A stretch of 61,789 bases of DNA from Leeuwenhoekiella aestuarii (GTDB lineage Bacteria; Bacteroidota; Bacteroidia; Flavobacteriales; Flavobacteriaceae): the NCBI RefSeq assembly GCF_004104055.1, contig NZ_QOVJ01000013.1, positions 1 to 61,789 on the forward strand, in the 5' to 3' direction. The position numbers and the translations under genes are program-made. Position 1 is the first letter of the stretch; every line of letters starts with the position of its first letter. Positions 1-61,789 of the stretch are shown piece after piece. Under the pieces are notes generated by a model. It saw nothing but the letters and a program-made list of their open reading frames with translations. It searched no databases and was not told the origin of the DNA.

Positions 1-600
1 GCCTTTCTTGCCGAAAAACCGGAGGGCAAAGATACTACCCTTTTCCCTTTATAAACAAGCTTTTTTTAAACTTTATTTTATCTGCTTTAACAATGAACGT
101 AAAACCGTTTTTTATACCCGATTTTGGAGGCGCAAATATAGAACCAATATCTGTACCCGCAAGCACTTTTATAAACTTATTTTAAAATAATTTACTCCAA
201 CCTTAAAACCAATCACTTACAACTTCAACTTTTTATAAAATATACTTAAAACGTATCCCCATCTGCCATTTTAAAAAGACTGACTCTATTTACAAAACAC
301 CAAAATCAAGGACTCACCTACATTTTACTCGATGAAAGGCTTAAAACTGAAAACCACAAAAGCAGAAAATAAGCGTAAGAAATAAACAGGTTAGGGATTC
401 AGCAGCTTGCTTGAGAGCTTGGTAAGAAGAAAAAGTACTTCAAGATCGATATTTATAAAATATTTTCAATCCAGTAAAACATCATATACAATTAAGAAAG
501 ACAGTTCATCCTAATAAATCTACAACTCGGCTTTATTCCTTTCATATATATAGACACGCTGAACTACTTTAGCATCAGTATTAATTCTAAAACCAAAATT
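1..600. other. AT-rich intergenic region with two possible leftward promoters
   Basis: No convincing gene is seen. A 60-codon frame at 8-190 has flavobacterial promoter-like sequence inside it and no recognisable family. On the minus strand, TATCTTTG (34 to 27) and TATATTTG (140 to 133) match the -7 consensus TAnnTTTG. Each has a TTG about 19-21 bases upstream (58-56 and 162-160). They could drive a gene lying left of the window. The stretch from about 190 to 600 shows nothing else that I can support. Confidence 0.35.
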
Positions 601-1008
601 ATGAGAACTACACTCTTTTTATTTATGACTTTTATCAGCTTAATGAGCTACTCACAAGAAACTTCTTCTATTGAAGTGAAAATTGATAATGTAAGTAGCG
701 ATGATGGCACTGTAGGATATGCATTATATAATAAAGACAACTTTATGGGTATGCCATTAAAGGTCGTGAATAGTAAAATAAAAGATGGAAAAACTTCTGT
801 CGAATTTGAGAATGTAACACCAGGAACTTATGCGATTCTATGTTACCACGATAAAAATGGAAACGGTAAAATGGATTTTGAAACCAACGGAATGCCAAAG
901 GAGTCTTATGGTTCTTCAAACAACATTATGGCAATGGGACCTCCGCAATGGGAAGATTGCAAGTTTGAATTGAAAGGAGAGCCTGTATCTCTTATGATTA
1001 GATTTTAG
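601..1008 (+). CDS. DUF2141-family exported protein
   Basis: A 135-residue protein with an N-terminal signal peptide (cleavage probably after the SYSQ at about residue 19). It is followed by one beta-rich domain of the DUF2141 type. Visible family features are the VGYALYNKDNFMG stretch, a PGTYAILCYHDKNGNGKMD segment with a calcium-loop-like DKNGNGKMD, and a C-terminal half ending in a short strand. The family is common in Bacteroidota and has no established biochemical role; the acidic loop suggests metal binding, which is inference. It stands alone, 91 bases upstream of the LysR regulator on the same strand, and is probably an independent unit in the cell envelope. Confidence 0.8.
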   Translation: MRTTLFLFMTFISLMSYSQETSSIEVKIDNVSSDDGTVGYALYNKDNFMGMPLKVVNSKIKDGKTSVEFENVTPGTYAILCYHDKNGNGKMDFETNGMPKESYGSSNNIMAMGPPQWEDCKFELKGEPVSLMIRF

Positions 1009-1099
1009 ACTAACTCAATCAACAATAGAACAAACCCAATATTTAATACTTTTTTTATAAGAAAAATCAATCGGTCGTTATATTTTTGAAGCTTAAATC

Positions 1100-2053
1100 A
1101 TGCCTATGACCATTACTCAATTAAAATATGTTCTTGCTGTCGCAGAAAATCAAAATTTCACTAAAGCTGCAGAAAAAACATTTGTAACTCAACCTACATT
1201 GAGTATGCAAATTCAAAAGCTTGAAGACGAACTAGACATTCTTATTTTTGACCGAAGCAAGAAACCTATTGAGCTAACTGATATAGGTAATAAAATTGTG
1301 ACGCAAGCGCGTAATATTGTAAATGAAGCCAATCGTATTGCAGATATTGTAGATCAACAAAAAGGATTTATTGGTGGAGAATTTAAACTCGGGGTGATAC
1401 CCACAGTTATGCCTACCCTTCTACCTATGTTTCTGCGAAATTTTATAAATAGGTACCCAAAGGTTAAATTAAAGATTGAAGAGTTACCAACTGAAACAAT
1501 AATAGAACGACTAAATGAAGGTCATCTAGATGCTGCAATTGCTGCAACTCCCCTACAATTAGAAAATATTAAAGAGCGTCCATTATATTATGAGCCATTT
1601 GTAGCCTATATACCAGAAAATCATGCTTTACACACGGTTCAAAAACTAACTGTTTCTGATCTTGACTTAAATGATATGTTATTGCTGGAAGACGGACACT
1701 GTTTTAGAGATGGGGTTGTTAATCTATGTAAAACTAACCGAAATTATGAAGATGAAACATTCTCTCTGGAAAGCGGAAGTTTTGAAACCTTAATTCGTTT
1801 AGCTAATGAAGGATTAGGTATGACATTGTTGCCTTATTTACACACACTAGATATTAAAGATTCTGAAAAGAAATATTTGCATCACTTTAAAGAACCAGCT
1901 CCAGCACGTGAAGTAAGTATTCTTTATCATAAAAGTGAATTAAAAATGCAAATTATTGAAGCGTTACGCTCTACAATTGCAGGCGTTATAAAAGGAGCAA
2001 TTACATTCCAGAATGTAGAAATTATAAGTCCACTCCCTCAAAAACCTAGGTAA
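1100..2053 (+). CDS. oxyR: LysR-family regulator, OxyR-type peroxide sensor
   Basis: A 317-residue LysR-type transcription factor. It has an N-terminal winged helix-turn-helix (about residues 4-62, with NFTKAAEKTFVTQPTLSMQI) and a periplasmic-binding-like effector domain. The sequence EDGHCFRDGVVNLC places two cysteines at 201 and 210, the position and near-spacing of the redox pair of OxyR (Cys199/Cys208 in Escherichia coli). A hydrogen-peroxide-responsive activator is therefore the best call. The start could be three codons later, at the second Met. No catalase or peroxiredoxin gene is adjacent, so the regulon cannot be read from context. A strong terminator follows. Confidence 0.85.
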   Translation: MPMTITQLKYVLAVAENQNFTKAAEKTFVTQPTLSMQIQKLEDELDILIFDRSKKPIELTDIGNKIVTQARNIVNEANRIADIVDQQKGFIGGEFKLGVIPTVMPTLLPMFLRNFINRYPKVKLKIEELPTETIIERLNEGHLDAAIAATPLQLENIKERPLYYEPFVAYIPENHALHTVQKLTVSDLDLNDMLLLEDGHCFRDGVVNLCKTNRNYEDETFSLESGSFETLIRLANEGLGMTLLPYLHTLDIKDSEKKYLHHFKEPAPAREVSILYHKSELKMQIIEALRSTIAGVIKGAITFQNVEIISPLPQKPR

Positions 2054-2072
2054 GTTAAAAACTACGAAATAT

Positions 2073-2102
2073 TAAAAGGCTTCTCGTTTGAGAAGCCTTT
2101 TT
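2073..2102. terminator. Rho-independent terminator after oxyR
   Basis: A 12-bp stem (AAAAGGCTTCTC / GAGAAGCCTTTT) with a four-base loop is followed by T residues. It is nearly symmetric, so it can also end the minus-strand gene that stops at 2114. Confidence 0.85.
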
Positions 2103-2113
2103 AATATTATACG

Positions 2114-2311
2114 TTATGCTTTGAGATAAATCATACAATGATTTAATTCTGGATTAGTTTTGGTTAATTCCTGAATCCAGACTCTTAATTCTTCCAATTC
2201 ATAAGGAAGTAATCGTTTTGCAGCTTTTTGGAGTTCTTTGCAAAAAAGCACACTATCAAAACTTACTTTTTTCAATATAGTCTTAGTGTACTCAAACATT
2301 GCTCTTGCCAT
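2114..2311 (-). CDS. small hypothetical protein, 65 residues
   Basis: A short, probably cytoplasmic protein that is predicted to be helical, starting MARAMFEYTKTILKKVSFD. It has no signal peptide or membrane segment. The length and the start are typical of small conserved flavobacterial proteins, and the gene sits neatly between a terminator and the next reverse-strand gene, which argues that it is real. I assign no function. Confidence 0.6.
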   Translation of the reverse strand: MARAMFEYTKTILKKVSFDSVLFCKELQKAAKRLLPYELEELRVWIQELTKTNPELNHCMIYLKA

Positions 2312-2451
2312 ATTTGATTGTTTTTAGATTAGATGTTTTTGTTAGGTAATCTTCAATTCAATAAGCAGGTTCGTTAAAATTTCTTACTAAAAATAAGTTT
2401 TTAAATCTAAAAAAACTGTTAAAACAAACTTACCCTAGTTAATTTATAGGA

Positions 2452-3252
2452 TTAAAATCTATTATCCCCGTCTAACAGATCTCCAAGACCACCTAAAATA
2501 CTACCCTCACCTTTATCTTTTCCTCCCATTTGAGGAGCAGATGCCAAAACCCTTTTTGACAGACGACTAAATGGTAATGACTGAATATATACTGTACCCG
2601 GACCAGAAAGCGTTGCAAAGAAAACACCTTCACCTCCAAAAATTGTGTTTTTAATACCTCCCACAAACTCTATATCATAATTCACTGTATGATCAAAACC
2701 TATAATACATCCGGTATCTACTTTCAATTTTTCTCCGGGGTGTAATTCTTTTTTAAAAGTTGTTCCACCGGCGTGCACAAATGCCATCCCATCGCCTTCT
2801 AATTTTTGCATAATAAAACCTTCTCCTCCAAAAAGACCGCGACCTAATTTTTTTGAAAACTCTATACCGATTGACACGCCCTTTGCTGCACATAAGAATG
2901 CATCTTTTTGACAAATAAATCGTCCGCCATTTTTGGTAAGGTCAATAGGAATGATTTTTCCAGGGTATGGAGAAGCAAAACTTACTTTTTTCTTTCCCAC
3001 AATGTCATTATAGAAAACAGTCATAAACATGCTTTCACCAGTAAGCAATCGCTTTCCCGCACCAAAAACTTTATTGAGTAAACTCGAATCATTCTTAGAA
3101 CCATCTCCAAAAATGGTTTCCATTCTAATTCCGTCTTCCATCATCATAAAAGTTCCGGCTTCTGCAATTACGCCTTCTTGAGGATCTAGTTCGATCTCTA
3201 CATATTGCATTTCTTCTCCGAAGATCTGATAATCTATTTCGTGTGCTGTCAT
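2452..3252 (-). CDS. TIGR00266 / AIM24-family protein
   Basis: A 266-residue protein of the AIM24-like (DUF124, TIGR00266) family. It is glycine-rich with repeated beta-hairpins such as VEIELDPQEGVIAEAG, GGEGFIMQKLEGDGMAFVHAGG and FGGEGVFFATLSGPGTVYIQSLP. These are the hallmarks of the family's barrel-like repeats. The final 20 residues (KGEGSILGGLGDLLDGDNRF) are a low-complexity tail. The molecular role in bacteria is not established; the mitochondrial relative is linked to membrane organisation. It is transcribed alone. Confidence 0.85.
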   Translation of the reverse strand: MTAHEIDYQIFGEEMQYVEIELDPQEGVIAEAGTFMMMEDGIRMETIFGDGSKNDSSLLNKVFGAGKRLLTGESMFMTVFYNDIVGKKKVSFASPYPGKIIPIDLTKNGGRFICQKDAFLCAAKGVSIGIEFSKKLGRGLFGGEGFIMQKLEGDGMAFVHAGGTTFKKELHPGEKLKVDTGCIIGFDHTVNYDIEFVGGIKNTIFGGEGVFFATLSGPGTVYIQSLPFSRLSKRVLASAPQMGGKDKGEGSILGGLGDLLDGDNRF

Positions 3253-3388
3253 TTATATTTCGTTTTTGATTTGATTGATACTACTAATAAGTAGTGATCG
3301 CGAAGCAAACGTTACATATTAAATAAGAATTACCACATTATAACAAAATCACTTGTTGAGATTCAACAATTAAAAAAAAAGAAAGTAT

Positions 3389-3844
3389 TTAGCTTTTAAC
3401 TTTCACCGTCCATTCAAAATCAAAAGTGCTCACCACTACTCCATCTTTATTCGTTCCCACACTTTTCATCCAGAACGTTTGGCCTTCTCCGCTCTCAATA
3501 GTTTTTGCTATAGCCTCTTTTATTTTATGGCCGTCATTACAGTTAAATGTAATTCTACCTGTGGCCTTTTTTGTAAATGAAGCTTTATTGTTAGCGACAA
3601 GCATCGAAATCTTTTTACCGCTATTCTTAATTTGAGCAATAACCATAGTGCCAGTGCTCAACTCTGCAGCCATACCTTGTACAGCCCAAAACATAGAGTT
3701 AAACGGATTTTGATTAATCCATTTATGGGTTACCGTTGTAGTACAATTGGCATTAGAGATTGCTCGTACGCGCACTCCGCATAACCAGGCTGAAGGTAAT
3801 TTGAACATTATAAACTTATTGAATTTACCGGGAGTAACTGCCAT
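3389..3844 (-). CDS. DUF4442 (hot-dog fold) protein
   Basis: A 151-residue protein matching the DUF4442 group, which has a hot-dog fold related to acyl-CoA thioesterases. Family-like segments are the N-terminal FNKFIMFKLPSAWLCGVRV, the central helix region NPFNSMFWAVQGMAAELSTG (equivalent to the hot-dog helix) and a C-terminal strand VVVSTFDFEWTVKV. Catalytic activity is not demonstrated for the family, so an acyl-thioester role is only a possibility. It is convergent with no neighbour and divergent from the DUF4870 gene. Confidence 0.8.
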   Translation of the reverse strand: MAVTPGKFNKFIMFKLPSAWLCGVRVRAISNANCTTTVTHKWINQNPFNSMFWAVQGMAAELSTGTMVIAQIKNSGKKISMLVANNKASFTKKATGRITFNCNDGHKIKEAIAKTIESGEGQTFWMKSVGTNKDGVVVSTFDFEWTVKVKS

Positions 3845-3961
3845 AATTTATGTGTTTATGCCTCAAAAATAGACTTCTAATCTGATTTGCGTAAATTTCT
3901 TTTTTGTTAATATTTAGTTAAAAATAAGTACTATGTAATACAAAATACCTGCTTTTGTATA

Positions 3962-3969
3962 TATATTTG
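3962..3969 (+). promoter_or_regulatory. -7 box TATATTTG upstream of the DUF4870 gene
   Basis: An exact match to the Bacteroidota -7 consensus TAnnTTTG, 19 bases before the start codon at 3989. No clear TTG at the usual distance was found, so only the -7 element is supported. Confidence 0.5.
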
Positions 3970-3988
3970 CATAAGAAAATAATAAGCA

Positions 3989-4501
3989 ATGGAAACTAGC
4001 ATTAAAACCAATCAGAAAAACATAGCAGCATTTATACATTTATCTGTATTCACGCAATTCATATTTCCGTTAGGAAATTTTATCGCTCCTCTACTTATTT
4101 GGTTAGCACTAAAACGTGATTCTTTATTTGTAGATAATCACGGGAGACGCGCCCTTAATTTTCAAATGAGCATGTTTATTTATGCAATCGCACTTATACT
4201 TATTGCTATTCCGTTTTTAGTATGGCAAGGTTTAATTGCTTCAGGCGAAACGGGATACATAAGTGAAGAAACTTTTGATCACCTCGTTTTTCCGGGACAA
4301 GCCAGTGGACTCATCATCACAGCATTTGTATTCGGTATTCTTTTACTCGCGCTGTTTATTATCACCTTGTTTTCGGTGATATCAGCAGCAGTAAGTGCAA
4401 GTAACGGAGAAACTTATAAATATCCATTGTGTATAAACTTTTTAAAGACGCTTAAAGTTTCTGATAAAGAAACAGCTTCAGACTCATCAACTGAGGTTTA
4501 A
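3989..4501 (+). CDS. DUF4870 membrane protein
   Basis: A 170-residue inner-membrane protein with three hydrophobic segments (about residues 13-36, 58-80 and 110-138). The motif FVDNHGRRALNFQMS is the signature of the DUF4870 / TIC20-like small membrane proteins (usually V-x-x-H-x-x-x-x-x-NFQ). The C-terminus is a short cytoplasmic tail rich in Ser and Thr. The function is unknown for the family. It lies upstream of the PadR / PspC operon with a 121-base gap and may be functionally linked to that envelope-related group. Confidence 0.8.
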   Translation: METSIKTNQKNIAAFIHLSVFTQFIFPLGNFIAPLLIWLALKRDSLFVDNHGRRALNFQMSMFIYAIALILIAIPFLVWQGLIASGETGYISEETFDHLVFPGQASGLIITAFVFGILLLALFIITLFSVISAAVSASNGETYKYPLCINFLKTLKVSDKETASDSSTEV

Positions 4502-4622
4502 GCAAACCTATTTCAGTATAAATAAATTCTGAAATGAAACTCAAGAGGAAAATCCTCAACAAAATTTCCGCTCAGCGGGATCAAAAAACGAACAGTTATT
4601 AATCGCTTAAAACTTATGATCT

Positions 4623-4967
4623 ATGAAGATTGAAAACACAAAGGCGCAGATGCGTAAAGGTGTTTTGGAATATTGCATCCTTTCTATTCTTAAAGATGAA
4701 GATGCTTATGTTGCAGAAATACTAGAGACGCTTAAAGACGCTAAGTTGCTGGTAGTTGAAGGCACTATTTATCCCCTTCTTACCAGACTTAAAAATGCCG
4801 GTTTACTCAATTATCGCTGGGAAGAATCAACCAGTGGGCCGCCTCGTAAATATTATGGGCTCACAGATACCGGCAAGCTCTTCTTAAATGAACTATCATC
4901 AACCTGGGATGACCTTCAAAAAGCCGTCTCACTGGTAACCAATCAAAAAGCAAAAAACAATGAATAA
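4623..4967 (+). CDS. PadR-family transcriptional regulator
   Basis: A 114-residue PadR-type winged-helix regulator. The N-terminus KAQMRKGVLEYCILSIL and the wing region EGTIYPLLTRLKNAGLLNYRWEESTSGPPRKYYGLTDTGK are diagnostic. It overlaps the next gene by eight bases, so the two are translationally coupled. In Bacteroidota the PadR / PspC-domain / GIN-domain arrangement is recurrent and is thought to be a self-regulated envelope-stress module; that role is inferred from context. Confidence 0.92.
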   Translation: MKIENTKAQMRKGVLEYCILSILKDEDAYVAEILETLKDAKLLVVEGTIYPLLTRLKNAGLLNYRWEESTSGPPRKYYGLTDTGKLFLNELSSTWDDLQKAVSLVTNQKAKNNE

Positions 4968-6690
4968 GACAGTTAATATTAATCTAGCCGGCCTATTTTT
5001 TCATATAGATGAAAATGCTTATGCCAAGTTGCAGCGCTATCTTGACGCGATTAAGCGCTCGTTTACAGACGCTCAAGGCCGTGAAGAAATTATACAGGAT
5101 ATAGAAGCTCGCATAGCAGAATTATTTTCTGAACGCGTAAAGAATGAGCGTCAAGTAATAGGTATTACAGAAGTTGAAGAAGTAATCAACATTATGGGGC
5201 AACCGGAAGATTACCGCCTTGATGAAGAAATCTTTGAAGATGAACCCACATCTCAAAGAGCCTACACCGACACTTCTGTCAAAAAATTATACCGGGATAC
5301 CGAACATTCCTATATAGGAGGTGTGAGTTCAGGATTGGGTCATTATTTAAAAATAGACGCATTATGGGTGCGTATTGCATTCCTACTGTTGACGTTCTTT
5401 AGCGGTGGTGGATTCATTTTATTATATATCGCATTTTGGATATTTGTTCCTGAAGCACGTACCACTGCAGAAAAACTGGAAATGCGGGGAAAGCCCGTCA
5501 ACATAGACAATATTCAGCGTAAGGTCAAAGAAGGCTTTGACACGGTAGCAGACTCCGTTAAAAATGTTGACTATGTTAAGTATGGTAACAAAGCTCGCGA
5601 AGGAGCCGGATCTTTTGCCACGACGCTGGGCAAAATAATCATGTTTATCCTAAAAGTATTTGTAAAATTTATAGGCATCTTACTTATCTTAATAGGTGGT
5701 TGTACGCTAATCGGGCTCTTTGTGGGTCTATTTACTGCAGGAACTTTAGACTTTTTTGACGGAAGCATCGCAGATTATGTTGAGATGGCAAATACCAGTG
5801 GCGCACCGCTTTGGCTGATTACATTCTTGACTTTCTTAGCTGTAGGTATACCTTTCTTCATGTTATTTTATCTGGGTCTGCGTATCCTCGTAAATACCTT
5901 AAAGCGATTAAGCCTTACGGCGAAATTAACACTGCTGGGACTTTGGCTGGTATCGCTTATTGCAATCGCTGTTCTTGGAGTACGCCAGGGTATGGCAACG
6001 GCAGTTGACGGTGAAACGTTGATTACTGAAGTATTACCGGTACAATCTACAGATACACTTACAGTTAAGATGAAAACGCAAAATAAGTACAGTGCTGAAA
6101 AGTATCACAATCAAAGCTGGAAAATACGCACAGACGATAACGGTAATAAAGTGATTTACAACCGGGATGTAAACCTTAGCGTACAAAAAAGTGATTCGCC
6201 CGAAGCTAAACTAATCATTAAAAAGAATGCTCAGGGAAGCTCGTTTAACGAAGCAGAGAATCGTGCTCAGCAAATTGTTTACAATTTTGAAGTTTTTGGA
6301 AATACCTTATTGCTAGACAATTTCTTTGTTACAGATTACATAAACAAGTTTAGAGATCAAGAAGTAGAATTGATTCTTGCAATACCAGAAGGGATGACAC
6401 TTCTTACAGATAACAATATCTCTACATATCACAGAAACAGATATTCTGATTTACTAAACCGTGATTATATAGGGTATTATACTGTAATGCAAGAGTCAGA
6501 ATTAATTTGCACTACTTGCCCTATTGAAGTTATTGAAGAAACAGAAGAAAGCAATGAATGGAAATATTCAGAAAGCACTTCAGATTCTACTGTGACAAAT
6601 GACGTATATGAATACCCATCAAAAGTAGAACCTGAGCAAGATGGTGTTGATGTAGAAACACCAGTTAAAGAATTAGATTCTATCAACTAA
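4960..6690 (+). CDS. PspC-domain membrane protein
   Basis: A 576-residue multidomain protein. The N-terminal part (1-90) is a conserved cytoplasmic domain starting MNKTVNINLAGLFFHIDENAY. A PspC domain follows (about 107-160, KLYRDTEHSYIGGVSSGLGHYLKIDALWVR then a hydrophobic helix). Next come three or four transmembrane segments (about 225-350) and a large non-cytoplasmic beta-rich C-terminal region (about 360-576). PspC relatives sense or buffer membrane stress in the phage-shock response. It overlaps the PadR gene and is followed 30 bases later by the GIN-domain gene, so the three are probably one operon. Confidence 0.88.
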   Translation: MNKTVNINLAGLFFHIDENAYAKLQRYLDAIKRSFTDAQGREEIIQDIEARIAELFSERVKNERQVIGITEVEEVINIMGQPEDYRLDEEIFEDEPTSQRAYTDTSVKKLYRDTEHSYIGGVSSGLGHYLKIDALWVRIAFLLLTFFSGGGFILLYIAFWIFVPEARTTAEKLEMRGKPVNIDNIQRKVKEGFDTVADSVKNVDYVKYGNKAREGAGSFATTLGKIIMFILKVFVKFIGILLILIGGCTLIGLFVGLFTAGTLDFFDGSIADYVEMANTSGAPLWLITFLTFLAVGIPFFMLFYLGLRILVNTLKRLSLTAKLTLLGLWLVSLIAIAVLGVRQGMATAVDGETLITEVLPVQSTDTLTVKMKTQNKYSAEKYHNQSWKIRTDDNGNKVIYNRDVNLSVQKSDSPEAKLIIKKNAQGSSFNEAENRAQQIVYNFEVFGNTLLLDNFFVTDYINKFRDQEVELILAIPEGMTLLTDNNISTYHRNRYSDLLNRDYIGYYTVMQESELICTTCPIEVIEETEESNEWKYSESTSDSTVTNDVYEYPSKVEPEQDGVDVETPVKELDSIN

Positions 6691-6720
6691 CAATCATTCA
6701 TCAATCAAAAAACAAAAATT

Positions 6721-7455
6721 ATGACAACACTAATCAAATTATTTATTGGAGCCATAACTGCTCTTATGATGACGTCGTGTAATTTCAATCTCGACATGGG
6801 TCAGATTAACGGAAACGGAAACGTAGTCACTAAAGATCTTAATCTTTCAAAGGATTTTTCTAAAATTCACTCCAGCAACGGTTGGGATGTAATACTTGAA
6901 AAAGGCTCAACACCTGCTGTAACAGCAGAAATGGATGAAAACTTACTAGAATTTCTTGATGTTCATTATGAAGGAAACACATTGAGAATAGAGACATCAG
7001 ACAATTCAAACATTGGTAAAGCTACTTCTCGTATAGTTCACGTAACCTACACACTGCCTTTAGAATCTATAAAAGCAAGTAGTGCTTCTAACATCACGGC
7101 TACAGAAACATTAACTGGAGACCGTATCAGTTTTGACGTTTCTAGTGCTGCTACAGTAAAACTTCCTGTTGAAATTAGAGAAATTAATGCTGATGCGAGT
7201 AGTGCCGCAACACTGCATTTAGAAGGAGAAGCCCAGACTTTACGTTTTGATGCTAGCTCTGCTGCAACCATTAATGCTAAAGATCTTAAAGCTGAATTTT
7301 GTGACGCCGAAGCTTCTAGCGCAGGAAGCATACGAGTTTATGTTTCTAAAGAAATTGCTACCAAAGCATCAAGTGCCGGGGATATTGACTACTGGGGAGA
7401 ACCTAAAAAAGTAGCCGTTATTGAAAACTCTGGAGGTGATGTTAACAAAAAATAA
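6721..7455 (+). CDS. head GIN-domain lipoprotein (DUF2807)
   Basis: A 244-residue exported protein. The hydrophobic N-terminus ends MMTSC, a lipobox, so it is probably lipid-anchored. The rest is a DUF2807 / GIN beta-helix with the repeated ASSA motif (KASSASN, DVSSAAT, DASSAAT, EASSAGS, KASSAGD) at about 15-24 residue intervals, a regular solenoid. It begins with the characteristic GNGNVVTKDL segment. No enzymatic activity is known. Position after the PspC gene suggests a partner in the same envelope module. Ser codons in the repeats vary, so the repeats are old. Confidence 0.85.
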   Translation: MTTLIKLFIGAITALMMTSCNFNLDMGQINGNGNVVTKDLNLSKDFSKIHSSNGWDVILEKGSTPAVTAEMDENLLEFLDVHYEGNTLRIETSDNSNIGKATSRIVHVTYTLPLESIKASSASNITATETLTGDRISFDVSSAATVKLPVEIREINADASSAATLHLEGEAQTLRFDASSAATINAKDLKAEFCDAEASSAGSIRVYVSKEIATKASSAGDIDYWGEPKKVAVIENSGGDVNKK

Positions 7456-7530
7456 TTGCATCGAACCGAAATTTACTCATACGAAAATCTCAAGAACTAT
7501 TACGTAAATCTTACCAGTTCATCAATCAAT

Positions 7531-7559
7531 CTAAAAGCCACTTAATACGTGGCTTTTAG
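7531..7559. terminator. terminator after the GIN-domain gene
   Basis: An 11-bp perfect stem CTAAAAGCCAC / GTGGCTTTTAG with a seven-base loop. The T-run is inside the stem, so strength is moderate. It marks the end of the PadR / PspC / GIN transcript. Confidence 0.7.
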
Positions 7560-7587
7560 TATATTTGGCCATTTCAAATTATAGCGA

Positions 7588-8499
7588 TTGACCTTCTTCA
7601 AATTTATACGGTATAAAAATTTGTTGCTCATTTCAAGCACTCAGATTTTAATTCATTATGGTTTTTTAAAAGCCTTAAATCTTCCCACTGCCCTATCTCA
7701 TTTTAATTTTGCCTTGTTGCTTATTGCAACGATTCTTATTGCAGCAGCCGGGTATGTCATAAATGACATTAATGATGTGGTTAGCGACCGCATCAATAAA
7801 TCAACAAAAACCTATATCCCATCACCATTTTCTGAAGGTTCTGCTTTTAATATTTATCTGGTCTTAAATATCGCCGGTGTTGGACTAGGATTTTTGATGT
7901 GCTATAGTATGAACTTAATCAACTTTGCAACCATTTTCGTATTAATTTCTGCCTTGTTATATGTGTATGCTAATTTTTTAAAGCGAGTGATCCTAATCGG
8001 AAATCTGGTCGTTAGCATAGCTGTAGCTTCTTCAATTTTTATTGTTATTATTTTTGATATGCTTCCGGTACTGAATCAATTTAAACAAGAATTAATTACA
8101 CCAATGTCTATCTTAAGAGATTACGGGATTTTTGCCTTAATGCTCAATTTCCTTAGAGAAATTATCAAAGATATTGAAGATGCGAATGGCGATTATGCCG
8201 ATGGAATTCAATCTTTACCTATTGTTTTAGGATTAGAACGTACCGCTAAACTTTCAGGCTATATCGCTGTGGTTTATATTTTTACTATTTTGGGATATAT
8301 CTATATCTACTTGCAAGCCAATGTATGGACTTCTATTTATCTGGTTGCAGCCGTTGTGGTTCCATTGGTCTTTTTCTGCATAAAAGCTAGATATGCTGAG
8401 AAAAAAACGCACTACGCATTCCTCTCTAAAGTGTTAAAAATAATTATGCTTTTGGGCATATTATCTCTAGGCATATTAACACTAACCTTAAAATTTTAA
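7588..8499 (+). CDS. UbiA-family prenyltransferase
   Basis: A 303-residue integral membrane protein with about eight hydrophobic segments. Both aspartate-rich motifs of the UbiA superfamily are present: NDINDVVSDRINKSTK (about 59-74) and DIEDANGDYADG (about 193-204). They bind the Mg-diphosphate of the prenyl donor. The closest functional class by appearance is the geranylgeranylglycerol-phosphate geranylgeranyltransferase-like group annotated widely in flavobacteria; the acceptor is not deducible. It is followed ten bases later by maf, probably in one transcript. Confidence 0.85.
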   Translation: MTFFKFIRYKNLLLISSTQILIHYGFLKALNLPTALSHFNFALLLIATILIAAAGYVINDINDVVSDRINKSTKTYIPSPFSEGSAFNIYLVLNIAGVGLGFLMCYSMNLINFATIFVLISALLYVYANFLKRVILIGNLVVSIAVASSIFIVIIFDMLPVLNQFKQELITPMSILRDYGIFALMLNFLREIIKDIEDANGDYADGIQSLPIVLGLERTAKLSGYIAVVYIFTILGYIYIYLQANVWTSIYLVAAVVVPLVFFCIKARYAEKKTHYAFLSKVLKIIMLLGILSLGILTLTLKF

Positions 8500-8509
8500 A
8501 CAATACTGA

Positions 8510-9100
8510 ATGCTCCATAAACTCCTAACAAATAAAAAAGTCATTCTCGCCTCACAATCTCCGCGCAGACAAGAATTATTAAAAGCACTCGAAGTTGACT
8601 TTGAAGTCCATTTAAAACCGATTGATGAAAGCTACCCTGCCGGAATGCTACCTTCAGAAATAGCAGAATATATTGCTAAAAAGAAAGCAGCAGCGTTTCT
8701 CGACCAACTCACAACTGATACCATTTTAATTACAGGAGACACGCTTGTATTTAAAAATGAGAAAGCTTTAGGCAAACCAAAGGATGTAGAAGAAGCAACT
8801 AGAATGCTCCAATCATTAAGCGGAACCAGTCATGAGGTGATTTCTTCAATTTGTGTAACTACTTCAGAGAAACAATGGGTTACCCACGATAAAGCAACAG
8901 TATATTTCAGAGTATTTGCAAAAGCCGAAATTCAGCATTACATCAACACCTATAAACCATTTGACAAAGCAGGGGCATACGGTATTCAAGAATGGATTGG
9001 CCACGTTGCATTACTTAAATTAGAAGGATCATATAATACTGTTATGGGCTTACCAACTCAAAAATTATATTCCCTTTTAGAACTGGCTGCTACGGCTTGA
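8510..9100 (+). CDS. maf: Maf-family nucleoside triphosphate pyrophosphatase
   Basis: A 196-residue Maf / HAM1-like pyrophosphatase that hydrolyses non-canonical or excess nucleoside triphosphates to monophosphates. Signature segments are VILASQSPRRQELLKAL (residues 11-27), GDTLVFKNEKALGKPKD (the catalytic Asp in GDT) and FDKAGAYGIQ. The last motif resembles the dTTP/UTP-specific (YhdE) branch. The length is normal. Co-transcription with the UbiA gene is likely. Confidence 0.92.
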   Translation: MLHKLLTNKKVILASQSPRRQELLKALEVDFEVHLKPIDESYPAGMLPSEIAEYIAKKKAAAFLDQLTTDTILITGDTLVFKNEKALGKPKDVEEATRMLQSLSGTSHEVISSICVTTSEKQWVTHDKATVYFRVFAKAEIQHYINTYKPFDKAGAYGIQEWIGHVALLKLEGSYNTVMGLPTQKLYSLLELAATA

Positions 9101-9248
9101 TTTTTGATGTATTTATTGCCAAAACAAATTAATCTTTACGGGTAAAATTTATGTTTCGTATTTTGCTAAAGAAACTAAAAAAGCTCATACTTAGCTTGTC
9201 TTTAAGCTATCTTTGAGTAATCCCTAACCACAATAATTCTTTTACAAT

Positions 9249-11747
9249 ATGCGCTTTTTTATCGCTCTTTTTTGCTGTGTTACCTTGCAGTTACAAGCCC
9301 AAAAACCCAAAAAGCCATCTTCTTCAGAAATATATGAACAGCTTAAAGGCCTAAATTTTTTAGGTACGGCTCTTTATTTTGCTGCACACCCTGATGATGA
9401 GAATACAGCTATGATTTCTTATCTGGCAAATGACGTTCATGCCAGAACCGGTTATCTTGCACTCACCCGAGGAGATGGAGGTCAGAATCTAATAGGGTCT
9501 GAAATAAGAGAGTTACTTGGAGTCATTCGCACACAAGAGTTATTAGCAGCCCGAAGAATCGATGGTGGTGAACAGCGGTTTACACGTGCCAATGATTTTG
9601 GCTATTCTAAAAACCCCGAAGAGACACTTGAGTTCTGGGAGCAAGATCAGGTGCTTAGCGATGTTGTTTGGGCTATTCGTAATTTTAAGCCAGACGTGAT
9701 TATCAATAGATTTGATCACCGTTCTCCGGGTTCAACACACGGTCATCATACAACTTCTGCGATGCTCAGCGTAGAAGCTTTTGATCTGGTTAATGACCCT
9801 TCTGTTTTTCCGAATCAGTTAGAATATACTGAGACCTGGCAACCCCAACGCTTATTTTTTAATACTTCTTGGTGGTTTTACGGCAGTCAGGAAAAATTTA
9901 ATGAAGCTGATAAAAGGAATCTGGTTTCTGTAGATGTGGGTAGCTACTACCCTTCTTATGGTTTGAGTAATACCGAAATTTCAGCATTAAGTCGCAGCCA
10001 GCACAAGTCACAAGGCTTTGGTAATACCGGTTCGCGTGGGGATCAAATAGAATATCTCGAACTATTAAAAGGAAATTATCCGCAAAGCGGAAATATATTT
10101 GAAGGGATTGATACCTCCTGGAATCGTGTTGAAGGCGGTACGGCAATTGGTAAAATTCTCTATGAAGTTGAAAAAAATTACGACTTCAATAATCCGTCAG
10201 CCAGTTTACCGGAATTGCTAAAAGCATATACGCTCATCAAAAATCTAAAAGATGTACATTGGCGTGATTTAAAATCCAAGCAAATTACATCAATAATCAA
10301 AGCCTGTTCTGGCCTGTATTTAGAAGCTGTTACCGGTCAGCAAACCGCTATCGCTAACGACACAATTAATATTACTTTTGAAGCTATTAACCGAAGTGAC
10401 TTTCCTATAGAAATAGAAAGTATTGAATTATTACCTTCCGGAAAAAAGATTTCCGTTTCTCAGGATTTAGCATTCAACTCAGATTACAAAGAGCAAGTGC
10501 AATTGAATACTGGCGATGCCGATCTTACTACAGCTTATTGGTTAACCCAAGAAGGTTCTGTAGGAATGTACAAGGTAAACGATCAGAAACTAATAGGTTT
10601 ACCGGAAACGCCTAAGGTTTTTAAAACTGTTTTCAATCTAAAAGTAGGTACTGTTCAGATTCCGTTTACAACAGATTTAGTTTACAAATACAATGACCGT
10701 GTAGAAGGCGAAGTATACGAACCTTTTGAAATTGTTCCGGAAGCTTCGGTGAGTGTTAAAGATCCGGTTATTATTTTCGCGAATGCGAAACCTAAAACCA
10801 TTTTAACAGATGTTACAGCATTTACCGCTAACCTTTCAGGCACAGTCTCATTAAATGTACCAGAAGGATGGAAAACTAGTGCTCCACAAAAGATAACTAT
10901 TGCTCAAAAAGGCGAAACAAAAAGTATTGCTTTTACAGTTACTCCTCCTAAAAATGCGAGCGAAGGCCAATTAGAACCACGATTCATTATAAACGGAAAA
11001 ACGTATACTGATAAAGTGGTTCGCATAGATTACGATCATATTCCACTGCAAACGCTTACCCTGCCTTCTACCAATAAGCTTGTTAGGCTCAATATTGCTA
11101 AAAAAGGTGATTATATTGGTTATATAGCCGGTGCGGGAGATGTTATTCCTGAGAGTTTAAGACAGATCGGCTATCAAGTTGCAGAGGTTAGCCCGGAAGA
11201 AATTACAGCAAAAAACCTGGAAAATTTTGATGCTGTGGTCATGGGCGTTCGTGCTTATAATGTAGTTGATCAACTCAAATACAAGCAGCCTATTCTTTTA
11301 GACTATGTAAAGAAAGGAGGTACAATGGTGGTACAGTATAATACTGCTAGAGGTTTTAGTTTTCCCAACTTAGGCCCTTATCCACTTCACTTAAGTAGTG
11401 ACCGCGTTACTGATGAATTTGCAGAAGTAACCGTTTTAGATCCTAAATCTGAAGTTCTCAATTATCCCAATAAAATCACAAACTCTGATTTTGAAGGTTG
11501 GGTACAAGAGCGTGGCCTCTATTTTCCTGATAAATACGATAATGCCTATAAACCAGTAATTTCTATTCACGATAAAGATGAAGCGGCTAATGAAAGTAGC
11601 CTATTAATCGCTAAATACGGTGAAGGTCATTATATTTATACCGGTTTGAGTTTCTTTAGAGAACTTCCTGCGGGAGTTTCTGGGGCATATCGCTTATTTG
11701 CAAATATGCTTTCTGTAGGAAAAAATGACCAAAAAATCAAACAATGA
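9249..11747 (+). CDS. PIG-L family deacetylase with C-terminal extension
   Basis: An 832-residue exported protein with a signal peptide ending LQAQ at residue 18. The LmbE/PIG-L Zn-dependent deacetylase domain spans about 35-300, with the metal motif AAHPDDENTAM and the downstream HGHHTTSA histidines. These enzymes remove N-acetyl groups from GlcNAc-like sugars. The remaining 500 residues carry beta-sandwich segments and a ThuA/gatase-like region (about 620-820). The stop codon overlaps the start of a tiny membrane-protein gene (ATGA). The symporter and oxidoreductase downstream suggest a sugar-derivative catabolic operon. Confidence 0.88.
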   Translation: MRFFIALFCCVTLQLQAQKPKKPSSSEIYEQLKGLNFLGTALYFAAHPDDENTAMISYLANDVHARTGYLALTRGDGGQNLIGSEIRELLGVIRTQELLAARRIDGGEQRFTRANDFGYSKNPEETLEFWEQDQVLSDVVWAIRNFKPDVIINRFDHRSPGSTHGHHTTSAMLSVEAFDLVNDPSVFPNQLEYTETWQPQRLFFNTSWWFYGSQEKFNEADKRNLVSVDVGSYYPSYGLSNTEISALSRSQHKSQGFGNTGSRGDQIEYLELLKGNYPQSGNIFEGIDTSWNRVEGGTAIGKILYEVEKNYDFNNPSASLPELLKAYTLIKNLKDVHWRDLKSKQITSIIKACSGLYLEAVTGQQTAIANDTINITFEAINRSDFPIEIESIELLPSGKKISVSQDLAFNSDYKEQVQLNTGDADLTTAYWLTQEGSVGMYKVNDQKLIGLPETPKVFKTVFNLKVGTVQIPFTTDLVYKYNDRVEGEVYEPFEIVPEASVSVKDPVIIFANAKPKTILTDVTAFTANLSGTVSLNVPEGWKTSAPQKITIAQKGETKSIAFTVTPPKNASEGQLEPRFIINGKTYTDKVVRIDYDHIPLQTLTLPSTNKLVRLNIAKKGDYIGYIAGAGDVIPESLRQIGYQVAEVSPEEITAKNLENFDAVVMGVRAYNVVDQLKYKQPILLDYVKKGGTMVVQYNTARGFSFPNLGPYPLHLSSDRVTDEFAEVTVLDPKSEVLNYPNKITNSDFEGWVQERGLYFPDKYDNAYKPVISIHDKDEAANESSLLIAKYGEGHYIYTGLSFFRELPAGVSGAYRLFANMLSVGKNDQKIKQ

Positions 11748-11854
11748 TGCAGCCTAAAAAAGAAGGATGGTCTAAATATTACACGCTCGTACTGATTATG
11801 AATGCGGTATATATCATTTTGTTTTTTTTATTAATGAATTATTACACCGCATAA
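11744..11854 (+). CDS. 36-residue single-span membrane protein, translationally coupled
   Basis: A short open frame starts in the ATGA that ends the deacetylase gene and stops one base before the ATG of the symporter. It encodes a basic N-terminus (MMQPKKEGWSKYY) followed by one hydrophobic helix (about residues 14-33). The perfect tiling between two genes, and the type of product, make a real small subunit likely. The role is not known; an accessory peptide of the adjacent transporter is the natural guess. Confidence 0.65.
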   Translation: MMQPKKEGWSKYYTLVLIMNAVYIILFFLLMNYYTA

Positions 11855-11855
11855 T

Positions 11856-13589
11856 ATGCAACAAATAGACTGGATCGTACTGGTAGCGACACTCGCTTTT
11901 ATTGTTTTATATGGTGTGTATAAAACACGTGGTCGTACTAATGTGCAAGATTATATTCGCGGTGGTAATGAATCAAAATGGTGGACAGTAGGTCTGTCAG
12001 TCATGGCTACTCAGGCCAGTGCCATCACTTTTCTTTCTACACCGGGACAGGCCTATAATGATGGGTTAGGTTTTGTTCAGTTTTACTTTGGTCTTCCTAT
12101 TGCTGTCATTATCATTTGTATCTTTTTTATACCCATTTATTATAAACTCAATGTTTATACTGCTTATGAATACTTAGAAAGTAGGTTTGATAAACGAACG
12201 CGTTCTCTGGCTTCAGGATTATTTTTATTGTCCAGAGGTCTGGCTGCCGGGATAACAATTTTTGCACCTTCTATTATTTTATCTGCAGTTTTAGGTTGGG
12301 ATTTAAATACTCTGAATATCATCATCGGTTTACTCGTGGTTATTTATACCATTTCTGGTGGTACCAAAGCGGTTACCGTTACTCAAAAACAGCAAATGGG
12401 AGTTATCTTTTTAGGGATGTTTGCTGCCTTTTTTCTAATTATCAGCTACCTACCCGAAGATATTAATTTTAATAATGCGTTAGAAATTGCAGGTGCCGGC
12501 GGAAAATTAGACGTGCTTGATTTCTCTTTCGATTTTGATAATCGCTATACCTTTTGGAGTGGAATCTTAGGTGGAACTTTTTTAATGCTTTCTTATTTTG
12601 GAACAGATCAAAGTCAGGTACAGCGTTACCTGAGTGGTAAGTCATTACGAGAAATGCAACTGGGGATGATTTTTAATGGCTTGCTTAAAGTCCCTATGCA
12701 ATTCTTCATTTTGCTTGTTGGGGTAATGGTTTTTGTTTTTTATCAATTCAACCCCACTCCTTTAAATTTTAATCCTGCGGCAACAGCTGCCGTTCAGGGC
12801 ACTCCGTTTGAAAAAGAATATAACGGTTTGCAAAATAAGCTTGACGAATTACGTTCAGATAAGTCAGAAATAGGATTTCAGGTAGCTGTTGATCCTAATC
12901 AAGCGATCACACAACCCAATGGTACTATTGTAAAGGCATCCCAAGCTTTAGCCGAAATCAATAAAGAAGAAAATAAAATAAGAAATGAAGCCCGTATGAT
13001 CATCAGACAGGCAGACAAAAATGTCGAGACTAATGATAAAGACTATGTTTTTATACATTTTATACTGAACAATTTACCGCGTGGTCTGATAGGCTTATTA
13101 CTTGCAGTGATTCTTTCAGCAGCGATGTCTTCTACAGCATCTGAGTTAAACGCACTAGCCGCAACTACGACAGTTGATTTTTACCGCCGTAATTTAGAAG
13201 AAGAAAAAGATGAGTCTCATTTTGTAGATGCTACCAAGTGGTTTACGCTAAGTTGGGGGATTCTGGCTATTCTAATAGCATGTACTGCCAACCTTTTTGA
13301 CAACTTAATTCAGTTGGTAAATATCATTGGTTCTATTTTCTATGGAACCATTTTGGGTATTTTTATGTCAGCTTTCTTTATCAAAAAAATTCAATCTAAA
13401 GCTGTTTTCATAGCTGCTATTCTCACTCAAATTATAATAATCGCATTATTCTGCTTAGATAAATTTGAATACATAAGACTTCCTTACCTATGGCTTAATG
13501 TTGTGGGTTGTGCTCTCGTGATCTCTTTTGGATTGCTTTTTCAAATTGCAGGAAAACAAACTTTAAATACCGAATCAACAAATTCTTAA
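11856..13589 (+). CDS. sodium:solute symporter (SSS family)
   Basis: A 577-residue transporter with about 13 hydrophobic segments in the LeuT-like SSS arrangement. Recognisable parts are the first helix WIVLVATLAFIVLYGVY, GGNESKWWTVGLSVMATQASAITFLSTPG with the Na-site region, and SGGTKAVTVTQKQQ. A large hydrophilic insertion lies at about 310-395 between helices. The substrate is probably a sugar or sugar acid, judging from the deacetylase and Gfo/Idh/MocA neighbours. The next gene starts within its stop codon (TAATG). Confidence 0.9.
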   Translation: MQQIDWIVLVATLAFIVLYGVYKTRGRTNVQDYIRGGNESKWWTVGLSVMATQASAITFLSTPGQAYNDGLGFVQFYFGLPIAVIIICIFFIPIYYKLNVYTAYEYLESRFDKRTRSLASGLFLLSRGLAAGITIFAPSIILSAVLGWDLNTLNIIIGLLVVIYTISGGTKAVTVTQKQQMGVIFLGMFAAFFLIISYLPEDINFNNALEIAGAGGKLDVLDFSFDFDNRYTFWSGILGGTFLMLSYFGTDQSQVQRYLSGKSLREMQLGMIFNGLLKVPMQFFILLVGVMVFVFYQFNPTPLNFNPAATAAVQGTPFEKEYNGLQNKLDELRSDKSEIGFQVAVDPNQAITQPNGTIVKASQALAEINKEENKIRNEARMIIRQADKNVETNDKDYVFIHFILNNLPRGLIGLLLAVILSAAMSSTASELNALAATTTVDFYRRNLEEEKDESHFVDATKWFTLSWGILAILIACTANLFDNLIQLVNIIGSIFYGTILGIFMSAFFIKKIQSKAVFIAAILTQIIIIALFCLDKFEYIRLPYLWLNVVGCALVISFGLLFQIAGKQTLNTESTNS

Positions 13590-14563
13590 TGATGAAAACT
13601 ATACGCTGGGGAATTATAGGCTTAGGTAAAATTGCTAATAGTTTTGCTACCGATCTTCAACAAGTAACTGGATCTGAATTATATGCTGTGGCTTCCCGCT
13701 CACAAGAAAAGGCCGATGAATTTGGCAAAAAGTATAATGCGAGTAAATGTTACAGCAGCTATGAAGAATTAGCTGAAGATCCGCAGGTTGATGCTGTTTA
13801 TATTGCAACACCACATGTTAGACATCATCAGGATACGTTACTTTGCTTAACTAACGGAAAAGCCGTTTTATGCGAAAAACCTTTTGCTATGAATTTAGCA
13901 CAGGTCGAAGAAATGATAAGCGCAGCAAAAGAGAAGAATGTCTTGCTTATGGAAGCATTATGGACGCGTATGATGCCACATTTTAAATTTGTAAAAGAAG
14001 AGCTGGAAAGTGGTAAATATGGTGCTGTAAAAACCTTAACTGCCGATTTTTGTTTTGATGCAGATTTTAATCCTGAAGGGCGCTTATATAATAAAGATCT
14101 GGGTGGTGGCTCGTTATTAGATATAGGCATATATCCTGTATTCTGTGCGTTAGCTCTATTAGGAAATCCTGAGAAAATTTCGGCGAAAGCCAAAATAGGA
14201 AAAACCGGAGTAGATGAGGAAATAGAAATTACTTTTGATTACAACTCAGGGACTGAAGCATTTCTAAGCTCAAGTATTTTAAAAGATACTCCTACAATTG
14301 CAACTCTTATTTGTGAAAACGGAATGTTAGTCCTTAACAGTAAATTCCACCACACCGATAAGGTTACAGCGATTTTAAACGGAATAAAAGTTGAACATGA
14401 TTTTGCCTATACAGGGAAAGGCTACTATTTTGAGATAGAACATTTTGCCAACCTATTGAGAGAGGGAGAAAAAGAAAGCCCGTTAATGTCTTATGATTTT
14501 AGTAGAACACTCATTAAAACCCTAGACGATATACGCGAGGAAATAGGCCTATTTTATGAATAA
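13589..14563 (+). CDS. Gfo/Idh/MocA family oxidoreductase
   Basis: A 324-residue NAD(P)-dependent oxidoreductase. The Rossmann motif is IRWGIIGLGKIANSFATDL at the N-terminus, and the family signature CEKPFAMNLAQVEEM carries the catalytic Lys of the EKP motif. The open frame extends 27 codons upstream inside the symporter gene; I place the start at the ATG overlapping the symporter stop, which gives the normal N-terminus. It acts on cyclic sugars or their derivatives. It is the last gene of the operon and ends at a strong symmetrical terminator. Confidence 0.9.
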   Translation: MMKTIRWGIIGLGKIANSFATDLQQVTGSELYAVASRSQEKADEFGKKYNASKCYSSYEELAEDPQVDAVYIATPHVRHHQDTLLCLTNGKAVLCEKPFAMNLAQVEEMISAAKEKNVLLMEALWTRMMPHFKFVKEELESGKYGAVKTLTADFCFDADFNPEGRLYNKDLGGGSLLDIGIYPVFCALALLGNPEKISAKAKIGKTGVDEEIEITFDYNSGTEAFLSSSILKDTPTIATLICENGMLVLNSKFHHTDKVTAILNGIKVEHDFAYTGKGYYFEIEHFANLLREGEKESPLMSYDFSRTLIKTLDDIREEIGLFYE

Positions 14564-14590
14564 GTAAAATTATAAGGTAATATCAGATAA

Positions 14591-14632
14591 TTAAAAAGCG
14601 CCATAAATCAATTAATTTATGGCGCTTTTTAA
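14591..14632. terminator. bidirectional terminator
   Basis: An 18-bp stem, TTAAAAAGCGCCATAAAT and its complement, with a six-base loop and A/T runs on both sides. It serves the oxidoreductase gene on the plus strand and the DUF2911 gene on the minus strand. Confidence 0.88.
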
Positions 14633-14649
14633 TAAGTGCATATTTAGAA

Positions 14650-15489
14650 TTACAATGCTCCCCACTCTTTTAAAGAGTCTGTATTCATCTTAATGTAATC
14701 TGCATTACCAGCTTCTTTGGCACCTGCAAGAGAAGCTTTAGCTGCCTCAATTGCTGCTTTTTTATCTCCAGCTTTAGCTAAGATTAAAGATTGTTGACGC
14801 AATTGCCAGAAACGTGGAGTATCAGTCATAGACATTGCTTTATTCATCCATTCTTTAGATTTGCTGATGTCTTTTCCACTATTTAAATAATATACAGCAG
14901 CGTTATAGTAATCTCCGGCACTTGGTCCGCTAAGCGCTGTATCAATATTTCTCATCACTTCAGCATCTGTCATAACCTCAAACTTCACAGGTACGATTGT
15001 ATTTTCCCATAAAAAACTAAGTACAGCGCTATCTGCCATAACCTCATCAATTACAATGGTAAATGTTTCCATTGTCATTGGCATATCTATAGGCTCAACC
15101 ATAGTTCTCAATGCTACTTTACTATCATCAAATTCAGTAATCAAAGGATTAGAATGATCGGTATAAAAAACTATTTCCCACATATCTTCACCGGGAACAC
15201 TGTAAATACTGTAAGTACCTGCAGCTAATTCTTTTCCAGAAATCTTAACAGGCTTATCTACTGTGAATTTTGTCGTAGCATTTGCTCCTGTTCTCCAGAT
15301 TGTACCATATGGAAGTAATTCTCCAAAAATCTCACGCCCACGCATATTAGGTCTTGAATAATCAATACTAACTTCTGTTAATCCTACAGTCTGAGACAAT
15401 GTACCGTGTGGACTTGCTGCCGGAGTTTGTATCTGAGCCTGGGCCAAACTTCCCAAAGCTAAAAAGCAAATAAATAATATTTTTTTCAT
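14650..15489 (-). CDS. DUF2911 exported protein
   Basis: A 279-residue secreted or periplasmic protein with a clear signal peptide (MKKILFICFLALGSLAQAQ). The DUF2911 domain spans about 25-175, with VDYSRPNMRGREIFGELLPYGTIWRTGANATT near its start. The C-terminal 100 residues look like two or three helical TPR-type repeats (SKEWMNKAMSM, KAAIEAAKASLAGAKEAG). The function is unknown. It is common in marine flavobacteria. About 290 bases of AT-rich DNA separate it from the divergent SRPBCC gene. Confidence 0.85.
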   Translation of the reverse strand: MKKILFICFLALGSLAQAQIQTPAASPHGTLSQTVGLTEVSIDYSRPNMRGREIFGELLPYGTIWRTGANATTKFTVDKPVKISGKELAAGTYSIYSVPGEDMWEIVFYTDHSNPLITEFDDSKVALRTMVEPIDMPMTMETFTIVIDEVMADSAVLSFLWENTIVPVKFEVMTDAEVMRNIDTALSGPSAGDYYNAAVYYLNSGKDISKSKEWMNKAMSMTDTPRFWQLRQQSLILAKAGDKKAAIEAAKASLAGAKEAGNADYIKMNTDSLKEWGAL

Positions 15490-15776
15490 TTTAATAATAA
15501 ATTTTAATTAGTAGTGTGTTCTTTTTTAATCAATTACAACTTTAAAGATAGCACTTAAAGCTAACATATATAACGTCATAATATGGACACCAAATTACTA
15601 ATAAATAGAAATTATAAAGGTTGAATACCGGCATTTTTTTAAAGAATAATTGTACACCATCTGTATAAAAAAAATGAAACTATTTTAATTTTTGTTTAAC
15701 TCAATTGCTTTTTTGTTAAACATTTTAGCCTTTATATTTACAAAGTGTTCACTTTGAACCGGCTAAACCTATATCT

Positions 15777-16289
15777 ATGAAAATTTACACGATGCATACC
15801 AAGCAAAAGCTACCTATCACTACTGAAGAGGCGTGGAATTTTCTTTCAGACCCTAAAAATTTACAGACGATAACTCCAGAATATATGGGTTTTGAGATAC
15901 AGTCTGGCGCAGACCGCCCTATGTTTCCGGGACAATTAATACAATACAAAGTGTCACCGGTGGCAGGTATAAAAATGGGGTGGATTACTGAAATTACACA
16001 CGTAAAACATCTGGAGTATTTTGTAGATGAGCAACGTTTTGGTCCCTATGCTTTATGGCATCACAAACATTTTATAAAAGAAATCCCCGGCGGTGTTGAA
16101 ATGGAGGATATTGTAGATTATAAAGTCCCAATGGGCATTGTAGGTCAATTGGTACATCCATTTTTAGTTAAGCCGAAATTGCAAGAAATTTTTGAATACA
16201 GAGAACAAAAACTTAATGAGTTATTTGGCAAATACGATCCCAATGCGCAAGAAACGGAAGGCGTTCTAAAAAGTAAAATTTTAAATTAA
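15777..16289 (+). CDS. SRPBCC-family ligand-binding protein
   Basis: A 170-residue START/Bet v1-like protein. Typical elements are the opening strand HTKQKLPITTEEAWNFLSDPKNL, GMKMGWITEITHVK-like strands and the LxxHxFIKEIPGGVEMEDIVDYKVP segment. It probably binds a hydrophobic ligand in the cytoplasm. It is three bases upstream of an SDR gene and close to a photolyase gene. This trio recurs in flavobacteria and suggests a link to light or DNA-repair pigment chemistry, which is inference. The start at 15777 follows a TATATTTA promoter-like box about 45 bases upstream. Confidence 0.82.
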   Translation: MKIYTMHTKQKLPITTEEAWNFLSDPKNLQTITPEYMGFEIQSGADRPMFPGQLIQYKVSPVAGIKMGWITEITHVKHLEYFVDEQRFGPYALWHHKHFIKEIPGGVEMEDIVDYKVPMGIVGQLVHPFLVKPKLQEIFEYREQKLNELFGKYDPNAQETEGVLKSKILN

Positions 16290-16292
16290 GCT

Positions 16293-16991
16293 ATGAAAAA
16301 GAATATACTACTTATAGGAGGATCACATGGTATTGGTAATGCTTTGGCAAAATTAATACACAGTGATTATAATATATATGTTGCATCGCGTAACGAGAAA
16401 GGACTAGAAAACATTGAAGCCACTTATATAAATTATGATGTTGAAAATAGCATATTAGACACTGAGAACCTGCCTGAAGTTTTAGACGGATTTGTTTACT
16501 GTCCCGGCTCGATAAACCTGAAACCTTTTAAGATGTTGAGTGAAGAAAGTTTTGAACAGGATATGAAGCTTAATTTTTTCGGGTTGATAAAATCACTAAA
16601 AGCGGTTACTGAGCTTCTGAAAAAATCTGAACAAGCGAGTTTAATATTTTTCAGCACAGTTGCTGTAAAAGTCGGTATGCCTTTTCATACTAGTGTCGCA
16701 GCATCTAAAGGGGCTATTGAAGGTTTTGCTAAATCGCTGGCAGCAGAGTATGCTCCCAAATTTAGAGTAAATGTTATCGCTCCATCATTAACAGATACGC
16801 CACTAGCTGAGAAACTTCTAGGCAATGAGAAAAAGCGAGAGAAAATGGATGAACGCCATCCGCTAAAACGCGTGGGAACCCCAGATGATATCGCAAAAAT
16901 TGCAAGCTTCCTCTTGAGTGAAGATAGCAGCTGGGTGACAGGGCAAATTTTGGGAGTAGACGGCGGAATGTCAACCTTAAATGTGTCTTAG
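16293..16991 (+). CDS. short-chain dehydrogenase/reductase
   Basis: A 232-residue SDR. The cofactor site is IGGSHGIGNALAKL. The catalytic Ser of the classical SDR is present in IFFSTVAVKVG. The Tyr of YxxxK is not obvious: the region reads FHTSVAASKGAIEG, where the usual Tyr is replaced by Val or Ala while the Lys is kept. The C-terminal DDIAKIASFLLSEDSSWVTGQILGVDGG is typical. It is possibly a degenerate or atypical reductase. It is co-transcribed with the SRPBCC gene and the photolyase. Confidence 0.85.
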   Translation: MKKNILLIGGSHGIGNALAKLIHSDYNIYVASRNEKGLENIEATYINYDVENSILDTENLPEVLDGFVYCPGSINLKPFKMLSEESFEQDMKLNFFGLIKSLKAVTELLKKSEQASLIFFSTVAVKVGMPFHTSVAASKGAIEGFAKSLAAEYAPKFRVNVIAPSLTDTPLAEKLLGNEKKREKMDERHPLKRVGTPDDIAKIASFLLSEDSSWVTGQILGVDGGMSTLNVS

Positions 16992-17038
16992 TCGATTTCC
17001 CTAATTACAATTATTTACCTAACCAACCAATTTTAATT

Positions 17039-18343
17039 ATGAGTAAGCTTTCTGTTTTTTGGTTTCGAAGAGACCTAAGACTTGACGATAACATGGGATT
17101 TCTTGAAGCCTTAAAGGGTGATGATCCTGTACTCCCTATTTTTATTTTTGATAAAGAGATATTAGATAAACTCCCTAAAGATGATGCACGGGTGACTTTT
17201 ATCTATAATTCGCTTCAGAAAATGCGTAAAACAATGCAAGATGATTATGACAGTTCACTAGCATTATTTTATGGAAACCCACAGGATGTCTGGAAACAAC
17301 TTACTAAAGATTATGACATTCAAACAGTTTATACTAACCACGATTATGAACCTTATGCACTGAAGCGCGATGAGGAAATAAAAAACTTTTTAGAAGAAAA
17401 AGAAATCGCTTTTAAAACCTTTAAAGATCAGGTCATCTTTGAGAAAAGTGAGGTGGTAAAAAATGATGGCGATCCTTACGTTGTTTTTACTCCTTATAAA
17501 AATAAATGGCGTGAAGTATTTGATGAAGATCAACACCTTAAAATTCATTACACAAGCCAATATCTTGATAATTTAATCGAAAATAGCCGATTGCCTAATC
17601 TTGATTTAAGCAACATGGGTTTTATAAAATCGGATGTTGAGATTCCCGATTATAATGTAACTCCTACCCTAATTCAAAATTATGAAGATACCCGAAACTT
17701 TCCGGCAAAAGATGGCACTTCCCATCTAGGTCCACATTTACGTTTTGGAACCGTAAGTATTCGTAAAATGGTAACAAAAGCAATTGCTGAAAAGAATACC
17801 ATTTTTTGGAGCGAATTGATTTGGCGTGAATTTTTTATGCAAATACTCTATCACTACCCTAAAACGGTTGATAAATCGTTTAGACCTAAATACGATCGCA
17901 TCGAGTGGCGCAACAACGAAGAAGAATTTGAAAAATGGAAAAACGGAGAGACGGGATTTCTTTTAGTTGATGCCGGAATGCGACAACTCAATAAAACCGG
18001 TTATATGCACAATCGTGTACGCATGTTAGTCGCTAGTTTTTTATGCAAACATTTATTGATTGACTGGCGCTGGGGAGAAACCTATTTTGCCGAAAAACTA
18101 TTAGATTATGAGCAATCTAGTAATGTTGGAAATTGGCAATGGGCAGCGGGAAGTGGCGTAGATGCCGCTCCTTACTTCAGAATTTTTAATCCTATGACTC
18201 AGGTTGATAAATTTGATAAAGACAAAAAATACATCAAAGAATTTATTCCGGAGTACGATACTGATGATTACCCTGAAAAAATGGTAGACCACAAGGAAGC
18301 ACGCGAACGCTGCCTCAAAACGTATAAAGCAGCTGTATCTTAA
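17039..18343 (+). CDS. phr: deoxyribodipyrimidine photolyase / cryptochrome class I
   Basis: A 434-residue flavoprotein of the cryptochrome/photolyase family. The N-terminal antenna-binding domain starts with SVFWFRRDLRLDDN. The FAD domain carries GTVSIRKM, WSELIWREFFMQILYHYP, GFLLVDAGMRQLNKTGYMHNRVRMLVASF and SNVGNWQWAAGSGVDAAPYFRIFNP. These are the residues that hold FAD and the lesion in CPD photolyases. The length fits bacterial class I enzymes. It repairs UV dimers using blue light, and is likely part of the SRPBCC-SDR transcript. Confidence 0.93.
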   Translation: MSKLSVFWFRRDLRLDDNMGFLEALKGDDPVLPIFIFDKEILDKLPKDDARVTFIYNSLQKMRKTMQDDYDSSLALFYGNPQDVWKQLTKDYDIQTVYTNHDYEPYALKRDEEIKNFLEEKEIAFKTFKDQVIFEKSEVVKNDGDPYVVFTPYKNKWREVFDEDQHLKIHYTSQYLDNLIENSRLPNLDLSNMGFIKSDVEIPDYNVTPTLIQNYEDTRNFPAKDGTSHLGPHLRFGTVSIRKMVTKAIAEKNTIFWSELIWREFFMQILYHYPKTVDKSFRPKYDRIEWRNNEEEFEKWKNGETGFLLVDAGMRQLNKTGYMHNRVRMLVASFLCKHLLIDWRWGETYFAEKLLDYEQSSNVGNWQWAAGSGVDAAPYFRIFNPMTQVDKFDKDKKYIKEFIPEYDTDDYPEKMVDHKEARERCLKTYKAAVS

Positions 18344-18424
18344 AGTATTTATAAATACTACTAAGCTTAGCTTAAATGCATACGATCACTGATTTTACTG
18401 TTTTAATTTTGTAAAAAACTTGTT

Positions 18425-18619
18425 ATGAAAAAATTGATTCTAATTTTAAGTTTAGGTAGTTTTCTATTGAGTACAGCTTCGTGCTCAAGTAGCTATCATA
18501 CATCTTCAAGGAATTCTGCGCCTGGCCAAGTTAAAAAGGCTTACGGTGCCAAAAGTGCTAAAGCCTTTGCTCCCGGTCAACAGAAGAAAAAGAAAAATAA
18601 ACGCAAAAAGAAGTATTAA
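18425..18619 (+). CDS. small basic lipoprotein
   Basis: A 64-residue predicted lipoprotein. A hydrophobic N-terminus leads to STASC (lipobox, Cys at residue 20), followed by a Ser-rich stretch and two copies of an APGQ-KK element (APGQVKKAYGAKSAKAF, then APGQQKKKKNKRKKKY). The strongly basic tail could contact lipopolysaccharide or nucleic acid. Similar small proteins in flavobacteria are sometimes labelled quinol oxidase subunit 4, a name I would not trust. Its terminator lies inside the 3' end of the opposite gene. Confidence 0.7.
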   Translation: MKKLILILSLGSFLLSTASCSSSYHTSSRNSAPGQVKKAYGAKSAKAFAPGQQKKKKNKRKKKY

Positions 18620-18622
18620 TAT

Positions 18623-19357
18623 TTACACGGTACCAACACGCAGTAATAACGGGAAATTAAATTCCCGTTTTTCTTTTGCTCCCCAATACTTATAAACATC
18701 ATCCCGAATTAAATGCAACGGGTTCTCAGCGTTCGCTTTTTCATAATGCTTTACTGCTGACCAGGTATTTAAATAATTGAGCAATTCATCGGCTGTCCAG
18801 TAAATAGGCATTGCAAATTTTGGAGTTTCAATTTCTTGAAATGGAAAAGGTATGCTTCGGTAATTTTCATCAAGATACTTTCGCTCTGGATCCCAGTATG
18901 GGTTTGTGATCTCTTTATAAAAACGCTGAATAACTGTATTCAATTCTCCTGAAGTTTCTAAAACGGAATATCCAATAACTGCAAAAATTCCTTCAGATTT
19001 TAAATGAAGCTTTATTTGTTTATAAAACGAATCAAAATTAAACCAATGAATAGCTTGAGCTACGGTTATTAAATCAAACTTCTCATTGGAATCAAAAGGC
19101 TCTTCTGCCGTCTGAACCCGATATGTTATATTTTTGAGTTGAGGCGATTCAGCAAGTTGTTTTGCACTAAGATCTGTCGCAAGCACCTCGTCAAAAGTTT
19201 TAGAAAGCTCAACCGCGACCTGCCCGTTACCAGTAGCCACATCCCAGGCCTTTGATTTATTCTGAACGATTTTAAATAAAAACGTGTATAATTCTTGAGG
19301 ATAAGTAGGTCTGAATTTAGCGTAATCTGCTGCGTGACTTGAAAAATTATCTTTCAT
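18623..19357 (-). CDS. class I SAM-dependent methyltransferase
   Basis: A 244-residue methyltransferase. The SAM motif I is AWDVATGNGQVAVELSK, followed by the acidic residue in LATDLSAKQL and motif-II-like FDLITVAQAIHWFN. The order and the HWFN segment resemble the ubiquinone/menaquinone-type and TAM-like methyltransferases that act on small molecules. The substrate is not deducible. It is followed, upstream in transcription, by the ABC ATPase gene with a four-base gap, so the two are probably in one transcript. Confidence 0.88.
   Translation of the reverse strand: MKDNFSSHAADYAKFRPTYPQELYTFLFKIVQNKSKAWDVATGNGQVAVELSKTFDEVLATDLSAKQLAESPQLKNITYRVQTAEEPFDSNEKFDLITVAQAIHWFNFDSFYKQIKLHLKSEGIFAVIGYSVLETSGELNTVIQRFYKEITNPYWDPERKYLDENYRSIPFPFQEIETPKFAMPIYWTADELLNYLNTWSAVKHYEKANAENPLHLIRDDVYKYWGAKEKREFNFPLLLRVGTV
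18649..18674 (+). terminator. terminator for the small lipoprotein gene
   Basis: An eight-bp stem AACGGGAA / TTCCCGTT followed by TTTTTC. It lies within the coding 3' end of the convergent methyltransferase gene. Confidence 0.65.
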
Positions 19358-19361
19358 AGCT

Positions 19362-20045
19362 TTATATATTTCTTAAATAACCGGCTGTAACAAGTTCTTC
19401 CAGTTTATTAACTTGTTTTAAGTTACCATCTTTTAAAACGAGTCTTCGGTCTGCCAAATTCCAGACATCATCATAATAGTGATCGGTAAGCAAAATACCT
19501 TTTTTTGATTTTAAAGAAATCAGAAAATCGTGAATTAACTCTTTAAACAAAGGTTCTACCATAGAAAAAGGCTCGTCAAGTAGTAAAAATGGATGGTTAA
19601 GATTCCCAATAATTAAAACTTCTAAATAACGGCGTTGTCCCATTGACAATTCGCTCACTTTTTTACGGGCTATTTCAGTCATTCGCGGAGCTCTGAAAAT
19701 CAAATCTTGTTGATCTCCTTCAAAATATCTGGGAATGATATCCCACACTTTTGATGATTGTGGTAAAAAACTAAACTGGGGCAAATACCCAATCAGTCTG
19801 CTAGATACTATTTTATTTGCATGCCAGAATTTGCTACGGACTTTAAATAAAGATTCATTGATTTTTATAGTTCCACTCTGTGCGGTTAAGGTTCCAAATA
19901 GGATTTTTAGCAAAGTACTTTTACCTGTTCCATTTCTTCCAAAAACACCTAATATTTCTCCTGTTTGTAGTTCAAAACCTGTTTGTTTAAGCACCTCTTT
20001 TTCACCAAAAGATTTACTGATATTATGAATTTGTAAGAGCGCCAA
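19362..20045 (-). CDS. ABC transporter ATP-binding protein
   Basis: A 227-residue ABC ATPase. It has Walker A GRNGTGKSTLLK, a signature sequence LSMGQRRYLEVL (in place of LSGGQ) and Walker B HPFLLLDEPFS. The switch His is present in LLTDHYYDD. The Met-Gly variant of the signature and the short length suggest a simple exporter or a bacteriocin/lantibiotic-immunity-like ATPase. It overlaps a small membrane-protein gene by 23 bases, which may be its only local partner. Confidence 0.88.
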   Translation of the reverse strand: MALLQIHNISKSFGEKEVLKQTGFELQTGEILGVFGRNGTGKSTLLKILFGTLTAQSGTIKINESLFKVRSKFWHANKIVSSRLIGYLPQFSFLPQSSKVWDIIPRYFEGDQQDLIFRAPRMTEIARKKVSELSMGQRRYLEVLIIGNLNHPFLLLDEPFSMVEPLFKELIHDFLISLKSKKGILLTDHYYDDVWNLADRRLVLKDGNLKQVNKLEELVTAGYLRNI

Positions 20046-20322
20046 GCGTTATAAGTTTTGAAATTATTAAAGCAATTAATAATAAAATTGGAGTTGCACA
20101 AAGGTTAATTAACCAGGTTTTAGTCACCAGTCTATAACGTGTGTATCCCAAATTATAATATCCATAAAACTCTGCTTTTTGAAAATAAATATACGCGAGT
20201 AAGCCTACAGGTGTCCCCAATACCCCAAAAACAATAGGTGTTGTCAAAAGACTTCCAAAAGGTATAGCTACCACTGAAAACAATAAGGCAAATAAAGTGA
20301 CATCTCTATAAAACTTCCACAT
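20023..20322 (-). CDS. small membrane protein linked to the ABC ATPase
   Basis: A 99-residue protein with three hydrophobic segments (about residues 8-27, 28-48 and 71-92) and a short basic loop GYYNLGYTRYRLVTKTWL. It overlaps the ATPase gene, so it is translated together with it. It is too small to be a full permease; it could form an oligomeric channel or be an accessory subunit. No family is recognised. Confidence 0.7.
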   Translation of the reverse strand: MWKFYRDVTLFALLFSVVAIPFGSLLTTPIVFGVLGTPVGLLAYIYFQKAEFYGYYNLGYTRYRLVTKTWLINLCATPILLLIALIISKLITLGALTNS

Positions 20323-20532
20323 AAAATAAGGTCTATTTATAAAAGTAGTTAATTATAACCTTTGCGCTAATGCTACCCTTATAATTTAAGGGGAATTTAA
20401 AATAGGTTTGACTCTAATGCCGTATTTTGGCGACTTAGTTGGCTTTTGACATTTTAAAGAGCTAAATTTTAAATTAAAATTCTAAAACTTAGCAGATCAT
20501 TTTCTGCTACTATTATTAAAATAAAAACTACT

Positions 20533-21054
20533 ATGACCCTATTTGTAGATATGGACGAAGTGATTGCAGATACGTATCAGGCACACATTGATCTATACAA
20601 TAAGAAATACAACGCTAAGCTTAAAAAAGAAGATTGTTTAGGTGCCGAAGTATGGCAAATGGTCCCACCCGAGCATCAGAATTATGTGAGAAATCACGCG
20701 AATGAACGCGGTTTTTTTATAGACCTTGCTGTGATGAAAGACAGCCAGGAAGTGATGCGCGAACTTAACGATAAATATGAATTGTATATAGCTTCTGCTG
20801 CTATGCAGTTTAAAACCAGTCTTGAAGAAAAAGCAGATTGGTTAGATAAACATTTCCCGTTTATACCTTGGCAAAATCGTATTCTATGCGGACACAAACA
20901 CATTTTAAAAGGAGATATTTTAATTGATGATCGTTCTTATAATTTAGATGCTTTTGACGGAAGGGGTATTCAATTTACATCGCCGCACAATGTAAAAACT
21001 AATGGTTTTGACCGTGCAGATACCTGGCAAGATGTAGCAAAATTGCTTTTGTAA
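20533..21054 (+). CDS. 5'(3')-deoxyribonucleotidase, NT5C-like
   Basis: A 173-residue HAD-superfamily phosphatase. The nucleophile motif is FVDMDEVIADTY (DxD), the second motif ELYIASAAMQ, and the acidic motif III ILIDDRSYNLDAF. This arrangement is that of the cytosolic 5'-nucleotidase type C (deoxypyrimidine-preferring) family. It probably removes excess deoxynucleoside monophosphates. It is monocistronic and ends at a strong terminator shared with murA. Confidence 0.88.
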   Translation: MTLFVDMDEVIADTYQAHIDLYNKKYNAKLKKEDCLGAEVWQMVPPEHQNYVRNHANERGFFIDLAVMKDSQEVMRELNDKYELYIASAAMQFKTSLEEKADWLDKHFPFIPWQNRILCGHKHILKGDILIDDRSYNLDAFDGRGIQFTSPHNVKTNGFDRADTWQDVAKLLL

Positions 21055-21068
21055 CTTCTATTATATTC

Positions 21069-21110
21069 AAACCAAAAACCTCAGAATTTACATTCTGAGG
21101 TTTTTGGTTT
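21069..21110. terminator. bidirectional terminator between nucleotidase and murA
   Basis: A 19-bp stem (AAACCAAAAACCTCAGAAT and its complement) with a four-base loop between two convergent genes. A/T runs on both sides allow termination from either direction. Confidence 0.9.
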
Positions 21111-21129
21111 ATTAAGATTCGATTCTATC

Positions 21130-22443
21130 TTAAGACGTTCTTATTATTTTAGCTCCAATGGCACGCAGACGTTCGTCAATATTTTCATAACCACGATCTA
21201 TCTGCTCAATATTATGAATCGTTGAAGTCCCCTTGGCACTTAACGCAGCAATGAGTAATGAAATTCCCGCTCTGATATCAGGCGAAGTCATTGTTGTTGC
21301 TTTTAGCGTAGATTTAAAATTATGGCCTATAACCGTAGCACGATGTGGATCACAAAGAATAATTTTCGCTCCCATATCTATCAATTTATCTACAAAGAAT
21401 AAGCGACTCTCAAACATTTTCTGATGAATTAAAACTTCACCCTTTGCCTGAGTTGCTACAACTAAAATGATACTCAACAAATCTGGTGTAAACCCAGGCC
21501 ACGGTGCATCACTAATCGTCATAAAAGAACCATCTATAAAGGTCTCTATCTCATAACCATCTTTGTGCGCAGGGATAAAAATATCATCCCCTTTCTTTTC
21601 AATCGTAATACCTAATTTTCTAAATGTCGCAGGGATTAATCCGAGGTCATTCCAGCTAACATTTTTTATAGTTACCTCACTCTTAGTCATTGCTGCAAGT
21701 CCTATCCAAGAGCCAATTTCAATCATATCCGGTAAAACCGTATGCTCACAACCTTTAAGTTCCTTTACACCTTCAATTTTTAGCATATTAGAACCTATAC
21801 CGCTTATTTTTGCGCCCATTTTATTGAGCATTTTACAAAGCTGTTGCAAATAGGGTTCACATGCTGCATTGTAAATAGTGGTTTCACCTTTTGCCATTAC
21901 TGCAGCCATCACAATATTTGCAGTTCCGGTAACAGAAGCTTCATCCAGTAACATAAAAGTTCCTTTTAGACCTTCTGGAGCTTCTACCCCATAAAAACGC
22001 TCTTCTTTGTTATAACGGAATTTAGCGCCTAGCTTAATCATTCCTTCAAAATGCGTATCCAGACGTCTTCTACCTATTTTATCTCCTCCCGGACGCGGAA
22101 TATATCCTTTACCAAAACGTGCCAACAGAGGCCCTACAATCATTATAGAACCGCGCAGACCCCCACCTTCTTTCTTAAACTGTTCGCTTTCTAAATATTC
22201 TAAGTGTAAGGCATCACTGATAAAAGAATATTTTCCTTTTCCCAGCTTTTGAATTTTCACACCCAGATTACTTAAAATATTGATGAGCTTATTAACATCA
22301 ACAATATCAGGGATGTTATTTATAATGACTTCTTCTGGCGTTAATAAAACAGCACAAAGTATTTGTAAGGCTTCATTTTTTGCACCCTGAGGCTGGATGG
22401 ATCCTTTAAGCTGATGCCCTCCTTCTATCTGAAATGTTCCCAT
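21130..22443 (-). CDS. murA: UDP-N-acetylglucosamine 1-carboxyvinyltransferase
   Basis: A 437-residue enolpyruvyl transferase for the first committed step of peptidoglycan synthesis. Diagnostic parts are GSIQPQGAKNEALQIL (Lys22/Asn23 equivalents), EGGGLRGSIMIVGPLLARFG and the catalytic loop PRPGGDKIGRRRLDTH. In that loop the usual Cys (Cys115 of Escherichia coli) is Asp121. This change is known from naturally fosfomycin-insensitive MurA enzymes. It is followed upstream by the DUF4290 gene with a 20-base gap, probably as an operon. Confidence 0.95.
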   Translation of the reverse strand: MGTFQIEGGHQLKGSIQPQGAKNEALQILCAVLLTPEEVIINNIPDIVDVNKLINILSNLGVKIQKLGKGKYSFISDALHLEYLESEQFKKEGGGLRGSIMIVGPLLARFGKGYIPRPGGDKIGRRRLDTHFEGMIKLGAKFRYNKEERFYGVEAPEGLKGTFMLLDEASVTGTANIVMAAVMAKGETTIYNAACEPYLQQLCKMLNKMGAKISGIGSNMLKIEGVKELKGCEHTVLPDMIEIGSWIGLAAMTKSEVTIKNVSWNDLGLIPATFRKLGITIEKKGDDIFIPAHKDGYEIETFIDGSFMTISDAPWPGFTPDLLSIILVVATQAKGEVLIHQKMFESRLFFVDKLIDMGAKIILCDPHRATVIGHNFKSTLKATTMTSPDIRAGISLLIAALSAKGTSTIHNIEQIDRGYENIDERLRAIGAKIIRTS

Positions 22444-22463
22444 TAAAATGTATTGCTAAAAAG

Positions 22464-23093
22464 TTAGTAGCGCTTTTTTCCGCGACTAGGTTTTTTACGA
22501 TAATTAGATTTACCAGACTTCTTGTTGCGCATAAGCTTTTGCGCTTCTTTTAAGTCTTCATCTTTCTTTGCAAGATTGATTTGACCGTCACTCAATTCAA
22601 AAAGGTGCTTAAAAATCACCTCATCATCTACAGTATCTTTGTTCCAGTTTAGGAAACATTTTTTCATATGATTTGCAATAGAAAACTCTAATGCTTCACG
22701 CTTCTGACCTTTTTCCCACTTTACGGCAACATCAATCATACGTTTGATATTGTTACCATAAAAACGATATTTAGGGTGATTTTGAGGATATTCTAAAGGC
22801 TCAGGATGTTCTTCTAATTTCTCGCGAGATGGCTTCTCATAAGGAGAAATCACATCTAATTTAAAATCGCTCATTATAAAAAGCTGATCCCAAAGTTTGT
22901 GTTGAAAATCAGGAACATCACGCAAATGAGGCTGAATATTACCCATAACAGCGATTATGCTGCGTGCGATAATATTTCGTTTTTTATCGTCTTCTTCTGC
23001 TATCGCCTGATTGACCATTTTTTGAAGATGGCGGCCATACTCAGGTATGATGAGCTTTTCGCGCTCAGTATTGTATTCTAATTGATCTATCAA
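22464..23093 (-). CDS. DUF4290 protein
   Basis: A 209-residue cytoplasmic protein starting LEYNTEREKLIIPEYGRHLQKMVNQAI, the signature of DUF4290. It is all-helical by appearance and ends in a strongly basic tail (KSGKSNYRKKPSRGKKRY) that may bind nucleic acid. Pairing with murA, as here, is frequent in Bacteroidota. No biochemical function is known. Confidence 0.85.
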   Translation of the reverse strand: MIDQLEYNTEREKLIIPEYGRHLQKMVNQAIAEEDDKKRNIIARSIIAVMGNIQPHLRDVPDFQHKLWDQLFIMSDFKLDVISPYEKPSREKLEEHPEPLEYPQNHPKYRFYGNNIKRMIDVAVKWEKGQKREALEFSIANHMKKCFLNWNKDTVDDEVIFKHLFELSDGQINLAKKDEDLKEAQKLMRNKKSGKSNYRKKPSRGKKRY

Positions 23094-23214
23094 TTGTAAA
23101 AATTTAAGTGAAGTATGTTTCTCTTGAGAAACGTTTGAGCAAAGTACTAAAAATTGTACAAAAGTTCACAGTACAAATTCAAATTAACCGAATTTTAATG
23201 CTGTTTTGTTGAAT

Positions 23215-23505
23215 TTATAATGAAATTACACCTTTTACAGCAGCAACTTCTTGATATTTTGCAATTACAGTGTCAGGGTTTTTCATATTTACATTTATAG
23301 AAACGCTGGTGTAAGTCCCTTTACTCGACTCTTTTGTAGAAATCACCGCGCCCATATCATCAAAAATTTTTTCAATCTCTTCAATCTTTTCTTTTTCAGA
23401 AGGAACGATGAATTTATAAAGATATTCTGAAGGCCAACTAGTAGTCTTCTCCAGTCTTTTCTTCAATTTTTTATAAAATTCTTCTGATTTATTATCTGTG
23501 CTCAT
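23215..23505 (-). CDS. DUF493 family protein (YbeD-like)
   Basis: A 96-residue protein of the DUF493 family with a ferredoxin-like alpha/beta fold. It has the typical WPSEYLYKFIVPSEKEKIEEI start and the closing IAKYQEVAAVKGVISL. Relatives such as Escherichia coli YbeD are small regulatory-domain proteins of unclear role. It is transcribed alone and preceded by an AT-rich spacer. Confidence 0.85.
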   Translation of the reverse strand: MSTDNKSEEFYKKLKKRLEKTTSWPSEYLYKFIVPSEKEKIEEIEKIFDDMGAVISTKESSKGTYTSVSINVNMKNPDTVIAKYQEVAAVKGVISL

Positions 23506-23709
23506 AGCCTTATTTTAAGCTGTAAAGATACCATTCTTAACCTAATTTTTGAATCGCTTCCTATTTGAGTATTTTTACGCGCTGAGAGCGGTCTTAATTA
23601 TTTTAATTTTGTCGCTTAGTTAACAAACATCTCGTGGCAAGCCTCGAAGTATTAAGCCCTTTGGCGATGCCTATAAAAATATTAGGTTTAACCTGAAACA
23701 AAACAACAA

Positions 23710-24249
23710 TTGACAGCAAAACGTATCGTTTTAATCGGAGGTCCCAGCACCGGAAAAACCACGCTTTTAAATGCGCTTAAAGCTGAAGGATTTCCGTGTT
23801 TGGATGAAGTTTCCCGCGAGGTGATAAAAGCAGCACAGCAAGAAGGTATTGAGCAGCTTTTTCTCACAGAACCGCTTTTGTTTAGCGATAAGCTTCTGGA
23901 GCGTCGTATACAGCAATATCTAGATGCCGGTGCATTAGACGCAGCGCACGTTTTTATTGACCGTGGGATTCCTGATGTTACTGCGTATATGGATTTCATA
24001 GGCCAGCAATACCCTGAACGTTTCAGTAAAGCTTGTAAAGCTTATAAATATGATCATATTTTTTTACTTCCGCTTTGGAAAGATATTCATACCACAGACA
24101 AAGAGCGTTATGAAAGTTTTGAAGAAGCACATCAAATTCAAAACGAGCTCGTCAAAACCTATGAATCATATGGGTACACACCTATTGAAGTCCCTAAGAC
24201 TTCTGTAGCAGAACGGGTTTCTTTTATTCTAAAAAATCTCGAAAGATGA
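23710..24249 (+). CDS. AAA-type ATPase / NadR-like nucleoside kinase
   Basis: A 179-residue P-loop protein. It opens with RIVLIGGPSTGKTTLLNAL (Walker A), followed by PCLDEVSREVIKAA and VFIDRGIPDVTAYMDF, the features of the AAA_28 group that includes the NadR ribosylnicotinamide kinase domain. The start is a TTG codon; no ATG is in frame before the P-loop. Its end overlaps recQ by four bases (ATGA). A nucleotide- or small-molecule kinase activity is probable; the substrate is not deducible. Confidence 0.8.
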   Translation: MTAKRIVLIGGPSTGKTTLLNALKAEGFPCLDEVSREVIKAAQQEGIEQLFLTEPLLFSDKLLERRIQQYLDAGALDAAHVFIDRGIPDVTAYMDFIGQQYPERFSKACKAYKYDHIFLLPLWKDIHTTDKERYESFEEAHQIQNELVKTYESYGYTPIEVPKTSVAERVSFILKNLER

Positions 24250-26150
24250 GCATAACGCCACTTGAAGCTTTACAAAAGTTCTGGGGTTATGACGCTTTTA
24301 GACCAAAACAGCTGGAGATCATCGAAGCTGTACAACATAAACAAGACACCTTTGCATTGCTGCCTACCGGTGGCGGAAAATCTATTTGTTACCAGATTCC
24401 CGCAATTATATCTGAAGGGATTACGCTAGTGATCTCGCCATTGCTTTCTTTAATGCGCGATCAAGTAATGCAGTTAGAAAATCGCAATATAAAGGCATTA
24501 TACATCCCCGGTGGTATAAAATATAATGAATTAGATACCCTGCTCGACAATTGCATCTACGGCAACTATAAACTGCTCTACCTCTCGCCAGAGCGCTTGC
24601 AAAATGAACTCGTTCTGGCACGTTTAAAGCAAATGAATTTGTCACTGATTGCAGTAGATGAGGCTCACTGTATTTCTCAATGGGGACACGATTTTAGACC
24701 GGCATATCGCAACATAGCAAAATTTAGAGAAAATTTTCCGGAGGTAACTTGCATCGCTTTGACAGCAACAGCTACAAAAAAAGTTCAGGAAGATATTGTA
24801 GAACAACTTGCTTTATATCACCCTAAGATTGTTCAGCAATCTTTTGAAAGAAAGAATCTAGCGTATATTGTTTTAAAAGAAGAAGATAAATATTACCGTC
24901 TCATTTACCTTTTTAAAAAGTATACGGGCAGCGGTATAGTTTATGTTCGCAGCAGAAAAACGGCTCAAAACTATGCTGCATACCTTAACTCTAATGGCAT
25001 TAAAGCTCATTACTATCATGGAGGTTTAGGTAATGGGGAACGTCAAGAACGGTTTAATGACTGGTCTTCTAATAAAACACAAGTAATGGTTGCAACCAGT
25101 GCTTTTGGTATGGGTATCGATAAAGCGGATGTGGAGACGGTCGTACACGTAGAATTACCGGAAAGTTTAGAAAGCTATTTTCAGGAAGCAGGACGAGCCG
25201 GGAGAAATAATAAACGCGCAAACAGTATAATCCTTTACAATGAATCTGATAAAGACCGTCTGGCTAATCAGTTTTTAAAGGTTTTACCGGCTGTGAGTTT
25301 TGTTAAAAAAGTTTACAAAAAACTGAATAGCTTTTTTCAAGTCTCTTATGGCGAGGGTGAGCAAGAAACATTCAGGTTTGATTTTATGACTTTTTGCAAG
25401 ACCTATAACTTCAATACACTTCTTACCTACAATGCGCTTCAACAACTCGACCGAAACAGTATTCTAATCCTGTCACAAGAATTTTACCGCAAAGCAACCC
25501 TTCAGATAACCGTAACTCCGGTAAATCTAACCTTCTATCTCATAAAAAATCCGGGTATAGATGAGATTGTAAAAAATATACTCAGGACATACGGCGGTAT
25601 TTATGATCAGCCGCTTGTTATAGATCATACGCTGATCGCTAAAAAATCTGGAGCTCCGCTCGCGAAAATACATCAGGTACTTTTGCAGTTGCATCAAGAT
25701 GATGTCGCGGTTTACGATCATACCCACTTTGATACTGCGATTACCTTTCTGGTACAGCGTGAAGATGAGTTGACCATCAATCGTATTGCAAAACCTATTA
25801 ACACACAGAATACGCGTAAGGTAAATCAGGTTAAAAGTATATTAGGGTATCTGGAAAATAATACGCTATGCAGAAGCATTCAATTACTAGCTTATTTTGA
25901 AGAAAAACAACAGACCAAATGCGAAATGTGTGATGTTTGCCTAGCTAAAACGCGCAAGAAAAAAAAACCTGATGGTCTGGCAGTGCAGAACAAAATCTTA
26001 GCTTTACTGGCTTCTAAACCGTATTCTTCAAAATCGTTAAACCAACTACTAAGTTCTGTTGAAGAACAAGAACTTTTATCGGCACTAAAAACACTTTTAG
26101 AGAGCCAAAAAATAACACTAACACCTTCTAATTTATACAAACTTTTATGA
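24246..26150 (+). CDS. recQ: ATP-dependent DNA helicase RecQ
   Basis: A 634-residue superfamily 2 helicase. Visible motifs are Walker A LPTGGGKSICYQIP, DEAH in VDEAHCISQWGHDFRP, LTATAT, and motif VI QEAGRAGRNNKR. The Zn cysteines CEMCDVC near residue 560 mark a partial RQC region. No clear HRDC domain follows, so this is the shorter flavobacterial RecQ type. It is flanked by four-base overlaps with the upstream ATPase and downstream fmt genes, one operon of three. Confidence 0.93.
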   Translation: MSITPLEALQKFWGYDAFRPKQLEIIEAVQHKQDTFALLPTGGGKSICYQIPAIISEGITLVISPLLSLMRDQVMQLENRNIKALYIPGGIKYNELDTLLDNCIYGNYKLLYLSPERLQNELVLARLKQMNLSLIAVDEAHCISQWGHDFRPAYRNIAKFRENFPEVTCIALTATATKKVQEDIVEQLALYHPKIVQQSFERKNLAYIVLKEEDKYYRLIYLFKKYTGSGIVYVRSRKTAQNYAAYLNSNGIKAHYYHGGLGNGERQERFNDWSSNKTQVMVATSAFGMGIDKADVETVVHVELPESLESYFQEAGRAGRNNKRANSIILYNESDKDRLANQFLKVLPAVSFVKKVYKKLNSFFQVSYGEGEQETFRFDFMTFCKTYNFNTLLTYNALQQLDRNSILILSQEFYRKATLQITVTPVNLTFYLIKNPGIDEIVKNILRTYGGIYDQPLVIDHTLIAKKSGAPLAKIHQVLLQLHQDDVAVYDHTHFDTAITFLVQREDELTINRIAKPINTQNTRKVNQVKSILGYLENNTLCRSIQLLAYFEEKQQTKCEMCDVCLAKTRKKKKPDGLAVQNKILALLASKPYSSKSLNQLLSSVEEQELLSALKTLLESQKITLTPSNLYKLL

Positions 26151-27112
26151 GAGACTTACGCATCGTTTTTATGGGAACACCAGATTTTGCTGTTGCCGGA
26201 TTGCAAAAACTTGTAGAAAATAAATATACGGTTGTAGGAGTGATCACCGCTCCAGACAGACCTGCCGGAAGAGGTCAAAAAATTCAACAAAGCGCAGTTA
26301 AACAATATGCTTCACAAGCAAACTTATCTGTATTGCAGCCTACAAATCTCAAGGCCCCAGAATTCATAGAAGAATTAAAAGCACTGAATGCTAACCTGCA
26401 AATTGTAGTTGCTTTTAGGATGTTACCAGAAGTAGTATGGAAGATGCCAGAATATGGTACTTTTAATTTACATGCTTCTCTTCTCCCCGATTATCGGGGT
26501 GCCGCCCCTATCAACTGGGCTATTATTAAAGGGGAAAAAGAAACAGGTGTAACGACTTTTTTTATAGATGAAAAGATTGATACCGGAGCTATTATTCTTC
26601 AGGAACGCACAACGATCCATTCGGAAGAAAATGCAGGAGGTTTACATGACCGGCTTATGAATCTTGGTAGTGAGTTAATACTAGAAACCGTTAAACTTAT
26701 AGAAAAGGATACGGTTGAAACTACCATTCAACCAAAGCAAGAACAACTGCATACCGCTTACAAACTCAACAGAGACAACACACGCATAGACTGGTCGCAG
26801 TCTGTAGAGAGTATTCACAACCACATACGCGGTTTGAGTCCGTATCCCGTTGCTTGGACATTATTTAACAATGGAGATACTAAAGAACATCAATTGAAAG
26901 TTTATAAAGCTTCAATTACTTCTGATGAAGAATCCTCTGAGTTAGGCAACGCAAGCATCGGTGAAATTTTGATTAAAAACGATGAACTGTATGTAGCGAC
27001 CTCAACAAATTGGTTAAAACTCGAAGAAGTTCAACTTTCAGGAAAAAAGAAAATGGCGGTTAAAGATTTACTAAATGGATTTAGCTTCCAAAACTCAGCT
27101 AAAACGTTGTAA
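26147..27112 (+). CDS. fmt: methionyl-tRNA formyltransferase
   Basis: A 321-residue enzyme that formylates initiator Met-tRNA with 10-formyl-tetrahydrofolate. The start IVFMGTPDFAVAGLQKL, the drug-like loop APDRPAGRGQKI, and the active-site segment FNLHASLLPDYRGAAPINWAI (Asn and His of the N-x-H pair) are diagnostic. The C-terminal OB-like domain contains IRGLSPYPVAWT. The length is normal. It is last in the recQ transcript. Confidence 0.95.
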   Translation: MRDLRIVFMGTPDFAVAGLQKLVENKYTVVGVITAPDRPAGRGQKIQQSAVKQYASQANLSVLQPTNLKAPEFIEELKALNANLQIVVAFRMLPEVVWKMPEYGTFNLHASLLPDYRGAAPINWAIIKGEKETGVTTFFIDEKIDTGAIILQERTTIHSEENAGGLHDRLMNLGSELILETVKLIEKDTVETTIQPKQEQLHTAYKLNRDNTRIDWSQSVESIHNHIRGLSPYPVAWTLFNNGDTKEHQLKVYKASITSDEESSELGNASIGEILIKNDELYVATSTNWLKLEEVQLSGKKKMAVKDLLNGFSFQNSAKTL

Positions 27113-27160
27113 ACCTAGGAAAATGCTGTAATCACTTATATTTTGTTAAAAGCGCCTTCT

Positions 27161-27190
27161 GTTATCAACAAAACGTTAAAGTTATCAACA
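27161..27190. repeat. two direct copies of GTTATCAACA, 20 bp apart
   Basis: Identical ten-base units at 27161-27170 and 27181-27190, in the spacer between fmt and the HU gene. TTATCAACA is one base off the DnaA box consensus TTATCCACA. Spacing of two helical turns would put both on one face of the DNA. They could be protein-binding sites for HU regulation. Confidence 0.5.
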
Positions 27191-27302
27191 TAATCCGTGA
27201 TTTCCTGCGCCATTGCTTGCATGAACAAAATATCCGTCTAAATTTGTTAGAACAATAAACAAAAGTTTAACCGACATTTAATTTTTATTAAAATTTAGAA
27301 TT

Positions 27303-27575
27303 ATGAACAAATCAGATTTAATTGATGCAATGGCAGAAGATGCTGGTATTACTAAAGCAGCAGCTAAAAAAGCATTAGAATCATTTTTAGGAAATATCGA
27401 AAAATCATTAAAAGGTGGAGATCGAGTTTCTTTAGTAGGTTTCGGTTCTTGGTCTGTATCAAAACGTGCAGCTCGTGAAGGAAGAAACCCACAAACTGGA
27501 AAAACTATTCAGATCGCTGCTAAAAATGTAGTGAAGTTTAAAGCTGGTTCTGATTTATCAGACGCTGTAAACTAA
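27303..27575 (+). CDS. hup: HU-family DNA-binding protein
   Basis: A 90-residue nucleoid protein. It starts MNKSDLIDAMAEDAGITKAAAKKAL, and the beta-arm region carries GFGSWSVSKRAAREGRNPQTGKTIQI with the intercalating Pro in the NPQTG tip. Length and motif are those of HU. It bends and compacts DNA and may act as the host factor for integrase in the nearby element (inference). It has its own terminator. Confidence 0.96.
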   Translation: MNKSDLIDAMAEDAGITKAAAKKALESFLGNIEKSLKGGDRVSLVGFGSWSVSKRAAREGRNPQTGKTIQIAAKNVVKFKAGSDLSDAVN

Positions 27576-27597
27576 GCATCTATAGCTTATAAAGGTT

Positions 27598-27627
27598 AAA
27601 AAGCTCCCATAAATGGGGGCTTTTTTT
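27598..27627 (+). terminator. terminator of the HU gene
   Basis: Stem AAAAAGCTCCCAT / ATGGGGGCTTTTT with a two-base loop and a run of seven T residues. Confidence 0.88.
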
Positions 27628-27688
27628 ATATTTGTTATTTTTTTGTTAATTATAAAAAATTAGAGTAGTTTAGAACAAAAACTAGTGT

Positions 27689-28252
27689 ATGACAGCAAAT
27701 AAACCTCAAAAAGGCAATTTACTTATAGCTGAGCCAGCTATAATTGGCGATGTTTCCTTTAATCGGTCTGTTGTCTTACTGGCAAATCATTCTGATGAAG
27801 GCTCTGTAGGTTTTATACTCAACAAACCTCTAACATTCACACTCAATGAACTGATTCCTGAGATTGATTGTGATGAAATGCAAATTTATAACGGCGGTCC
27901 TGTAGAACAGGATAATCTCTACTTCTTACATAAAGTACCAGATCTGATCCCTGATAGTATTGAAATTTCAAACGGAATTTACTGGGGAGGAGATTTTGAT
28001 ACGGTTATTGAACGTATTACAGCAAATGAAATTTCACCCGATGAGATTCGATTTTTTCTGGGATACTCTGGTTGGGATAGTGCTCAGTTAGATGGAGAAC
28101 TTGGTGCCAATGCCTGGATTGTAACAGAAAACAATTACGAAAAAGATATCATCAACAAATGCTTTCCTGACTTTTGGAAAGAAAAAATGATTGAACTTGG
28201 TGGTGAATACCTGCTCTGGTCTAATGCTCCGGAAAATCCAAGCAATAATTAA
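27689..28252 (+). CDS. YqgE/AlgH family protein
   Basis: A 187-residue protein with the family's opening KGNLLIAEPAIIGDVSFNRSVVLLANHSDEGSVGFILNKP, the NGGPVEQDNLYFLH motif and RFFLGYSGWDSAQLDGELGANAW. The family (UPF0301) is conserved in Gram-negative bacteria; roles in regulation have been proposed, but no activity is established. It is probably monocistronic and convergent with the PLP enzyme gene. Confidence 0.9.
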   Translation: MTANKPQKGNLLIAEPAIIGDVSFNRSVVLLANHSDEGSVGFILNKPLTFTLNELIPEIDCDEMQIYNGGPVEQDNLYFLHKVPDLIPDSIEISNGIYWGGDFDTVIERITANEISPDEIRFFLGYSGWDSAQLDGELGANAWIVTENNYEKDIINKCFPDFWKEKMIELGGEYLLWSNAPENPSNN

Positions 28253-28257
28253 TTTAA

Positions 28258-29100
28258 TTATTTTGCTAGTCTAGCCTGTGCATTTAATTTACCCAACAAT
28301 TCTTTGGCTACATTATTAGCATAGGTTTTTTTACGGTATTTAGTTATAGGTTGAATTCCTATTATTGAATTAGTAACCAATAACTCATCTGCTTTTTGCA
28401 GCTCAAATGGAGAAATACTTGCTTCTTCAATAGTAAAATTCTCAAGCTTTTTAAGAATTTCTATTAGTTGCTTTCGCATGATTCCTCTTAAACAACCATC
28501 TTCTAAAGGTGGAGTTTTGATCACAGAACCTTTTACCAGAAACAGGTTTCCATTTAAAGCTTCAACAACAGCTTTATTAGTATTTAGAAGTAAGCAATTT
28601 GCATAACCGTTTTCTTTAGCATAAATGCTTCCAGTCACATGAATGATCTTATTAGATGTCTTTAAAGTAGAAATCAAATCTGCGTTTACATAATGATCTT
28701 TGTAAAGTTCTACTTCGTAGCTTTCTTCACTCAGTATAAAAAAAGGGTTCTTAAGCTCATTGGCAAACGCATAAAAGCCTACGCCATTATCTTCTGGTAA
28801 ATATTTCCCACCCTCATTACGCGTAACGGTAAGTCTAACACTCGCTGATTTAGATTTTAAACCTTCAACCTCGATTACTTTAAGTAGTTCTTCTTCAAGA
28901 TTCTCTAACGTAAAGTGCATAGGGATTTCCATACGAAGTATCCGCATAGAAGCCATAAGTCTGAAATAATGATCTTCCCAAAAATTTAATTTACCACTAG
29001 TATAACGTATGGTTTCGAACACAGCATCTCCATAAAGCATTCCGCGGTTATAGGCTGTAAACTGTGGGTTTTCGGTAAGAGTTCCGTTAAAATTTATCAT
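28258..29100 (-). CDS. class IV aminotransferase (BCAT / aminodeoxychorismate lyase-like)
   Basis: A fold-type IV PLP enzyme of 280 residues. It shows MLYGDAVFETIRYTSG, the PLP Lys region LISTLKTSNKIIHVTG, the EALNGNLFLV glutamate and PLEDGCLRGIMR. By length and motifs it may be 4-amino-4-deoxychorismate lyase (folate synthesis) or a branched-chain aminotransferase; the two cannot be separated by eye. An in-frame upstream Met at 29121 exists, but a -7 box TATATTTG on the minus strand (29134 to 29127) would put transcription start near 29120, so I choose 29100. Confidence 0.82.
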   Translation of the reverse strand: MINFNGTLTENPQFTAYNRGMLYGDAVFETIRYTSGKLNFWEDHYFRLMASMRILRMEIPMHFTLENLEEELLKVIEVEGLKSKSASVRLTVTRNEGGKYLPEDNGVGFYAFANELKNPFFILSEESYEVELYKDHYVNADLISTLKTSNKIIHVTGSIYAKENGYANCLLLNTNKAVVEALNGNLFLVKGSVIKTPPLEDGCLRGIMRKQLIEILKKLENFTIEEASISPFELQKADELLVTNSIIGIQPITKYRKKTYANNVAKELLGKLNAQARLAK

Positions 29101-29106
29101 AAAAAA

Positions 29107-29134
29107 AGTCCCTTTTTTCAAAGGGACAAATATA
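29107..29134 (-). promoter_or_regulatory. -7 box and 5' leader hairpin of the class IV PLP gene
   Basis: Minus-strand TATATTTG lies at 29134-29127. Just downstream is an inverted repeat GTCCCTTT / AAAGGGAC (29107-29126). The hairpin would be at the very 5' end of the mRNA, seven bases before the start codon, and could stabilise the message. Confidence 0.5.
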
Positions 29135-29154
29135 AGATTTAACTACAGGTTTCT

Positions 29155-29547
29155 CTAGTTAGAACCTATGATATGTTTTAATTCTGAAATTTGATTCTCC
29201 CAAAACATCTTTCCTTCATCTACTTCATCTTCCTCAGCAAAATCAGTTACAATAAGAGAAACATCTTTGGTGATCTCATCTACAACAATACGCAGCTCAA
29301 AATAATATAGATTTTCATCTTCCACATCATCCATCCATCTAAACTTGATGCGCTCATCACTCTTCTTACCTAGCAATTTTGCTTTCTCTTCACTCCCATT
29401 CCAAATAAACGTATAATACTCTCCGCGAGAGTTTACATTATCTGCAAACCATTCAGACATACCTGAAGGCGAAGACATATATTGATACAAAAGTGACGGG
29501 GAGGCCTGTATAGGAAACTCGATTTCAAATTTTATTTTTTCTTCCAT
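29155..29547 (-). CDS. START-like (AHSA1-type) domain protein
   Basis: A protein of 130 residues. It begins EEKIKFEIEFPIQASPSLLYQYMSSPSGMSEWFADNV and has YTFIWNGSEEKAKLLG and FRWMDD, the pattern of AHSA1/START-like Bet v1 folds. The frame extends nine codons upstream, but the Met at 29547 gives the usual N-terminus. It is cytoplasmic, with unknown ligand. Placement next to the class IV PLP gene (55-base gap) allows co-transcription, but that gene has its own promoter. Confidence 0.82.
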   Translation of the reverse strand: MEEKIKFEIEFPIQASPSLLYQYMSSPSGMSEWFADNVNSRGEYYTFIWNGSEEKAKLLGKKSDERIKFRWMDDVEDENLYYFELRIVVDEITKDVSLIVTDFAEEDEVDEGKMFWENQISELKHIIGSN

Positions 29548-29637
29548 GGAATCTTTATTCGGTTGGGTCGCCAATATAAATATTAATTACAGAGTAAAAA
29601 AGATTAGCAGTAATTTTTTATTTTATATTTAAGATGC

Positions 29638-29667
29638 TTGCCAGCTTGATAAATGTTATTATATTTG
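29638..29667 (+). promoter_or_regulatory. promoter of the tRNA gene
   Basis: TTG at 29638-29640 and TATATTTG at 29660-29667 with a 19-base spacer. This is an excellent match to the Bacteroidota promoter (TTG, then TAnnTTTG), about 50 bases ahead of the tRNA. Confidence 0.75.
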
Positions 29668-29717
29668 CACCCGCTTAGGGAAACCCCTTGGCAAAGTCTT
29701 TAAAGACGACTAAAGAT

Positions 29718-29791
29718 GGCGAGGTAGCTCAGTTGGTTAGAGCGTCGGATTCATAACCCGGAGGTCGGGGGATCGTGCCCCCCTCTCGCTA
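29718..29791 (+). tRNA. tRNA with CAT anticodon (elongator Met, or Ile2)
   Basis: A 74-nt cloverleaf. The acceptor pairs GGCGAGG with TCTCGCT (two G-U pairs), the D arm is GCTC/GAGC, the anticodon loop is TTCATAA, and the T stem is GGGGG/CCCCC. The discriminator is A and no CCA is encoded. The acceptor does not look like an initiator. The T loop reads ATCGTGC instead of TTCGANN, and position 31-39 of the anticodon stem is A-C. The 3' half, from the anticodon loop onward, is the attachment site of the adjoining integrative element. Confidence 0.88.
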
Positions 29792-29794
29792 CTT
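29750..29794 (+). repeat. left attachment site (attL), 45-bp direct repeat
   Basis: Forty-five bases, starting TTCATAACCCGGAGGTC at the anticodon loop and ending CGCTACTT after the tRNA. They recur exactly at 37454-37498. After one mismatch, another 15 bases (29796-29810) are also shared. This is the pattern of site-specific insertion into a tRNA 3' half by a tyrosine recombinase. Confidence 0.93.
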
Positions 29795-29840
29795 GATAAT
29801 CAGGCAGTTACATTAATTTGTAGCTGCCTGACTCACTAAA

Positions 29841-29855
29841 GGTACAACATAGGTA
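29841..29855 (+). repeat. left arm-type integrase site candidate
   Basis: GGTACAACATAGGTA, 47 bases inside attL, is identical to 37329-37343 near the right end. Position at both ends in the same orientation fits arm-type binding sites of a tyrosine recombinase. Confidence 0.55.
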
Positions 29856-30319
29856 AAACTTTAACATTTTTAACAGTTAAAAATGACCGTGTTCTGCCAA
29901 TCTCAATCAATTCATATAAAATTTAATTACCCACTATTTTTCTCCTGAAAATAATTGTCTTTCCTTTTTATACAAGCTGAAAAACCTTGTATTCTATTTA
30001 CAATACTTATATTTTTTACTTGACTTCTTCAATTAAACGACGTTTTCTAGCTCTTTGAGGGTTCAGAACTAAAACTTTCTTATCCTTTAATTGTTAATAA
30101 GTCCAATAAACCTTTAAAAGGTCCATTTAATTTAAAGTCTTTTGTGAGTAAAGAATTTCAATTGATATCAAAATATATGGTTTCCTTTTAATTCATTTTG
30201 TTTATAAAAATGCGCTTAGTATGAGCCTTTAAACTTACCTGCTACTTACTTTTATCAAAGGAATTCTATAAAAAAGAAACAAAGCGCTTTGTTCATTATT
30301 CATTTTAAAAACGAATATT
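29856..30319. other. left-end spacer of the element
   Basis: AT-rich DNA without an open frame of note. A hairpin TACAAG / CTTGTA (29971-29991) sits in a segment that is also found in the decayed element end at 37645-37671. The remainder up to the HTH gene probably holds the promoter of that gene; no clear TAnnTTTG match stands out. Confidence 0.45.
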
Positions 30320-30601
30320 ATGAACACGATTAAATTAGACGAAAGGCTGGAGAGAATTGAATCGCTTCTGCTCGCCCAAAAAAAAGTACTTACCATCGAA
30401 GAAGCCTGCGATTATACAGGTATGTCTCGCAGTTACCTTTACAAATTGACTTCGACCGGAGCAATACCACACTGCAAACCCAGTGGCAAACTCATCTATT
30501 TCGATATTGATTTGCTAAACGAATGGCTTTTAAACAATCAACAAGATTCTCATTTTCAACTTGAAGACAAGAATCATAGTCCAACTTCTAAGAAACGTTG
30601 A
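30320..30601 (+). CDS. helix-turn-helix excisionase-like protein
   Basis: A 93-residue MerR-like/excisionase-family DNA-binding protein. A short coiled-coil N-terminus (LDERLERIESLLLAQKKV) precedes the winged HTH LTIEEACDYTGMSRSYLYKLTSTGAIPHCKPSGKLIYFDIDLLNEWL. Such proteins direct excision (Xis role) or control the element's genes. It is the leftmost gene of the element. A decayed homologue lies at 37799-37981 outside the right end. Confidence 0.88.
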   Translation: MNTIKLDERLERIESLLLAQKKVLTIEEACDYTGMSRSYLYKLTSTGAIPHCKPSGKLIYFDIDLLNEWLLNNQQDSHFQLEDKNHSPTSKKR

Positions 30602-30668
30602 TTAGTTCAGTAAACACCCCTTCTCCTTATGGATGGGGTGTTCCATTTTCATTTAAACATATCTTATT

Positions 30669-31886
30669 ATGAAAGCCATACCTTATATACGTGTAGGAAC
30701 CTCTTATTACAAGTTAGTCAAAGCGCCTACGATTGCAGGTCACTTTAATGAATTCTTAATTCCCTGGAGTATTGAAACTATAAGACAGGATCACGGTAAA
30801 ACCTATTTAAGTAACATATCAAAGTATGATGGGTTTACCTGTATTCCCAGTCATACTGATTTTAAACCGGAATACTATCATTTTTATAACACCTACTCTC
30901 CGCTTAGCAAAAAACCACAGCAGGGAACCATAATTTATACTCAAAAATTCATCAAACATATTTTCGGAGAGCATTATGAGTTAGGACTGGATTACTTACA
31001 ACTACTCTACTTGCGGCCAGTTCAGATACTGCCGATTTTATGTTTGGTATCCCGGGAACGTTCCACCGGTAAAAGCACCTTCTTAAAGTGGTTGAAAATC
31101 ATTTTTGAAAACAATCTCACCTATCTGACTAATGACAGTTTTACCAGTCAGTTCAATGCAGATTGGGCCAATAAACTACTTATCTGTATTGATGAAGTGC
31201 TCTTTAATAAAGAAGAACTCACCGAACGCATCAAATACCTGAGTACAACCAATATTAATATGCTTGAAGCGAAAGGCAAAGATAAACGAGAGGTTGAGTT
31301 TTTTGGCAAGTTTATCCTCTGCAGCAATAACGAAGACAACTTTATAAAGATAGATGGAAACGAGACCCGATTTTGGATTCGAAAAATTCCCAGGATTGAT
31401 CAGGAAGTAACCAATTATTTAGAACATCTAGAAGCTGAAGTACCTGCCTTTCTTTACTTTTTGAAGCATCGTAGAACCCATTCGAAGCATGCTACCAGAA
31501 TGTGGTTTCATTCGAATCAAATTAGAACAAAAGCATTGACCCGATTAGTGCTCCACAATCGAAACCGGGTAGAAAAAGAACTTGCTGAGATCCTGCTTTT
31601 AGCATTAGATCATTTTAACCTTACTGAAATTGATCTCTGTCCCATTGATGCTTTGAATCTCTTGAGTAAAACTAGAATCAAAACAGATCTTACGCAATTG
31701 AGAAGGCTGCTTAAAAAAGATTGGAGGATCACCAACAAATCGAATACGCTTTGCTATCAAAAGCTGCTGATGTGGCAAGACGGATCGCTTCAGTTTACCG
31801 AGGCTAAAGGAAGATATTTTACCATCACTAAGGATTTTCTAATTGAAAACTTTGATGCACTGATGAATGATGAAGCTGAAGACTAG
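30669..31886 (+). CDS. D5-like superfamily 3 helicase / primase-helicase
   Basis: A 405-residue ATPase with Walker A SRERSTGKSTFLKWL (about residues 128-142), Walker B LLICIDEVLF, and a motif-C-like FILCSNNED, as in D5/SF3 helicases of viruses and mobile elements. A sensor Arg follows in ETRFWIRKIP. The C-terminal winged region (about 330-400) would bind DNA. With the Toprim gene downstream, it forms a replication pair that could copy the excised circle. No separate replication-initiator gene is recognised in the element. Confidence 0.85.
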   Translation: MKAIPYIRVGTSYYKLVKAPTIAGHFNEFLIPWSIETIRQDHGKTYLSNISKYDGFTCIPSHTDFKPEYYHFYNTYSPLSKKPQQGTIIYTQKFIKHIFGEHYELGLDYLQLLYLRPVQILPILCLVSRERSTGKSTFLKWLKIIFENNLTYLTNDSFTSQFNADWANKLLICIDEVLFNKEELTERIKYLSTTNINMLEAKGKDKREVEFFGKFILCSNNEDNFIKIDGNETRFWIRKIPRIDQEVTNYLEHLEAEVPAFLYFLKHRRTHSKHATRMWFHSNQIRTKALTRLVLHNRNRVEKELAEILLLALDHFNLTEIDLCPIDALNLLSKTRIKTDLTQLRRLLKKDWRITNKSNTLCYQKLLMWQDGSLQFTEAKGRYFTITKDFLIENFDALMNDEAED

Positions 31887-31924
31887 TATTTGTAGCTATT
31901 AAAGTACTCATCATTTATTCATCT

Positions 31925-31998
31925 TTAAATCATCAAAATAAAAAGTGATGCAGATGAAAAAAAAAGAATGATGATCTGATGCACTTTTGATGATTTAA
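31925..31998. repeat. inverted repeat array between helicase and primase genes
   Basis: A perfect 14-bp inverted repeat TTAAATCATCAAAA (31925-31938) / TTTTGATGATTTAA (31985-31998). It encloses two TGATGCA units (31946-31952 and 31977-31983) and further GATGA/TCATC words up to 32090. It is AT-rich and iteron-like, and may be the replication origin of the element. Confidence 0.5.
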
Positions 31999-32071
31999 GA
32001 AAACTAGAACCCATAAAGGATACAAGCCTAAAACATCACTTCATCAAAAAATAACTCCAAAGTAAAGTCTG

Positions 32072-32926
32072 ATGAAAAAAGAAAAACTATCGTGTGAAAA
32101 TGCCCGAAAAATTTCCATCGTGAAGGCGCTGGAATTTTTAGGACACCTTCCCACTCGCAATTCGGAAAAGGAAGCTTGGTTTCTGAGTCCCCTACGGTCA
32201 GAAACCCAAGCATCCTTTAAAGTTTCTAAAACATTAAACTGCTGGTACGATCACGGACTAGGTAAAGGCGGCAACTGCATCGACCTGATTTGTGAGCATT
32301 CAAAAGTATCGGTGAGTGATGCATTAGCAATTTTAGCTCAAGTTAATAGCGGAACTATTAAACTTCAAATACAGCAGCAAACTCATTTCAAAAAATCAGG
32401 AGTTACAATCAAACAGGTAAAGCCTATTCAGCATCCTGCTTTAGTGCAGTACTTGAAGAAACGAAAAATCAGTCTGCTTGCAGCGAAGAGGTTTTGTAAA
32501 GAGATTCATTATAGGATTAAGGATAATTATGGTTTTTCCATTGGTCTGAAAAATAATTCCGGAGGATGGGAACTTAGAAACAAATATTTCAAATCATCCA
32601 GTTCACCAAAGGATTTGAAATGGATCACTAATGGTTCTCAAAACTTGATCGTCGTAGAGGGAATGTTTGATCTGCTATCCTTGGTTACACTATTTCCAAA
32701 TTTAAAACGAGAGGCTGATTTTCTGATTTTAAACTCTGTTGCTTTTGCAGATAAAGCACTCCCCTATTTTGATTGTTATGAAGTTGTTGAACTATACTTA
32801 GATCAGGATGAAGCCGGAAGAAAAATCACAATATACTTCTTGAATGAAACTTCTAAGTGTATCGATAAATCTGAGTTCTATACTGTTGAAAAAGATGTTA
32901 ATGCCTGGCTAATGAAAACGAATTAA
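32072..32926 (+). CDS. Toprim-domain DNA primase
   Basis: A 284-residue primase of the mobile-element type. The N-terminal zinc-ribbon-like domain (about 5-85) contains FLSPLRSETQASFKVSKTLNCWYDHGLGKGGNCIDLI. The Toprim domain (about 190-275) contains NLIVVEGMFDLLSL (catalytic Glu) and VELYLDQDEAGRK (the DxD-type acidic pair). The enzyme would prime replication of the element after transfer or excision. It is separated from the helicase gene by the repeat-rich spacer described above. Confidence 0.87.
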   Translation: MKKEKLSCENARKISIVKALEFLGHLPTRNSEKEAWFLSPLRSETQASFKVSKTLNCWYDHGLGKGGNCIDLICEHSKVSVSDALAILAQVNSGTIKLQIQQQTHFKKSGVTIKQVKPIQHPALVQYLKKRKISLLAAKRFCKEIHYRIKDNYGFSIGLKNNSGGWELRNKYFKSSSSPKDLKWITNGSQNLIVVEGMFDLLSLVTLFPNLKREADFLILNSVAFADKALPYFDCYEVVELYLDQDEAGRKITIYFLNETSKCIDKSEFYTVEKDVNAWLMKTN

Positions 32927-32937
32927 AACTGATTTCT

Positions 32938-32987
32938 GGGAAGCAGGGCAAGATGTGTGGCTGTGGCCACAATCTTGCTTTGCTCCC
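32938..32987. other. candidate oriT: long imperfect inverted repeat
   Basis: A 50-base dyad with arms GTGGC/GCCAC (loop TGTG), GCAAGAT/ATCTTGC and outer GGG-GCA / TGC-CCC pairs. It lies immediately upstream of mobC and the relaxase gene, the usual place for an origin of transfer in mobilizable elements. No T-run follows, which argues against a terminator. The nic site cannot be fixed by eye. Confidence 0.6.
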
Positions 32988-33015
32988 GATGGTTGCAAAG
33001 AAAAATAAACAAACG

Positions 33016-33312
33016 ATGAAACGAGCACTTATCAAATTCAGATGTAGCGTGTATGAGAAAAAACTACTACAGGTAAAAGCTAAAGCTGCAGGTGTTTCCT
33101 TAAGTGCCTTTTGCAGAAACAGTTTAATGGAACAACAGATCACCGAGCGGATGAATGAAGAACATATCAATACCTATAAAATGCTGGTGAAGTATCACAA
33201 CAATTTTAAACGTATTGGCAATATGTATAAAAAAGGTAATCCAAAACTTAGTGAAGAAGTGATTTTAGTGGCTGAAGAAATCAAGAAACACTTAAAAACC
33301 ATACTCAAATGA
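33016..33312 (+). CDS. mobC: MobC-like relaxosome accessory protein
   Basis: A 98-residue basic protein with the ribbon-helix-helix-like opening KFRCSVYEKKLLQVKAKAAGVSLSAFCRNSLM, typical of MobC proteins that melt oriT and guide the relaxase. An upstream in-frame Met at 32953 lies inside the oriT-like dyad; the Met at 33016 gives the normal N-terminus and is preferred. The gene overlaps the relaxase gene by four bases (ATGA). Confidence 0.85.
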   Translation: MKRALIKFRCSVYEKKLLQVKAKAAGVSLSAFCRNSLMEQQITERMNEEHINTYKMLVKYHNNFKRIGNMYKKGNPKLSEEVILVAEEIKKHLKTILK

Positions 33313-34133
33313 TTGGCAAAGGAAGTTCCATATCCAGTACTCTTGGAGCTTTGCGATATGGCAATAATCAAGAAAAAGAAGCTAAACAGATTTATAGTAA
33401 CCTAATCACCGGAGAAACTGCTCAAGAGATCACTCAGGAATTTAAAGCAGTGCAAGCGCTCAATCAGAACTGTGAGCGTAATACCTTGAGTTTTATTTTG
33501 AGTCCAACGGTCAGTGATGGAGAAAAGCTGATCAACCGGGAACTTGGGGAACTCACCAAGAACTTTATTCAGCAAATGAAATTACAAGACCGACAGGCAG
33601 TGGCTTATGTACATCGAGATAAAGCGCATACCCACGTGCATCTTTACGTCAATCGTATTGATCTAAAGGGCAAAGCGTATAACGACAGTTTTATTGGAAA
33701 GCAAAGCCAGCTAGCCGCTGAGCGAACTGCAAAGCAAATGGGCATACAAACCGTGCAAGACGTACAATTTGAAAAAAATAAAGCGCTCGCACATACGCGA
33801 GGTGAAATCCATAAGGCGCATCAGCAAGCCATTCAAGGCTCCTCCAAAGATCTTCAGACTTACATCAATCGAATGCGAGAGCAACATATTGGTGTTATAC
33901 CGGTAATCAATAAATCCAAACAACTTCAGGGTTTTCGGTATGAGTACCAAGGGCAAAGTATAAAAGGAAGTAAAGTACATCGCTCGATGTCTGCCAGTAA
34001 TTTGCTCAAATCAATCAGCCGTGCAAAAAGTGTTGTTTTATCAGGAACAAGCGTGCCCATTGCACCAAGCCTGGCTAAAGTTGTAGCCAAAAAGGTCCTA
34101 AAAATTGTAATCGATAAAGGAATTGGAATATGA
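33309..34133 (+). CDS. mobA: relaxase / mobilization nuclease (MOBP-like)
   Basis: A 274-residue relaxase that nicks oriT and pilots the strand. The three-His metal motif is HRDKAHTHVHLYVNRID (about residues 99-115); the N-terminus MIGKGSSISSTLGALRYG is typical of Bacteroidota MobA proteins. A candidate nucleophile Tyr lies at residue 17 (ALRYG) or 29 (QIYSN). It is compact, lacking the long C-terminal tails of larger relaxases. It overlaps mobC upstream and the coiled-coil gene downstream by four bases each. Confidence 0.9.
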   Translation: MIGKGSSISSTLGALRYGNNQEKEAKQIYSNLITGETAQEITQEFKAVQALNQNCERNTLSFILSPTVSDGEKLINRELGELTKNFIQQMKLQDRQAVAYVHRDKAHTHVHLYVNRIDLKGKAYNDSFIGKQSQLAAERTAKQMGIQTVQDVQFEKNKALAHTRGEIHKAHQQAIQGSSKDLQTYINRMREQHIGVIPVINKSKQLQGFRYEYQGQSIKGSKVHRSMSASNLLKSISRAKSVVLSGTSVPIAPSLAKVVAKKVLKIVIDKGIGI

Positions 34134-34444
34134 CAAAGCTTGAACTAATCTCAGAACTACTAGTTGAAGAATTACATTCTTTTAAGCAAGAAGTGAATCG
34201 TTTAGAACGGATTGAAAAGAATCTCAAGAAGACGAGCATTAAAGCCGACAGTACCCAAATTGAAAAGTTAATTGAGGTACATCTTAGAAAACTACACCTT
34301 GAGCAAACAACTCAACAGGAAAATCGGGAAGAAATCTTAAAACTTATTAAGCACTCTCGAACAATTCCGAATTGGTTATTAGTGCTAGTCCTGCTTATTT
34401 TTATTTCACAAGCATTTGCTCTCATTTATCTGCTGCTACGCTGA
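34130..34444 (+). CDS. coiled-coil protein with C-terminal membrane anchor
   Basis: A 104-residue protein. Residues 1-75 are charged and helical (heptad-like LEVNRLERIEKNLKK pattern) and residues 79-103 form one transmembrane helix ending LLLR. It overlaps the relaxase gene (ATGA). A role in docking the relaxosome at the membrane is suggested by position and by the anchor, which is inference. No family is recognised. Confidence 0.72.
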   Translation: MTKLELISELLVEELHSFKQEVNRLERIEKNLKKTSIKADSTQIEKLIEVHLRKLHLEQTTQQENREEILKLIKHSRTIPNWLLVLVLLIFISQAFALIYLLLR

Positions 34445-34969
34445 TATAAAAAACGGGGATTAATTTTTTCTTTCAAAAAAACCTAGCCGTTGTGAAGGCC
34501 TTTTCGAAAGAAAAAATAATGGGAAGGGATTTTAGGTAAGAGCATAATTTCACTTTACATTAATAAAGGATTTTACACCATTATAGAACTAATCGAAGGC
34601 TATTATTCGTTATAACAAATAGGCTAACCCCTACAAAAGCAATGCGCTTTTTAGAAAAACCGATGTGCTTCAGCAGTAATAAGAAATCAGAAGCACTCAA
34701 CTATTACATATGCGCTATGATAAACTAGTCAGCGACTTATCGCAGTTTTTTTCTTTCATTTGCAGTTCTCATATATTAAAGAATACTATTTTAGCAAGCG
34801 TCTCCCACCGTTGTATATGCTTTGTAGCACTTAGTGAGTATCGTAATCTCACCTCACGGGTGTACTGTAAGCTTCCCCTCAAACCGAACTGCTTAAAAAT
34901 ACAATAAAATTATTTTCAGGGAATACAATCCCTAAAAATAGCTATATTTGGGGAATACAATCCCTAAAT
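34445..34969. other. intergenic region after the mob operon
   Basis: A 12-bp inverted repeat ATTTTTTCTTTC (34463-34474) / GAAAGAAAAAAT (34506-34517) with an inner partial stem lies just after the mob genes and may act as a terminator or second recognition site. The remainder up to 34918 has a 65-codon frame with no recognisable family that I regard as noise. The last 50 bases hold the promoter of the ATPase gene. Confidence 0.5.
34919..34968 (+). promoter_or_regulatory. palindromic operator pair around the ATPase promoter
   Basis: GGGAATACAATCCCTAAA occurs at 34919-34936 and again at 34951-34968, 32 bp apart. Each has the dyad GGGA-N6-TCCC. The -7 box TATATTTG (34943-34950) sits exactly between them, and the second copy abuts it and ends just before the ATG at 34970. 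A bound dimer would block initiation, which is the classic layout of autoregulation. Confidence 0.75.
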
Positions 34970-36085
34970 ATGATTAAAAGAAGTTTAGAAGAAAATATAG
35001 AGAATCGATTTGGTACAGGTAAAGCGATTCTTTTAATTGGCCCACGACAAGTAGGTAAAACTACGCTTTTTAATAAGCTGCTAGAGGATAAAGAATACCT
35101 GTTTTTAAATGGGGATGATCCTACTGTGCGTAAACTACTTTCAAATCCCAATTTAGAGCAACTTAAAAATATCATAGGGAACTACAAAATTGTATTTATC
35201 GATGAAGCGCAACGCATCGATAATATAGGACTCACATTAAAACTTATTACCGACCAACTCAAATCGGTTCAACTGCTAGTGAGTGGGTCATCTGCTTTTG
35301 AATTAAACAATCACACTCAGGAGCCTCTTACGGGCAGAAAATGGGAGTATCAACTCTATCCAATATCTTGGACAGAATTTGAATCTAATGTAGGGTACTT
35401 AAAAGCTGAACAGCAATTAGAATTACGTGTGATTTACGGAATGTACCCTGACGTGATTAACAATTTTGGTGAAGAAAAAGATATTTTAAAGCAACTTACC
35501 GATAGCTATTTGTATAAAGATATTCTAAGCTATGGTGGGATTCGTAAGCCTGAAATCTTAGAGAAACTTTTAAGAGCATTAGCATTTCAAATAGGTAGCG
35601 AAGTAAGCTATAATGAGCTAGCTCAATTGTTAGGTATTGATAAAAAAACTGTAGGTACGTATATTGATTTACTATGCCAAGCATATGTTATTTTTAAACT
35701 ACCAAGTTTTAGTAAAAACTTACGAAACGAAATTAAGACCAATCAAAAAATCTACTTCTACGATACCGGTGTTCGCAATATGATTATAGGTGATTTAAAT
35801 CCTATGGAAATACGCCAGGATAAAGGCAATCTCTGGGAGAATTTTTTAATTGCCGAACGTTTAAAGCATAATGCGTATACTGGTTCATTAGCCAAAGGTT
35901 ATTTTTGGAGAACGGTATCACAACAAGAGATTGACTACGTAGAGGAAGAGGCAGGAAAACTAAAAGCTTTTGAAATTAAATGGAATCCTAAAAGTAAAGT
36001 AAAAGTTCCTAAGGCTTTTGTAGAGGCCTACAATGCCCAAATTGAAGTGATTAACAAAGATAATTTTAGAGATTTTTTAAAATGA
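34970..36085 (+). CDS. AAA ATPase with DUF4143 domain
   Basis: A 371-residue protein of the widespread archaeal/bacterial AAA_14 + DUF4143 family. Walker A is LLIGPRQVGKTTLFNKL (about residues 20-36), Walker B FIDEAQRID, with a sensor region LLVSGSSAFELN. A winged-helix-like part (about 213-250, SYNELAQLLGIDKKTVGTYIDLL) precedes a DUF4143 nuclease-like C-terminus with IDYVEEEAGKLKAFEIKW. Its ATG lies one base from a palindromic operator. It is the only likely cargo of the element. The function is unknown; maintenance or defence roles have been suspected. Confidence 0.88.
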   Translation: MIKRSLEENIENRFGTGKAILLIGPRQVGKTTLFNKLLEDKEYLFLNGDDPTVRKLLSNPNLEQLKNIIGNYKIVFIDEAQRIDNIGLTLKLITDQLKSVQLLVSGSSAFELNNHTQEPLTGRKWEYQLYPISWTEFESNVGYLKAEQQLELRVIYGMYPDVINNFGEEKDILKQLTDSYLYKDILSYGGIRKPEILEKLLRALAFQIGSEVSYNELAQLLGIDKKTVGTYIDLLCQAYVIFKLPSFSKNLRNEIKTNQKIYFYDTGVRNMIIGDLNPMEIRQDKGNLWENFLIAERLKHNAYTGSLAKGYFWRTVSQQEIDYVEEEAGKLKAFEIKWNPKSKVKVPKAFVEAYNAQIEVINKDNFRDFLK

Positions 36086-36089
36086 TCTA

Positions 36090-37292
36090 TCAAAAATTCA
36101 CAACATTATCTAATGCATCATCTACATCATCCTGCATGAAATTGGATTGATACATAATCGTAGTAGTTACTGATGAATGACGGTATAATTTCTGCAACAT
36201 TTGAATGGGAATTTTACTCCCGGAAATATTACCGAAACTGTGACGAGCGATATGCATACTCAGACTTTTAGAAATTCCTAGATGCTCGGCAATCTTTTTT
36301 AAATGACGATTGCAGGTGCGGGTAACCGTCTTAATTCTCGTACGAAGTATTTTTGCATCTTTAGGATCTACAAAGCGTAACTCCTGAAATACAAAATTGT
36401 CCTCAGCCAAACTCTTGTAATATTCTAGTATAGGTTTTGCCTTCTCAGGGATTTTCAGAGAAACTAACTTTTGGTTTTTTCCCATTCTATAACGTAACCT
36501 ATTGTCAATGAAATCAGACCACTTCAATTGCAATACATCCCCTACTCGTATTCCTGCGAAGTAAAAACTGATTAACCATATATTCAATGCATGCTGTTGG
36601 GATGGAGTTAAGCCTTGAGCATTTTCTAAAAGTTTCACTTCTTCGACATTAAGACCTATTTTATCTGACTCTAGAAATTTAATGGTATATCCACCTCTCC
36701 CAAATGGATAATGATTGCGTTCTGCCCACTTCTCTCCTATTGCTATATTATAAATAGTTCTTATAGCAATCATATAGTTTATTGTAGTGCGATGCGCTAA
36801 ACCAATCTCATTTTTAAGATAGGCTTCAAAACGTTTTAAAAGGTCAACAGTTATTTCATTGAAGTGTAATTTGTCTGATTTGGCAAAGGCTTTAAACTTA
36901 TCCATTCTGCTTTTTACAACATCCCGTTGATGAAACTGACCACGCTCTTCAAGCCGTCGCAATTGAATCTTTACTGCACTAAAAAAATCAAATCGATCTT
37001 TTTTTACGATATTAGTTTTAATAGCTGAAACAGATTGATATTCTTTCTCGGACTCTGCCTTAAGGAGCCGCTTATTAGCTTCGCTCAACTTTGATAGAAT
37101 AAGCTGGTTAATGGATGTCGCATCAGGATGTGACTTCCTAACCAAACCTTTTTGCTGGTTCCATTGCATTTTATCAATATACTGGCCTGTAAAAATGTAG
37201 GAAGTTTTTCTGTCTTTTGTAATTCTGATGGCGATTGGGTACAACAATCTAGCATTTGGTTTGTTTCTAAGTACTGTTTGAATAGACGCCAT
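36090..37292 (-). CDS. int: tyrosine recombinase / integrase
   Basis: A 400-residue phage-type integrase. It has an N-terminal arm-binding region (1-90, ending in the helix EKEYQSV), a SAM-like core-binding domain (about 105-190), and a catalytic domain with Arg in YFAGIRVGDVLQLKWSDF, HIARHSFGN (His-x-x-Arg) and LYRHSSVTTTIMYQ containing the nucleophile Tyr. It recombines the tRNA-derived att sites. It stands at the right end, facing inward; arm-like repeats are directly upstream of its start. It stops four bases after the convergent ATPase gene ends. Confidence 0.95.
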   Translation of the reverse strand: MASIQTVLRNKPNARLLYPIAIRITKDRKTSYIFTGQYIDKMQWNQQKGLVRKSHPDATSINQLILSKLSEANKRLLKAESEKEYQSVSAIKTNIVKKDRFDFFSAVKIQLRRLEERGQFHQRDVVKSRMDKFKAFAKSDKLHFNEITVDLLKRFEAYLKNEIGLAHRTTINYMIAIRTIYNIAIGEKWAERNHYPFGRGGYTIKFLESDKIGLNVEEVKLLENAQGLTPSQQHALNIWLISFYFAGIRVGDVLQLKWSDFIDNRLRYRMGKNQKLVSLKIPEKAKPILEYYKSLAEDNFVFQELRFVDPKDAKILRTRIKTVTRTCNRHLKKIAEHLGISKSLSMHIARHSFGNISGSKIPIQMLQKLYRHSSVTTTIMYQSNFMQDDVDDALDNVVNF

Positions 37293-37328
37293 AATCTGAA
37301 AATTAGACCATTAAATTACTAAATTTTA

Positions 37329-37350
37329 GGTACAACATAGGTACAACAAA
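37329..37350. repeat. right arm-type integrase site candidate
   Basis: Two direct GGTACAACA units (37329-37337 and 37340-37348); the first 15 bases equal those at 29841-29855. They lie between the int start and attR, so they could serve both as arm sites and as control of int expression. Confidence 0.55.
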
Positions 37351-37453
37351 TTGCCATTTTCCTTGATATTAATTGATATTATGTAAAATAGAATTTTATA
37401 TAACTAATTGATTATGAGTGTTTTTGATGTAATTTAGAGTGCGATTTTGAATT

Positions 37454-37498
37454 TTCATAACCCGGAGGTCGGGGGATCGTGCCCCCCTCTCGCTACTT
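37454..37498 (+). repeat. right attachment site (attR), 45-bp direct repeat
   Basis: An exact copy of the tRNA 3' half at 29750-29794, without the 5' half, so it is not a functional tRNA. It is followed by a hairpin GGCAGT...ACTGCC with a T-run (37507-37535), which differs from the hairpin after the intact tRNA. Confidence 0.93.
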
Positions 37499-38222
37499 AA
37501 TAATCAGGCAGTTATACTAATGTATGACTGCCTTTTTTATTGAACTATAATTTTTAAAATGATCTCCTTTAATCAGTTTGAATCTGTTCAAATCAAATTT
37601 AATTTCCCTCTAATTTTCTTTTAAAATAGTTCTCTTACTTTTCTATACAAGCTAAAAAATCTTGTATTCTAATTCCAATCATTCTACTTTATCTCAGTTT
37701 CTAGATTTAGAAATTGCTTTTTAGCTCTATAAAGAGAATGTACTGTTCAGTTTAATACTTCGCAGGATTGCCTTTGTCGACAGACAGGCTTGCCACGAAG
37801 TAGTGTACTCGCCCAGAAAAAAGTCCTCCCTGTCGAAAAAGCTGGTGATTACACAGAAATATCCCACAGCTACTTATACGAATTAATTTCTATCAAGTTT
37901 TTAAAAATTACTATTTATTCAGGTGCTATTTTTTTTATAGACATTTTATACTGTTTACAGTGGGCTAGACTCATAGGTTAACGTAAAAAAAGACTTCGAT
38001 TACAAAAATCTAACTGCTCATCAATAATGTTAATTTAACTTCTCCCTACTATTACTATCGTTATAGCAGTTTTCTTTAATTTAAATTAACATAGCTGTGT
38101 AAAATTCTTCACTTTCTTCAACTTTCGTTAAGAATTTCTTAAAGCCTAAAAATTTACATATGGTCACTTTTTAACCACATTTGCGATTGATTGTTTACTA
38201 ATATTAATAATTAATCCAAATA
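37499..38222. mobile_element. decayed left end of a second, related element
   Basis: This segment resembles the left end of the intact element: a hairpin just after the repeat, an AT-rich stretch, the TATACAAGCT...CTTGTATTCTA segment (37645-37671 against 29969-29995), an AGCTCT...GTTCAG segment, then a broken HTH gene. It is the scar of an earlier insertion at the same tRNA. The last 200 bases lead into the SusC gene and probably hold its promoter; CACATTTG near 38175 is a partial -7 match. Confidence 0.75.
37799..37981 (+). pseudogene. broken copy of the excisionase-like HTH gene
   Basis: The reading frame gives LAQKKVLPVEKAGDYTEISH and SYLYELIS, against LAQKKVLTIEEACDYTGMSR and SYLYKLTS in the intact gene at 30320. 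A scrambled tail, AIFFIDILYCLQW, follows, against LIYFDIDLLNEW. The first 20 or so codons are missing and replaced by unrelated sequence, and the middle is altered. It is non-functional by all appearances. Confidence 0.8.
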
Positions 38223-41200
38223 ATGAAAAAAGTAATTTATGTAACACACCTTACCCTATTTCTCCTAAGCGCTATGTTATTTGCTCAAGATAGAACGCTT
38301 CAGGGTACTGTAACAGACACTAACGACATGCCTCTACCGGGCGCCAGTGTTGTGGTAAAAAATACTACAATAGGTGTAGTCACAGATTTTGACGGAAATT
38401 TTACAATCAATATTCCTGAAGATGAGAATATTATTGAGGTTACCTTTATGGGATTTAAATCTCAAGACATTGATGTTCTAGGTAAATCTACATTGACTAT
38501 AGTTCTAGAGGAAGATGCACAAAGCCTTGATGAAGTTGTAGTAACTGCTCTTGGGATTAAAAGAGAAACTAAAAAACTGTCGTACGCTGTACAAAAAGTT
38601 GACGGCGACGAACTTGCCGAAGCCAAAGAAACGAACGTGGTAAACTCACTTTCGGGTAAAATGGCCGGTGTACGGGTTACAGGTGGTAACAGTGGTGTAG
38701 GTTCTAGCTCACAGATCATCATCCGTGGTGAAAACTCATTAAACCCCAGCCCTAATGCAAATTCACCGCTCTTTGTAGTTGACGGAATCCCTATCAACAA
38801 CAACATAAACAATGCAGGTGGAGATGGTAATATGGGTGTTGACTTTGGTAACGGAGCAATGGATATCAATCCTGATGACGTTGCAGAAATGACCGTGCTT
38901 AAAGGTCCTAATGCAACTGCGCTTTATGGTTCTCGAGGTGCAAATGGTGTGGTTCTGATCACAACCAAATCAGGTAAAGGCACTAAAGGTATAGGCGTTT
39001 CTATCAATCACAATACTACTTTTGAAACCCTCTTAACCTTACCGAAATATCAAAACGAATACGGGCAAGGATCTAACGGTCAATTTGCATTTAACGATGG
39101 AGGTCAAAATCGTTCTGTAACAGGTGGGATTAATGATCATGTTGATGAAAGCTGGGGACCTGCACTTAACGGACAATTAATGCCACAACACGACAGCCCT
39201 ACCACAAGCGGGTTTAGAGCCGGTGATGTAGATCTTCGACCGCGTAATGCAGACGGAACATTTGCTGATGAAATTATCGCCACCCCATTTATTGCACATC
39301 CTGATAATATTAGAGATTTCTTTGAAACCGGATTTACAATGAGCAATAACGTCGCTTTAACGGGGGCTAATAAAGATGGAAACTTTAGAGTGTCATTTAC
39401 AGATTTAAGCAGTGAAAGCATTGTACCCAACTCTAATTTCAAAAGACGTACCTATGCGATTAACGGGGCTTACAATTTAACAGATTGGTTAAAGGTGAGC
39501 GCTTCGATGAATTATATAAATTCTAACTCAGATAACCGTCCTAATAACTCTTACGGTACCGAAAATGTGATGTACTTATGGATTTGGTTTGGTCGTCATA
39601 TTGATATGAATGGGCTAAGAGATTACTGGCAACCGGGACTTGAAAACTCTCAGCAGTTTAACTACAACTACAATTATCATGACAACCCGTTCTTTACAGT
39701 ATATGAAAATACAAACTCGTTTAACCGGGATCGTGTTATTACCAATATGCGTGCAGATCTTCAACTAGCAGATGGGTTAGACTTGATGTTCCGTACAGGT
39801 TTAGATTATTCTAATGAGCTCGATATGCGTAAAAGAGCTTACTCTACACAGCGATTTCCTAAAGGGCAATATCGGGAAGATTACACTTATGCTCAGGAGC
39901 AGAATACCGACTTCTTACTGTCTTATACCAAAACGCTTACTGAAGATTTTGATTTAGGAGTTTCAGTGGGTGCTAATCACAGGGTGGCTAAAAATCGCTA
40001 TCAGCGTATTAGTGCTAACTCGCTTTCAATTCCTGCCATCTATAATTTTGGTAATGCTGCAGAACCGCTTACGACAAGCGATTATGACAGTGAGTTCAGA
40101 GTTAATAGTGCGTACGCCTTTGGTAATATCGCTTATAAGAATTATTTATTTTTAGACTTAACCGCTCGTAACGACTGGTCTTCAACACTTCCGGAAGATA
40201 ACAACAGCTACTTCTACCCTTCTGCAGGTATAAGTGCTATTCTTTCTGATATGTTTGAAATGCCGAAAGCCATCAGTTTTGCTAAACTAAGAGCAGGATA
40301 TGCTGTGGTAGGTAATGATACCAACCCCTACAATCTGGCAGCTACGTATGGTTTTGGAGATACCTTTAATGGATTCTCAAGAGTGTATTCTCCATCAGAA
40401 TTGAAAAATTCTGATTTGAAACCTGAAAAAACCAACTCGATAGAATTAGGTGCAGATGTTCGCTTCTTCGGTAATCGTCTGGGACTTGATGTTGCAGTAT
40501 ATCAGTCTACTACTAAAAATCAGATTATATCACTTCCGGTTTCTAATACCTCAGGATTCAGTTCTCGTGTAATTAACGCTGGGGAGGTACAAAACCGAGG
40601 GCTTGAAATCACTTTGAATGCCACTCCTCTACGCACAGATAATTTCCGCTGGAATTCTTCCGTTAATTTTACAATGAACCGTGGGAAGGTTGTAGAGCTT
40701 ACAGAAGGCTTAGATTTTTATACAATTAAAAACAATTACCTCACCGTGGGGGCTGCTATTGGGGAGCGCATTGGAGATCTGTATGGAACCGGCTTTCAGA
40801 AAGTAAACGATCCTGATAGCGAATATAACGGGCAGTGGATTATAAACCCTGATTCTGGACTACCTATCGTTGACAACGAATTGAGAAAACTAGGTAATTA
40901 CAGTCCGGATTTTATGGTTGGTTTTCAAAACAGCTTTCAATATAAAAACTTCAACTTCAGCTTTTTGTTTGACTGGAGACAAGGGGGGGAGTTTCACTCC
41001 CGCACCGTTGCCATTGGTGGTACAACCGGTATGTTAGATTTTACAGTTCCAGGTCGTGAAACAGGTATTGTTGCAGCAGGTGTCATTGCAAATGCTGATG
41101 GGTCCTATACCCCAAATACTAAGAATGTTTCAGCCTCTAATTACTACTCGCACGTATATAACAGAAGCAATGAAGAGAGTTCCATGTTTGATGCTACTTA

Positions 41201-41438
41201 CATCAAATTACGCGAAGTTAAACTGGGGTATAATCTGCCTAAAAAATGGTTTGATACCATTCCCTTCTCTTCAGCTACGATCTCTCTAGTAGGAAGAAAT
41301 CTGGCGCTATGGACCGAAAACGACCACGTAGATCCAGAATCTATTTCATTTTCCGGAGGATCTATTGTTCCTGGTGTAGAAGATATGGCGCTGCCCAGCA
41401 CCCGTAGTTTTGGTGTAAACGTTAATCTAGAATTTTAA
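38223..41438 (+). CDS. SusC/RagA-type TonB-dependent outer-membrane transporter
   Basis: A 1071-residue TonB-linked porin. The signal peptide ends LFAQ (residue 22). A carboxypeptidase-D-like regulatory domain follows (about 25-97, LQGTVTDTNDMPLPGASVVVKNT). Then come the TonB-box region LDEVVVTALGIKRE, the plug (SLSGKMAGVRVTGGNSG, IIIRGENSL, PLFVVDGIPI, VLKGPNATALYGSRGANGVVLITTK) and the barrel ending in Phe. It imports oligomers in complex with its SusD partner, 11 bases downstream. The genes that follow imply a phosphonate- or phosphate-ester cargo rather than an ordinary glycan. No SusR, hybrid sensor or sigma/anti-sigma pair adjoins it. Confidence 0.96.
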   Translation: MKKVIYVTHLTLFLLSAMLFAQDRTLQGTVTDTNDMPLPGASVVVKNTTIGVVTDFDGNFTINIPEDENIIEVTFMGFKSQDIDVLGKSTLTIVLEEDAQSLDEVVVTALGIKRETKKLSYAVQKVDGDELAEAKETNVVNSLSGKMAGVRVTGGNSGVGSSSQIIIRGENSLNPSPNANSPLFVVDGIPINNNINNAGGDGNMGVDFGNGAMDINPDDVAEMTVLKGPNATALYGSRGANGVVLITTKSGKGTKGIGVSINHNTTFETLLTLPKYQNEYGQGSNGQFAFNDGGQNRSVTGGINDHVDESWGPALNGQLMPQHDSPTTSGFRAGDVDLRPRNADGTFADEIIATPFIAHPDNIRDFFETGFTMSNNVALTGANKDGNFRVSFTDLSSESIVPNSNFKRRTYAINGAYNLTDWLKVSASMNYINSNSDNRPNNSYGTENVMYLWIWFGRHIDMNGLRDYWQPGLENSQQFNYNYNYHDNPFFTVYENTNSFNRDRVITNMRADLQLADGLDLMFRTGLDYSNELDMRKRAYSTQRFPKGQYREDYTYAQEQNTDFLLSYTKTLTEDFDLGVSVGANHRVAKNRYQRISANSLSIPAIYNFGNAAEPLTTSDYDSEFRVNSAYAFGNIAYKNYLFLDLTARNDWSSTLPEDNNSYFYPSAGISAILSDMFEMPKAISFAKLRAGYAVVGNDTNPYNLAATYGFGDTFNGFSRVYSPSELKNSDLKPEKTNSIELGADVRFFGNRLGLDVAVYQSTTKNQIISLPVSNTSGFSSRVINAGEVQNRGLEITLNATPLRTDNFRWNSSVNFTMNRGKVVELTEGLDFYTIKNNYLTVGAAIGERIGDLYGTGFQKVNDPDSEYNGQWIINPDSGLPIVDNELRKLGNYSPDFMVGFQNSFQYKNFNFSFLFDWRQGGEFHSRTVAIGGTTGMLDFTVPGRETGIVAAGVIANADGSYTPNTKNVSASNYYSHVYNRSNEESSMFDATYIKLREVKLGYNLPKKWFDTIPFSSATISLVGRNLALWTENDHVDPESISFSGGSIVPGVEDMALPSTRSFGVNVNLEF

Positions 41439-41449
41439 GAAAACACACG

Positions 41450-42892
41450 ATGAAAACAAGTAATATAGTTCAGATTCTTGTACTGGCCTGCCTCTTAATT
41501 ACAGGCTGTACCGATAATTTTGAAGAAATCAACACCAATCCTAATGCTCCTGAAACGGTAAGCGCAAACCTGCTCACCGCTACGGTAACTTCAGAAATTA
41601 CCCGAACACTCACTCAGGAAGGGTATAGCGATGGAAACTCCATCACGCAATTGATGGCTAAAAATAATTTTCCGGGTTTTGCTCAATTTGATTGGGGCGA
41701 TCAGGGAATGTGGAACTTTTTCTACGGAATTCTTCCGGAAATAGATGATATTCTTCAGATATCACGAAATGAAGAAACCCAGAATAGCACCTACGAAGGG
41801 ATTGCACTTACCTTACGCGCACTTTGCTTTGCAAATCTTACCGACCTATATGGGAACGTTCCGTATTCTGAAGCTCTAGCGGGAGATATAGAGGGTATTT
41901 TTACGCCGGTTTATGATTCACAGGAAATGATTTACAATGGCGTACTTCAGGATTTAGCAAATGCTGATGTTGCTTTGGCCGCAAATCAAAGTATTAGTGG
42001 TACTACAGGAGATGTTATTTATGATGGAGATCCGGCTCAATGGAGAAAATTGGCGAATGCTCTAAGATTGCGCTATCTCTTACGCATCTCCAAACAACGC
42101 GATGTCTCTCAAGAAATGCAAGCTATTGCAAGTACAGGAAACTACATCAATACTAACGCAGATAATGCAACACTTACCTACAGCGGAACGTCTAATACAG
42201 ACTCGTGGCCACAAAGTACAGGCCGTATAGGTGGTTTTGATGAAAAGAGTTTATGCGATACTGCTTTAGAATACTTCAACACCTTTAACGATCCGAGATT
42301 AGATATCTGGTTTGACCGAAATAGTGAAGGCAAATGGGTAGGCATGCCTATTGGATTGAATCAGGATAACGCACGGGCTTTTGATGATGCAAACAGTCCC
42401 AGTCGTCTGGATGTAGATCTATTCTATTATTCCAGAACAGATGCTCAGGCCTATATTATTAAAAATTCTGAAGTACAGTTTATTCTTGCAGAAGCTGCAG
42501 AGCGTGGTATCATTTCAGGTGATGCTGAAGCTTATTACAATGCAGGAGTACGGGCAAGTTTATCGTATTGGGGTGTTGACGATACAACTATAACAACATA
42601 TCTGGCTCAGCCAGCTGTTTCCTATAACGGATCTTTAGAGCTACTATTGACTCAAAAAACCATAGCTCTCTGGAATGTAGATTATCAGGGATGGATGAAT
42701 TATAGAAGAACCGGACTTCCAGCTTTAGAACCGGGACCAGATACGCTTAACGGAGCATTCTATCCTGTACGTTTCCTGTACCCTTCATCTGAACAAACTC
42801 TGAATACTGCTAACTATCAGAATGCAGTGAACGCGATGGGTGGTGATAACATCAACGTCAAAGGATGGTGGGAAACCGGAACCCGTTATTAA
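41450..42892 (+). CDS. SusD/RagB-type substrate-binding lipoprotein
   Basis: A 480-residue surface lipoprotein with lipobox LLITGC (Cys20), then the acidic NFEEINTNPNAPETVSANLL start of the SusD-like type 2 family. TPR-like helices include EGIALTLRALCFANLTDLYGNVPYSEAL. The C-terminus is QNAVNAMGGDNINVKGWWETG. It caps the SusC barrel and binds the ligand. Tight linkage with SusC and the downstream phosphoesterase lipoprotein suggests that all three work at the outer membrane. Confidence 0.94.
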   Translation: MKTSNIVQILVLACLLITGCTDNFEEINTNPNAPETVSANLLTATVTSEITRTLTQEGYSDGNSITQLMAKNNFPGFAQFDWGDQGMWNFFYGILPEIDDILQISRNEETQNSTYEGIALTLRALCFANLTDLYGNVPYSEALAGDIEGIFTPVYDSQEMIYNGVLQDLANADVALAANQSISGTTGDVIYDGDPAQWRKLANALRLRYLLRISKQRDVSQEMQAIASTGNYINTNADNATLTYSGTSNTDSWPQSTGRIGGFDEKSLCDTALEYFNTFNDPRLDIWFDRNSEGKWVGMPIGLNQDNARAFDDANSPSRLDVDLFYYSRTDAQAYIIKNSEVQFILAEAAERGIISGDAEAYYNAGVRASLSYWGVDDTTITTYLAQPAVSYNGSLELLLTQKTIALWNVDYQGWMNYRRTGLPALEPGPDTLNGAFYPVRFLYPSSEQTLNTANYQNAVNAMGGDNINVKGWWETGTRY

Positions 42893-42960
42893 TTCAATTA
42901 TTAAAAAATCAGGTTAGGTTGCTCATTGACTTGTGCAACCTCAACTTGTTTTATTTCAGC

Positions 42961-44631
42961 ATGAAACATAAAAATTATCTTTTTAAAAGCCTCCAAGCAG
43001 GTTTGCTGATTGCAACTGCATTCCTGAGCTCCTGCGCAACAGAAAGCAAACCAGATCTGGGAATTAAACATATCATTGTAATAGGAGTCGATGGCATGAG
43101 TCCGGACGGAATTAACAAAGCTCAGACCCCGGTTATTGACAGTCTGGTAAAATATGGAGCATCTACTTTTGAAGCGCGTGCAGTGCTTCCTTCAAGTTCT
43201 AGTTCTAATTGGGCCAGTATGATTATGGGTGCAGATACTGAGCAACATGGCATTACTTCTAACGGTTGGGAAGCTAACGACCACACCTTGCCGGCTGTAG
43301 TTTCAGCGCACGACAGCAGATTCCCTTCCATTTTCACTTTATTTCACGATCAAAAACCAGAAGCTCACGTAGGTACTATTTACGATTGGGATGGTTTTGG
43401 CAGATTATATAATACAGAAGATGTTGCTTTTGACATCAACGGAGAACACGAAGACGGTACCACACAAGATGCCATTGCCTATATAACAGAACATAAACCC
43501 GATTTTACCTTTATTCATCTGGATCACGTTGACCATGTAGGGCATAGCGAAGGACACGGGACTGAATCTTATTACCAAGCTGTTGAAAAAGCAGATCATT
43601 TAATAGGATCTATTATAGCATCAACGAAAGAAGCTGGAATTTTTGATCAAACCCTATTCATCATATCAGCTGACCACGGTGGCTTAGGCAAAGGACACGG
43701 TGGTGAATCCCTGAATGAAGTCAACATTCCCTTCATACTATATGGAGCCGGAGTGAAAAACGGATATACGATTGAAGAAACCGTATATCAGTATGATAAT
43801 GCAGCCACTATTGCTTTTATCGCCGGTTTAGAAACACCACAAGCATGGATAGGGAGACCTGTTAAAAGTGCTTTTGTAGGGTTTGAAAAACCAGTATTGC
43901 GCTACAAAAAACAAAAACAACTCCTCGCTCCTGTTTTACTTCCTAAAAATGGACCGTATGCTCCTTCCGGCGGATTATTCACAACGTCTAATATTGAAGT
44001 TAAATTAAACAACCCCAACACAACAGGAAGTATTTATTATACTCTGGATGGTTCTGATCCTTCAGAAAAAAACGGATTAGAATATACCGCTCCGTTTACA
44101 GTAGACCGTACCACACTGGTGCGTGCCATAGTTGCCAAAACGGGGAAAGCTCCCAGCACAATTTCCTCAGGTAATTACCGATTGATTCCCTCCAAAAAGA
44201 AACCTGGAGTTTTATTTCGTATTTATCCCTTAGAAAATCTTACTTCCTTACCAGACTTCAGAAACCTCAAAGCATCACAAACCGGGAATATTATGGAGTT
44301 TGAAAGCGGCATCCTTGACAGTCTGGACTCCGCAGCAAGTACTGCCATAGTTTTCAATTCCGTATTAAAAATAGATACAAGCGGCAGCTATACTTTTTAT
44401 ATCAACAGTGATGATGGCAGCAAACTTTATATTGATGAAAAACTAGTGGTTGACAATGATGGGGATCACGGCGTACAGGAGCGAAGCGGCACTATAAATC
44501 TAAATTCAGGTGCACATACTATTAAAATTGAATATTTTAACGGTGGCGGGGGTTACTATCTGGATGCGCAATACAAAGGACCGGGTATTGGCAAACAAAT
44601 TATTCCGGCAGGTAAATTGAATCTCAACTAG
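42961..44631 (+). CDS. NPP-type phosphodiesterase lipoprotein with chitobiase-like and PA14 domains
   Basis: A 556-residue lipoprotein (lipobox Cys25 in FLSSC). The alkaline-phosphatase-superfamily domain (about 35-300) shows metal ligand Asp44 in IGVDGMS, a Ser-rich nucleophile loop VLPSSSSSNWASMIMG, HLDHVDHVGH and SADHGGLGKGHGG. These fit nucleotide pyrophosphatase / type I phosphodiesterases. A chitobiase C-terminal-like domain (about 325-405, GSIYYTLDGSDPSEKNG) and a PA14 domain (about 410-555, YTFYINSDDGSKLYIDEKLVVDNDGDH) follow, both usually carbohydrate-binding. The frame extends upstream into the SusD gene, but the Met at 42961 starts the signal peptide. It probably cleaves phospho- or phosphono-diesters on a glycan or lipid. 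Confidence 0.86.
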   Translation: MKHKNYLFKSLQAGLLIATAFLSSCATESKPDLGIKHIIVIGVDGMSPDGINKAQTPVIDSLVKYGASTFEARAVLPSSSSSNWASMIMGADTEQHGITSNGWEANDHTLPAVVSAHDSRFPSIFTLFHDQKPEAHVGTIYDWDGFGRLYNTEDVAFDINGEHEDGTTQDAIAYITEHKPDFTFIHLDHVDHVGHSEGHGTESYYQAVEKADHLIGSIIASTKEAGIFDQTLFIISADHGGLGKGHGGESLNEVNIPFILYGAGVKNGYTIEETVYQYDNAATIAFIAGLETPQAWIGRPVKSAFVGFEKPVLRYKKQKQLLAPVLLPKNGPYAPSGGLFTTSNIEVKLNNPNTTGSIYYTLDGSDPSEKNGLEYTAPFTVDRTTLVRAIVAKTGKAPSTISSGNYRLIPSKKKPGVLFRIYPLENLTSLPDFRNLKASQTGNIMEFESGILDSLDSAASTAIVFNSVLKIDTSGSYTFYINSDDGSKLYIDEKLVVDNDGDHGVQERSGTINLNSGAHTIKIEYFNGGGGYYLDAQYKGPGIGKQIIPAGKLNLN

Positions 44632-44640
44632 ACGTGCACT

Positions 44641-45996
44641 ATGGAGAATAAACTTTCTAAAAACGAACTCCTTGTTGAAGGAGATATCAACCGGTCTGAA
44701 GGTCGAAAAAAATGGTTAACAGAAGAAGTTGATGCCACGACAAAAAAACTCTTAGAAAAAGATGCGCAGTACTTTTTACACCAGGCGCTATCTACGCCTT
44801 GTATGGACGTACTGGCCGATGCTCAGGGTCCGTTTATTACCAACACTTCTGGTAAAAACTATTTTGATTTTCACGGAAACAATGTACACCAGCTGGGTTT
44901 TTCACATCCTAAACTCATTGAAGCACTCAAAAATCAGTTAGACCAACTTACCTTTTCTACCCGAAGATACACCAACGAAACGGCTATTCATTTTGCCGAA
45001 AAACTAACAAGCCTAACTCCCGGTTTAGATAAAATACTGATGACTCCTAACGGAAGTTCTGCAGTTGGGATCGCGCTTAAACTGGCTCGCGCGATAACCG
45101 GTAAGTTTAAAGTAGTTTCCTTCTGGGATTCGTTTCACGGGGCATCGCTCGATGTAGTGAGTGTTAGCGGTGAAGCGGTTTTTAGAGAACACATGGAACC
45201 TTTGATGCCCGGTGTAGAACGTATTCCCCCTCCCATTACCTATCGCGGTATTTATGAGAATAACGAAGATAAAGCGATCGAATATTTGGAGTACATTTTG
45301 GCAAAAGACAATCAGATTGGAGCTTTTTTAGCAGAAACCGTGCGCAATACTGATGCTCAAATTCCGTCTAAAAAATTTTGGAAAGCAGCCCGAGCACTTT
45401 GTGATCAATACGGGATTCTTCTAATTCTTGATGAGATCCCAATCGCATTAGGCCGAACCGGAAAACTATTTGCTTACGAACATTTTGACATTATACCAGA
45501 CATTCTTTGTTTAGGAAAAGGACTTGGAGGTGGTATTATTCCTCAGGCAGCGATCGTTACTAAAAAGGAATACGACCGGTTTAACCACATTTCGATGGGG
45601 CATTATACCTTTGAAAAAAGTCCTATGGGTGCAGCTGCAGCGCTAACAACATTGCAAATTATTGAAGAAGAACATCTGCTGGAGCACGTCGTTTACTTAG
45701 AAGGTATGATGCAGGCTACCCTGAAGGATTTCCTGCATAAATACAACATCATTGGCGATATTAGAGGTCTTGGTTTACTCTGGGGTATAGAACTCGTAAA
45801 GGATCGCACAACTAAAGAAAAAGCTACCGCTGAAGCAGAAGCGATTATGTATGAATGTCTTAAAAACGGACTGAGTTTTAAAGTCTCTAAAGGCAATGTT
45901 TTACAACTCTGCCCGGCACTCACCATAACATCCACGCAGCTTGCAGAAGCTCTGGTTATTTTAGAAAATGCACTACAAAAAATCTCAAAACCATAA
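44641..45996 (+). CDS. class III PLP enzyme, candidate (R)-1-hydroxy-2-aminoethylphosphonate ammonia-lyase (PbfA-like)
   Basis: A 451-residue fold-type I PLP enzyme. The PLP Asp is D264 in LILDEIPIALGRTG and the Schiff-base Lys is K293 in LCLGKGLGGGIIPQ. Unlike ordinary class III aminotransferases, the N-terminal region reads YFLHQALSTPCMDVL and YFDFHGNNVHQLGFSHP. To my memory this is the pattern of PbfA, an ammonia-lyase that makes phosphonoacetaldehyde from 1-hydroxy-2-aminoethylphosphonate. The phosphonatase-like and TIGR03364 genes downstream support this. It is cytoplasmic (no signal). A 2-aminoethylphosphonate transaminase is the alternative. Nine bases follow the phosphodiesterase gene. 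Confidence 0.72.
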   Translation: MENKLSKNELLVEGDINRSEGRKKWLTEEVDATTKKLLEKDAQYFLHQALSTPCMDVLADAQGPFITNTSGKNYFDFHGNNVHQLGFSHPKLIEALKNQLDQLTFSTRRYTNETAIHFAEKLTSLTPGLDKILMTPNGSSAVGIALKLARAITGKFKVVSFWDSFHGASLDVVSVSGEAVFREHMEPLMPGVERIPPPITYRGIYENNEDKAIEYLEYILAKDNQIGAFLAETVRNTDAQIPSKKFWKAARALCDQYGILLILDEIPIALGRTGKLFAYEHFDIIPDILCLGKGLGGGIIPQAAIVTKKEYDRFNHISMGHYTFEKSPMGAAAALTTLQIIEEEHLLEHVVYLEGMMQATLKDFLHKYNIIGDIRGLGLLWGIELVKDRTTKEKATAEAEAIMYECLKNGLSFKVSKGNVLQLCPALTITSTQLAEALVILENALQKISKP

Positions 45997-46001
45997 AGAC
46001 A

Positions 46002-47585
46002 ATGAAACACATCATAGTTCTTAGCCTGTTTATTATCAGTTTTTGCACCCATACGCAGGCCCAACAAAATAGTTTTCTGGTACATCCTTATTTGCAGGAT
46101 GCAGAGCCCACATCAATTCGTATAAAATGGGAAACCGAGTTTAAGGGAGAAAGCATCGTAGAATGGGGCTTAACAGCAAAACTGGGAAACAAAACTACAG
46201 GTACCTCCAGTAAAGTGAATTTTGGAGAATCGCGCTTACATGAAGTTCAGCTTACCGGTTTAGAGCGCTTCACCACCTATTTTTACCGAGTTAAAACCGG
46301 AAAACTTCGATCTGATATTCTTCAGTTTAAAACCCCTCCATTTTCTGGTGAAGCAGCCTCCTTTAATCTGATCGCTATGAGCGATATGCAAATAGACCGC
46401 AGTCAACCAGATAAATTCAGTGAAGTCGTCAATGAAGGTATTCTCAAGTATCTGGAGCAGCAATTTGACGGAAAAGTTCCAGACAATTTAGCTTTGGTGA
46501 TGATTCCCGGGGATCTTGTGGCTCAGGGAAGCAATTATGAGCAGTGGCAAACCGATTTCTTCAGACCTTCAGAAAAACTTTTCTCACAAGTTCCTGTATA
46601 TCCCGTCCCCGGAAATCACGAACAAAACGCTCAGTTTTTCTTTAAATACTTCAGCCTGCCCGAAAACGGAGACCCTGCTTATTCGGAGCACTGGTGGTAC
46701 AAAGATTATGGTAACATACGAATTATTGGGTTAGATTCTAATGAAGGGTATCGCGATATGCGACAACAATACGAATGGCTTGAACAGGTATTGAAAGACA
46801 CCGAAACTGAAGAAGACATTGATTTTGTTTTTGCTCAACTACATCATCCGTATAAGTCAGAATTATGGATTCCGGGGGAAGAAGAAACCACCGGAAAAGT
46901 GGTTAAGATGCTTGAAGCTTTTTCAGATAAAACCGGTAAACCCAGCGTTCATTTTTTTGGTCATACACACGGGTATTCCCGTGGACAATCACGCGATCAC
47001 AATCACTTGTGGGTAAATGTAGCATCAGCTGGTGGTTCTATAGACAACTGGGGCGAGTTTGAAGGTCGCGATTATGACGAATTTACCGTTACCCAAGATG
47101 AATATGGTTTTGTGATGATAAATGTAGATCCCAATCCTGCAGATCCTAAGATCAGTCTCAAACGCATCAGCCGCGGTAATGTTCAACATCCTAAAAACAA
47201 TGCGGTAACTGATAGTATCACTGTTTATAAACTGAATCAAAAGCCCGATGCACCTGTTGGGGTCTCTCCTAAAAAAGAAACTGTAGACATCACTGCTATC
47301 ACGCTAAAAGCGTCTGCCTTTAGCGGAGGAAGAGTTTCTAGTAAACATACCGCATCGCACTGGCAAGTGTCTACAACACCCGACTTTGAAAAACTGATTA
47401 AAGACAGTTGGAAACAAAATGAAAATTGGTATTACAAAGAAAACAGGCAAAAGGGTGATGACCTTACAGATGAAGATTTATCCCGCTTAAAACCCGCAAC
47501 TACCTACTATTGGCGAGTTCGGTATCGGGATCAATATCTGGGATGGAGTGACTGGTCTGAAACCCTGACTTTTAAAACTAAATAA
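46002..47585 (+). CDS. exported purple-acid-phosphatase-like metallophosphoesterase
   Basis: A 527-residue exported enzyme with a signal peptide ending THTQAQ. An N-terminal fibronectin-like domain (about 22-110) is of the purple-acid-phosphatase N type. The calcineurin-like core (about 120-390) has AMSDMQI (Asp128), IPGDLV, VPGNHEQN, AQLHHPYKSE and FFGHTHGYSR. A second beta domain (about 410-527) ends YWRVRYRDQYLGWSDWSETLTF. The first motif has Gln in place of the usual His (DxQ). It starts five bases after the PLP gene. It likely hydrolyses phosphate or phosphonate monoesters in the periplasm. Confidence 0.85.
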   Translation: MKHIIVLSLFIISFCTHTQAQQNSFLVHPYLQDAEPTSIRIKWETEFKGESIVEWGLTAKLGNKTTGTSSKVNFGESRLHEVQLTGLERFTTYFYRVKTGKLRSDILQFKTPPFSGEAASFNLIAMSDMQIDRSQPDKFSEVVNEGILKYLEQQFDGKVPDNLALVMIPGDLVAQGSNYEQWQTDFFRPSEKLFSQVPVYPVPGNHEQNAQFFFKYFSLPENGDPAYSEHWWYKDYGNIRIIGLDSNEGYRDMRQQYEWLEQVLKDTETEEDIDFVFAQLHHPYKSELWIPGEEETTGKVVKMLEAFSDKTGKPSVHFFGHTHGYSRGQSRDHNHLWVNVASAGGSIDNWGEFEGRDYDEFTVTQDEYGFVMINVDPNPADPKISLKRISRGNVQHPKNNAVTDSITVYKLNQKPDAPVGVSPKKETVDITAITLKASAFSGGRVSSKHTASHWQVSTTPDFEKLIKDSWKQNENWYYKENRQKGDDLTDEDLSRLKPATTYYWRVRYRDQYLGWSDWSETLTFKTK

Positions 47586-47595
47586 AGATTCCGAT

Positions 47596-48639
47596 ATGCA
47601 TATTAGAAAAGTAATGCTACTGCTCCTTCTGGCTGGCTTGAGTGTTTTTAAAACGCAAGCTCAAAACAAAGAAGACCAAAAAGTCATTTTGATCACATTA
47701 GACGGATTTCGCTGGCAAGAACTGTTTACCGGTGCCGATCCTAAACTCATTAGCAACCCTGAATATGTTCATGATACCACAGCTTTAAAGTCCAAATTCT
47801 GGCGGGAAACCAAAGCTGAACGCCGAGAAGCCTTATTACCTTTTATTTGGAATGAGGTAGTCCATCACGGGGAAATTCACGGAAATAGAGAATCTGGAAG
47901 CAAGGTTAACCTAACCAACACGATGTGGTTTTCTTATCCCGGTTATAACGAGATCCTTACAGGTAAAGCAGATGATAAAAATATCAAGAGTAATGATAAG
48001 ATCTATAACCCTAATGTAACCATCCTGGAAGAATTAAATAATACTTCAAAATACAAAGGCAAGGTTGCTGCTTTTACCAGTTGGGATGTTTTCCCATATA
48101 TTATTAATGATAAACGCAGTGGTATTCCTGTAAATGCAGCTTTCGATCCGGCTACAGATACGCCTTTATCAGACCGGGAAATCTTCCTCAATAAATTACA
48201 AAAAGAGATACCGAGTCCGTGGGGAAGTGTACGTCTGGATGCGTTTACTCACAATTATGCCTTAGCATATATGCAAAAAAATCATCCAAGTCTGGTTTAT
48301 ATAGCCTACGGCGAAACAGACGATTTTGCACATGATGGGGAATATGATGCCTATTTGAATTCGGCACACACCACAGACACAATGCTGAAAGAGGTTTGGG
48401 AATATGTTCAGGCCGATGCATTCTATAAAGATCAAACTACCCTGATCATCACTACAGATCACGGGCGTGGAACAGAACCTCTAGAAACCTGGAAAAGTCA
48501 CGGAAGCGATATCAAAGGTGCAGATCAGACCTGGCTCATAATTTTCGGAGCTGGTGCTGATCAAAAAGGAGCTATTCAAAACGAAGAACAGATCTATACT
48601 ACTGAAGTTGTTAAACACATCAAGCAAAAATTAAATTAG
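47596..48639 (+). CDS. alkaline-phosphatase-superfamily hydrolase
   Basis: A 347-residue exported protein with a signal peptide ending FKTQAQ. Alkaline-phosphatase-superfamily features are LITLDGFRWQELFTGAD (metal Asp36), FSYPGYNEILTG (nucleophile loop), GETDDFAHDGEYDAY (Asp and His ligands), ITTDHGRG and SHGSDIKG. Superfamily members cleave phosphate mono- or diesters, sulfates and phosphonate monoesters. It is the third phosphoesterase of the locus and differs from the NPP-type enzyme. Ten bases separate it from the metallophosphoesterase gene. Confidence 0.82.
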   Translation: MHIRKVMLLLLLAGLSVFKTQAQNKEDQKVILITLDGFRWQELFTGADPKLISNPEYVHDTTALKSKFWRETKAERREALLPFIWNEVVHHGEIHGNRESGSKVNLTNTMWFSYPGYNEILTGKADDKNIKSNDKIYNPNVTILEELNNTSKYKGKVAAFTSWDVFPYIINDKRSGIPVNAAFDPATDTPLSDREIFLNKLQKEIPSPWGSVRLDAFTHNYALAYMQKNHPSLVYIAYGETDDFAHDGEYDAYLNSAHTTDTMLKEVWEYVQADAFYKDQTTLIITTDHGRGTEPLETWKSHGSDIKGADQTWLIIFGAGADQKGAIQNEEQIYTTEVVKHIKQKLN

Positions 48640-48790
48640 TTTACAAATAAGAAATAAAATAAAACATTAAAACTGTAAATTTTAATATAAGTAAACTTTT
48701 AAATAGATTTGTTACTGCTTGTTTATTTATATTTTAAACTGCGGTCGGGGGTTTATTCTTAAACTTTTGACCAGATTATTAAAACCCACT

Positions 48791-50068
48791 ATGCCCATCA
48801 AAAAACAAGATCTTGCATTTATTAGTCGTGCGTCTCTGGCTGCATTTGGTGCGTATTTCTGTATGTATGCATTTAGAAAACCTTTTGCAGTTGCAACTTT
48901 TGAACACCTAAGTGTTCTGGGAATCGATTATAAAATCCTGCTCATTATCGCTCAGGTTTTGGGTTATATGCTCTCCAAATTTATTGGGATCAAAGTAATT
49001 TCTGAATTAAAGTCAAAGCAACGCCTCACCTATTTGTTAGCACTCATAGGTATTTCTGAAATTGCGCTCCTCCTTTTTGGTTTTGTTCCGCAGCCCTATA
49101 ATATTTTATTCATGATTCTCAATGGTCTGCCTTTGGGAATGATTTGGGGCATTGTGTTTTCCTACTTGGAAGGACGAAAATTCACCGAAATACTAGGAGT
49201 CATTTTATGCACCAGTTTTATTGTTTCAAGCGGCGTGGTAAAATCTATTGGTTTATATGTTATGGCCTTCTGGGAAGTTTCCCAGTTTTGGATGCCTGCA
49301 GTAACCGGAGCTTTATTTCTCATCCCTTTAATGTTTTTTGCCAGACTTTTAGAAACGATCTCCCCTCCTACAGCTGAAGACGAGTCCTTACGCGTTGCCC
49401 GCGTTCCTATGAATAAAACAGCACGTAAAGAAGTGCTCAAGCAATTTGCATTACCACTTTTTATTCTGATACTATTCTACGTTAGTTTAACTGCTTTTAG
49501 AGACCTCAGGGATAATTACGCCCGAGAGCTATGGGATGATCTGGGTTATGCCGGGGATATTGCGGTATACAGCACCTCTGAGCTGGCTGTAGCGCTTCTT
49601 GTTTTGATTATTCTGGCTTCTGTCTATGCGATAAAAGATAACCTCAAAGCCTTGCTCACCTATCATGGTATATTACTAATCGGTACGTTTTCGGTAGGTA
49701 TTGCAACATTTTTATTACAGTCTGAAATACTCGATCCGTTTTATTGGATGGTAATCTCCGGTTTTGGTTTGTACATCTGCTACGTCCCGTTTAACGCCTT
49801 ATTTTTTGACCGGTTTATCGCTGCATTTCGCATAAAGGGAAATGCCGGCTTTCTAATTTATCTTGCAGATGCTTTTGGATATCTGGGGAGTATGGGTGTT
49901 CTGCTTTATAAAAACTTCGGGATGAACGCACGATCATGGCTGTCCTTTTTTATCAACGGAGCCTACCTACTTTCTGTACTGGGTACCTGTAGTGTTATCC
50001 TTTCTTATTTCTATTTAAAAAACAAACACCGCAACACCAATCTTAATGTTTTAATTTATGAAAACTAA
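48791..50068 (+). CDS. DUF5690 / MFS-type transporter
   Basis: A 425-residue inner-membrane protein with about 12 hydrophobic segments, organised as two halves with a central loop (about 195-225). The sequences SRASLAAFGAYFCMYAFRKPFAVATF and SFLFDRF-like FNALFFDRFIAAF resemble the sugar-phosphate / glycerol-3-phosphate branch of the major facilitator superfamily and the DUF5690 group. The frame extends 24 codons upstream, but MPIKKQDLAF is the sensible start. It overlaps the FAD oxidoreductase gene by 11 bases. It is the only candidate in the locus for aminophosphonate uptake across the inner membrane, so that role is inferred. Confidence 0.83.
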   Translation: MPIKKQDLAFISRASLAAFGAYFCMYAFRKPFAVATFEHLSVLGIDYKILLIIAQVLGYMLSKFIGIKVISELKSKQRLTYLLALIGISEIALLLFGFVPQPYNILFMILNGLPLGMIWGIVFSYLEGRKFTEILGVILCTSFIVSSGVVKSIGLYVMAFWEVSQFWMPAVTGALFLIPLMFFARLLETISPPTAEDESLRVARVPMNKTARKEVLKQFALPLFILILFYVSLTAFRDLRDNYARELWDDLGYAGDIAVYSTSELAVALLVLIILASVYAIKDNLKALLTYHGILLIGTFSVGIATFLLQSEILDPFYWMVISGFGLYICYVPFNALFFDRFIAAFRIKGNAGFLIYLADAFGYLGSMGVLLYKNFGMNARSWLSFFINGAYLLSVLGTCSVILSYFYLKNKHRNTNLNVLIYEN

Positions 50069-51212
50069 ATATGACCTTCTTATCGTAGGTGGAGGTGTTC
50101 TGGGTACTTTTCATGCCTACCATGCTTTAAACAAAGGGTTGCGTGTCGCTATTTTGGAGCAAAGCCTGATGCCACAAGGTGCAACCACGCGTAATTTTGG
50201 TCAGGTGGTACCTTCAGGAATGAATACCAAGTGGCAAAACTATGGTCGGGAAAGTCTGCGTATTTACCAAGAAATTCAAGAGCTTTTTGATATTACGATT
50301 CGTCAAAATGGTTCTGTATACCTCGCATCTAATCCTGAAGAACTGCAGCTTATTGAAGAACTGGCGGTGATCAATAAAACGAATAACTATACTTCTAAGC
50401 TACTCACCAAAGCAGAATGTTTGAAAAAATATCCCGGTTTACGAGCAAATTATGTCAAAGCAGGCTTGTTTTTTCCTGATGAAGTTACGGTAGAGCCGCG
50501 CACGATGATTCACCGTTTACAACAATTTCTGGTGACTCAAAAAAAACTGGATTTATTTACAAATACAAAGGTCATACACATTGATCAAAGCACTGATGAA
50601 GTTGCCATCACTACTGCAGCTGGAAACACTTTTAAAGCTGCTCAAGCATTAATCTGTAACGGAAGTGATTTTAAAACACTTTACCCACAGCTTTTTGCAG
50701 ATAGTGACTTGCAGCTCTCTAAATTGCAAATGCTACAAACTAAACCACAGCAAAATTATAAACTTCCCGGTTCTATTTTAACTGGCTTGTCTATCCGTCG
50801 TTACGAAGCCTATTATGAATGTCCCTCATTTAAAGAAATAAAAGCTAAAGAAGATCCACATAGTTTAGAGAAGAAATGGGGCGTTCATATTCTGTTTAAA
50901 CAAGCTGTAGATGGTTCTGTTATTTTAGGGGATTCTCATGAATATGCTGATGCTGATCGTATGGAAGATTTAGGGTATGACCTGAATATGGATATAGACA
51001 ATTTTATGATCGCTGAAGCTCAAAAAATCATTGACCTGCCTACCTATGAAATTCAGGATCGCTGGTATGGGATTTACTCCCAATGTAAGACACAAGATAT
51101 TTTTTTGAAAACTTTAGGAGAGCGCATTCACATCGCTACCGGAATTGGAGGAAAAGGAATGACCGGAAGCGCAGGATTCTCAAAAGAACACCTCAACACG
51201 ATACTTAATTAA
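50058..51212 (+). CDS. TIGR03364-type FAD-dependent oxidoreductase
   Basis: A 384-residue flavoprotein of the glycine/D-amino-acid oxidase superfamily. It has Rossmann LLIVGGGVLGTFHAYHAL, the substrate-side segment GATTRNFGQVVPSGM, and a C-terminal FAD loop IATGIGGKGMTGSAGFSKEH. TIGR03364 proteins are known to co-occur with phosphonatase-like hydrolases and to deaminate or dealkylate aminophosphonates oxidatively, producing phosphonoacetaldehyde. It overlaps the transporter gene and sits six bases before the hydrolase gene, a tight catabolic trio. Confidence 0.88.
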   Translation: MKTKYDLLIVGGGVLGTFHAYHALNKGLRVAILEQSLMPQGATTRNFGQVVPSGMNTKWQNYGRESLRIYQEIQELFDITIRQNGSVYLASNPEELQLIEELAVINKTNNYTSKLLTKAECLKKYPGLRANYVKAGLFFPDEVTVEPRTMIHRLQQFLVTQKKLDLFTNTKVIHIDQSTDEVAITTAAGNTFKAAQALICNGSDFKTLYPQLFADSDLQLSKLQMLQTKPQQNYKLPGSILTGLSIRRYEAYYECPSFKEIKAKEDPHSLEKKWGVHILFKQAVDGSVILGDSHEYADADRMEDLGYDLNMDIDNFMIAEAQKIIDLPTYEIQDRWYGIYSQCKTQDIFLKTLGERIHIATGIGGKGMTGSAGFSKEHLNTILN

Positions 51213-51217
51213 AACGT

Positions 51218-51901
51218 ATGAATACTATAAAATTGGTCGTTTTTGATATGGCAGGCACCACCGTAAATGAAAATAATATTGTGTACAAAACCGTACAGAA
51301 AGTCATCAATGACTTAGGTTACACGGTAAGTCTTGATGCTGTTTTGGAGTTTGGTGCCGGTAAGGAAAAACATCAGGCGATTACCGATGTTTTACAAAAC
51401 TGTACACATTGTACTGCTGTACAAGAAGCAGCAGCAGCTGCTTTTGTGGCCTTCAAACCCGAATTAGAAGTCGCTTATGACACGCTCGAAATAGGCACTT
51501 TTGCCGGAATGCTTCCTTTCTTTAAGAAGCTGAAAAATCACAATATTAAGGTGGTTCTCAATACCGGTTATGATTTTAAAACCGCAACAAAATTACTGGC
51601 TAAGCTAGAGTGGCATGTAGGTGAAGAAATAGATATGCTCATCACAGCCGATGCTGTTGAAGTTGGAAGACCGGCCCCTGATATGATTCACAAAGCCATG
51701 CAGCAGTTTGGGATTACCGATCCTTCTCAGGTGCTCAAAGCAGGAGATTCTCAAATAGATATCATAGAAGGAAAAAATGCCAACTGTGGTTTAACCATAG
51801 GTGTTTTAAGCGGAGCACAAACTAAAGAACAATTAGAAGCTGCAAAGCCAGATTACATTCTTAAGGTAATAACTGAGCTTGAAGGCATATTATTGAATTA
51901 A
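51218..51901 (+). CDS. TIGR03351 phosphonatase-like hydrolase
   Basis: A 227-residue HAD-superfamily enzyme. The nucleophile motif VVFDMAGTTVNENN has Asp10 and Ala12, the Asp-x-Ala arrangement of phosphonoacetaldehyde hydrolase (PhnX). GAGKEKHQAI places Lys49 where PhnX has its Schiff-base Lys. Motif II is VVLNTGYDFKTA, the VEVGRPAPDMI segment has the Arg-Pro typical of PhnX, and motif III is KAGDSQIDIIEGKNA. It should cleave the C-P bond of phosphonoacetaldehyde to acetaldehyde and phosphate. It is the last gene of the forward cluster. Confidence 0.9.
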   Translation: MNTIKLVVFDMAGTTVNENNIVYKTVQKVINDLGYTVSLDAVLEFGAGKEKHQAITDVLQNCTHCTAVQEAAAAAFVAFKPELEVAYDTLEIGTFAGMLPFFKKLKNHNIKVVLNTGYDFKTATKLLAKLEWHVGEEIDMLITADAVEVGRPAPDMIHKAMQQFGITDPSQVLKAGDSQIDIIEGKNANCGLTIGVLSGAQTKEQLEAAKPDYILKVITELEGILLN

Positions 51902-51930
51902 CCCAGTCTTTTAAAATGTTGAAAGCACGC

Positions 51931-52512
51931 TTAGCTTTCAATGTCTTTTAAATAAAAGTAAAGAACAAGCATAGCAGTAGGGACCTCACTGCGGTTGATG
52001 GGTACATGTGGAATTCTCCCGTCGAAAAATATGGAGTCCCCTTCGTGCAAAGTTACTTCCTCATCACCAATGTTGTAAACACAACTTCCAGAGAGCATAT
52101 ACTTAAATTCATAGGCATCGGTTTCTACTTTACTACGTTCAGAACCGGGTTGAATTTCAAGCAAAACTGCCTCAAAAGCTATAGAAGCAAGTGATTTGCC
52201 AAAAATAGATTTATACTGAAAGCCTTTAGCATCATCTTCTTTTTCTAGTAAGGAATGTTCTGCTTTGCGAGAAACAATAAAAGAAGTTTTTCCGCTTTGC
52301 GGAAGACTATTAAAAAAAGCAGCTACTTCGATCTCTAAAGCATTGATGATATTTAACAATACCGGCAACGAGGGTATTGTCCTTCCGTTTTCTATACGCG
52401 AAATGAGTCCATTACTTACATCTGCTTGGGTTGCAACCGTACTAATGGTAAATCCTTTATCTTTTCTGATTTCTCGAATGCGCTTCCCGATTCCAATTAT
52501 GTAGTCTTCCAA
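51931..52512 (-). CDS. XRE-cupin transcriptional regulator
   Basis: A 193-residue regulator. The XRE helix-turn-helix (about 8-65) contains IGKRIREIRKDKGFTISTVATQADVSNGLISRIENGRTIPSLPVLL. A cupin domain (about 105-190) contains PGSERSKVETDAYEFKYMLSGSCVYNIGDEEVTLHEGDSIFFDG. It senses a small metabolite through the cupin. It is convergent with the phosphonate genes, 29 bases after the hydrolase stop, and is the obvious candidate for their control. Confidence 0.9.
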   Translation of the reverse strand: MEDYIIGIGKRIREIRKDKGFTISTVATQADVSNGLISRIENGRTIPSLPVLLNIINALEIEVAAFFNSLPQSGKTSFIVSRKAEHSLLEKEDDAKGFQYKSIFGKSLASIAFEAVLLEIQPGSERSKVETDAYEFKYMLSGSCVYNIGDEEVTLHEGDSIFFDGRIPHVPINRSEVPTAMLVLYFYLKDIES

Positions 52513-53283
52513 ATCTTTAGTTTTTACTATTTGTAAATATCCAAAATGTTTTAGGATTCGGTTGACTTCCTGGCATTTTTTGAATCAATCTATATATCAA
52601 TTTATTCTAAACAGCACATTGCCACGTTTTAAAAAAACTATATAGATCAGATAGCAGGGTAGCCCTCCATTTTAACTACCTGCTTTAAGGTAGTCTGGTT
52701 CAAATATACTTCTGGGCTATACTGAGGTGAAACTAATTTTATACCATATTCACCCACTGAAAATGTGGTAAAGTGTGGTTGGAGTGTGGTAGCACTAGGC
52801 TTTTTACTGCTCCAAGATGACCAGAAGTGATGAAGGAAAGCAGTACTAAAAAAGACCTAACTGTATCTGAATTCGTACTAGAACAGCAGTCCAGGTTCTA
52901 AAAGCAGAGGTGTCAAATTTGATATTACGGTATTTCACAGAACAGAGTCTTATTAGTTCTCCATGCATATCATTACAGACATAATTTTAGAGTTGACCTC
53001 TGAATTAAAATTAATTGAAAAGGATTTAAACTTTAAAAAGTTTGAGGGCATTGCGGAATTGGAAGAACAAATAAAAGGACGAATCAATGAACTGAGGTAA
53101 AATACAACGCTGCATCTGCTTTAAATTAGAAGACCTATCTATGCTTTGCTAGAATCTGTAGTCACAGACACGAACTATTTTATTTAATACTTTTAGGCCT
53201 ATCCTTTGGGTAAAACAGACACATAATTCTCATAGAAGGGTAAATCTGATTTAGGTTGGATACACAAAATTCAAGAAGTTTAG
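52513..53283. other. gene-poor spacer
   Basis: No large frame. There is a small hairpin ACTACC / GGTAGT (52673-52692) and a possible 45-codon gene at 52963-53100. Otherwise I see no repeat, RNA gene or third copy of the tRNA repeat that would mark an island boundary. The sequence looks like decayed accessory DNA. Confidence 0.4.
52963..53100 (+). CDS. possible 45-residue helical protein
   Basis: The frame starts MHIITDIILELTSELK and continues with an amphipathic, charged pattern (LIEKDLNFKKFEGIAELEEQIKGRINELR written in two parts: LIEKDLNFKKFEG, IAELEEQIKGRINELR). It would be one or two helices, perhaps a coiled coil. Composition is coding-like, unlike the surrounding DNA, but there is no recognised family. 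Confidence is low. Confidence 0.35.
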   Translation: MHIITDIILELTSELKLIEKDLNFKKFEGIAELEEQIKGRINELR

Positions 53284-53520
53284 TTACTTAAGGATCTCCT
53301 CAACATCAATTTCAACTACATATCTTCCCAATTCATATACAAGCTGAAAGGTGGTTTTGCAATCAAATTTTTTCTTGAGTTCTTTAAGTTTTTTTTCAAT
53401 ACTGCTTACGGAATCAGGCTTTTGGCCGAAGTGTCGTAAAACCTTTTTTACTTCTTGAATGTTAGCACCTTGCGCAAGAGCACTGATGATATAGGTTTCA
53501 TATTCTGTAAGTGTATTCAT
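53284..53520 (-). CDS. small LuxR-type HTH protein
   Basis: A 78-residue protein that is nearly only a GerE/LuxR-like DNA-binding domain: LTEYETYIISALAQGANIQEV at the start of the HTH, SVSSIEKKLKELKKKFDCKTTFQLVYELGR at its end. No receiver or sensor domain is attached, so it could be a stand-alone regulator or the remnant of a response regulator. Its neighbours give no target. Confidence 0.65.
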   Translation of the reverse strand: MNTLTEYETYIISALAQGANIQEVKKVLRHFGQKPDSVSSIEKKLKELKKKFDCKTTFQLVYELGRYVVEIDVEEILK

Positions 53521-53760
53521 AATATTCTTCTTTATTAAACCCTGAGCTCAAGCCTCATATCATACCATTGATACGTGTCTAAATCAATTCATAACTACCT
53601 TATAATCAAAGATATTGTAAACTTAGATCACTAGCACTATTTTAGCAGGTATTCCTTTTAAAAATCAATTGGTTTGATTTGAAATAAGGTTTGAGTAAAG
53701 AATATAATCTGAAAAATCAGATCGTTGATCCCAAAATTCTTCAGACTAGTATGGATTAAA

Positions 53761-53790
53761 TATTTATTAATCGTAATATTGCAATAAATA
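53761..53790 (+). promoter_or_regulatory. operator-like palindromes upstream of the arsR-type gene
   Basis: An eight-bp inverted repeat TATTTATT / AATAAATA (53761-53768 and 53783-53790) and an exact ten-base palindrome TATTGCAATA (53777-53786), within 40 bases of the ATG at 53798. This is the usual place for an ArsR autoregulatory site. Confidence 0.55.
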
Positions 53791-53797
53791 AATATTA

Positions 53798-54130
53798 ATG
53801 GGATTAACGAAGTCAGAAATATTTACATCTCAACAAAACACGATAGCGACGTTTGCTAAAGTTTTTGGTCATCCTGCGCGGGTTGCCATTCTAGAGCATT
53901 TGTTTAAGATCAATTCGTGTGTTTGTGGAGACCTTGTGCATGAGATAGGTCTCGCTCAGCCCACCATTTCTCAACATTTAAAAGAATTGAAACAAGTTGG
54001 TCTCATAAAGGGAACTATAGAAGGTACCCGTGTTTGCTATTGTATTGACAACGACAAATGGATGGCTATGAAAGCAGTGATACAAGCATTTCTCGATCAA
54101 GACTTAACCAAAAATCAAGATTGCTGCTAA
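53798..54130 (+). CDS. arsR: ArsR-family metalloregulator
   Basis: A 110-residue winged-helix repressor. The metal-site helix is NSCVCGDLVHEIGLAQPTISQHLKELKQVGLIKG, where the Cys pair in CVC matches the As(III)-sensing ELCVCDL motif. A C-terminal Cys-Cys ends the protein. It would release DNA on binding arsenite or a thiophilic metal. It is first in a group with DUF6428 and the arsenate-reductase-like gene. Confidence 0.88.
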   Translation: MGLTKSEIFTSQQNTIATFAKVFGHPARVAILEHLFKINSCVCGDLVHEIGLAQPTISQHLKELKQVGLIKGTIEGTRVCYCIDNDKWMAMKAVIQAFLDQDLTKNQDCC

Positions 54131-54176
54131 AAAATTTGCAGTGATCAATTGTACTATAACAATAAAACTCGTGACC

Positions 54177-54644
54177 ATGAAACTTGCAGAAGTAAAAAAC
54201 CACCTCAATAATTTAAAAACAATCTCCTTTCAGTTACCTGACGGCGAACTCATACCGGGTCATTTTCACGTTACTGAAGTGGGTAAAGTATCCAAACACT
54301 TTATAGATTGTGGGGGTGTTATCAGGAAAGAACAAGTGGTAAACTTTCAATTATGGAATGCTGATGATTACGATCACAGGTTGCATCCTGAGAAGCTGAT
54401 CCAAATCATTAAACTTTCTGAAGACAAATTAAATATTGATGAAGAGCTAACGGTTGAGGTAGAATATCAAGGTCGTAGCATCGAGACTTTCACGCTTGAT
54501 TTTGATGGTTCTAACTTCTTACTGCTAAACAAACAAACCGATTGTTTAGCAAAAGATCAATGCGGTGTTCCTGCTGAAAAACCTAAAGTAAAAATGGCTG
54601 AACTAAATGCTACTACTTGCACTCCCGGTGGGGGCTGTTGTTAA
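54177..54644 (+). CDS. DUF6428 protein
   Basis: A 155-residue protein of unknown function, of the type found between arsR and arsC-like genes in Bacteroidota (DUF6428). The C-terminus carries several cysteines (DCLAKDQCGV and TTCTPGGGCC), which may bind arsenite or metal. I start it at MKLAEVKNHL; the longer frame from a GTG at 54141 lacks support. It is 15 bases before the phosphatase-like gene. Confidence 0.8.
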   Translation: MKLAEVKNHLNNLKTISFQLPDGELIPGHFHVTEVGKVSKHFIDCGGVIRKEQVVNFQLWNADDYDHRLHPEKLIQIIKLSEDKLNIDEELTVEVEYQGRSIETFTLDFDGSNFLLLNKQTDCLAKDQCGVPAEKPKVKMAELNATTCTPGGGCC

Positions 54645-54659
54645 TCTTGAACTATAAAA

Positions 54660-55289
54660 ATGAACACTACAACCCAAGTTTTTAAACAGCTTACAGAAAC
54701 CATTAATCAACTAGATATTCAGAGCGTTTCTGATGACCGCAAAGCAGTTCTGCAACCTTTAGTAGATTTTATTCAAACTAAAGTAAATGCTCAGGACGAA
54801 ATTCGCATCAACTTTATTTGCACACACAACTCGAGACGCAGTCACCTCTCTCAAGTCTGGGCGCAAACTATTGCTCGTTTTTTAGCTATTAAAAACGTGA
54901 AGTGCTATTCTGGGGGTACTGAAGCCACTGCCCTATTTCCTGTGATTGCACAGACACTTAAAGAAGCTGGTTTTCAAGTCAACCTTCTTTCTACAGGTGA
55001 GAATCCGGTGTATAGTATAAAGTATGGTAAAAATGAACATCCTATTCTTGGGTTTTCAAAAAAACTAGATGATGCTTTTAATCCTTCATCAGACTTTGCA
55101 GCGGTATTAACATGTGATTCGGCTAATGAGGCTTGCCCGTTTGTTACCGGGGCAACAAAACGTATACCCATAACTTTTGAAGATCCAAAAGCTTTTGACA
55201 ATACCCCGTTACAAGCTGAAAAATATAAAGAACGCAGTCTTCAGATCGCAACCGAACTGCTATTTATATTTTCACAGATTACTCGTTAA
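54660..55289 (+). CDS. low-molecular-weight phosphatase / arsenate reductase-like protein
   Basis: A 209-residue protein with the LMW-PTP signature CTHNSRRSHLSQVWAQ (C-x5-R-S loop at about 57-64) as in thioredoxin-linked arsenate reductases. Two later cysteines, in LTCDSANEACPF (about 160-168), match the redox relay pair. It reduces arsenate to arsenite. The N-terminal 50 residues (TQVFKQLTETINQLD) form a helical extension. No arsB/acr3 permease lies nearby, so export must occur elsewhere. Confidence 0.85.
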   Translation: MNTTTQVFKQLTETINQLDIQSVSDDRKAVLQPLVDFIQTKVNAQDEIRINFICTHNSRRSHLSQVWAQTIARFLAIKNVKCYSGGTEATALFPVIAQTLKEAGFQVNLLSTGENPVYSIKYGKNEHPILGFSKKLDDAFNPSSDFAAVLTCDSANEACPFVTGATKRIPITFEDPKAFDNTPLQAEKYKERSLQIATELLFIFSQITR

Positions 55290-55316
55290 AAAATCCCTTT
55301 GATTTCAAAATTTTTC

Positions 55317-55341
55317 AAACCGCCTGAGTGCGGTTTTTTTT
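55317..55341 (+). terminator. terminator of the ars-type operon
   Basis: Stem AACCGC / GCGGTT with loop CTGAGT, followed by a run of about eight T residues. Confidence 0.8.
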
Positions 55342-55443
55342 GTTCACATACACTTCAAGAATTATTATAATAAAGGCGCTAAACTCAATAACGACAACGT
55401 TTTCGAGACGCTTTGTCATTTTTAAAAGGCTTTATATTTCGCA

Positions 55444-55473
55444 GAATTTATCCACAAAAGTGTGGATAAATTC
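55444..55473. repeat. inverted pair of consensus DnaA boxes
   Basis: Arms GAATTTATCCACA (55444-55456) and TGTGGATAAATTC (55461-55473) separated by AAAG. Each arm contains a perfect DnaA box TTATCCACA. An overlapping AAAAGTGT / ACACTTTT dyad (55457-55482) extends the structure. It could be a DnaA-binding locus or simply a hairpin. Confidence 0.6.
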
Positions 55474-55559
55474 TACACTTTTTTTGTGGCATTCTAGAAA
55501 CTAATTCTTCGATAAAAACGCTAACCCCTTGTAGCGCAAGCATCACAAGCGACCTTCCC

Positions 55560-55604
55560 TATTTAGGTTTAGTTATTGGTTAACTATAAATGGAAACCTA
55601 AATA
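55560..55604. promoter_or_regulatory. inverted repeat upstream of the efflux operon
   Basis: An 11-bp perfect dyad TATTTAGGTTT (55560-55570) / AAACCTAAATA (55594-55604) with 23 bases between the arms, ending nine bases before the ATG. It is a candidate operator for an unlinked regulator, or a 5' leader hairpin. Confidence 0.55.
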
Positions 55605-55613
55605 AAAAATGAA

Positions 55614-56756
55614 ATGAAAAATATGTATACTACTCCGCATAGCTTTAGTTTTTTTGCTTTGCTATTCGGTCTTGTCATTTTAAGCTCTTGTAGAGAAGAA
55701 GAAGTTAAAGATGAAGGATTACCACTACCCGTTATTTCTTTAAAAGAAACCAGTGCTGCTAAGAATTTTGAATATGTAGGCTCTATAGAAGGCGTTGAGT
55801 CTGTTGAGATTCGTCCACAGGTTGATGGTATTTTAGAAGAAATATATGTTGATGAAGGTGAGTTCGTAAAAAAAGGACAACCTCTATTTAAAGTAAATAG
55901 TCAACCATATATGGAAGATTATAAAAATGCGGTAGCTAATGTAAATCTTGAAAAAGCAAAATTAGAAAAGGCTCAAAGTGATGTAGAGCGTCTACAACCC
56001 CTTATTGATAATGAAGTGATCTCTGAAGTGCGCATGAAATCTGTAAAAGCAGATTATCAGGTTGCATTATCTTCCCTTCAACAAGCGCAGGCACAAGCTG
56101 CAAATATGCGTATCAATCTTGACTTTACAACTATTAAAGCGCCCGTAAATGGTTTTATGGGGCGTATTCCCAAGTCTATAGGAAACGTTGTAAAGCAAAC
56201 AGATGCTGAACCTCTTACCAACCTGTCTAACGTAAATGATATTTATGTTTACTTTTCTATGAGTGAGTCTGACTATTTATACTTTGAACGTGCAAAAAAT
56301 GATACCTTATCAAACCGGGTCAACGACGAGGTAAAACTAGTTTTGGCTGATGGTTCTATTTATGAGAACAGCGGTCAGATAGATGCGAATTCTGGTCAGA
56401 TAGACCGTACTACAGGTTCTATTATGCTTCGTGCAAAATTCAATAACCCTGATACATTATTACGTTCTGGTAATACCGGTAAAATCTTAATGGAAGAGAT
56501 TTATCCGAATGCGATTCTAGTTCCACAAAGTGCGACTACCTTTATTCAGGATAAAAAGTTTGTATTTATTTTAGATGAAAACAATCTGGCACAGCGTCGC
56601 GAAATTATTACTAAAGGACGCTCAGGAGACAACTACATTGTTGATTCAAAAAGCTTATCTCCAGACGATCGTATTGTGCTTTCCGGGATTGATAAACTGG
56701 CTAGCGGAATCAAGGTTAAACCCATACAACGCGGTCAGTTGACCAGCAGTCTGTAA
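55614..56756 (+). CDS. RND efflux periplasmic adaptor (membrane-fusion) lipoprotein
   Basis: A 380-residue lipoprotein (lipobox LSSC near residue 26). It has the AcrA/MexA architecture: lipoyl-like halves (VEIRPQVDGILEEIYVDEGEFVKKGQPLFKVN and FTTIKAPVNGFMGRIPKSIG) flanking a helical hairpin (about 95-165, KAKLEKAQSDVERLQPLIDNEVI), then beta-barrel and membrane-proximal domains. It links the inner-membrane pump to the outer-membrane channel. It is first in a three-gene operon. Confidence 0.93.
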   Translation: MKNMYTTPHSFSFFALLFGLVILSSCREEEVKDEGLPLPVISLKETSAAKNFEYVGSIEGVESVEIRPQVDGILEEIYVDEGEFVKKGQPLFKVNSQPYMEDYKNAVANVNLEKAKLEKAQSDVERLQPLIDNEVISEVRMKSVKADYQVALSSLQQAQAQAANMRINLDFTTIKAPVNGFMGRIPKSIGNVVKQTDAEPLTNLSNVNDIYVYFSMSESDYLYFERAKNDTLSNRVNDEVKLVLADGSIYENSGQIDANSGQIDRTTGSIMLRAKFNNPDTLLRSGNTGKILMEEIYPNAILVPQSATTFIQDKKFVFILDENNLAQRREIITKGRSGDNYIVDSKSLSPDDRIVLSGIDKLASGIKVKPIQRGQLTSSL

Positions 56757-56819
56757 ACTACACCCAACATTTTTCAAGTAGACTATTTCGTATTTAATCA
56801 ATACCGAAACAACTAACCT

Positions 56820-59800
56820 ATGTTCAAAAAAATCATAAAAAAACCGGTCTTTACGCTGGTTATCACAATAGTTTTAGTGCTTGCTGGTGCTGCAAGTATC
56901 ACTTCGTTACCCGTAGAACGTTTCCCAGAGATTGCACCTCCCAGTGTGAGTGTAGCTGTCTATTACCCAGGTGGTAACGCAGAGACCGTTGCAAAGTCGG
57001 TTTTGCTTCCCATCGAGGAAGCGCTTAATGGTACCGAAAATATGACCTACGCCAACTCTACCGCTACTAACTCTGGTAGAGGACGTGTTACAATCTACTT
57101 TAAGCCGGGGACCGATCCTGATCAGGCTGCAGTAGATATTCAAAATAGAATTTCTGTAATTACTGAAAAAATACCCCCTGAAGTTACTGAGGCTGGTATT
57201 TCTGTGACCAAGCGTATGAAAGGTAGTATCATGACGATCAATATCTTCAGTAAAGATTCTACCTACGATGAAACCTTCTTGAATGCCTATACACGTATCA
57301 ATATACGTCGGGAATTAAAACGGGTTGAAGGTTTAGCCGAAGCTTCAATTCTACGTCAGCGGGATTATGCGATGCGTATCTGGTTGAATCCACAAAAAAT
57401 GGCTTCGTACAACCTTACTCCGCGTGAAGTTTTCAATCAGATAAAAGATCAAAACTTTGAAGCTGCACCAGGTAAATTCGGGGAAAACTCAGACGAGCTC
57501 TTTGAGATCGTAATGAAATACGACGGGCGTTTTAATGAGATTGAAGAATATGAAAATCTTGTTATCAAAACTAATGAAGATGGTGCCCAACTGCATTTAA
57601 AAGATATTGCCCGTGTAGAATTTGGTGCTTCTAACTATACCAGTGAAAATAGACTTGACGGAAAAGCTTCGGTTACTATAGATATTGTGCAAATGAATGG
57701 GGCGAACGCAAAAACCATTGATGAGCGCATTCGTGAAATACTAGAAGAACAGAAAAAATTATTTCCAGAAGGCATAGATTATGAGATCACATACAGTGTA
57801 CGTGACCAGATTGATGAATCTATGAGTCAGGTAATGCATACTTTAGTAGAAGCTTTTATTCTGGTTTTTATCGTGGTTTTTATTTTCCTTCAGGATTTTA
57901 GAGCAACGATCATTACTGCGATTTCGATTCCGGTTTCCTTATTAGGTACCTTCTTTTTCCTCAATATCATAGGTGCCTCAATGAACGTATTGAGTATGCT
58001 ATCACTGGTACTGGCCATAGGTATTGTGGTAGATGACGCCATTGTGGTAATGGAAGCCATACACGAGAAAATGACCCATCACGGTCTTTCAGCAAAGCGA
58101 GCAGTTTCTGCAGCAATGGATGAAATTACAGGTGCAATTATTTCGATCACGGTTGTGATCGCTGCAGTGTTTCTTCCTGTGGCATTCTTAAGCGGACCTG
58201 TAGGGGTATTCTACCAAGAGTTTGCTTATACTATTATTTTTGCGGTTTTAATTTCAGCAATAAATGCATTAACCCTTACTCCTGTTCTAACTAAGATTTT
58301 CTTCGGAAAGAAAAAGCGCGATAAGAAAAAACGCGGAATGGCAAAGACTGTTTCTGAAATAAGACAGATTCGTAAGGCTAAAGTAATGCGTCGTAAAGGA
58401 CTGCGTAAATTTGATTCTGGTTTTGACAAATTCACCGAAAAATACCTAAAAATCGTTCGTTGGTTTTTAGTACATAAATGGGTTGGTGTTGGTGCACTTG
58501 CTGCGATAATTGCTGCTACTGTTTTTCTTTCTAAGATTACTCCGAGTGCTTTTATTCCTACAGAAGATGATAACTTTTTGATTTTCTCCATGAAAATGCC
58601 AGAAGGTTCTTCATTACACCGTACCAATGCGGCATTGCGTAAAGCAGATTCTATTTTACAACTGGATGAGGCTGTAAAAGGAGTTAATACCGTTTCTGGT
58701 TTTAATGTCGTAGATAACGCTAACAGTCCGTCTTCCGGATTAGGTTATGTTCAATTGAAACCCGCTGCAGAGCGCGGTGAGATCACAGAAATTTCAGAAG
58801 TGATAGACAACCTTCTTGCAAAACTGAATCAGATAGACGAAACCGATTTTAATATGTACCCACGACCAACGATTCAAGGTTTTGGTAATTTTGATGGCGT
58901 GCAGTTTATGCTTCAAGATCGCTCTGATGGGGACTTGGGAGAATTTGGTCAGATTGTAAATGAATTCATCAATACACTGAGTAATGAGAAAGAAGTGGGT
59001 AATGCTTTTACAGCTTTTAACCCTAATTTCCCACAATATCGTTTAGATATTGATTACGAAAAAGCAAAGGCTTTAGGAGTTAGTGTAAAAGATATGATGT
59101 TTACGGTTCAATCGTATTTTGGCCGGGTACAACCGGGAGATTTTAACAGGTTCAGCAGACAGTATGGTGTGTATATGCAATCTGATATTCAGTTCAGAGA
59201 ATCTCCGGAATCTTTCAATAGCATTTTTGTGAAAAATGATCGAGGCGAGATGGTACCCGTAAATACGCTTGTAAAATTAGAACAAGCCTATGGACCAGAG
59301 GTTGTTAATAGATACAACTTATATAACGCTGCTAAGATCAATGTAACTCCTGCAAAAGGGTATAGTACTGGTGATGTTATGAAGAAAATTGAAGAACTCA
59401 CCAGCGAGAAACTCCCGGCAACATTGAGCTATGAGTGGACGAGTATGAGTCTTGAGGAGAAGAATTCTGGTGGAGATACCATGATTGTATTTATCATCAT
59501 CATTCTGTTGGTTTATTTTATTCTGGCTTCTCAATATGAAAGTTTCTTACTTCCGCTTGCGGTGATGCTTTCGCTGCCTGTAGGTATATTTGGTGTATTT
59601 GCTGCGATTAATTTAGCTGGCTTAGATAACAACATTTATGTGCAGATAGGTATCATAATGTTGATCGGTTTGCTCGCAAAAAATGCAATTCTGATCGTAG
59701 AATTTGTGGCACAGAAAAGACGTTCTGGCTTATCAGCATTTGATGCTGTGCTTAAGGCAAGTGAATTGCGTATCAGACCTATAATCATGACCTCTCTTGC

Positions 59801-60011
59801 ATTTACCGTGGGACTTGTACCGCTAATGTTTGCTGAAGGATCGTCTGCACAGGGTAATCATTCTGTGAGTATAGGTACCGCCGGCGGAATGATAGGTGGT
59901 ATTGTATTGGGGATCTTTGTGATCCCGGTGATGGCTTATATCTTTCAGATGCTTCATGATAAATACAACCTAGAGCGATTTGGCGATAAAGAAATTGAAG
60001 AAGAAAACTAA
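56820..60011 (+). CDS. AcrB-like RND efflux transporter (HAE1)
   Basis: A 1063-residue proton-driven pump of the hydrophobe/amphiphile family. The start is FKKIIKKPVFTLVITIVLVLAG, and the periplasmic porter has ERFPEIAPPSVSVAVYYPGGNAETV. The transmembrane half carries the proton-relay acidic pair in LAIGIVVDDAIVVMEA. A lysine/arginine-rich cytoplasmic insertion (KKKRDKKKRGMAK, about 498-510) is larger than usual. The C-terminal half has GIIMLIGLLAKNAILIVEF. It expels drugs, detergents or bile-like compounds; the substrate is not deducible. Confidence 0.95.
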   Translation: MFKKIIKKPVFTLVITIVLVLAGAASITSLPVERFPEIAPPSVSVAVYYPGGNAETVAKSVLLPIEEALNGTENMTYANSTATNSGRGRVTIYFKPGTDPDQAAVDIQNRISVITEKIPPEVTEAGISVTKRMKGSIMTINIFSKDSTYDETFLNAYTRINIRRELKRVEGLAEASILRQRDYAMRIWLNPQKMASYNLTPREVFNQIKDQNFEAAPGKFGENSDELFEIVMKYDGRFNEIEEYENLVIKTNEDGAQLHLKDIARVEFGASNYTSENRLDGKASVTIDIVQMNGANAKTIDERIREILEEQKKLFPEGIDYEITYSVRDQIDESMSQVMHTLVEAFILVFIVVFIFLQDFRATIITAISIPVSLLGTFFFLNIIGASMNVLSMLSLVLAIGIVVDDAIVVMEAIHEKMTHHGLSAKRAVSAAMDEITGAIISITVVIAAVFLPVAFLSGPVGVFYQEFAYTIIFAVLISAINALTLTPVLTKIFFGKKKRDKKKRGMAKTVSEIRQIRKAKVMRRKGLRKFDSGFDKFTEKYLKIVRWFLVHKWVGVGALAAIIAATVFLSKITPSAFIPTEDDNFLIFSMKMPEGSSLHRTNAALRKADSILQLDEAVKGVNTVSGFNVVDNANSPSSGLGYVQLKPAAERGEITEISEVIDNLLAKLNQIDETDFNMYPRPTIQGFGNFDGVQFMLQDRSDGDLGEFGQIVNEFINTLSNEKEVGNAFTAFNPNFPQYRLDIDYEKAKALGVSVKDMMFTVQSYFGRVQPGDFNRFSRQYGVYMQSDIQFRESPESFNSIFVKNDRGEMVPVNTLVKLEQAYGPEVVNRYNLYNAAKINVTPAKGYSTGDVMKKIEELTSEKLPATLSYEWTSMSLEEKNSGGDTMIVFIIIILLVYFILASQYESFLLPLAVMLSLPVGIFGVFAAINLAGLDNNIYVQIGIIMLIGLLAKNAILIVEFVAQKRRSGLSAFDAVLKASELRIRPIIMTSLAFTVGLVPLMFAEGSSAQGNHSVSIGTAGGMIGGIVLGIFVIPVMAYIFQMLHDKYNLERFGDKEIEEEN

Positions 60012-60021
60012 CCTACCTACT

Positions 60022-61551
60022 ATGAAAACGAATAGCAATATATATACAAAAAAAAGAAAGCCGAATATTGGAAACCTCATGAGTAAAGCTGCTTTGTTCT
60101 TAATAAGCATACTGGTTTTAGCAAGTTGTAAAGTGGGTGAAAAATATGAGCGACCTCATTTTGAAGAGGTTTCTGAAGAGTTTTATGTAAAAGATTCTAT
60201 TTTAAATGATTCTCTCGCTGAAGCTTCAGTAATTAGAGACAGTTTGTTGATGTCTAGTATTCCGTGGAGCGATTTTATAGAAGACAGCACGCTTGTAGCG
60301 CTTATAGATACTGCTTTAGTAAACAATATAGATTTACAGAAAGCAATGCGTAATATGGATATAGGTTTAGAATATTTAGCGCAGTCTAAAGCTAACTTTC
60401 TACCTTCTGTAAATGCAACTCCGGCAGGTTTTGGAAGAGAATATTATTCTGAAAACTTTAATAATTATGGCTCTAATCGGGCGAGAAGAAATCACGGCGA
60501 GAATGTACCAACGAGCTTGTATACAGAACGTCTAGAGTATACTTCTGCACTCCAGGCGAATTGGGAAGTAGATATCTGGGGAAAACTGAGATGGCAAAAA
60601 GAAGCTGCCCGAGCAGACTTTATGAAAAGTCAGGAATTTAAAAAACTCATACAAACTGAGCTTATTGCAGAAGTTGCTTCAACATATTACAATCTTGTAA
60701 TGTTGAAGTCTCAAGTTGAAGTTGCGCAGAAAAACTATGCGTTGAACGACAGTACCTTCAATATTGTGAAGCTACAGTATGACGCCGGTGAGACGACCTC
60801 TTTGGCACTTCAGCAGACTAAATCGCAACAACTAAAGGCAAAGTCTTTGATTCCACAACTAGAGCGTCAATACACCGTACAAGAAAACAAACTCAATCGC
60901 TTATTGGGTAGATCGCCCAGACCTATTGCATTGGATGTAGATTTTGATGAAATTGAATTTCAGAAACGATACAAGACGGGTATTCCTTTAGAACTTATAA
61001 AAAACAGACCTGATGTTGCAATGGCAGAATATGAACTTATCTCAAAAAATGCAAGAACCGGTGTTGCTGAAGCTTTAAAATACCCTTCGCTTTCTATTGG
61101 TGCGGGACTCGGTTTGAATTCGATGGATCTTAGCAATTTTCTGGATCCTGTAAGTTCTGCTTTTGCATTGCTTAACGGCTCTATTTTTCAGCCTATTTTT
61201 AATAACAGAAAACTTAAAACCAATTATCGGGTAGCTTTAACCGAACGTGAAATTGCACAATTGGAATTCAAGGATAATTTGATTGGTGCGGTTGAAGATG
61301 TGTCTAATTCATTAACCCGAATTAATAAATTGAAGGAAGAATATAAGATCGCTCAAGAGCGTATCGAAGTCACTCAAAAAGGATTGAAAGATGCTGCGCT
61401 ACTCTTTAGAGGTGGTTTTGCAAATTACCTTGAAGTTATTACCGCACAGAGTGATGCTTTAGAAAGCGAACTCAATGAAATCAATACTAAAAAACAGATT
61501 CTCATTGCAAATATAGAATTGTACCGAAGCCTGGGTGGCGGCTGGAAGTAA
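60022..61551 (+). CDS. NodT/OprM-type outer-membrane efflux channel
   Basis: A 509-residue TolC-family lipoprotein (lipobox VLASC). It contains two OEP repeats with AMRNMDIGLEYLAQSKANFLPSV and LQANWEVDIWGKLRWQKEAARADF, then RPDVAMAEYELISKNARTGVAEALKYPSLSIG, and ends in LIANIELYRSLGGGWK. A longer frame starts at 59980 inside the pump gene; the Met at 60022 avoids the overlap, and a third Met at 60079 lies directly before the signal sequence. A Ser/Asp-rich insertion (about 53-75) follows the lipidated Cys. It completes the tripartite pump. Confidence 0.92.
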   Translation: MKTNSNIYTKKRKPNIGNLMSKAALFLISILVLASCKVGEKYERPHFEEVSEEFYVKDSILNDSLAEASVIRDSLLMSSIPWSDFIEDSTLVALIDTALVNNIDLQKAMRNMDIGLEYLAQSKANFLPSVNATPAGFGREYYSENFNNYGSNRARRNHGENVPTSLYTERLEYTSALQANWEVDIWGKLRWQKEAARADFMKSQEFKKLIQTELIAEVASTYYNLVMLKSQVEVAQKNYALNDSTFNIVKLQYDAGETTSLALQQTKSQQLKAKSLIPQLERQYTVQENKLNRLLGRSPRPIALDVDFDEIEFQKRYKTGIPLELIKNRPDVAMAEYELISKNARTGVAEALKYPSLSIGAGLGLNSMDLSNFLDPVSSAFALLNGSIFQPIFNNRKLKTNYRVALTEREIAQLEFKDNLIGAVEDVSNSLTRINKLKEEYKIAQERIEVTQKGLKDAALLFRGGFANYLEVITAQSDALESELNEINTKKQILIANIELYRSLGGGWK

Positions 61552-61654
61552 TTAAACTACTTCAGAACAAGCCCGCGTAGCATTAAATTGAACAATACAT
61601 ATTTAGAATGAGACAAGTCTCGGAGTATTTAAATATCGAGTAATTGTCAAATAT

Positions 61655-61692
61655 AAAAAAGCCCTTACAAAATGTTCTGTAAGGGCTTTTTA
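61655..61692. terminator. bidirectional terminator after the efflux operon
   Basis: Stem AAAAAAGCCCTTACA / TGTAAGGGCTTTTT with an eight-base loop, between the efflux operon and a convergent gene on the other strand. Confidence 0.88.
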
Positions 61693-61710
61693 TGTATTAA
61701 GTTTTGAATC

Positions 61711-61789
61711 TTAAAACTCAAAATTAAAACCTTTTTCCAGGAGTTGTTGATAGGTTTCCGGGTTGAACTGATAGAGTTTAGCGGCTCTG
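61711..61789 (-). CDS. 3' end of a reverse-strand gene, possibly NUDIX-type
   Basis: Only the last 25 codons lie in the window; the minus-strand frame reads RAAKLYQFNPETYQQLLEKG then FNFEF and a stop. The pattern KLYxFxPExYxxLxxKGFxF resembles the C-terminal winged-helix end of NrtR-like NUDIX proteins of flavobacteria, but this is a weak identification from a short fragment. The gene continues beyond the right edge. Confidence 0.5.
   Translation of the reverse strand, partial: RAAKLYQFNPETYQQLLEKGFNFEF

Follow-up and report, generated by a model that had tools for sequence, protein, structure and literature searches.

Ten genes at positions 38223-52512 of the window, the 61,789-nucleotide stretch of Leeuwenhoekiella aestuarii DNA analyzed here, are probably best explained as a whole as a phosphonate-ester utilization locus of the SusCD type. 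A receptor type usually tied to sugar polymers would then serve aminophosphonate-bearing molecules in this marine Leeuwenhoekiella. Most work on phosphonate uptake concerns ABC importers and small phosphonates in free form. The core idea of the earlier note, an aminophosphonate-ester locus coupled to SusCD, is upheld by linkage counts in other genomes; its proposal that SusCD substitutes for an importer is not.

Gene content of the locus

A check of the ORF list placed nine of the ten ORFs on the + strand and the regulator on the - strand, and all ten genes that had been claimed were found there in the order and position given. Domain scans covered all ten proteins with NCBIfam and eight of the ten (SusC and the regulator excepted) with Pfam. 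The genes are:

38223-41438, + strand: SusC-type TonB-dependent outer-membrane transporter (TIGR04056, 693.9 bits, cut-off 368)
41450-42892, + strand: SusD-like lipoprotein (SusD-like_2, PF12771, 326 bits)
42961-44631, + strand: NPP-type phosphodiesterase-family protein with a lipoprotein-like signal (PF01663, 96.8 bits)
44641-45996, + strand: PbfA (NF049939, 689.8, cut-off 525)
46002-47585, + strand: purple-acid-phosphatase-type metallophosphoesterase, signal peptide by eye (PF16656, PF00149)
47596-48639, + strand: alkaline-phosphatase (AP)-superfamily enzyme, signal peptide by eye (PF01663/PF01676/PF00884, weak but over the Pfam cut-offs; PF01663 28.5 bits, cut-off 23)
48791-50068, + strand: DUF5690, inner-membrane transporter of MFS fold and proposed carrier of aminophosphonates (PF18943, 548.7 bits)
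50058-51212, + strand: PbfD-type FAD oxidase (TIGR03364, 439.3, cut-off 285.1)
51218-51901, + strand: PhnX-like phosphonoacetaldehyde hydrolase (TIGR03351, 220.0, cut-off 218.9)
51931-52512, - strand: XRE-cupin regulator (HTH/cupin-type matches, all under cut-off)

From alignment, the NPP gene probably starts near 42961, downstream of the listed ORF start at 42865, and the DUF5690 gene near 48791, downstream of 48719. The tight spacing described in the earlier note holds for most of the genes, the exception being a gap of ~150 bases (48640-48790) ahead of DUF5690, which contains two operator-like sites.

In the proposed pathway, TonB-energized SusCD would bind and import a macromolecule or oligomer bearing esterified aminophosphonates, and the exported phosphoesterases (NPP lipoprotein, purple-acid-phosphatase type and AP-like type) would release the aminophosphonate. 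Transfer over the inner membrane would fall to DUF5690, an MFS protein that among solved folds comes closest to an organophosphate antiporter. The cytoplasmic enzymes PbfA, acting on R-HAEP, and PbfD, acting on N-methyl-AEP and AEP, would both yield phosphonoacetaldehyde, and its cleavage by the PhnX-like hydrolase would give acetaldehyde and phosphate. Palindromes in three promoters, those of SusC, DUF5690 and the regulator itself, would be bound by the XRE-cupin protein. The SusCD ligand and the esterase specificities in this scheme are predictions. A wider reading would make these loci a phylum-wide Bacteroidota class of SusCD systems for phosphonate-decorated glycans or lipids (e.g. an amoebal phosphonoglycan with AEP and HAEP). 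DUF5690 would then be a novel antiporter family that moves aminophosphonates over the inner membrane, and the SusCD module would be swapped, with the rest of the locus conserved, to suit one phosphonate-bearing polymer or another. This wider reading is possible, though we lean slightly against it.

The SusCD pair and the exported esterases

The SusC (TIGR04056) and SusD genes are adjacent and on one strand, as in SusCD-type utilization loci, and the pair adjoins genes of phosphomonoesterase and phosphodiesterase families, as in the PUS (PusCD) type. The matches of the locus proteins (Pfam on eight of ten, NCBIfam on all ten) include no catalytic family of glycoside hydrolases or lyases. The carbohydrate-active enzymes of a glycan PUL are represented by accessory domains only: CHB_HEX (chitobiase-C) and PA14, which accompany PF01663 in the NPP protein, and an Ig_Rha78A_N match (Pfam) on the metallophosphoesterase. 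By profile as well as by fold, the NPP protein matches NPPs and sulfatases.

In a SusC tree made by a quick method with SH-aLRT support only, and including 13 of the 44 PbfA-linked rows, 26 of the 27 linked SusC rows tested fell in one clade, set apart from 35 of the 37 other SusCs of the window genome; four of the 17 sampled SusCD loci (L115, L126, L128, L144), with SusC shorter than 800 aa, are not in this tree. The sole linked row outside the clade, B_L118_11, belongs to the second pair of its stretch. The two window-genome paralogues inside the clade adjoin phosphoesterase genes.

Linkage of SusCD in Bacteroidota

The earlier note had staked its idea on SusCD not being rarely linked to these genes in relatives, and the idea survived that count. 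Of 74 Bacteroidota loci with PbfA (80 loci, with 6 from Vibrio/Photobacterium omitted), 43 have SusCD upstream of it. This is a count of genomes, not of independent events, in which L044, L060 and L068 start too near PbfA to show SusCD and the ORF filter swapped the PbfA of L062 for an opposite-strand ORF. All 43 belong to the 59 loci that have an NPP gene; none of the 15 lacking that gene has SusCD (p = 1.6e-7). The 16 PbfA-NPP loci lacking SusCD comprise 12 from Dyadobacter, three of the five from Arenibacter and one 4-kb contig; SusCD therefore is an optional module.

In a sample drawn evenly over the phylum, a SusC-SusD pair accompanied PbfD within one stretch of at most 20 kb in 16 of 32 fetched PbfD genomes; the 33rd PbfD genome is the window genome, which also has SusCD. 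The other 16 had no such pair in the fetched stretch, some stretches (e.g. L117, L134, L136) ending at contig ends, and detection relied on profiles from PbfA-linked clusters, which may miss unlike pairs. The 16 observed compare with ~5.8 expected (p = 4e-5) when the SusC density of the window genome is applied to all genomes. Among the 17 SusCD loci of this sample, an AP-like gene is present in 11 and an NPP match in 5; the tie between NPP and SusCD is confined to PbfA loci.

Cytoplasmic phosphonate enzymes

PbfA scored well over the equivalog cut-off of its model and PbfD over that of TIGR03364, while the PhnX-like hydrolase barely passed TIGR03351 (scores above) and missed the cut-off of the canonical phosphonatase model TIGR01422 (96.4 vs 220). 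It aligns with PhnX structures, cap lysine on lysine, and keeps the positions that we take to be the PhnX nucleophile and Schiff-base lysine. PhnW over cut-off is absent from the window genome, where the top match scored 51.7 bits vs 360.8.

The earlier note associates TIGR03364 and TIGR03351 with aminophosphonate breakdown; the enzyme substrates are known more exactly than it says. In the accessible text of PMC8154272, PbfA of Vibrio splendidus is a lyase acting on R-HAEP, and characterized PbfD (TIGR03364-type) enzymes use N-methyl-AEP and AEP (PMC10590968). PbfD of the locus is expected to act on the same two compounds, and the reactions assigned here to PbfA, PbfD and the PhnX-like hydrolase are predicted from family biochemistry.

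The inner-membrane step

The earlier note had also reported that no ABC importer was present. This stands, genome-wide, for PhnD-/AepX-type binding proteins as searched with PF12974 and PF13343: the window genome gave one PF12974 match of 19.8 bits, below the cut-off of 27, and none to PF13343. We reject the corollary that SusCD takes the importer's place, since an ABC importer works at the inner membrane. DUF5690, not SusCD, is likely the inner-membrane step, where it would act as a transporter.

The structure model of DUF5690 (pLDDT 87.9) has an MFS fold. With this model, Foldseek placed G6PT at the top and GlpT at rank 29, with non-OPA MFS proteins between; sialin, GLUT and FLVCR1 are also similar in fold. 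DUF5690 has the MFS fold of the organophosphate:phosphate antiporter (OPA) family, but the comparisons revealed no resemblance in sequence to a recognized OPA protein, and OPA chains were absent from its PDB profile matches at E up to 1. Two profile comparisons (hhalign) with AepP-like proteins gave no significance, and a sequence-based homology of DUF5690 to AepP is dismissed as unsupported. The remaining likeness to GlpT lies in the fold and in an R-K ... S-K-F spacing that looks similar by eye.

Among 395 sampled genomes, TIGR03364 was found in 33 (32 over cut-off) and DUF5690 in 42; 30 of the 33 genomes with PbfD have both (Fisher 6e-32). SusCD is present in 16 of 32 DUF5690 loci with phosphonate genes, vs none of the 13 fetched DUF5690 loci without recognized phosphonate genes (p = 0.0014). 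On a DUF5690 tree that included 9 of the 36 rows from one locus set plus the window, the label "linked" takes 5 changes vs 11.8 when shuffled. The locus type as a whole is conserved, with gene exchange.

The regulator and operator-like palindromes

The XRE-cupin assignment of the earlier note is sustained as to the gene on the opposite strand; its HTH and cupin-type matches all lie below cut-offs. A palindromic operator-like sequence is common to the SusC, DUF5690 and regulator promoters, and we infer that the XRE-cupin protein binds it. The sites (no strand assigned) are:

38153-38208: operator-like pair at the SusC promoter, sites 38153 (9/14) and 38194 (12/14 to TTTACTANTAGTAAA), 41 bp apart
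48640-48695: operator-like pair at the DUF5690 promoter, sites 48640 (11/14) and 48681 (12/14), 41 bp apart
52523-52537: operator-like site at the regulator's own promoter, TTTACTATTTGTAAA (13/14)

Across 4.43 Mb, 0-mismatch occurrences of the pair pattern are confined to the SusC promoter and 48640, the two window sites from which it was derived; at two mismatches there are 4 further places, vs 3 and 3 in reversed controls. The motif was found in 62 of 80, a count that includes intergenic regions common to divergent genes, and the palindrome was written by eye after this count. In the window and L003-L048 together, 11/14 sites number 156 vs 130 in mononucleotide shuffles, so that single weak sites carry little meaning. 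Sites of 12/14 number 29 (19 between ORFs) vs 13.7 shuffled, and the 13 sites of at least 13/14, vs 1.3 shuffled, are all between ORFs. The 41-bp spacing is common to L003-L005 and Flavobacterium L029, and is weaker evidence in the former because these belong to the genus of the window. No operator of at least 11/14 was found ahead of DUF5690 in L029.

Variant loci

Among 59 fetched loci, 14 have a PhnZ-like HD oxygenase gene; SusCD is present in 13 of these and PbfA in none, so that the PhnZ-like gene stands in for PbfA in these SusCD loci. In a TIGR03276 scan of six of the 14 HD proteins, three were over cut-off and three just under, and the scanned proteins also gave matches, below the cut-offs, to the models for TmpB and hydroxymethylphosphonate dioxygenase. 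In the available part of PMC8154272, PbfA and PhnZ do not occur together. In a Vibrio locus (L077), PbfA shares one 21-kb stretch with a weaker HD match (87 bits).

In a Kriegella locus (L045), SusCD, NPP and PbfA are joined to PhnA, PhnY and PhnW, each of which exceeds its cut-off, and to a PgtP/UhpC/GlpT-like permease. A 14/14 operator is centred 56 bp upstream of its PhnA; no operator of 12/14 was found ahead of its SusC.

A Maribacter forsetii SusCD pair adjoins an alkaline phosphatase, a FAD oxidoreductase and a phosphonatase-like hydrolase (PMC11345257, available portion), and from these named neighbors it would be an orthologue. According to the same portion, the pair is strongly up on laminarin relative to a casamino-acid control, a change whose size reflects missing values set to 0, and is expressed on glucose too; its expression therefore does not look phosphonate-specific.

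Alternative explanations

Laminarin induction is what one would expect of an ordinary glycan utilization locus lying by chance beside phosphonate genes, and the PA14, CHB_HEX and Ig_Rha78A_N domains are of types also found in glycoside hydrolases. Such a locus is highly improbable here, given the lack of catalytic glycoside hydrolase or lyase families among the locus protein matches, the glucose expression of the Maribacter pair (PMC11345257, in part) and the separation of the linked SusCs from most others of the genome. General phosphate-ester scavenging of the Pus type is the less improbable alternative, though still unlikely: SusCD would take phospholipid head groups or other phosphodiesters, with the phosphonate enzymes as a side branch for the C-P-bonded fraction. 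The three phosphoesterases are of broad families, the two paralogues of the linked SusC clade adjoin phosphoesterase genes, and Pi-induced PusCD loci with PDEs occur in Flavobacterium (PMC8115612, accessible text). Against this, linked SusCD pairs accompany phosphonate enzymes in every variant (PbfA, PhnZ-like, PhnWYA), and SusCD is missing from the DUF5690 loci that have no phosphonate genes.

The phosphonate genes might instead supply nitrogen or remove toxic HAEP, with phosphorus not the object. An XRE-cupin protein fits substrate induction, the operator-like sites are in keeping with it, and phosphate-independent, substrate-induced use of 2AEP is described for other bacteria in the available text of PMC8316502. 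We consider this quite unlikely: detoxification would not require the export of esterases or an outer-membrane receptor devoted to the task, and phosphate is set free in any case.

Relation to known systems

SusCD-like complexes for organophosphorus, near phosphonate genes, have already been proposed in PMC8115612. The Flavobacterium PUS loci with PusCD described there likewise have a SusCD-like pair beside phosphoesterases, with induction by phosphate depletion as a class trait; the same gene make-up is not described in the accessible part of that account, which does not name PbfA, PhnZ, PbfD, DUF5690 or an XRE-cupin operator. The phnWX-pbfA and phnWAY-pbfA clusters (PMC8154272, in part) are alike in PbfA and a phosphonoacetaldehyde-cleaving enzyme, but the window locus has PbfD instead of PhnW, adds SusCD and exported esterases in front and has DUF5690 as putative transporter. 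In pbfD-phnX clusters (PMC10590968), a TIGR03364-type oxidase likewise lies by a PhnX-type hydrolase, often without PhnW; the window locus differs in being joined to SusCD and esterases and in its TIGR03351-type PhnX partner. New here are DUF5690 as a modeled MFS transporter that co-occurs with PbfD, the PhnZ-like variants, the linked SusC clade and the palindromic operator.

If SusCD harvests polymer- or lipid-bound aminophosphonates, one pool of organic phosphorus in the sea could be assigned to its consumers, and R-HAEP would be a commoner nutrient than its scant chemical record implies. DUF5690, unnamed in the literature surveyed, would gain a testable function, and some glycan-assigned SusCD pairs, perhaps that of Maribacter forsetii, may need re-reading. 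AepP, the GlpT-like 2-aminoethylphosphonate permease of PMC8316502 (available text), shares MFS fold and place in the pathway with DUF5690 but not significant sequence similarity in the profile comparisons; in the Kriegella locus, an AepP-type permease is found at the place held by DUF5690 in the others.

Composition of the locus and its enzymes

ORF calls recovered ten genes at 38223-52512 in the order proposed by the earlier note: SusC, SusD, NPP, PbfA, metallophosphoesterase, an alkaline phosphatase-like (AP-like) enzyme, DUF5690, PbfD and a PhnX-like hydrolase, with the XRE-cupin regulator on the opposite strand. The NCBIfam curated cut-offs were exceeded by SusC, PbfA and the TIGR03364 protein, and narrowly by the TIGR03351 protein; SusD, the NPP protein, the metallophosphoesterase, the AP-like enzyme and DUF5690 had Pfam matches. 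PbfA shares 96% identity with its Leeuwenhoekiella polynyae counterpart. The locus is real and conserved, and very probably serves the use of aminophosphonates. SusCD complexes for organophosphorus were already proposed by Lidbury et al., with phosphonate-degrading enzymes mentioned beside them (PMC8115612). Among the papers listed in searches of a mostly open-access literature, none described a locus with this make-up. We regard as new the defined make-up, the assignment of DUF5690 as candidate inner-membrane transporter, the replacement of PbfA by a PhnZ-like enzyme in other SusCD loci, the lineage of the receptors and the putative operator.

PbfA is reported to be an R-HAEP ammonia-lyase that yields phosphonoacetaldehyde (PMC8154272). 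Oxidases of the PbfD type make up TIGR03364; PbfD2, which has been characterised, oxidises both N-methyl-AEP and AEP, and pbfD2 genes lie mostly in clusters without phnW (PMC10590968). A profile search of the whole window genome (30 contigs, 4.43 Mb) found no PhnW over the cut-off, which fits such clusters. The PhnX-like protein could be aligned with solved PhnX structures, lysine falling on lysine, with arginine at that position in one listed PhnX chain. We take the aligned lysine to be the Schiff-base lysine of PhnX.

The NPP protein has profile matches to NPPs. When its structure model was searched with Foldseek, Bacteroides sulfatases of the same superfamily ranked best, with nucleotide pyrophosphatases/phosphodiesterases from rank 7 and the alkaline sphingomyelinase ENPP7 at rank 19. 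An extra gene with a metallo-beta-lactamase match is present in 27 loci, among them the PbfA locus L006:

L006:8740-10014, metallo-beta-lactamase-type gene between NPP and PbfA, as in 26 other loci

In the PDB, the L006 protein matches pneumococcal teichoic-acid phosphorylcholine esterases best, and a PF04185 phosphoesterase is present in L037, L115 and L126. This set of esterases would suit small zwitterionic head groups esterified to lipids or glycans. Acanthamoeba polysaccharides were the first source of HAEP, in a phosphonoglycan also containing AEP; the compound has been reported from Bdellovibrio stolpii lipids as well (both cited in PMC8154272).

Linkage of SusCD to phosphonate genes

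The linkage survey covered 80 PbfA loci of named genomes, 74 of them from Bacteroidota, with ORFs called and then clustered. A same-strand SusC-SusD pair was located no more than 10 kb upstream of PbfA in 43 of the 74, as against about 8 expected by chance if SusC genes were everywhere as dense as in this genome (38 over the cut-off), a comparison in which the species are not independent. An NPP gene was present in all 43 of these loci and in 16 more without SusCD; none of the 15 Bacteroidota loci lacking NPP had SusCD. The NPP gene directly follows SusD in 42 of the 43, and two genes intervene in the Kriegella locus (L045). In Dyadobacter, just 2 of 15 loci have SusCD (L063 and L074), placed between PbfD and NPP, while the others consist of a core of PhnX-like, PbfD, NPP, PbfA and DUF5690 genes, incomplete in individual loci. 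SusCD thus resembles a module that was joined to a core gene set.

Among 395 genomes drawn evenly across the phylum, PbfA was found in 16 (15 over the cut-off), DUF5690 in 42 and TIGR03364 in 33 (32 over the cut-off); DUF5690 and TIGR03364 co-occurred in 30. Genes were labelled in 59 stretches fetched from these genomes, and 16 of the 32 PbfD genomes had a SusC-SusD pair within the stretch. The earlier note had held that rare SusCD linkage in relatives would count against its reading; by either sample the linkage is not rare. SusCD was found in 16 of 32 DUF5690 loci with phosphonate genes, compared with none of 13 without them. Three other PbfD genomes (L104, L107, L109) have a long ORF adjoining DUF5690 and no SusD; the two that were scanned encode TonB receptors. 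The 17 stretches with SusCD included an AP-like gene in 11 and an NPP match in 5, so the tie between NPP and SusCD is a feature of PbfA loci. A DUF5690 protein over the cut-off was likewise detected in Caulobacter vibrioides, a proteobacterium among the control genomes.

Exchange of catabolic enzymes

In Kriegella L045, SusC, SusD, NPP and PbfA are followed by PhnA, PhnY and PhnW, all three over the cut-off; a PgtP/UhpC/GlpT-like permease and an FAD oxidoreductase come after these, both below the cut-offs of their best models. AepP was reported from Kriegella aquimaris (PMC8316502), and we infer that it is this permease gene. PhnWYA occurs together with DUF5690 and SusCD in one sampled stretch (L144), and three others (L131, L133, L135) combine PhnW, NPP, PbfA, PhnA, PhnY, PbfD and an AepP-like gene, and lack DUF5690.

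A PhnZ-like HD oxygenase was found in 14 of the 59 stretches, 13 times with SusCD and never with PbfA. An exception from outside the sample is Vibrio L077, in which PbfA and an 87-bit HD match lie about 7 kb apart. For one HD protein, PhnZ was the best PDB match, with TmpB behind. Since R-HAEP is a common substrate of PhnZ and PbfA (PMC8154272), this alternation points to R-HAEP as the compound, a reading qualified by other members of the HD family which, from their model names, act on other phosphonates. Mutual exclusion of PbfA and PhnZ was already noted for phnWX and phnWAY clusters (PMC8154272).

In Maribacter forsetii, the most induced SusC and its SusD were given a role in laminarin use; the neighbours of this pair are an alkaline phosphatase, an FAD oxidoreductase and a phosphonatase-like hydrolase, and it is expressed on glucose also (PMC11345257). 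If the pair is an orthologue, its induction may alternatively reflect the demand of growth for phosphorus.

Receptor pairs and a candidate inner-membrane transporter

Across loci, identity tracks that of PbfA for NPP (Spearman 0.77) and the metallophosphoesterase (0.72), and far less for SusC (0.40) and SusD (0.30), likely because the receptor pair has been exchanged within a standing locus. Between the PbfA loci L017 and L019, for example, PbfA is 94% and NPP 80% identical, compared with 51% for SusC and 35% for SusD. A tree was built from 64 SusC proteins. Of the 27 encoded beside phosphonate genes, 26 fell in a clade of 28 (SH-aLRT 97), which also contains 2 of this genome's 37 paralogues:

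G000:C1:176000-195000 (L200), one of this genome's SusCD pairs, from the phosphonate-linked clade
G000:C4:208000-227000 (L201), SusCD pair of this genome in the same clade

In one case a PF01663 phosphodiesterase gene lies immediately upstream; in the other, a metallophosphoesterase gene follows SusD at a distance of two ORFs. Most likely, the clade is a branch of SusC proteins for organophosphorus that includes the phosphonate-linked pairs. Another SusCD pair of this genome (L205, G000:C1:506000-525000) is followed about 800 bases on by a PHO4 phosphate transporter gene.

A structure model of DUF5690 built from 20 sequences (pLDDT 87.9) gave the glucose-6-phosphate transporter G6PT as top Foldseek match, with GlpT at rank 29 and sialin, GLUT and FLVCR1 also found. 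R29 and K63 are invariant in all 20 sequences, and their spacing resembles that of a functional arginine and lysine of GlpT. Sequence profile comparisons did not connect DUF5690 to GlpT-like transporters, and no paper in the mostly open-access literature searched names it.

A putative operator

The dyad TATTT-N2-AAATA was present in 62 of 80 promoter regions (the window and L003-L048); in five shuffles, no dyad reached more than 5. A wider palindrome, TTTACTANTAGTAAA, was written by eye, and each of the three promoters in the window locus has a site matching 12 or 13 of its 14 positions (38194, 48681 and 52523). Those at 38194 and 48681 each have a weaker partner exactly 41 bp upstream, a spacing found again at both promoters in L003, L004 and L005. 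Flavobacterium L029 has it at SusC, with sites of 14/14 and 13/14, but no good site precedes its DUF5690 gene. In Flagellimonas and its kin, the regulator and SusC genes diverge around sites of 10-13/14; in Kriegella, a 14/14 site is centred 56 bp before PhnA.

Flanking sequences

About 7.7 kb beside the locus lie between a tRNA-Met gene and an exact duplicate of its 3' end:

29718-29792, tRNA-Met gene
34970-36085, AAA_14/DUF4143 ATPase
36090-37292, minus strand, tyrosine integrase
37456-37496, 41-bp copy of the tRNA 3' end

This stretch probably represents an integrated element, which stops some 700 bases short of the SusC gene. In L. blandensis (L005, about 18000-18350), this tRNA end is found immediately beyond the locus on the regulator side, so the locus flanks this tRNA on different sides depending on the species. 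Downstream of the L006 locus (14162-18511) are genes for a Crp-like regulator, a sulfate permease, a metallo-beta-lactamase-rhodanese and a rhodanese, a set seen in a number of Flagellimonas/Allomuricauda/Muricauda species.
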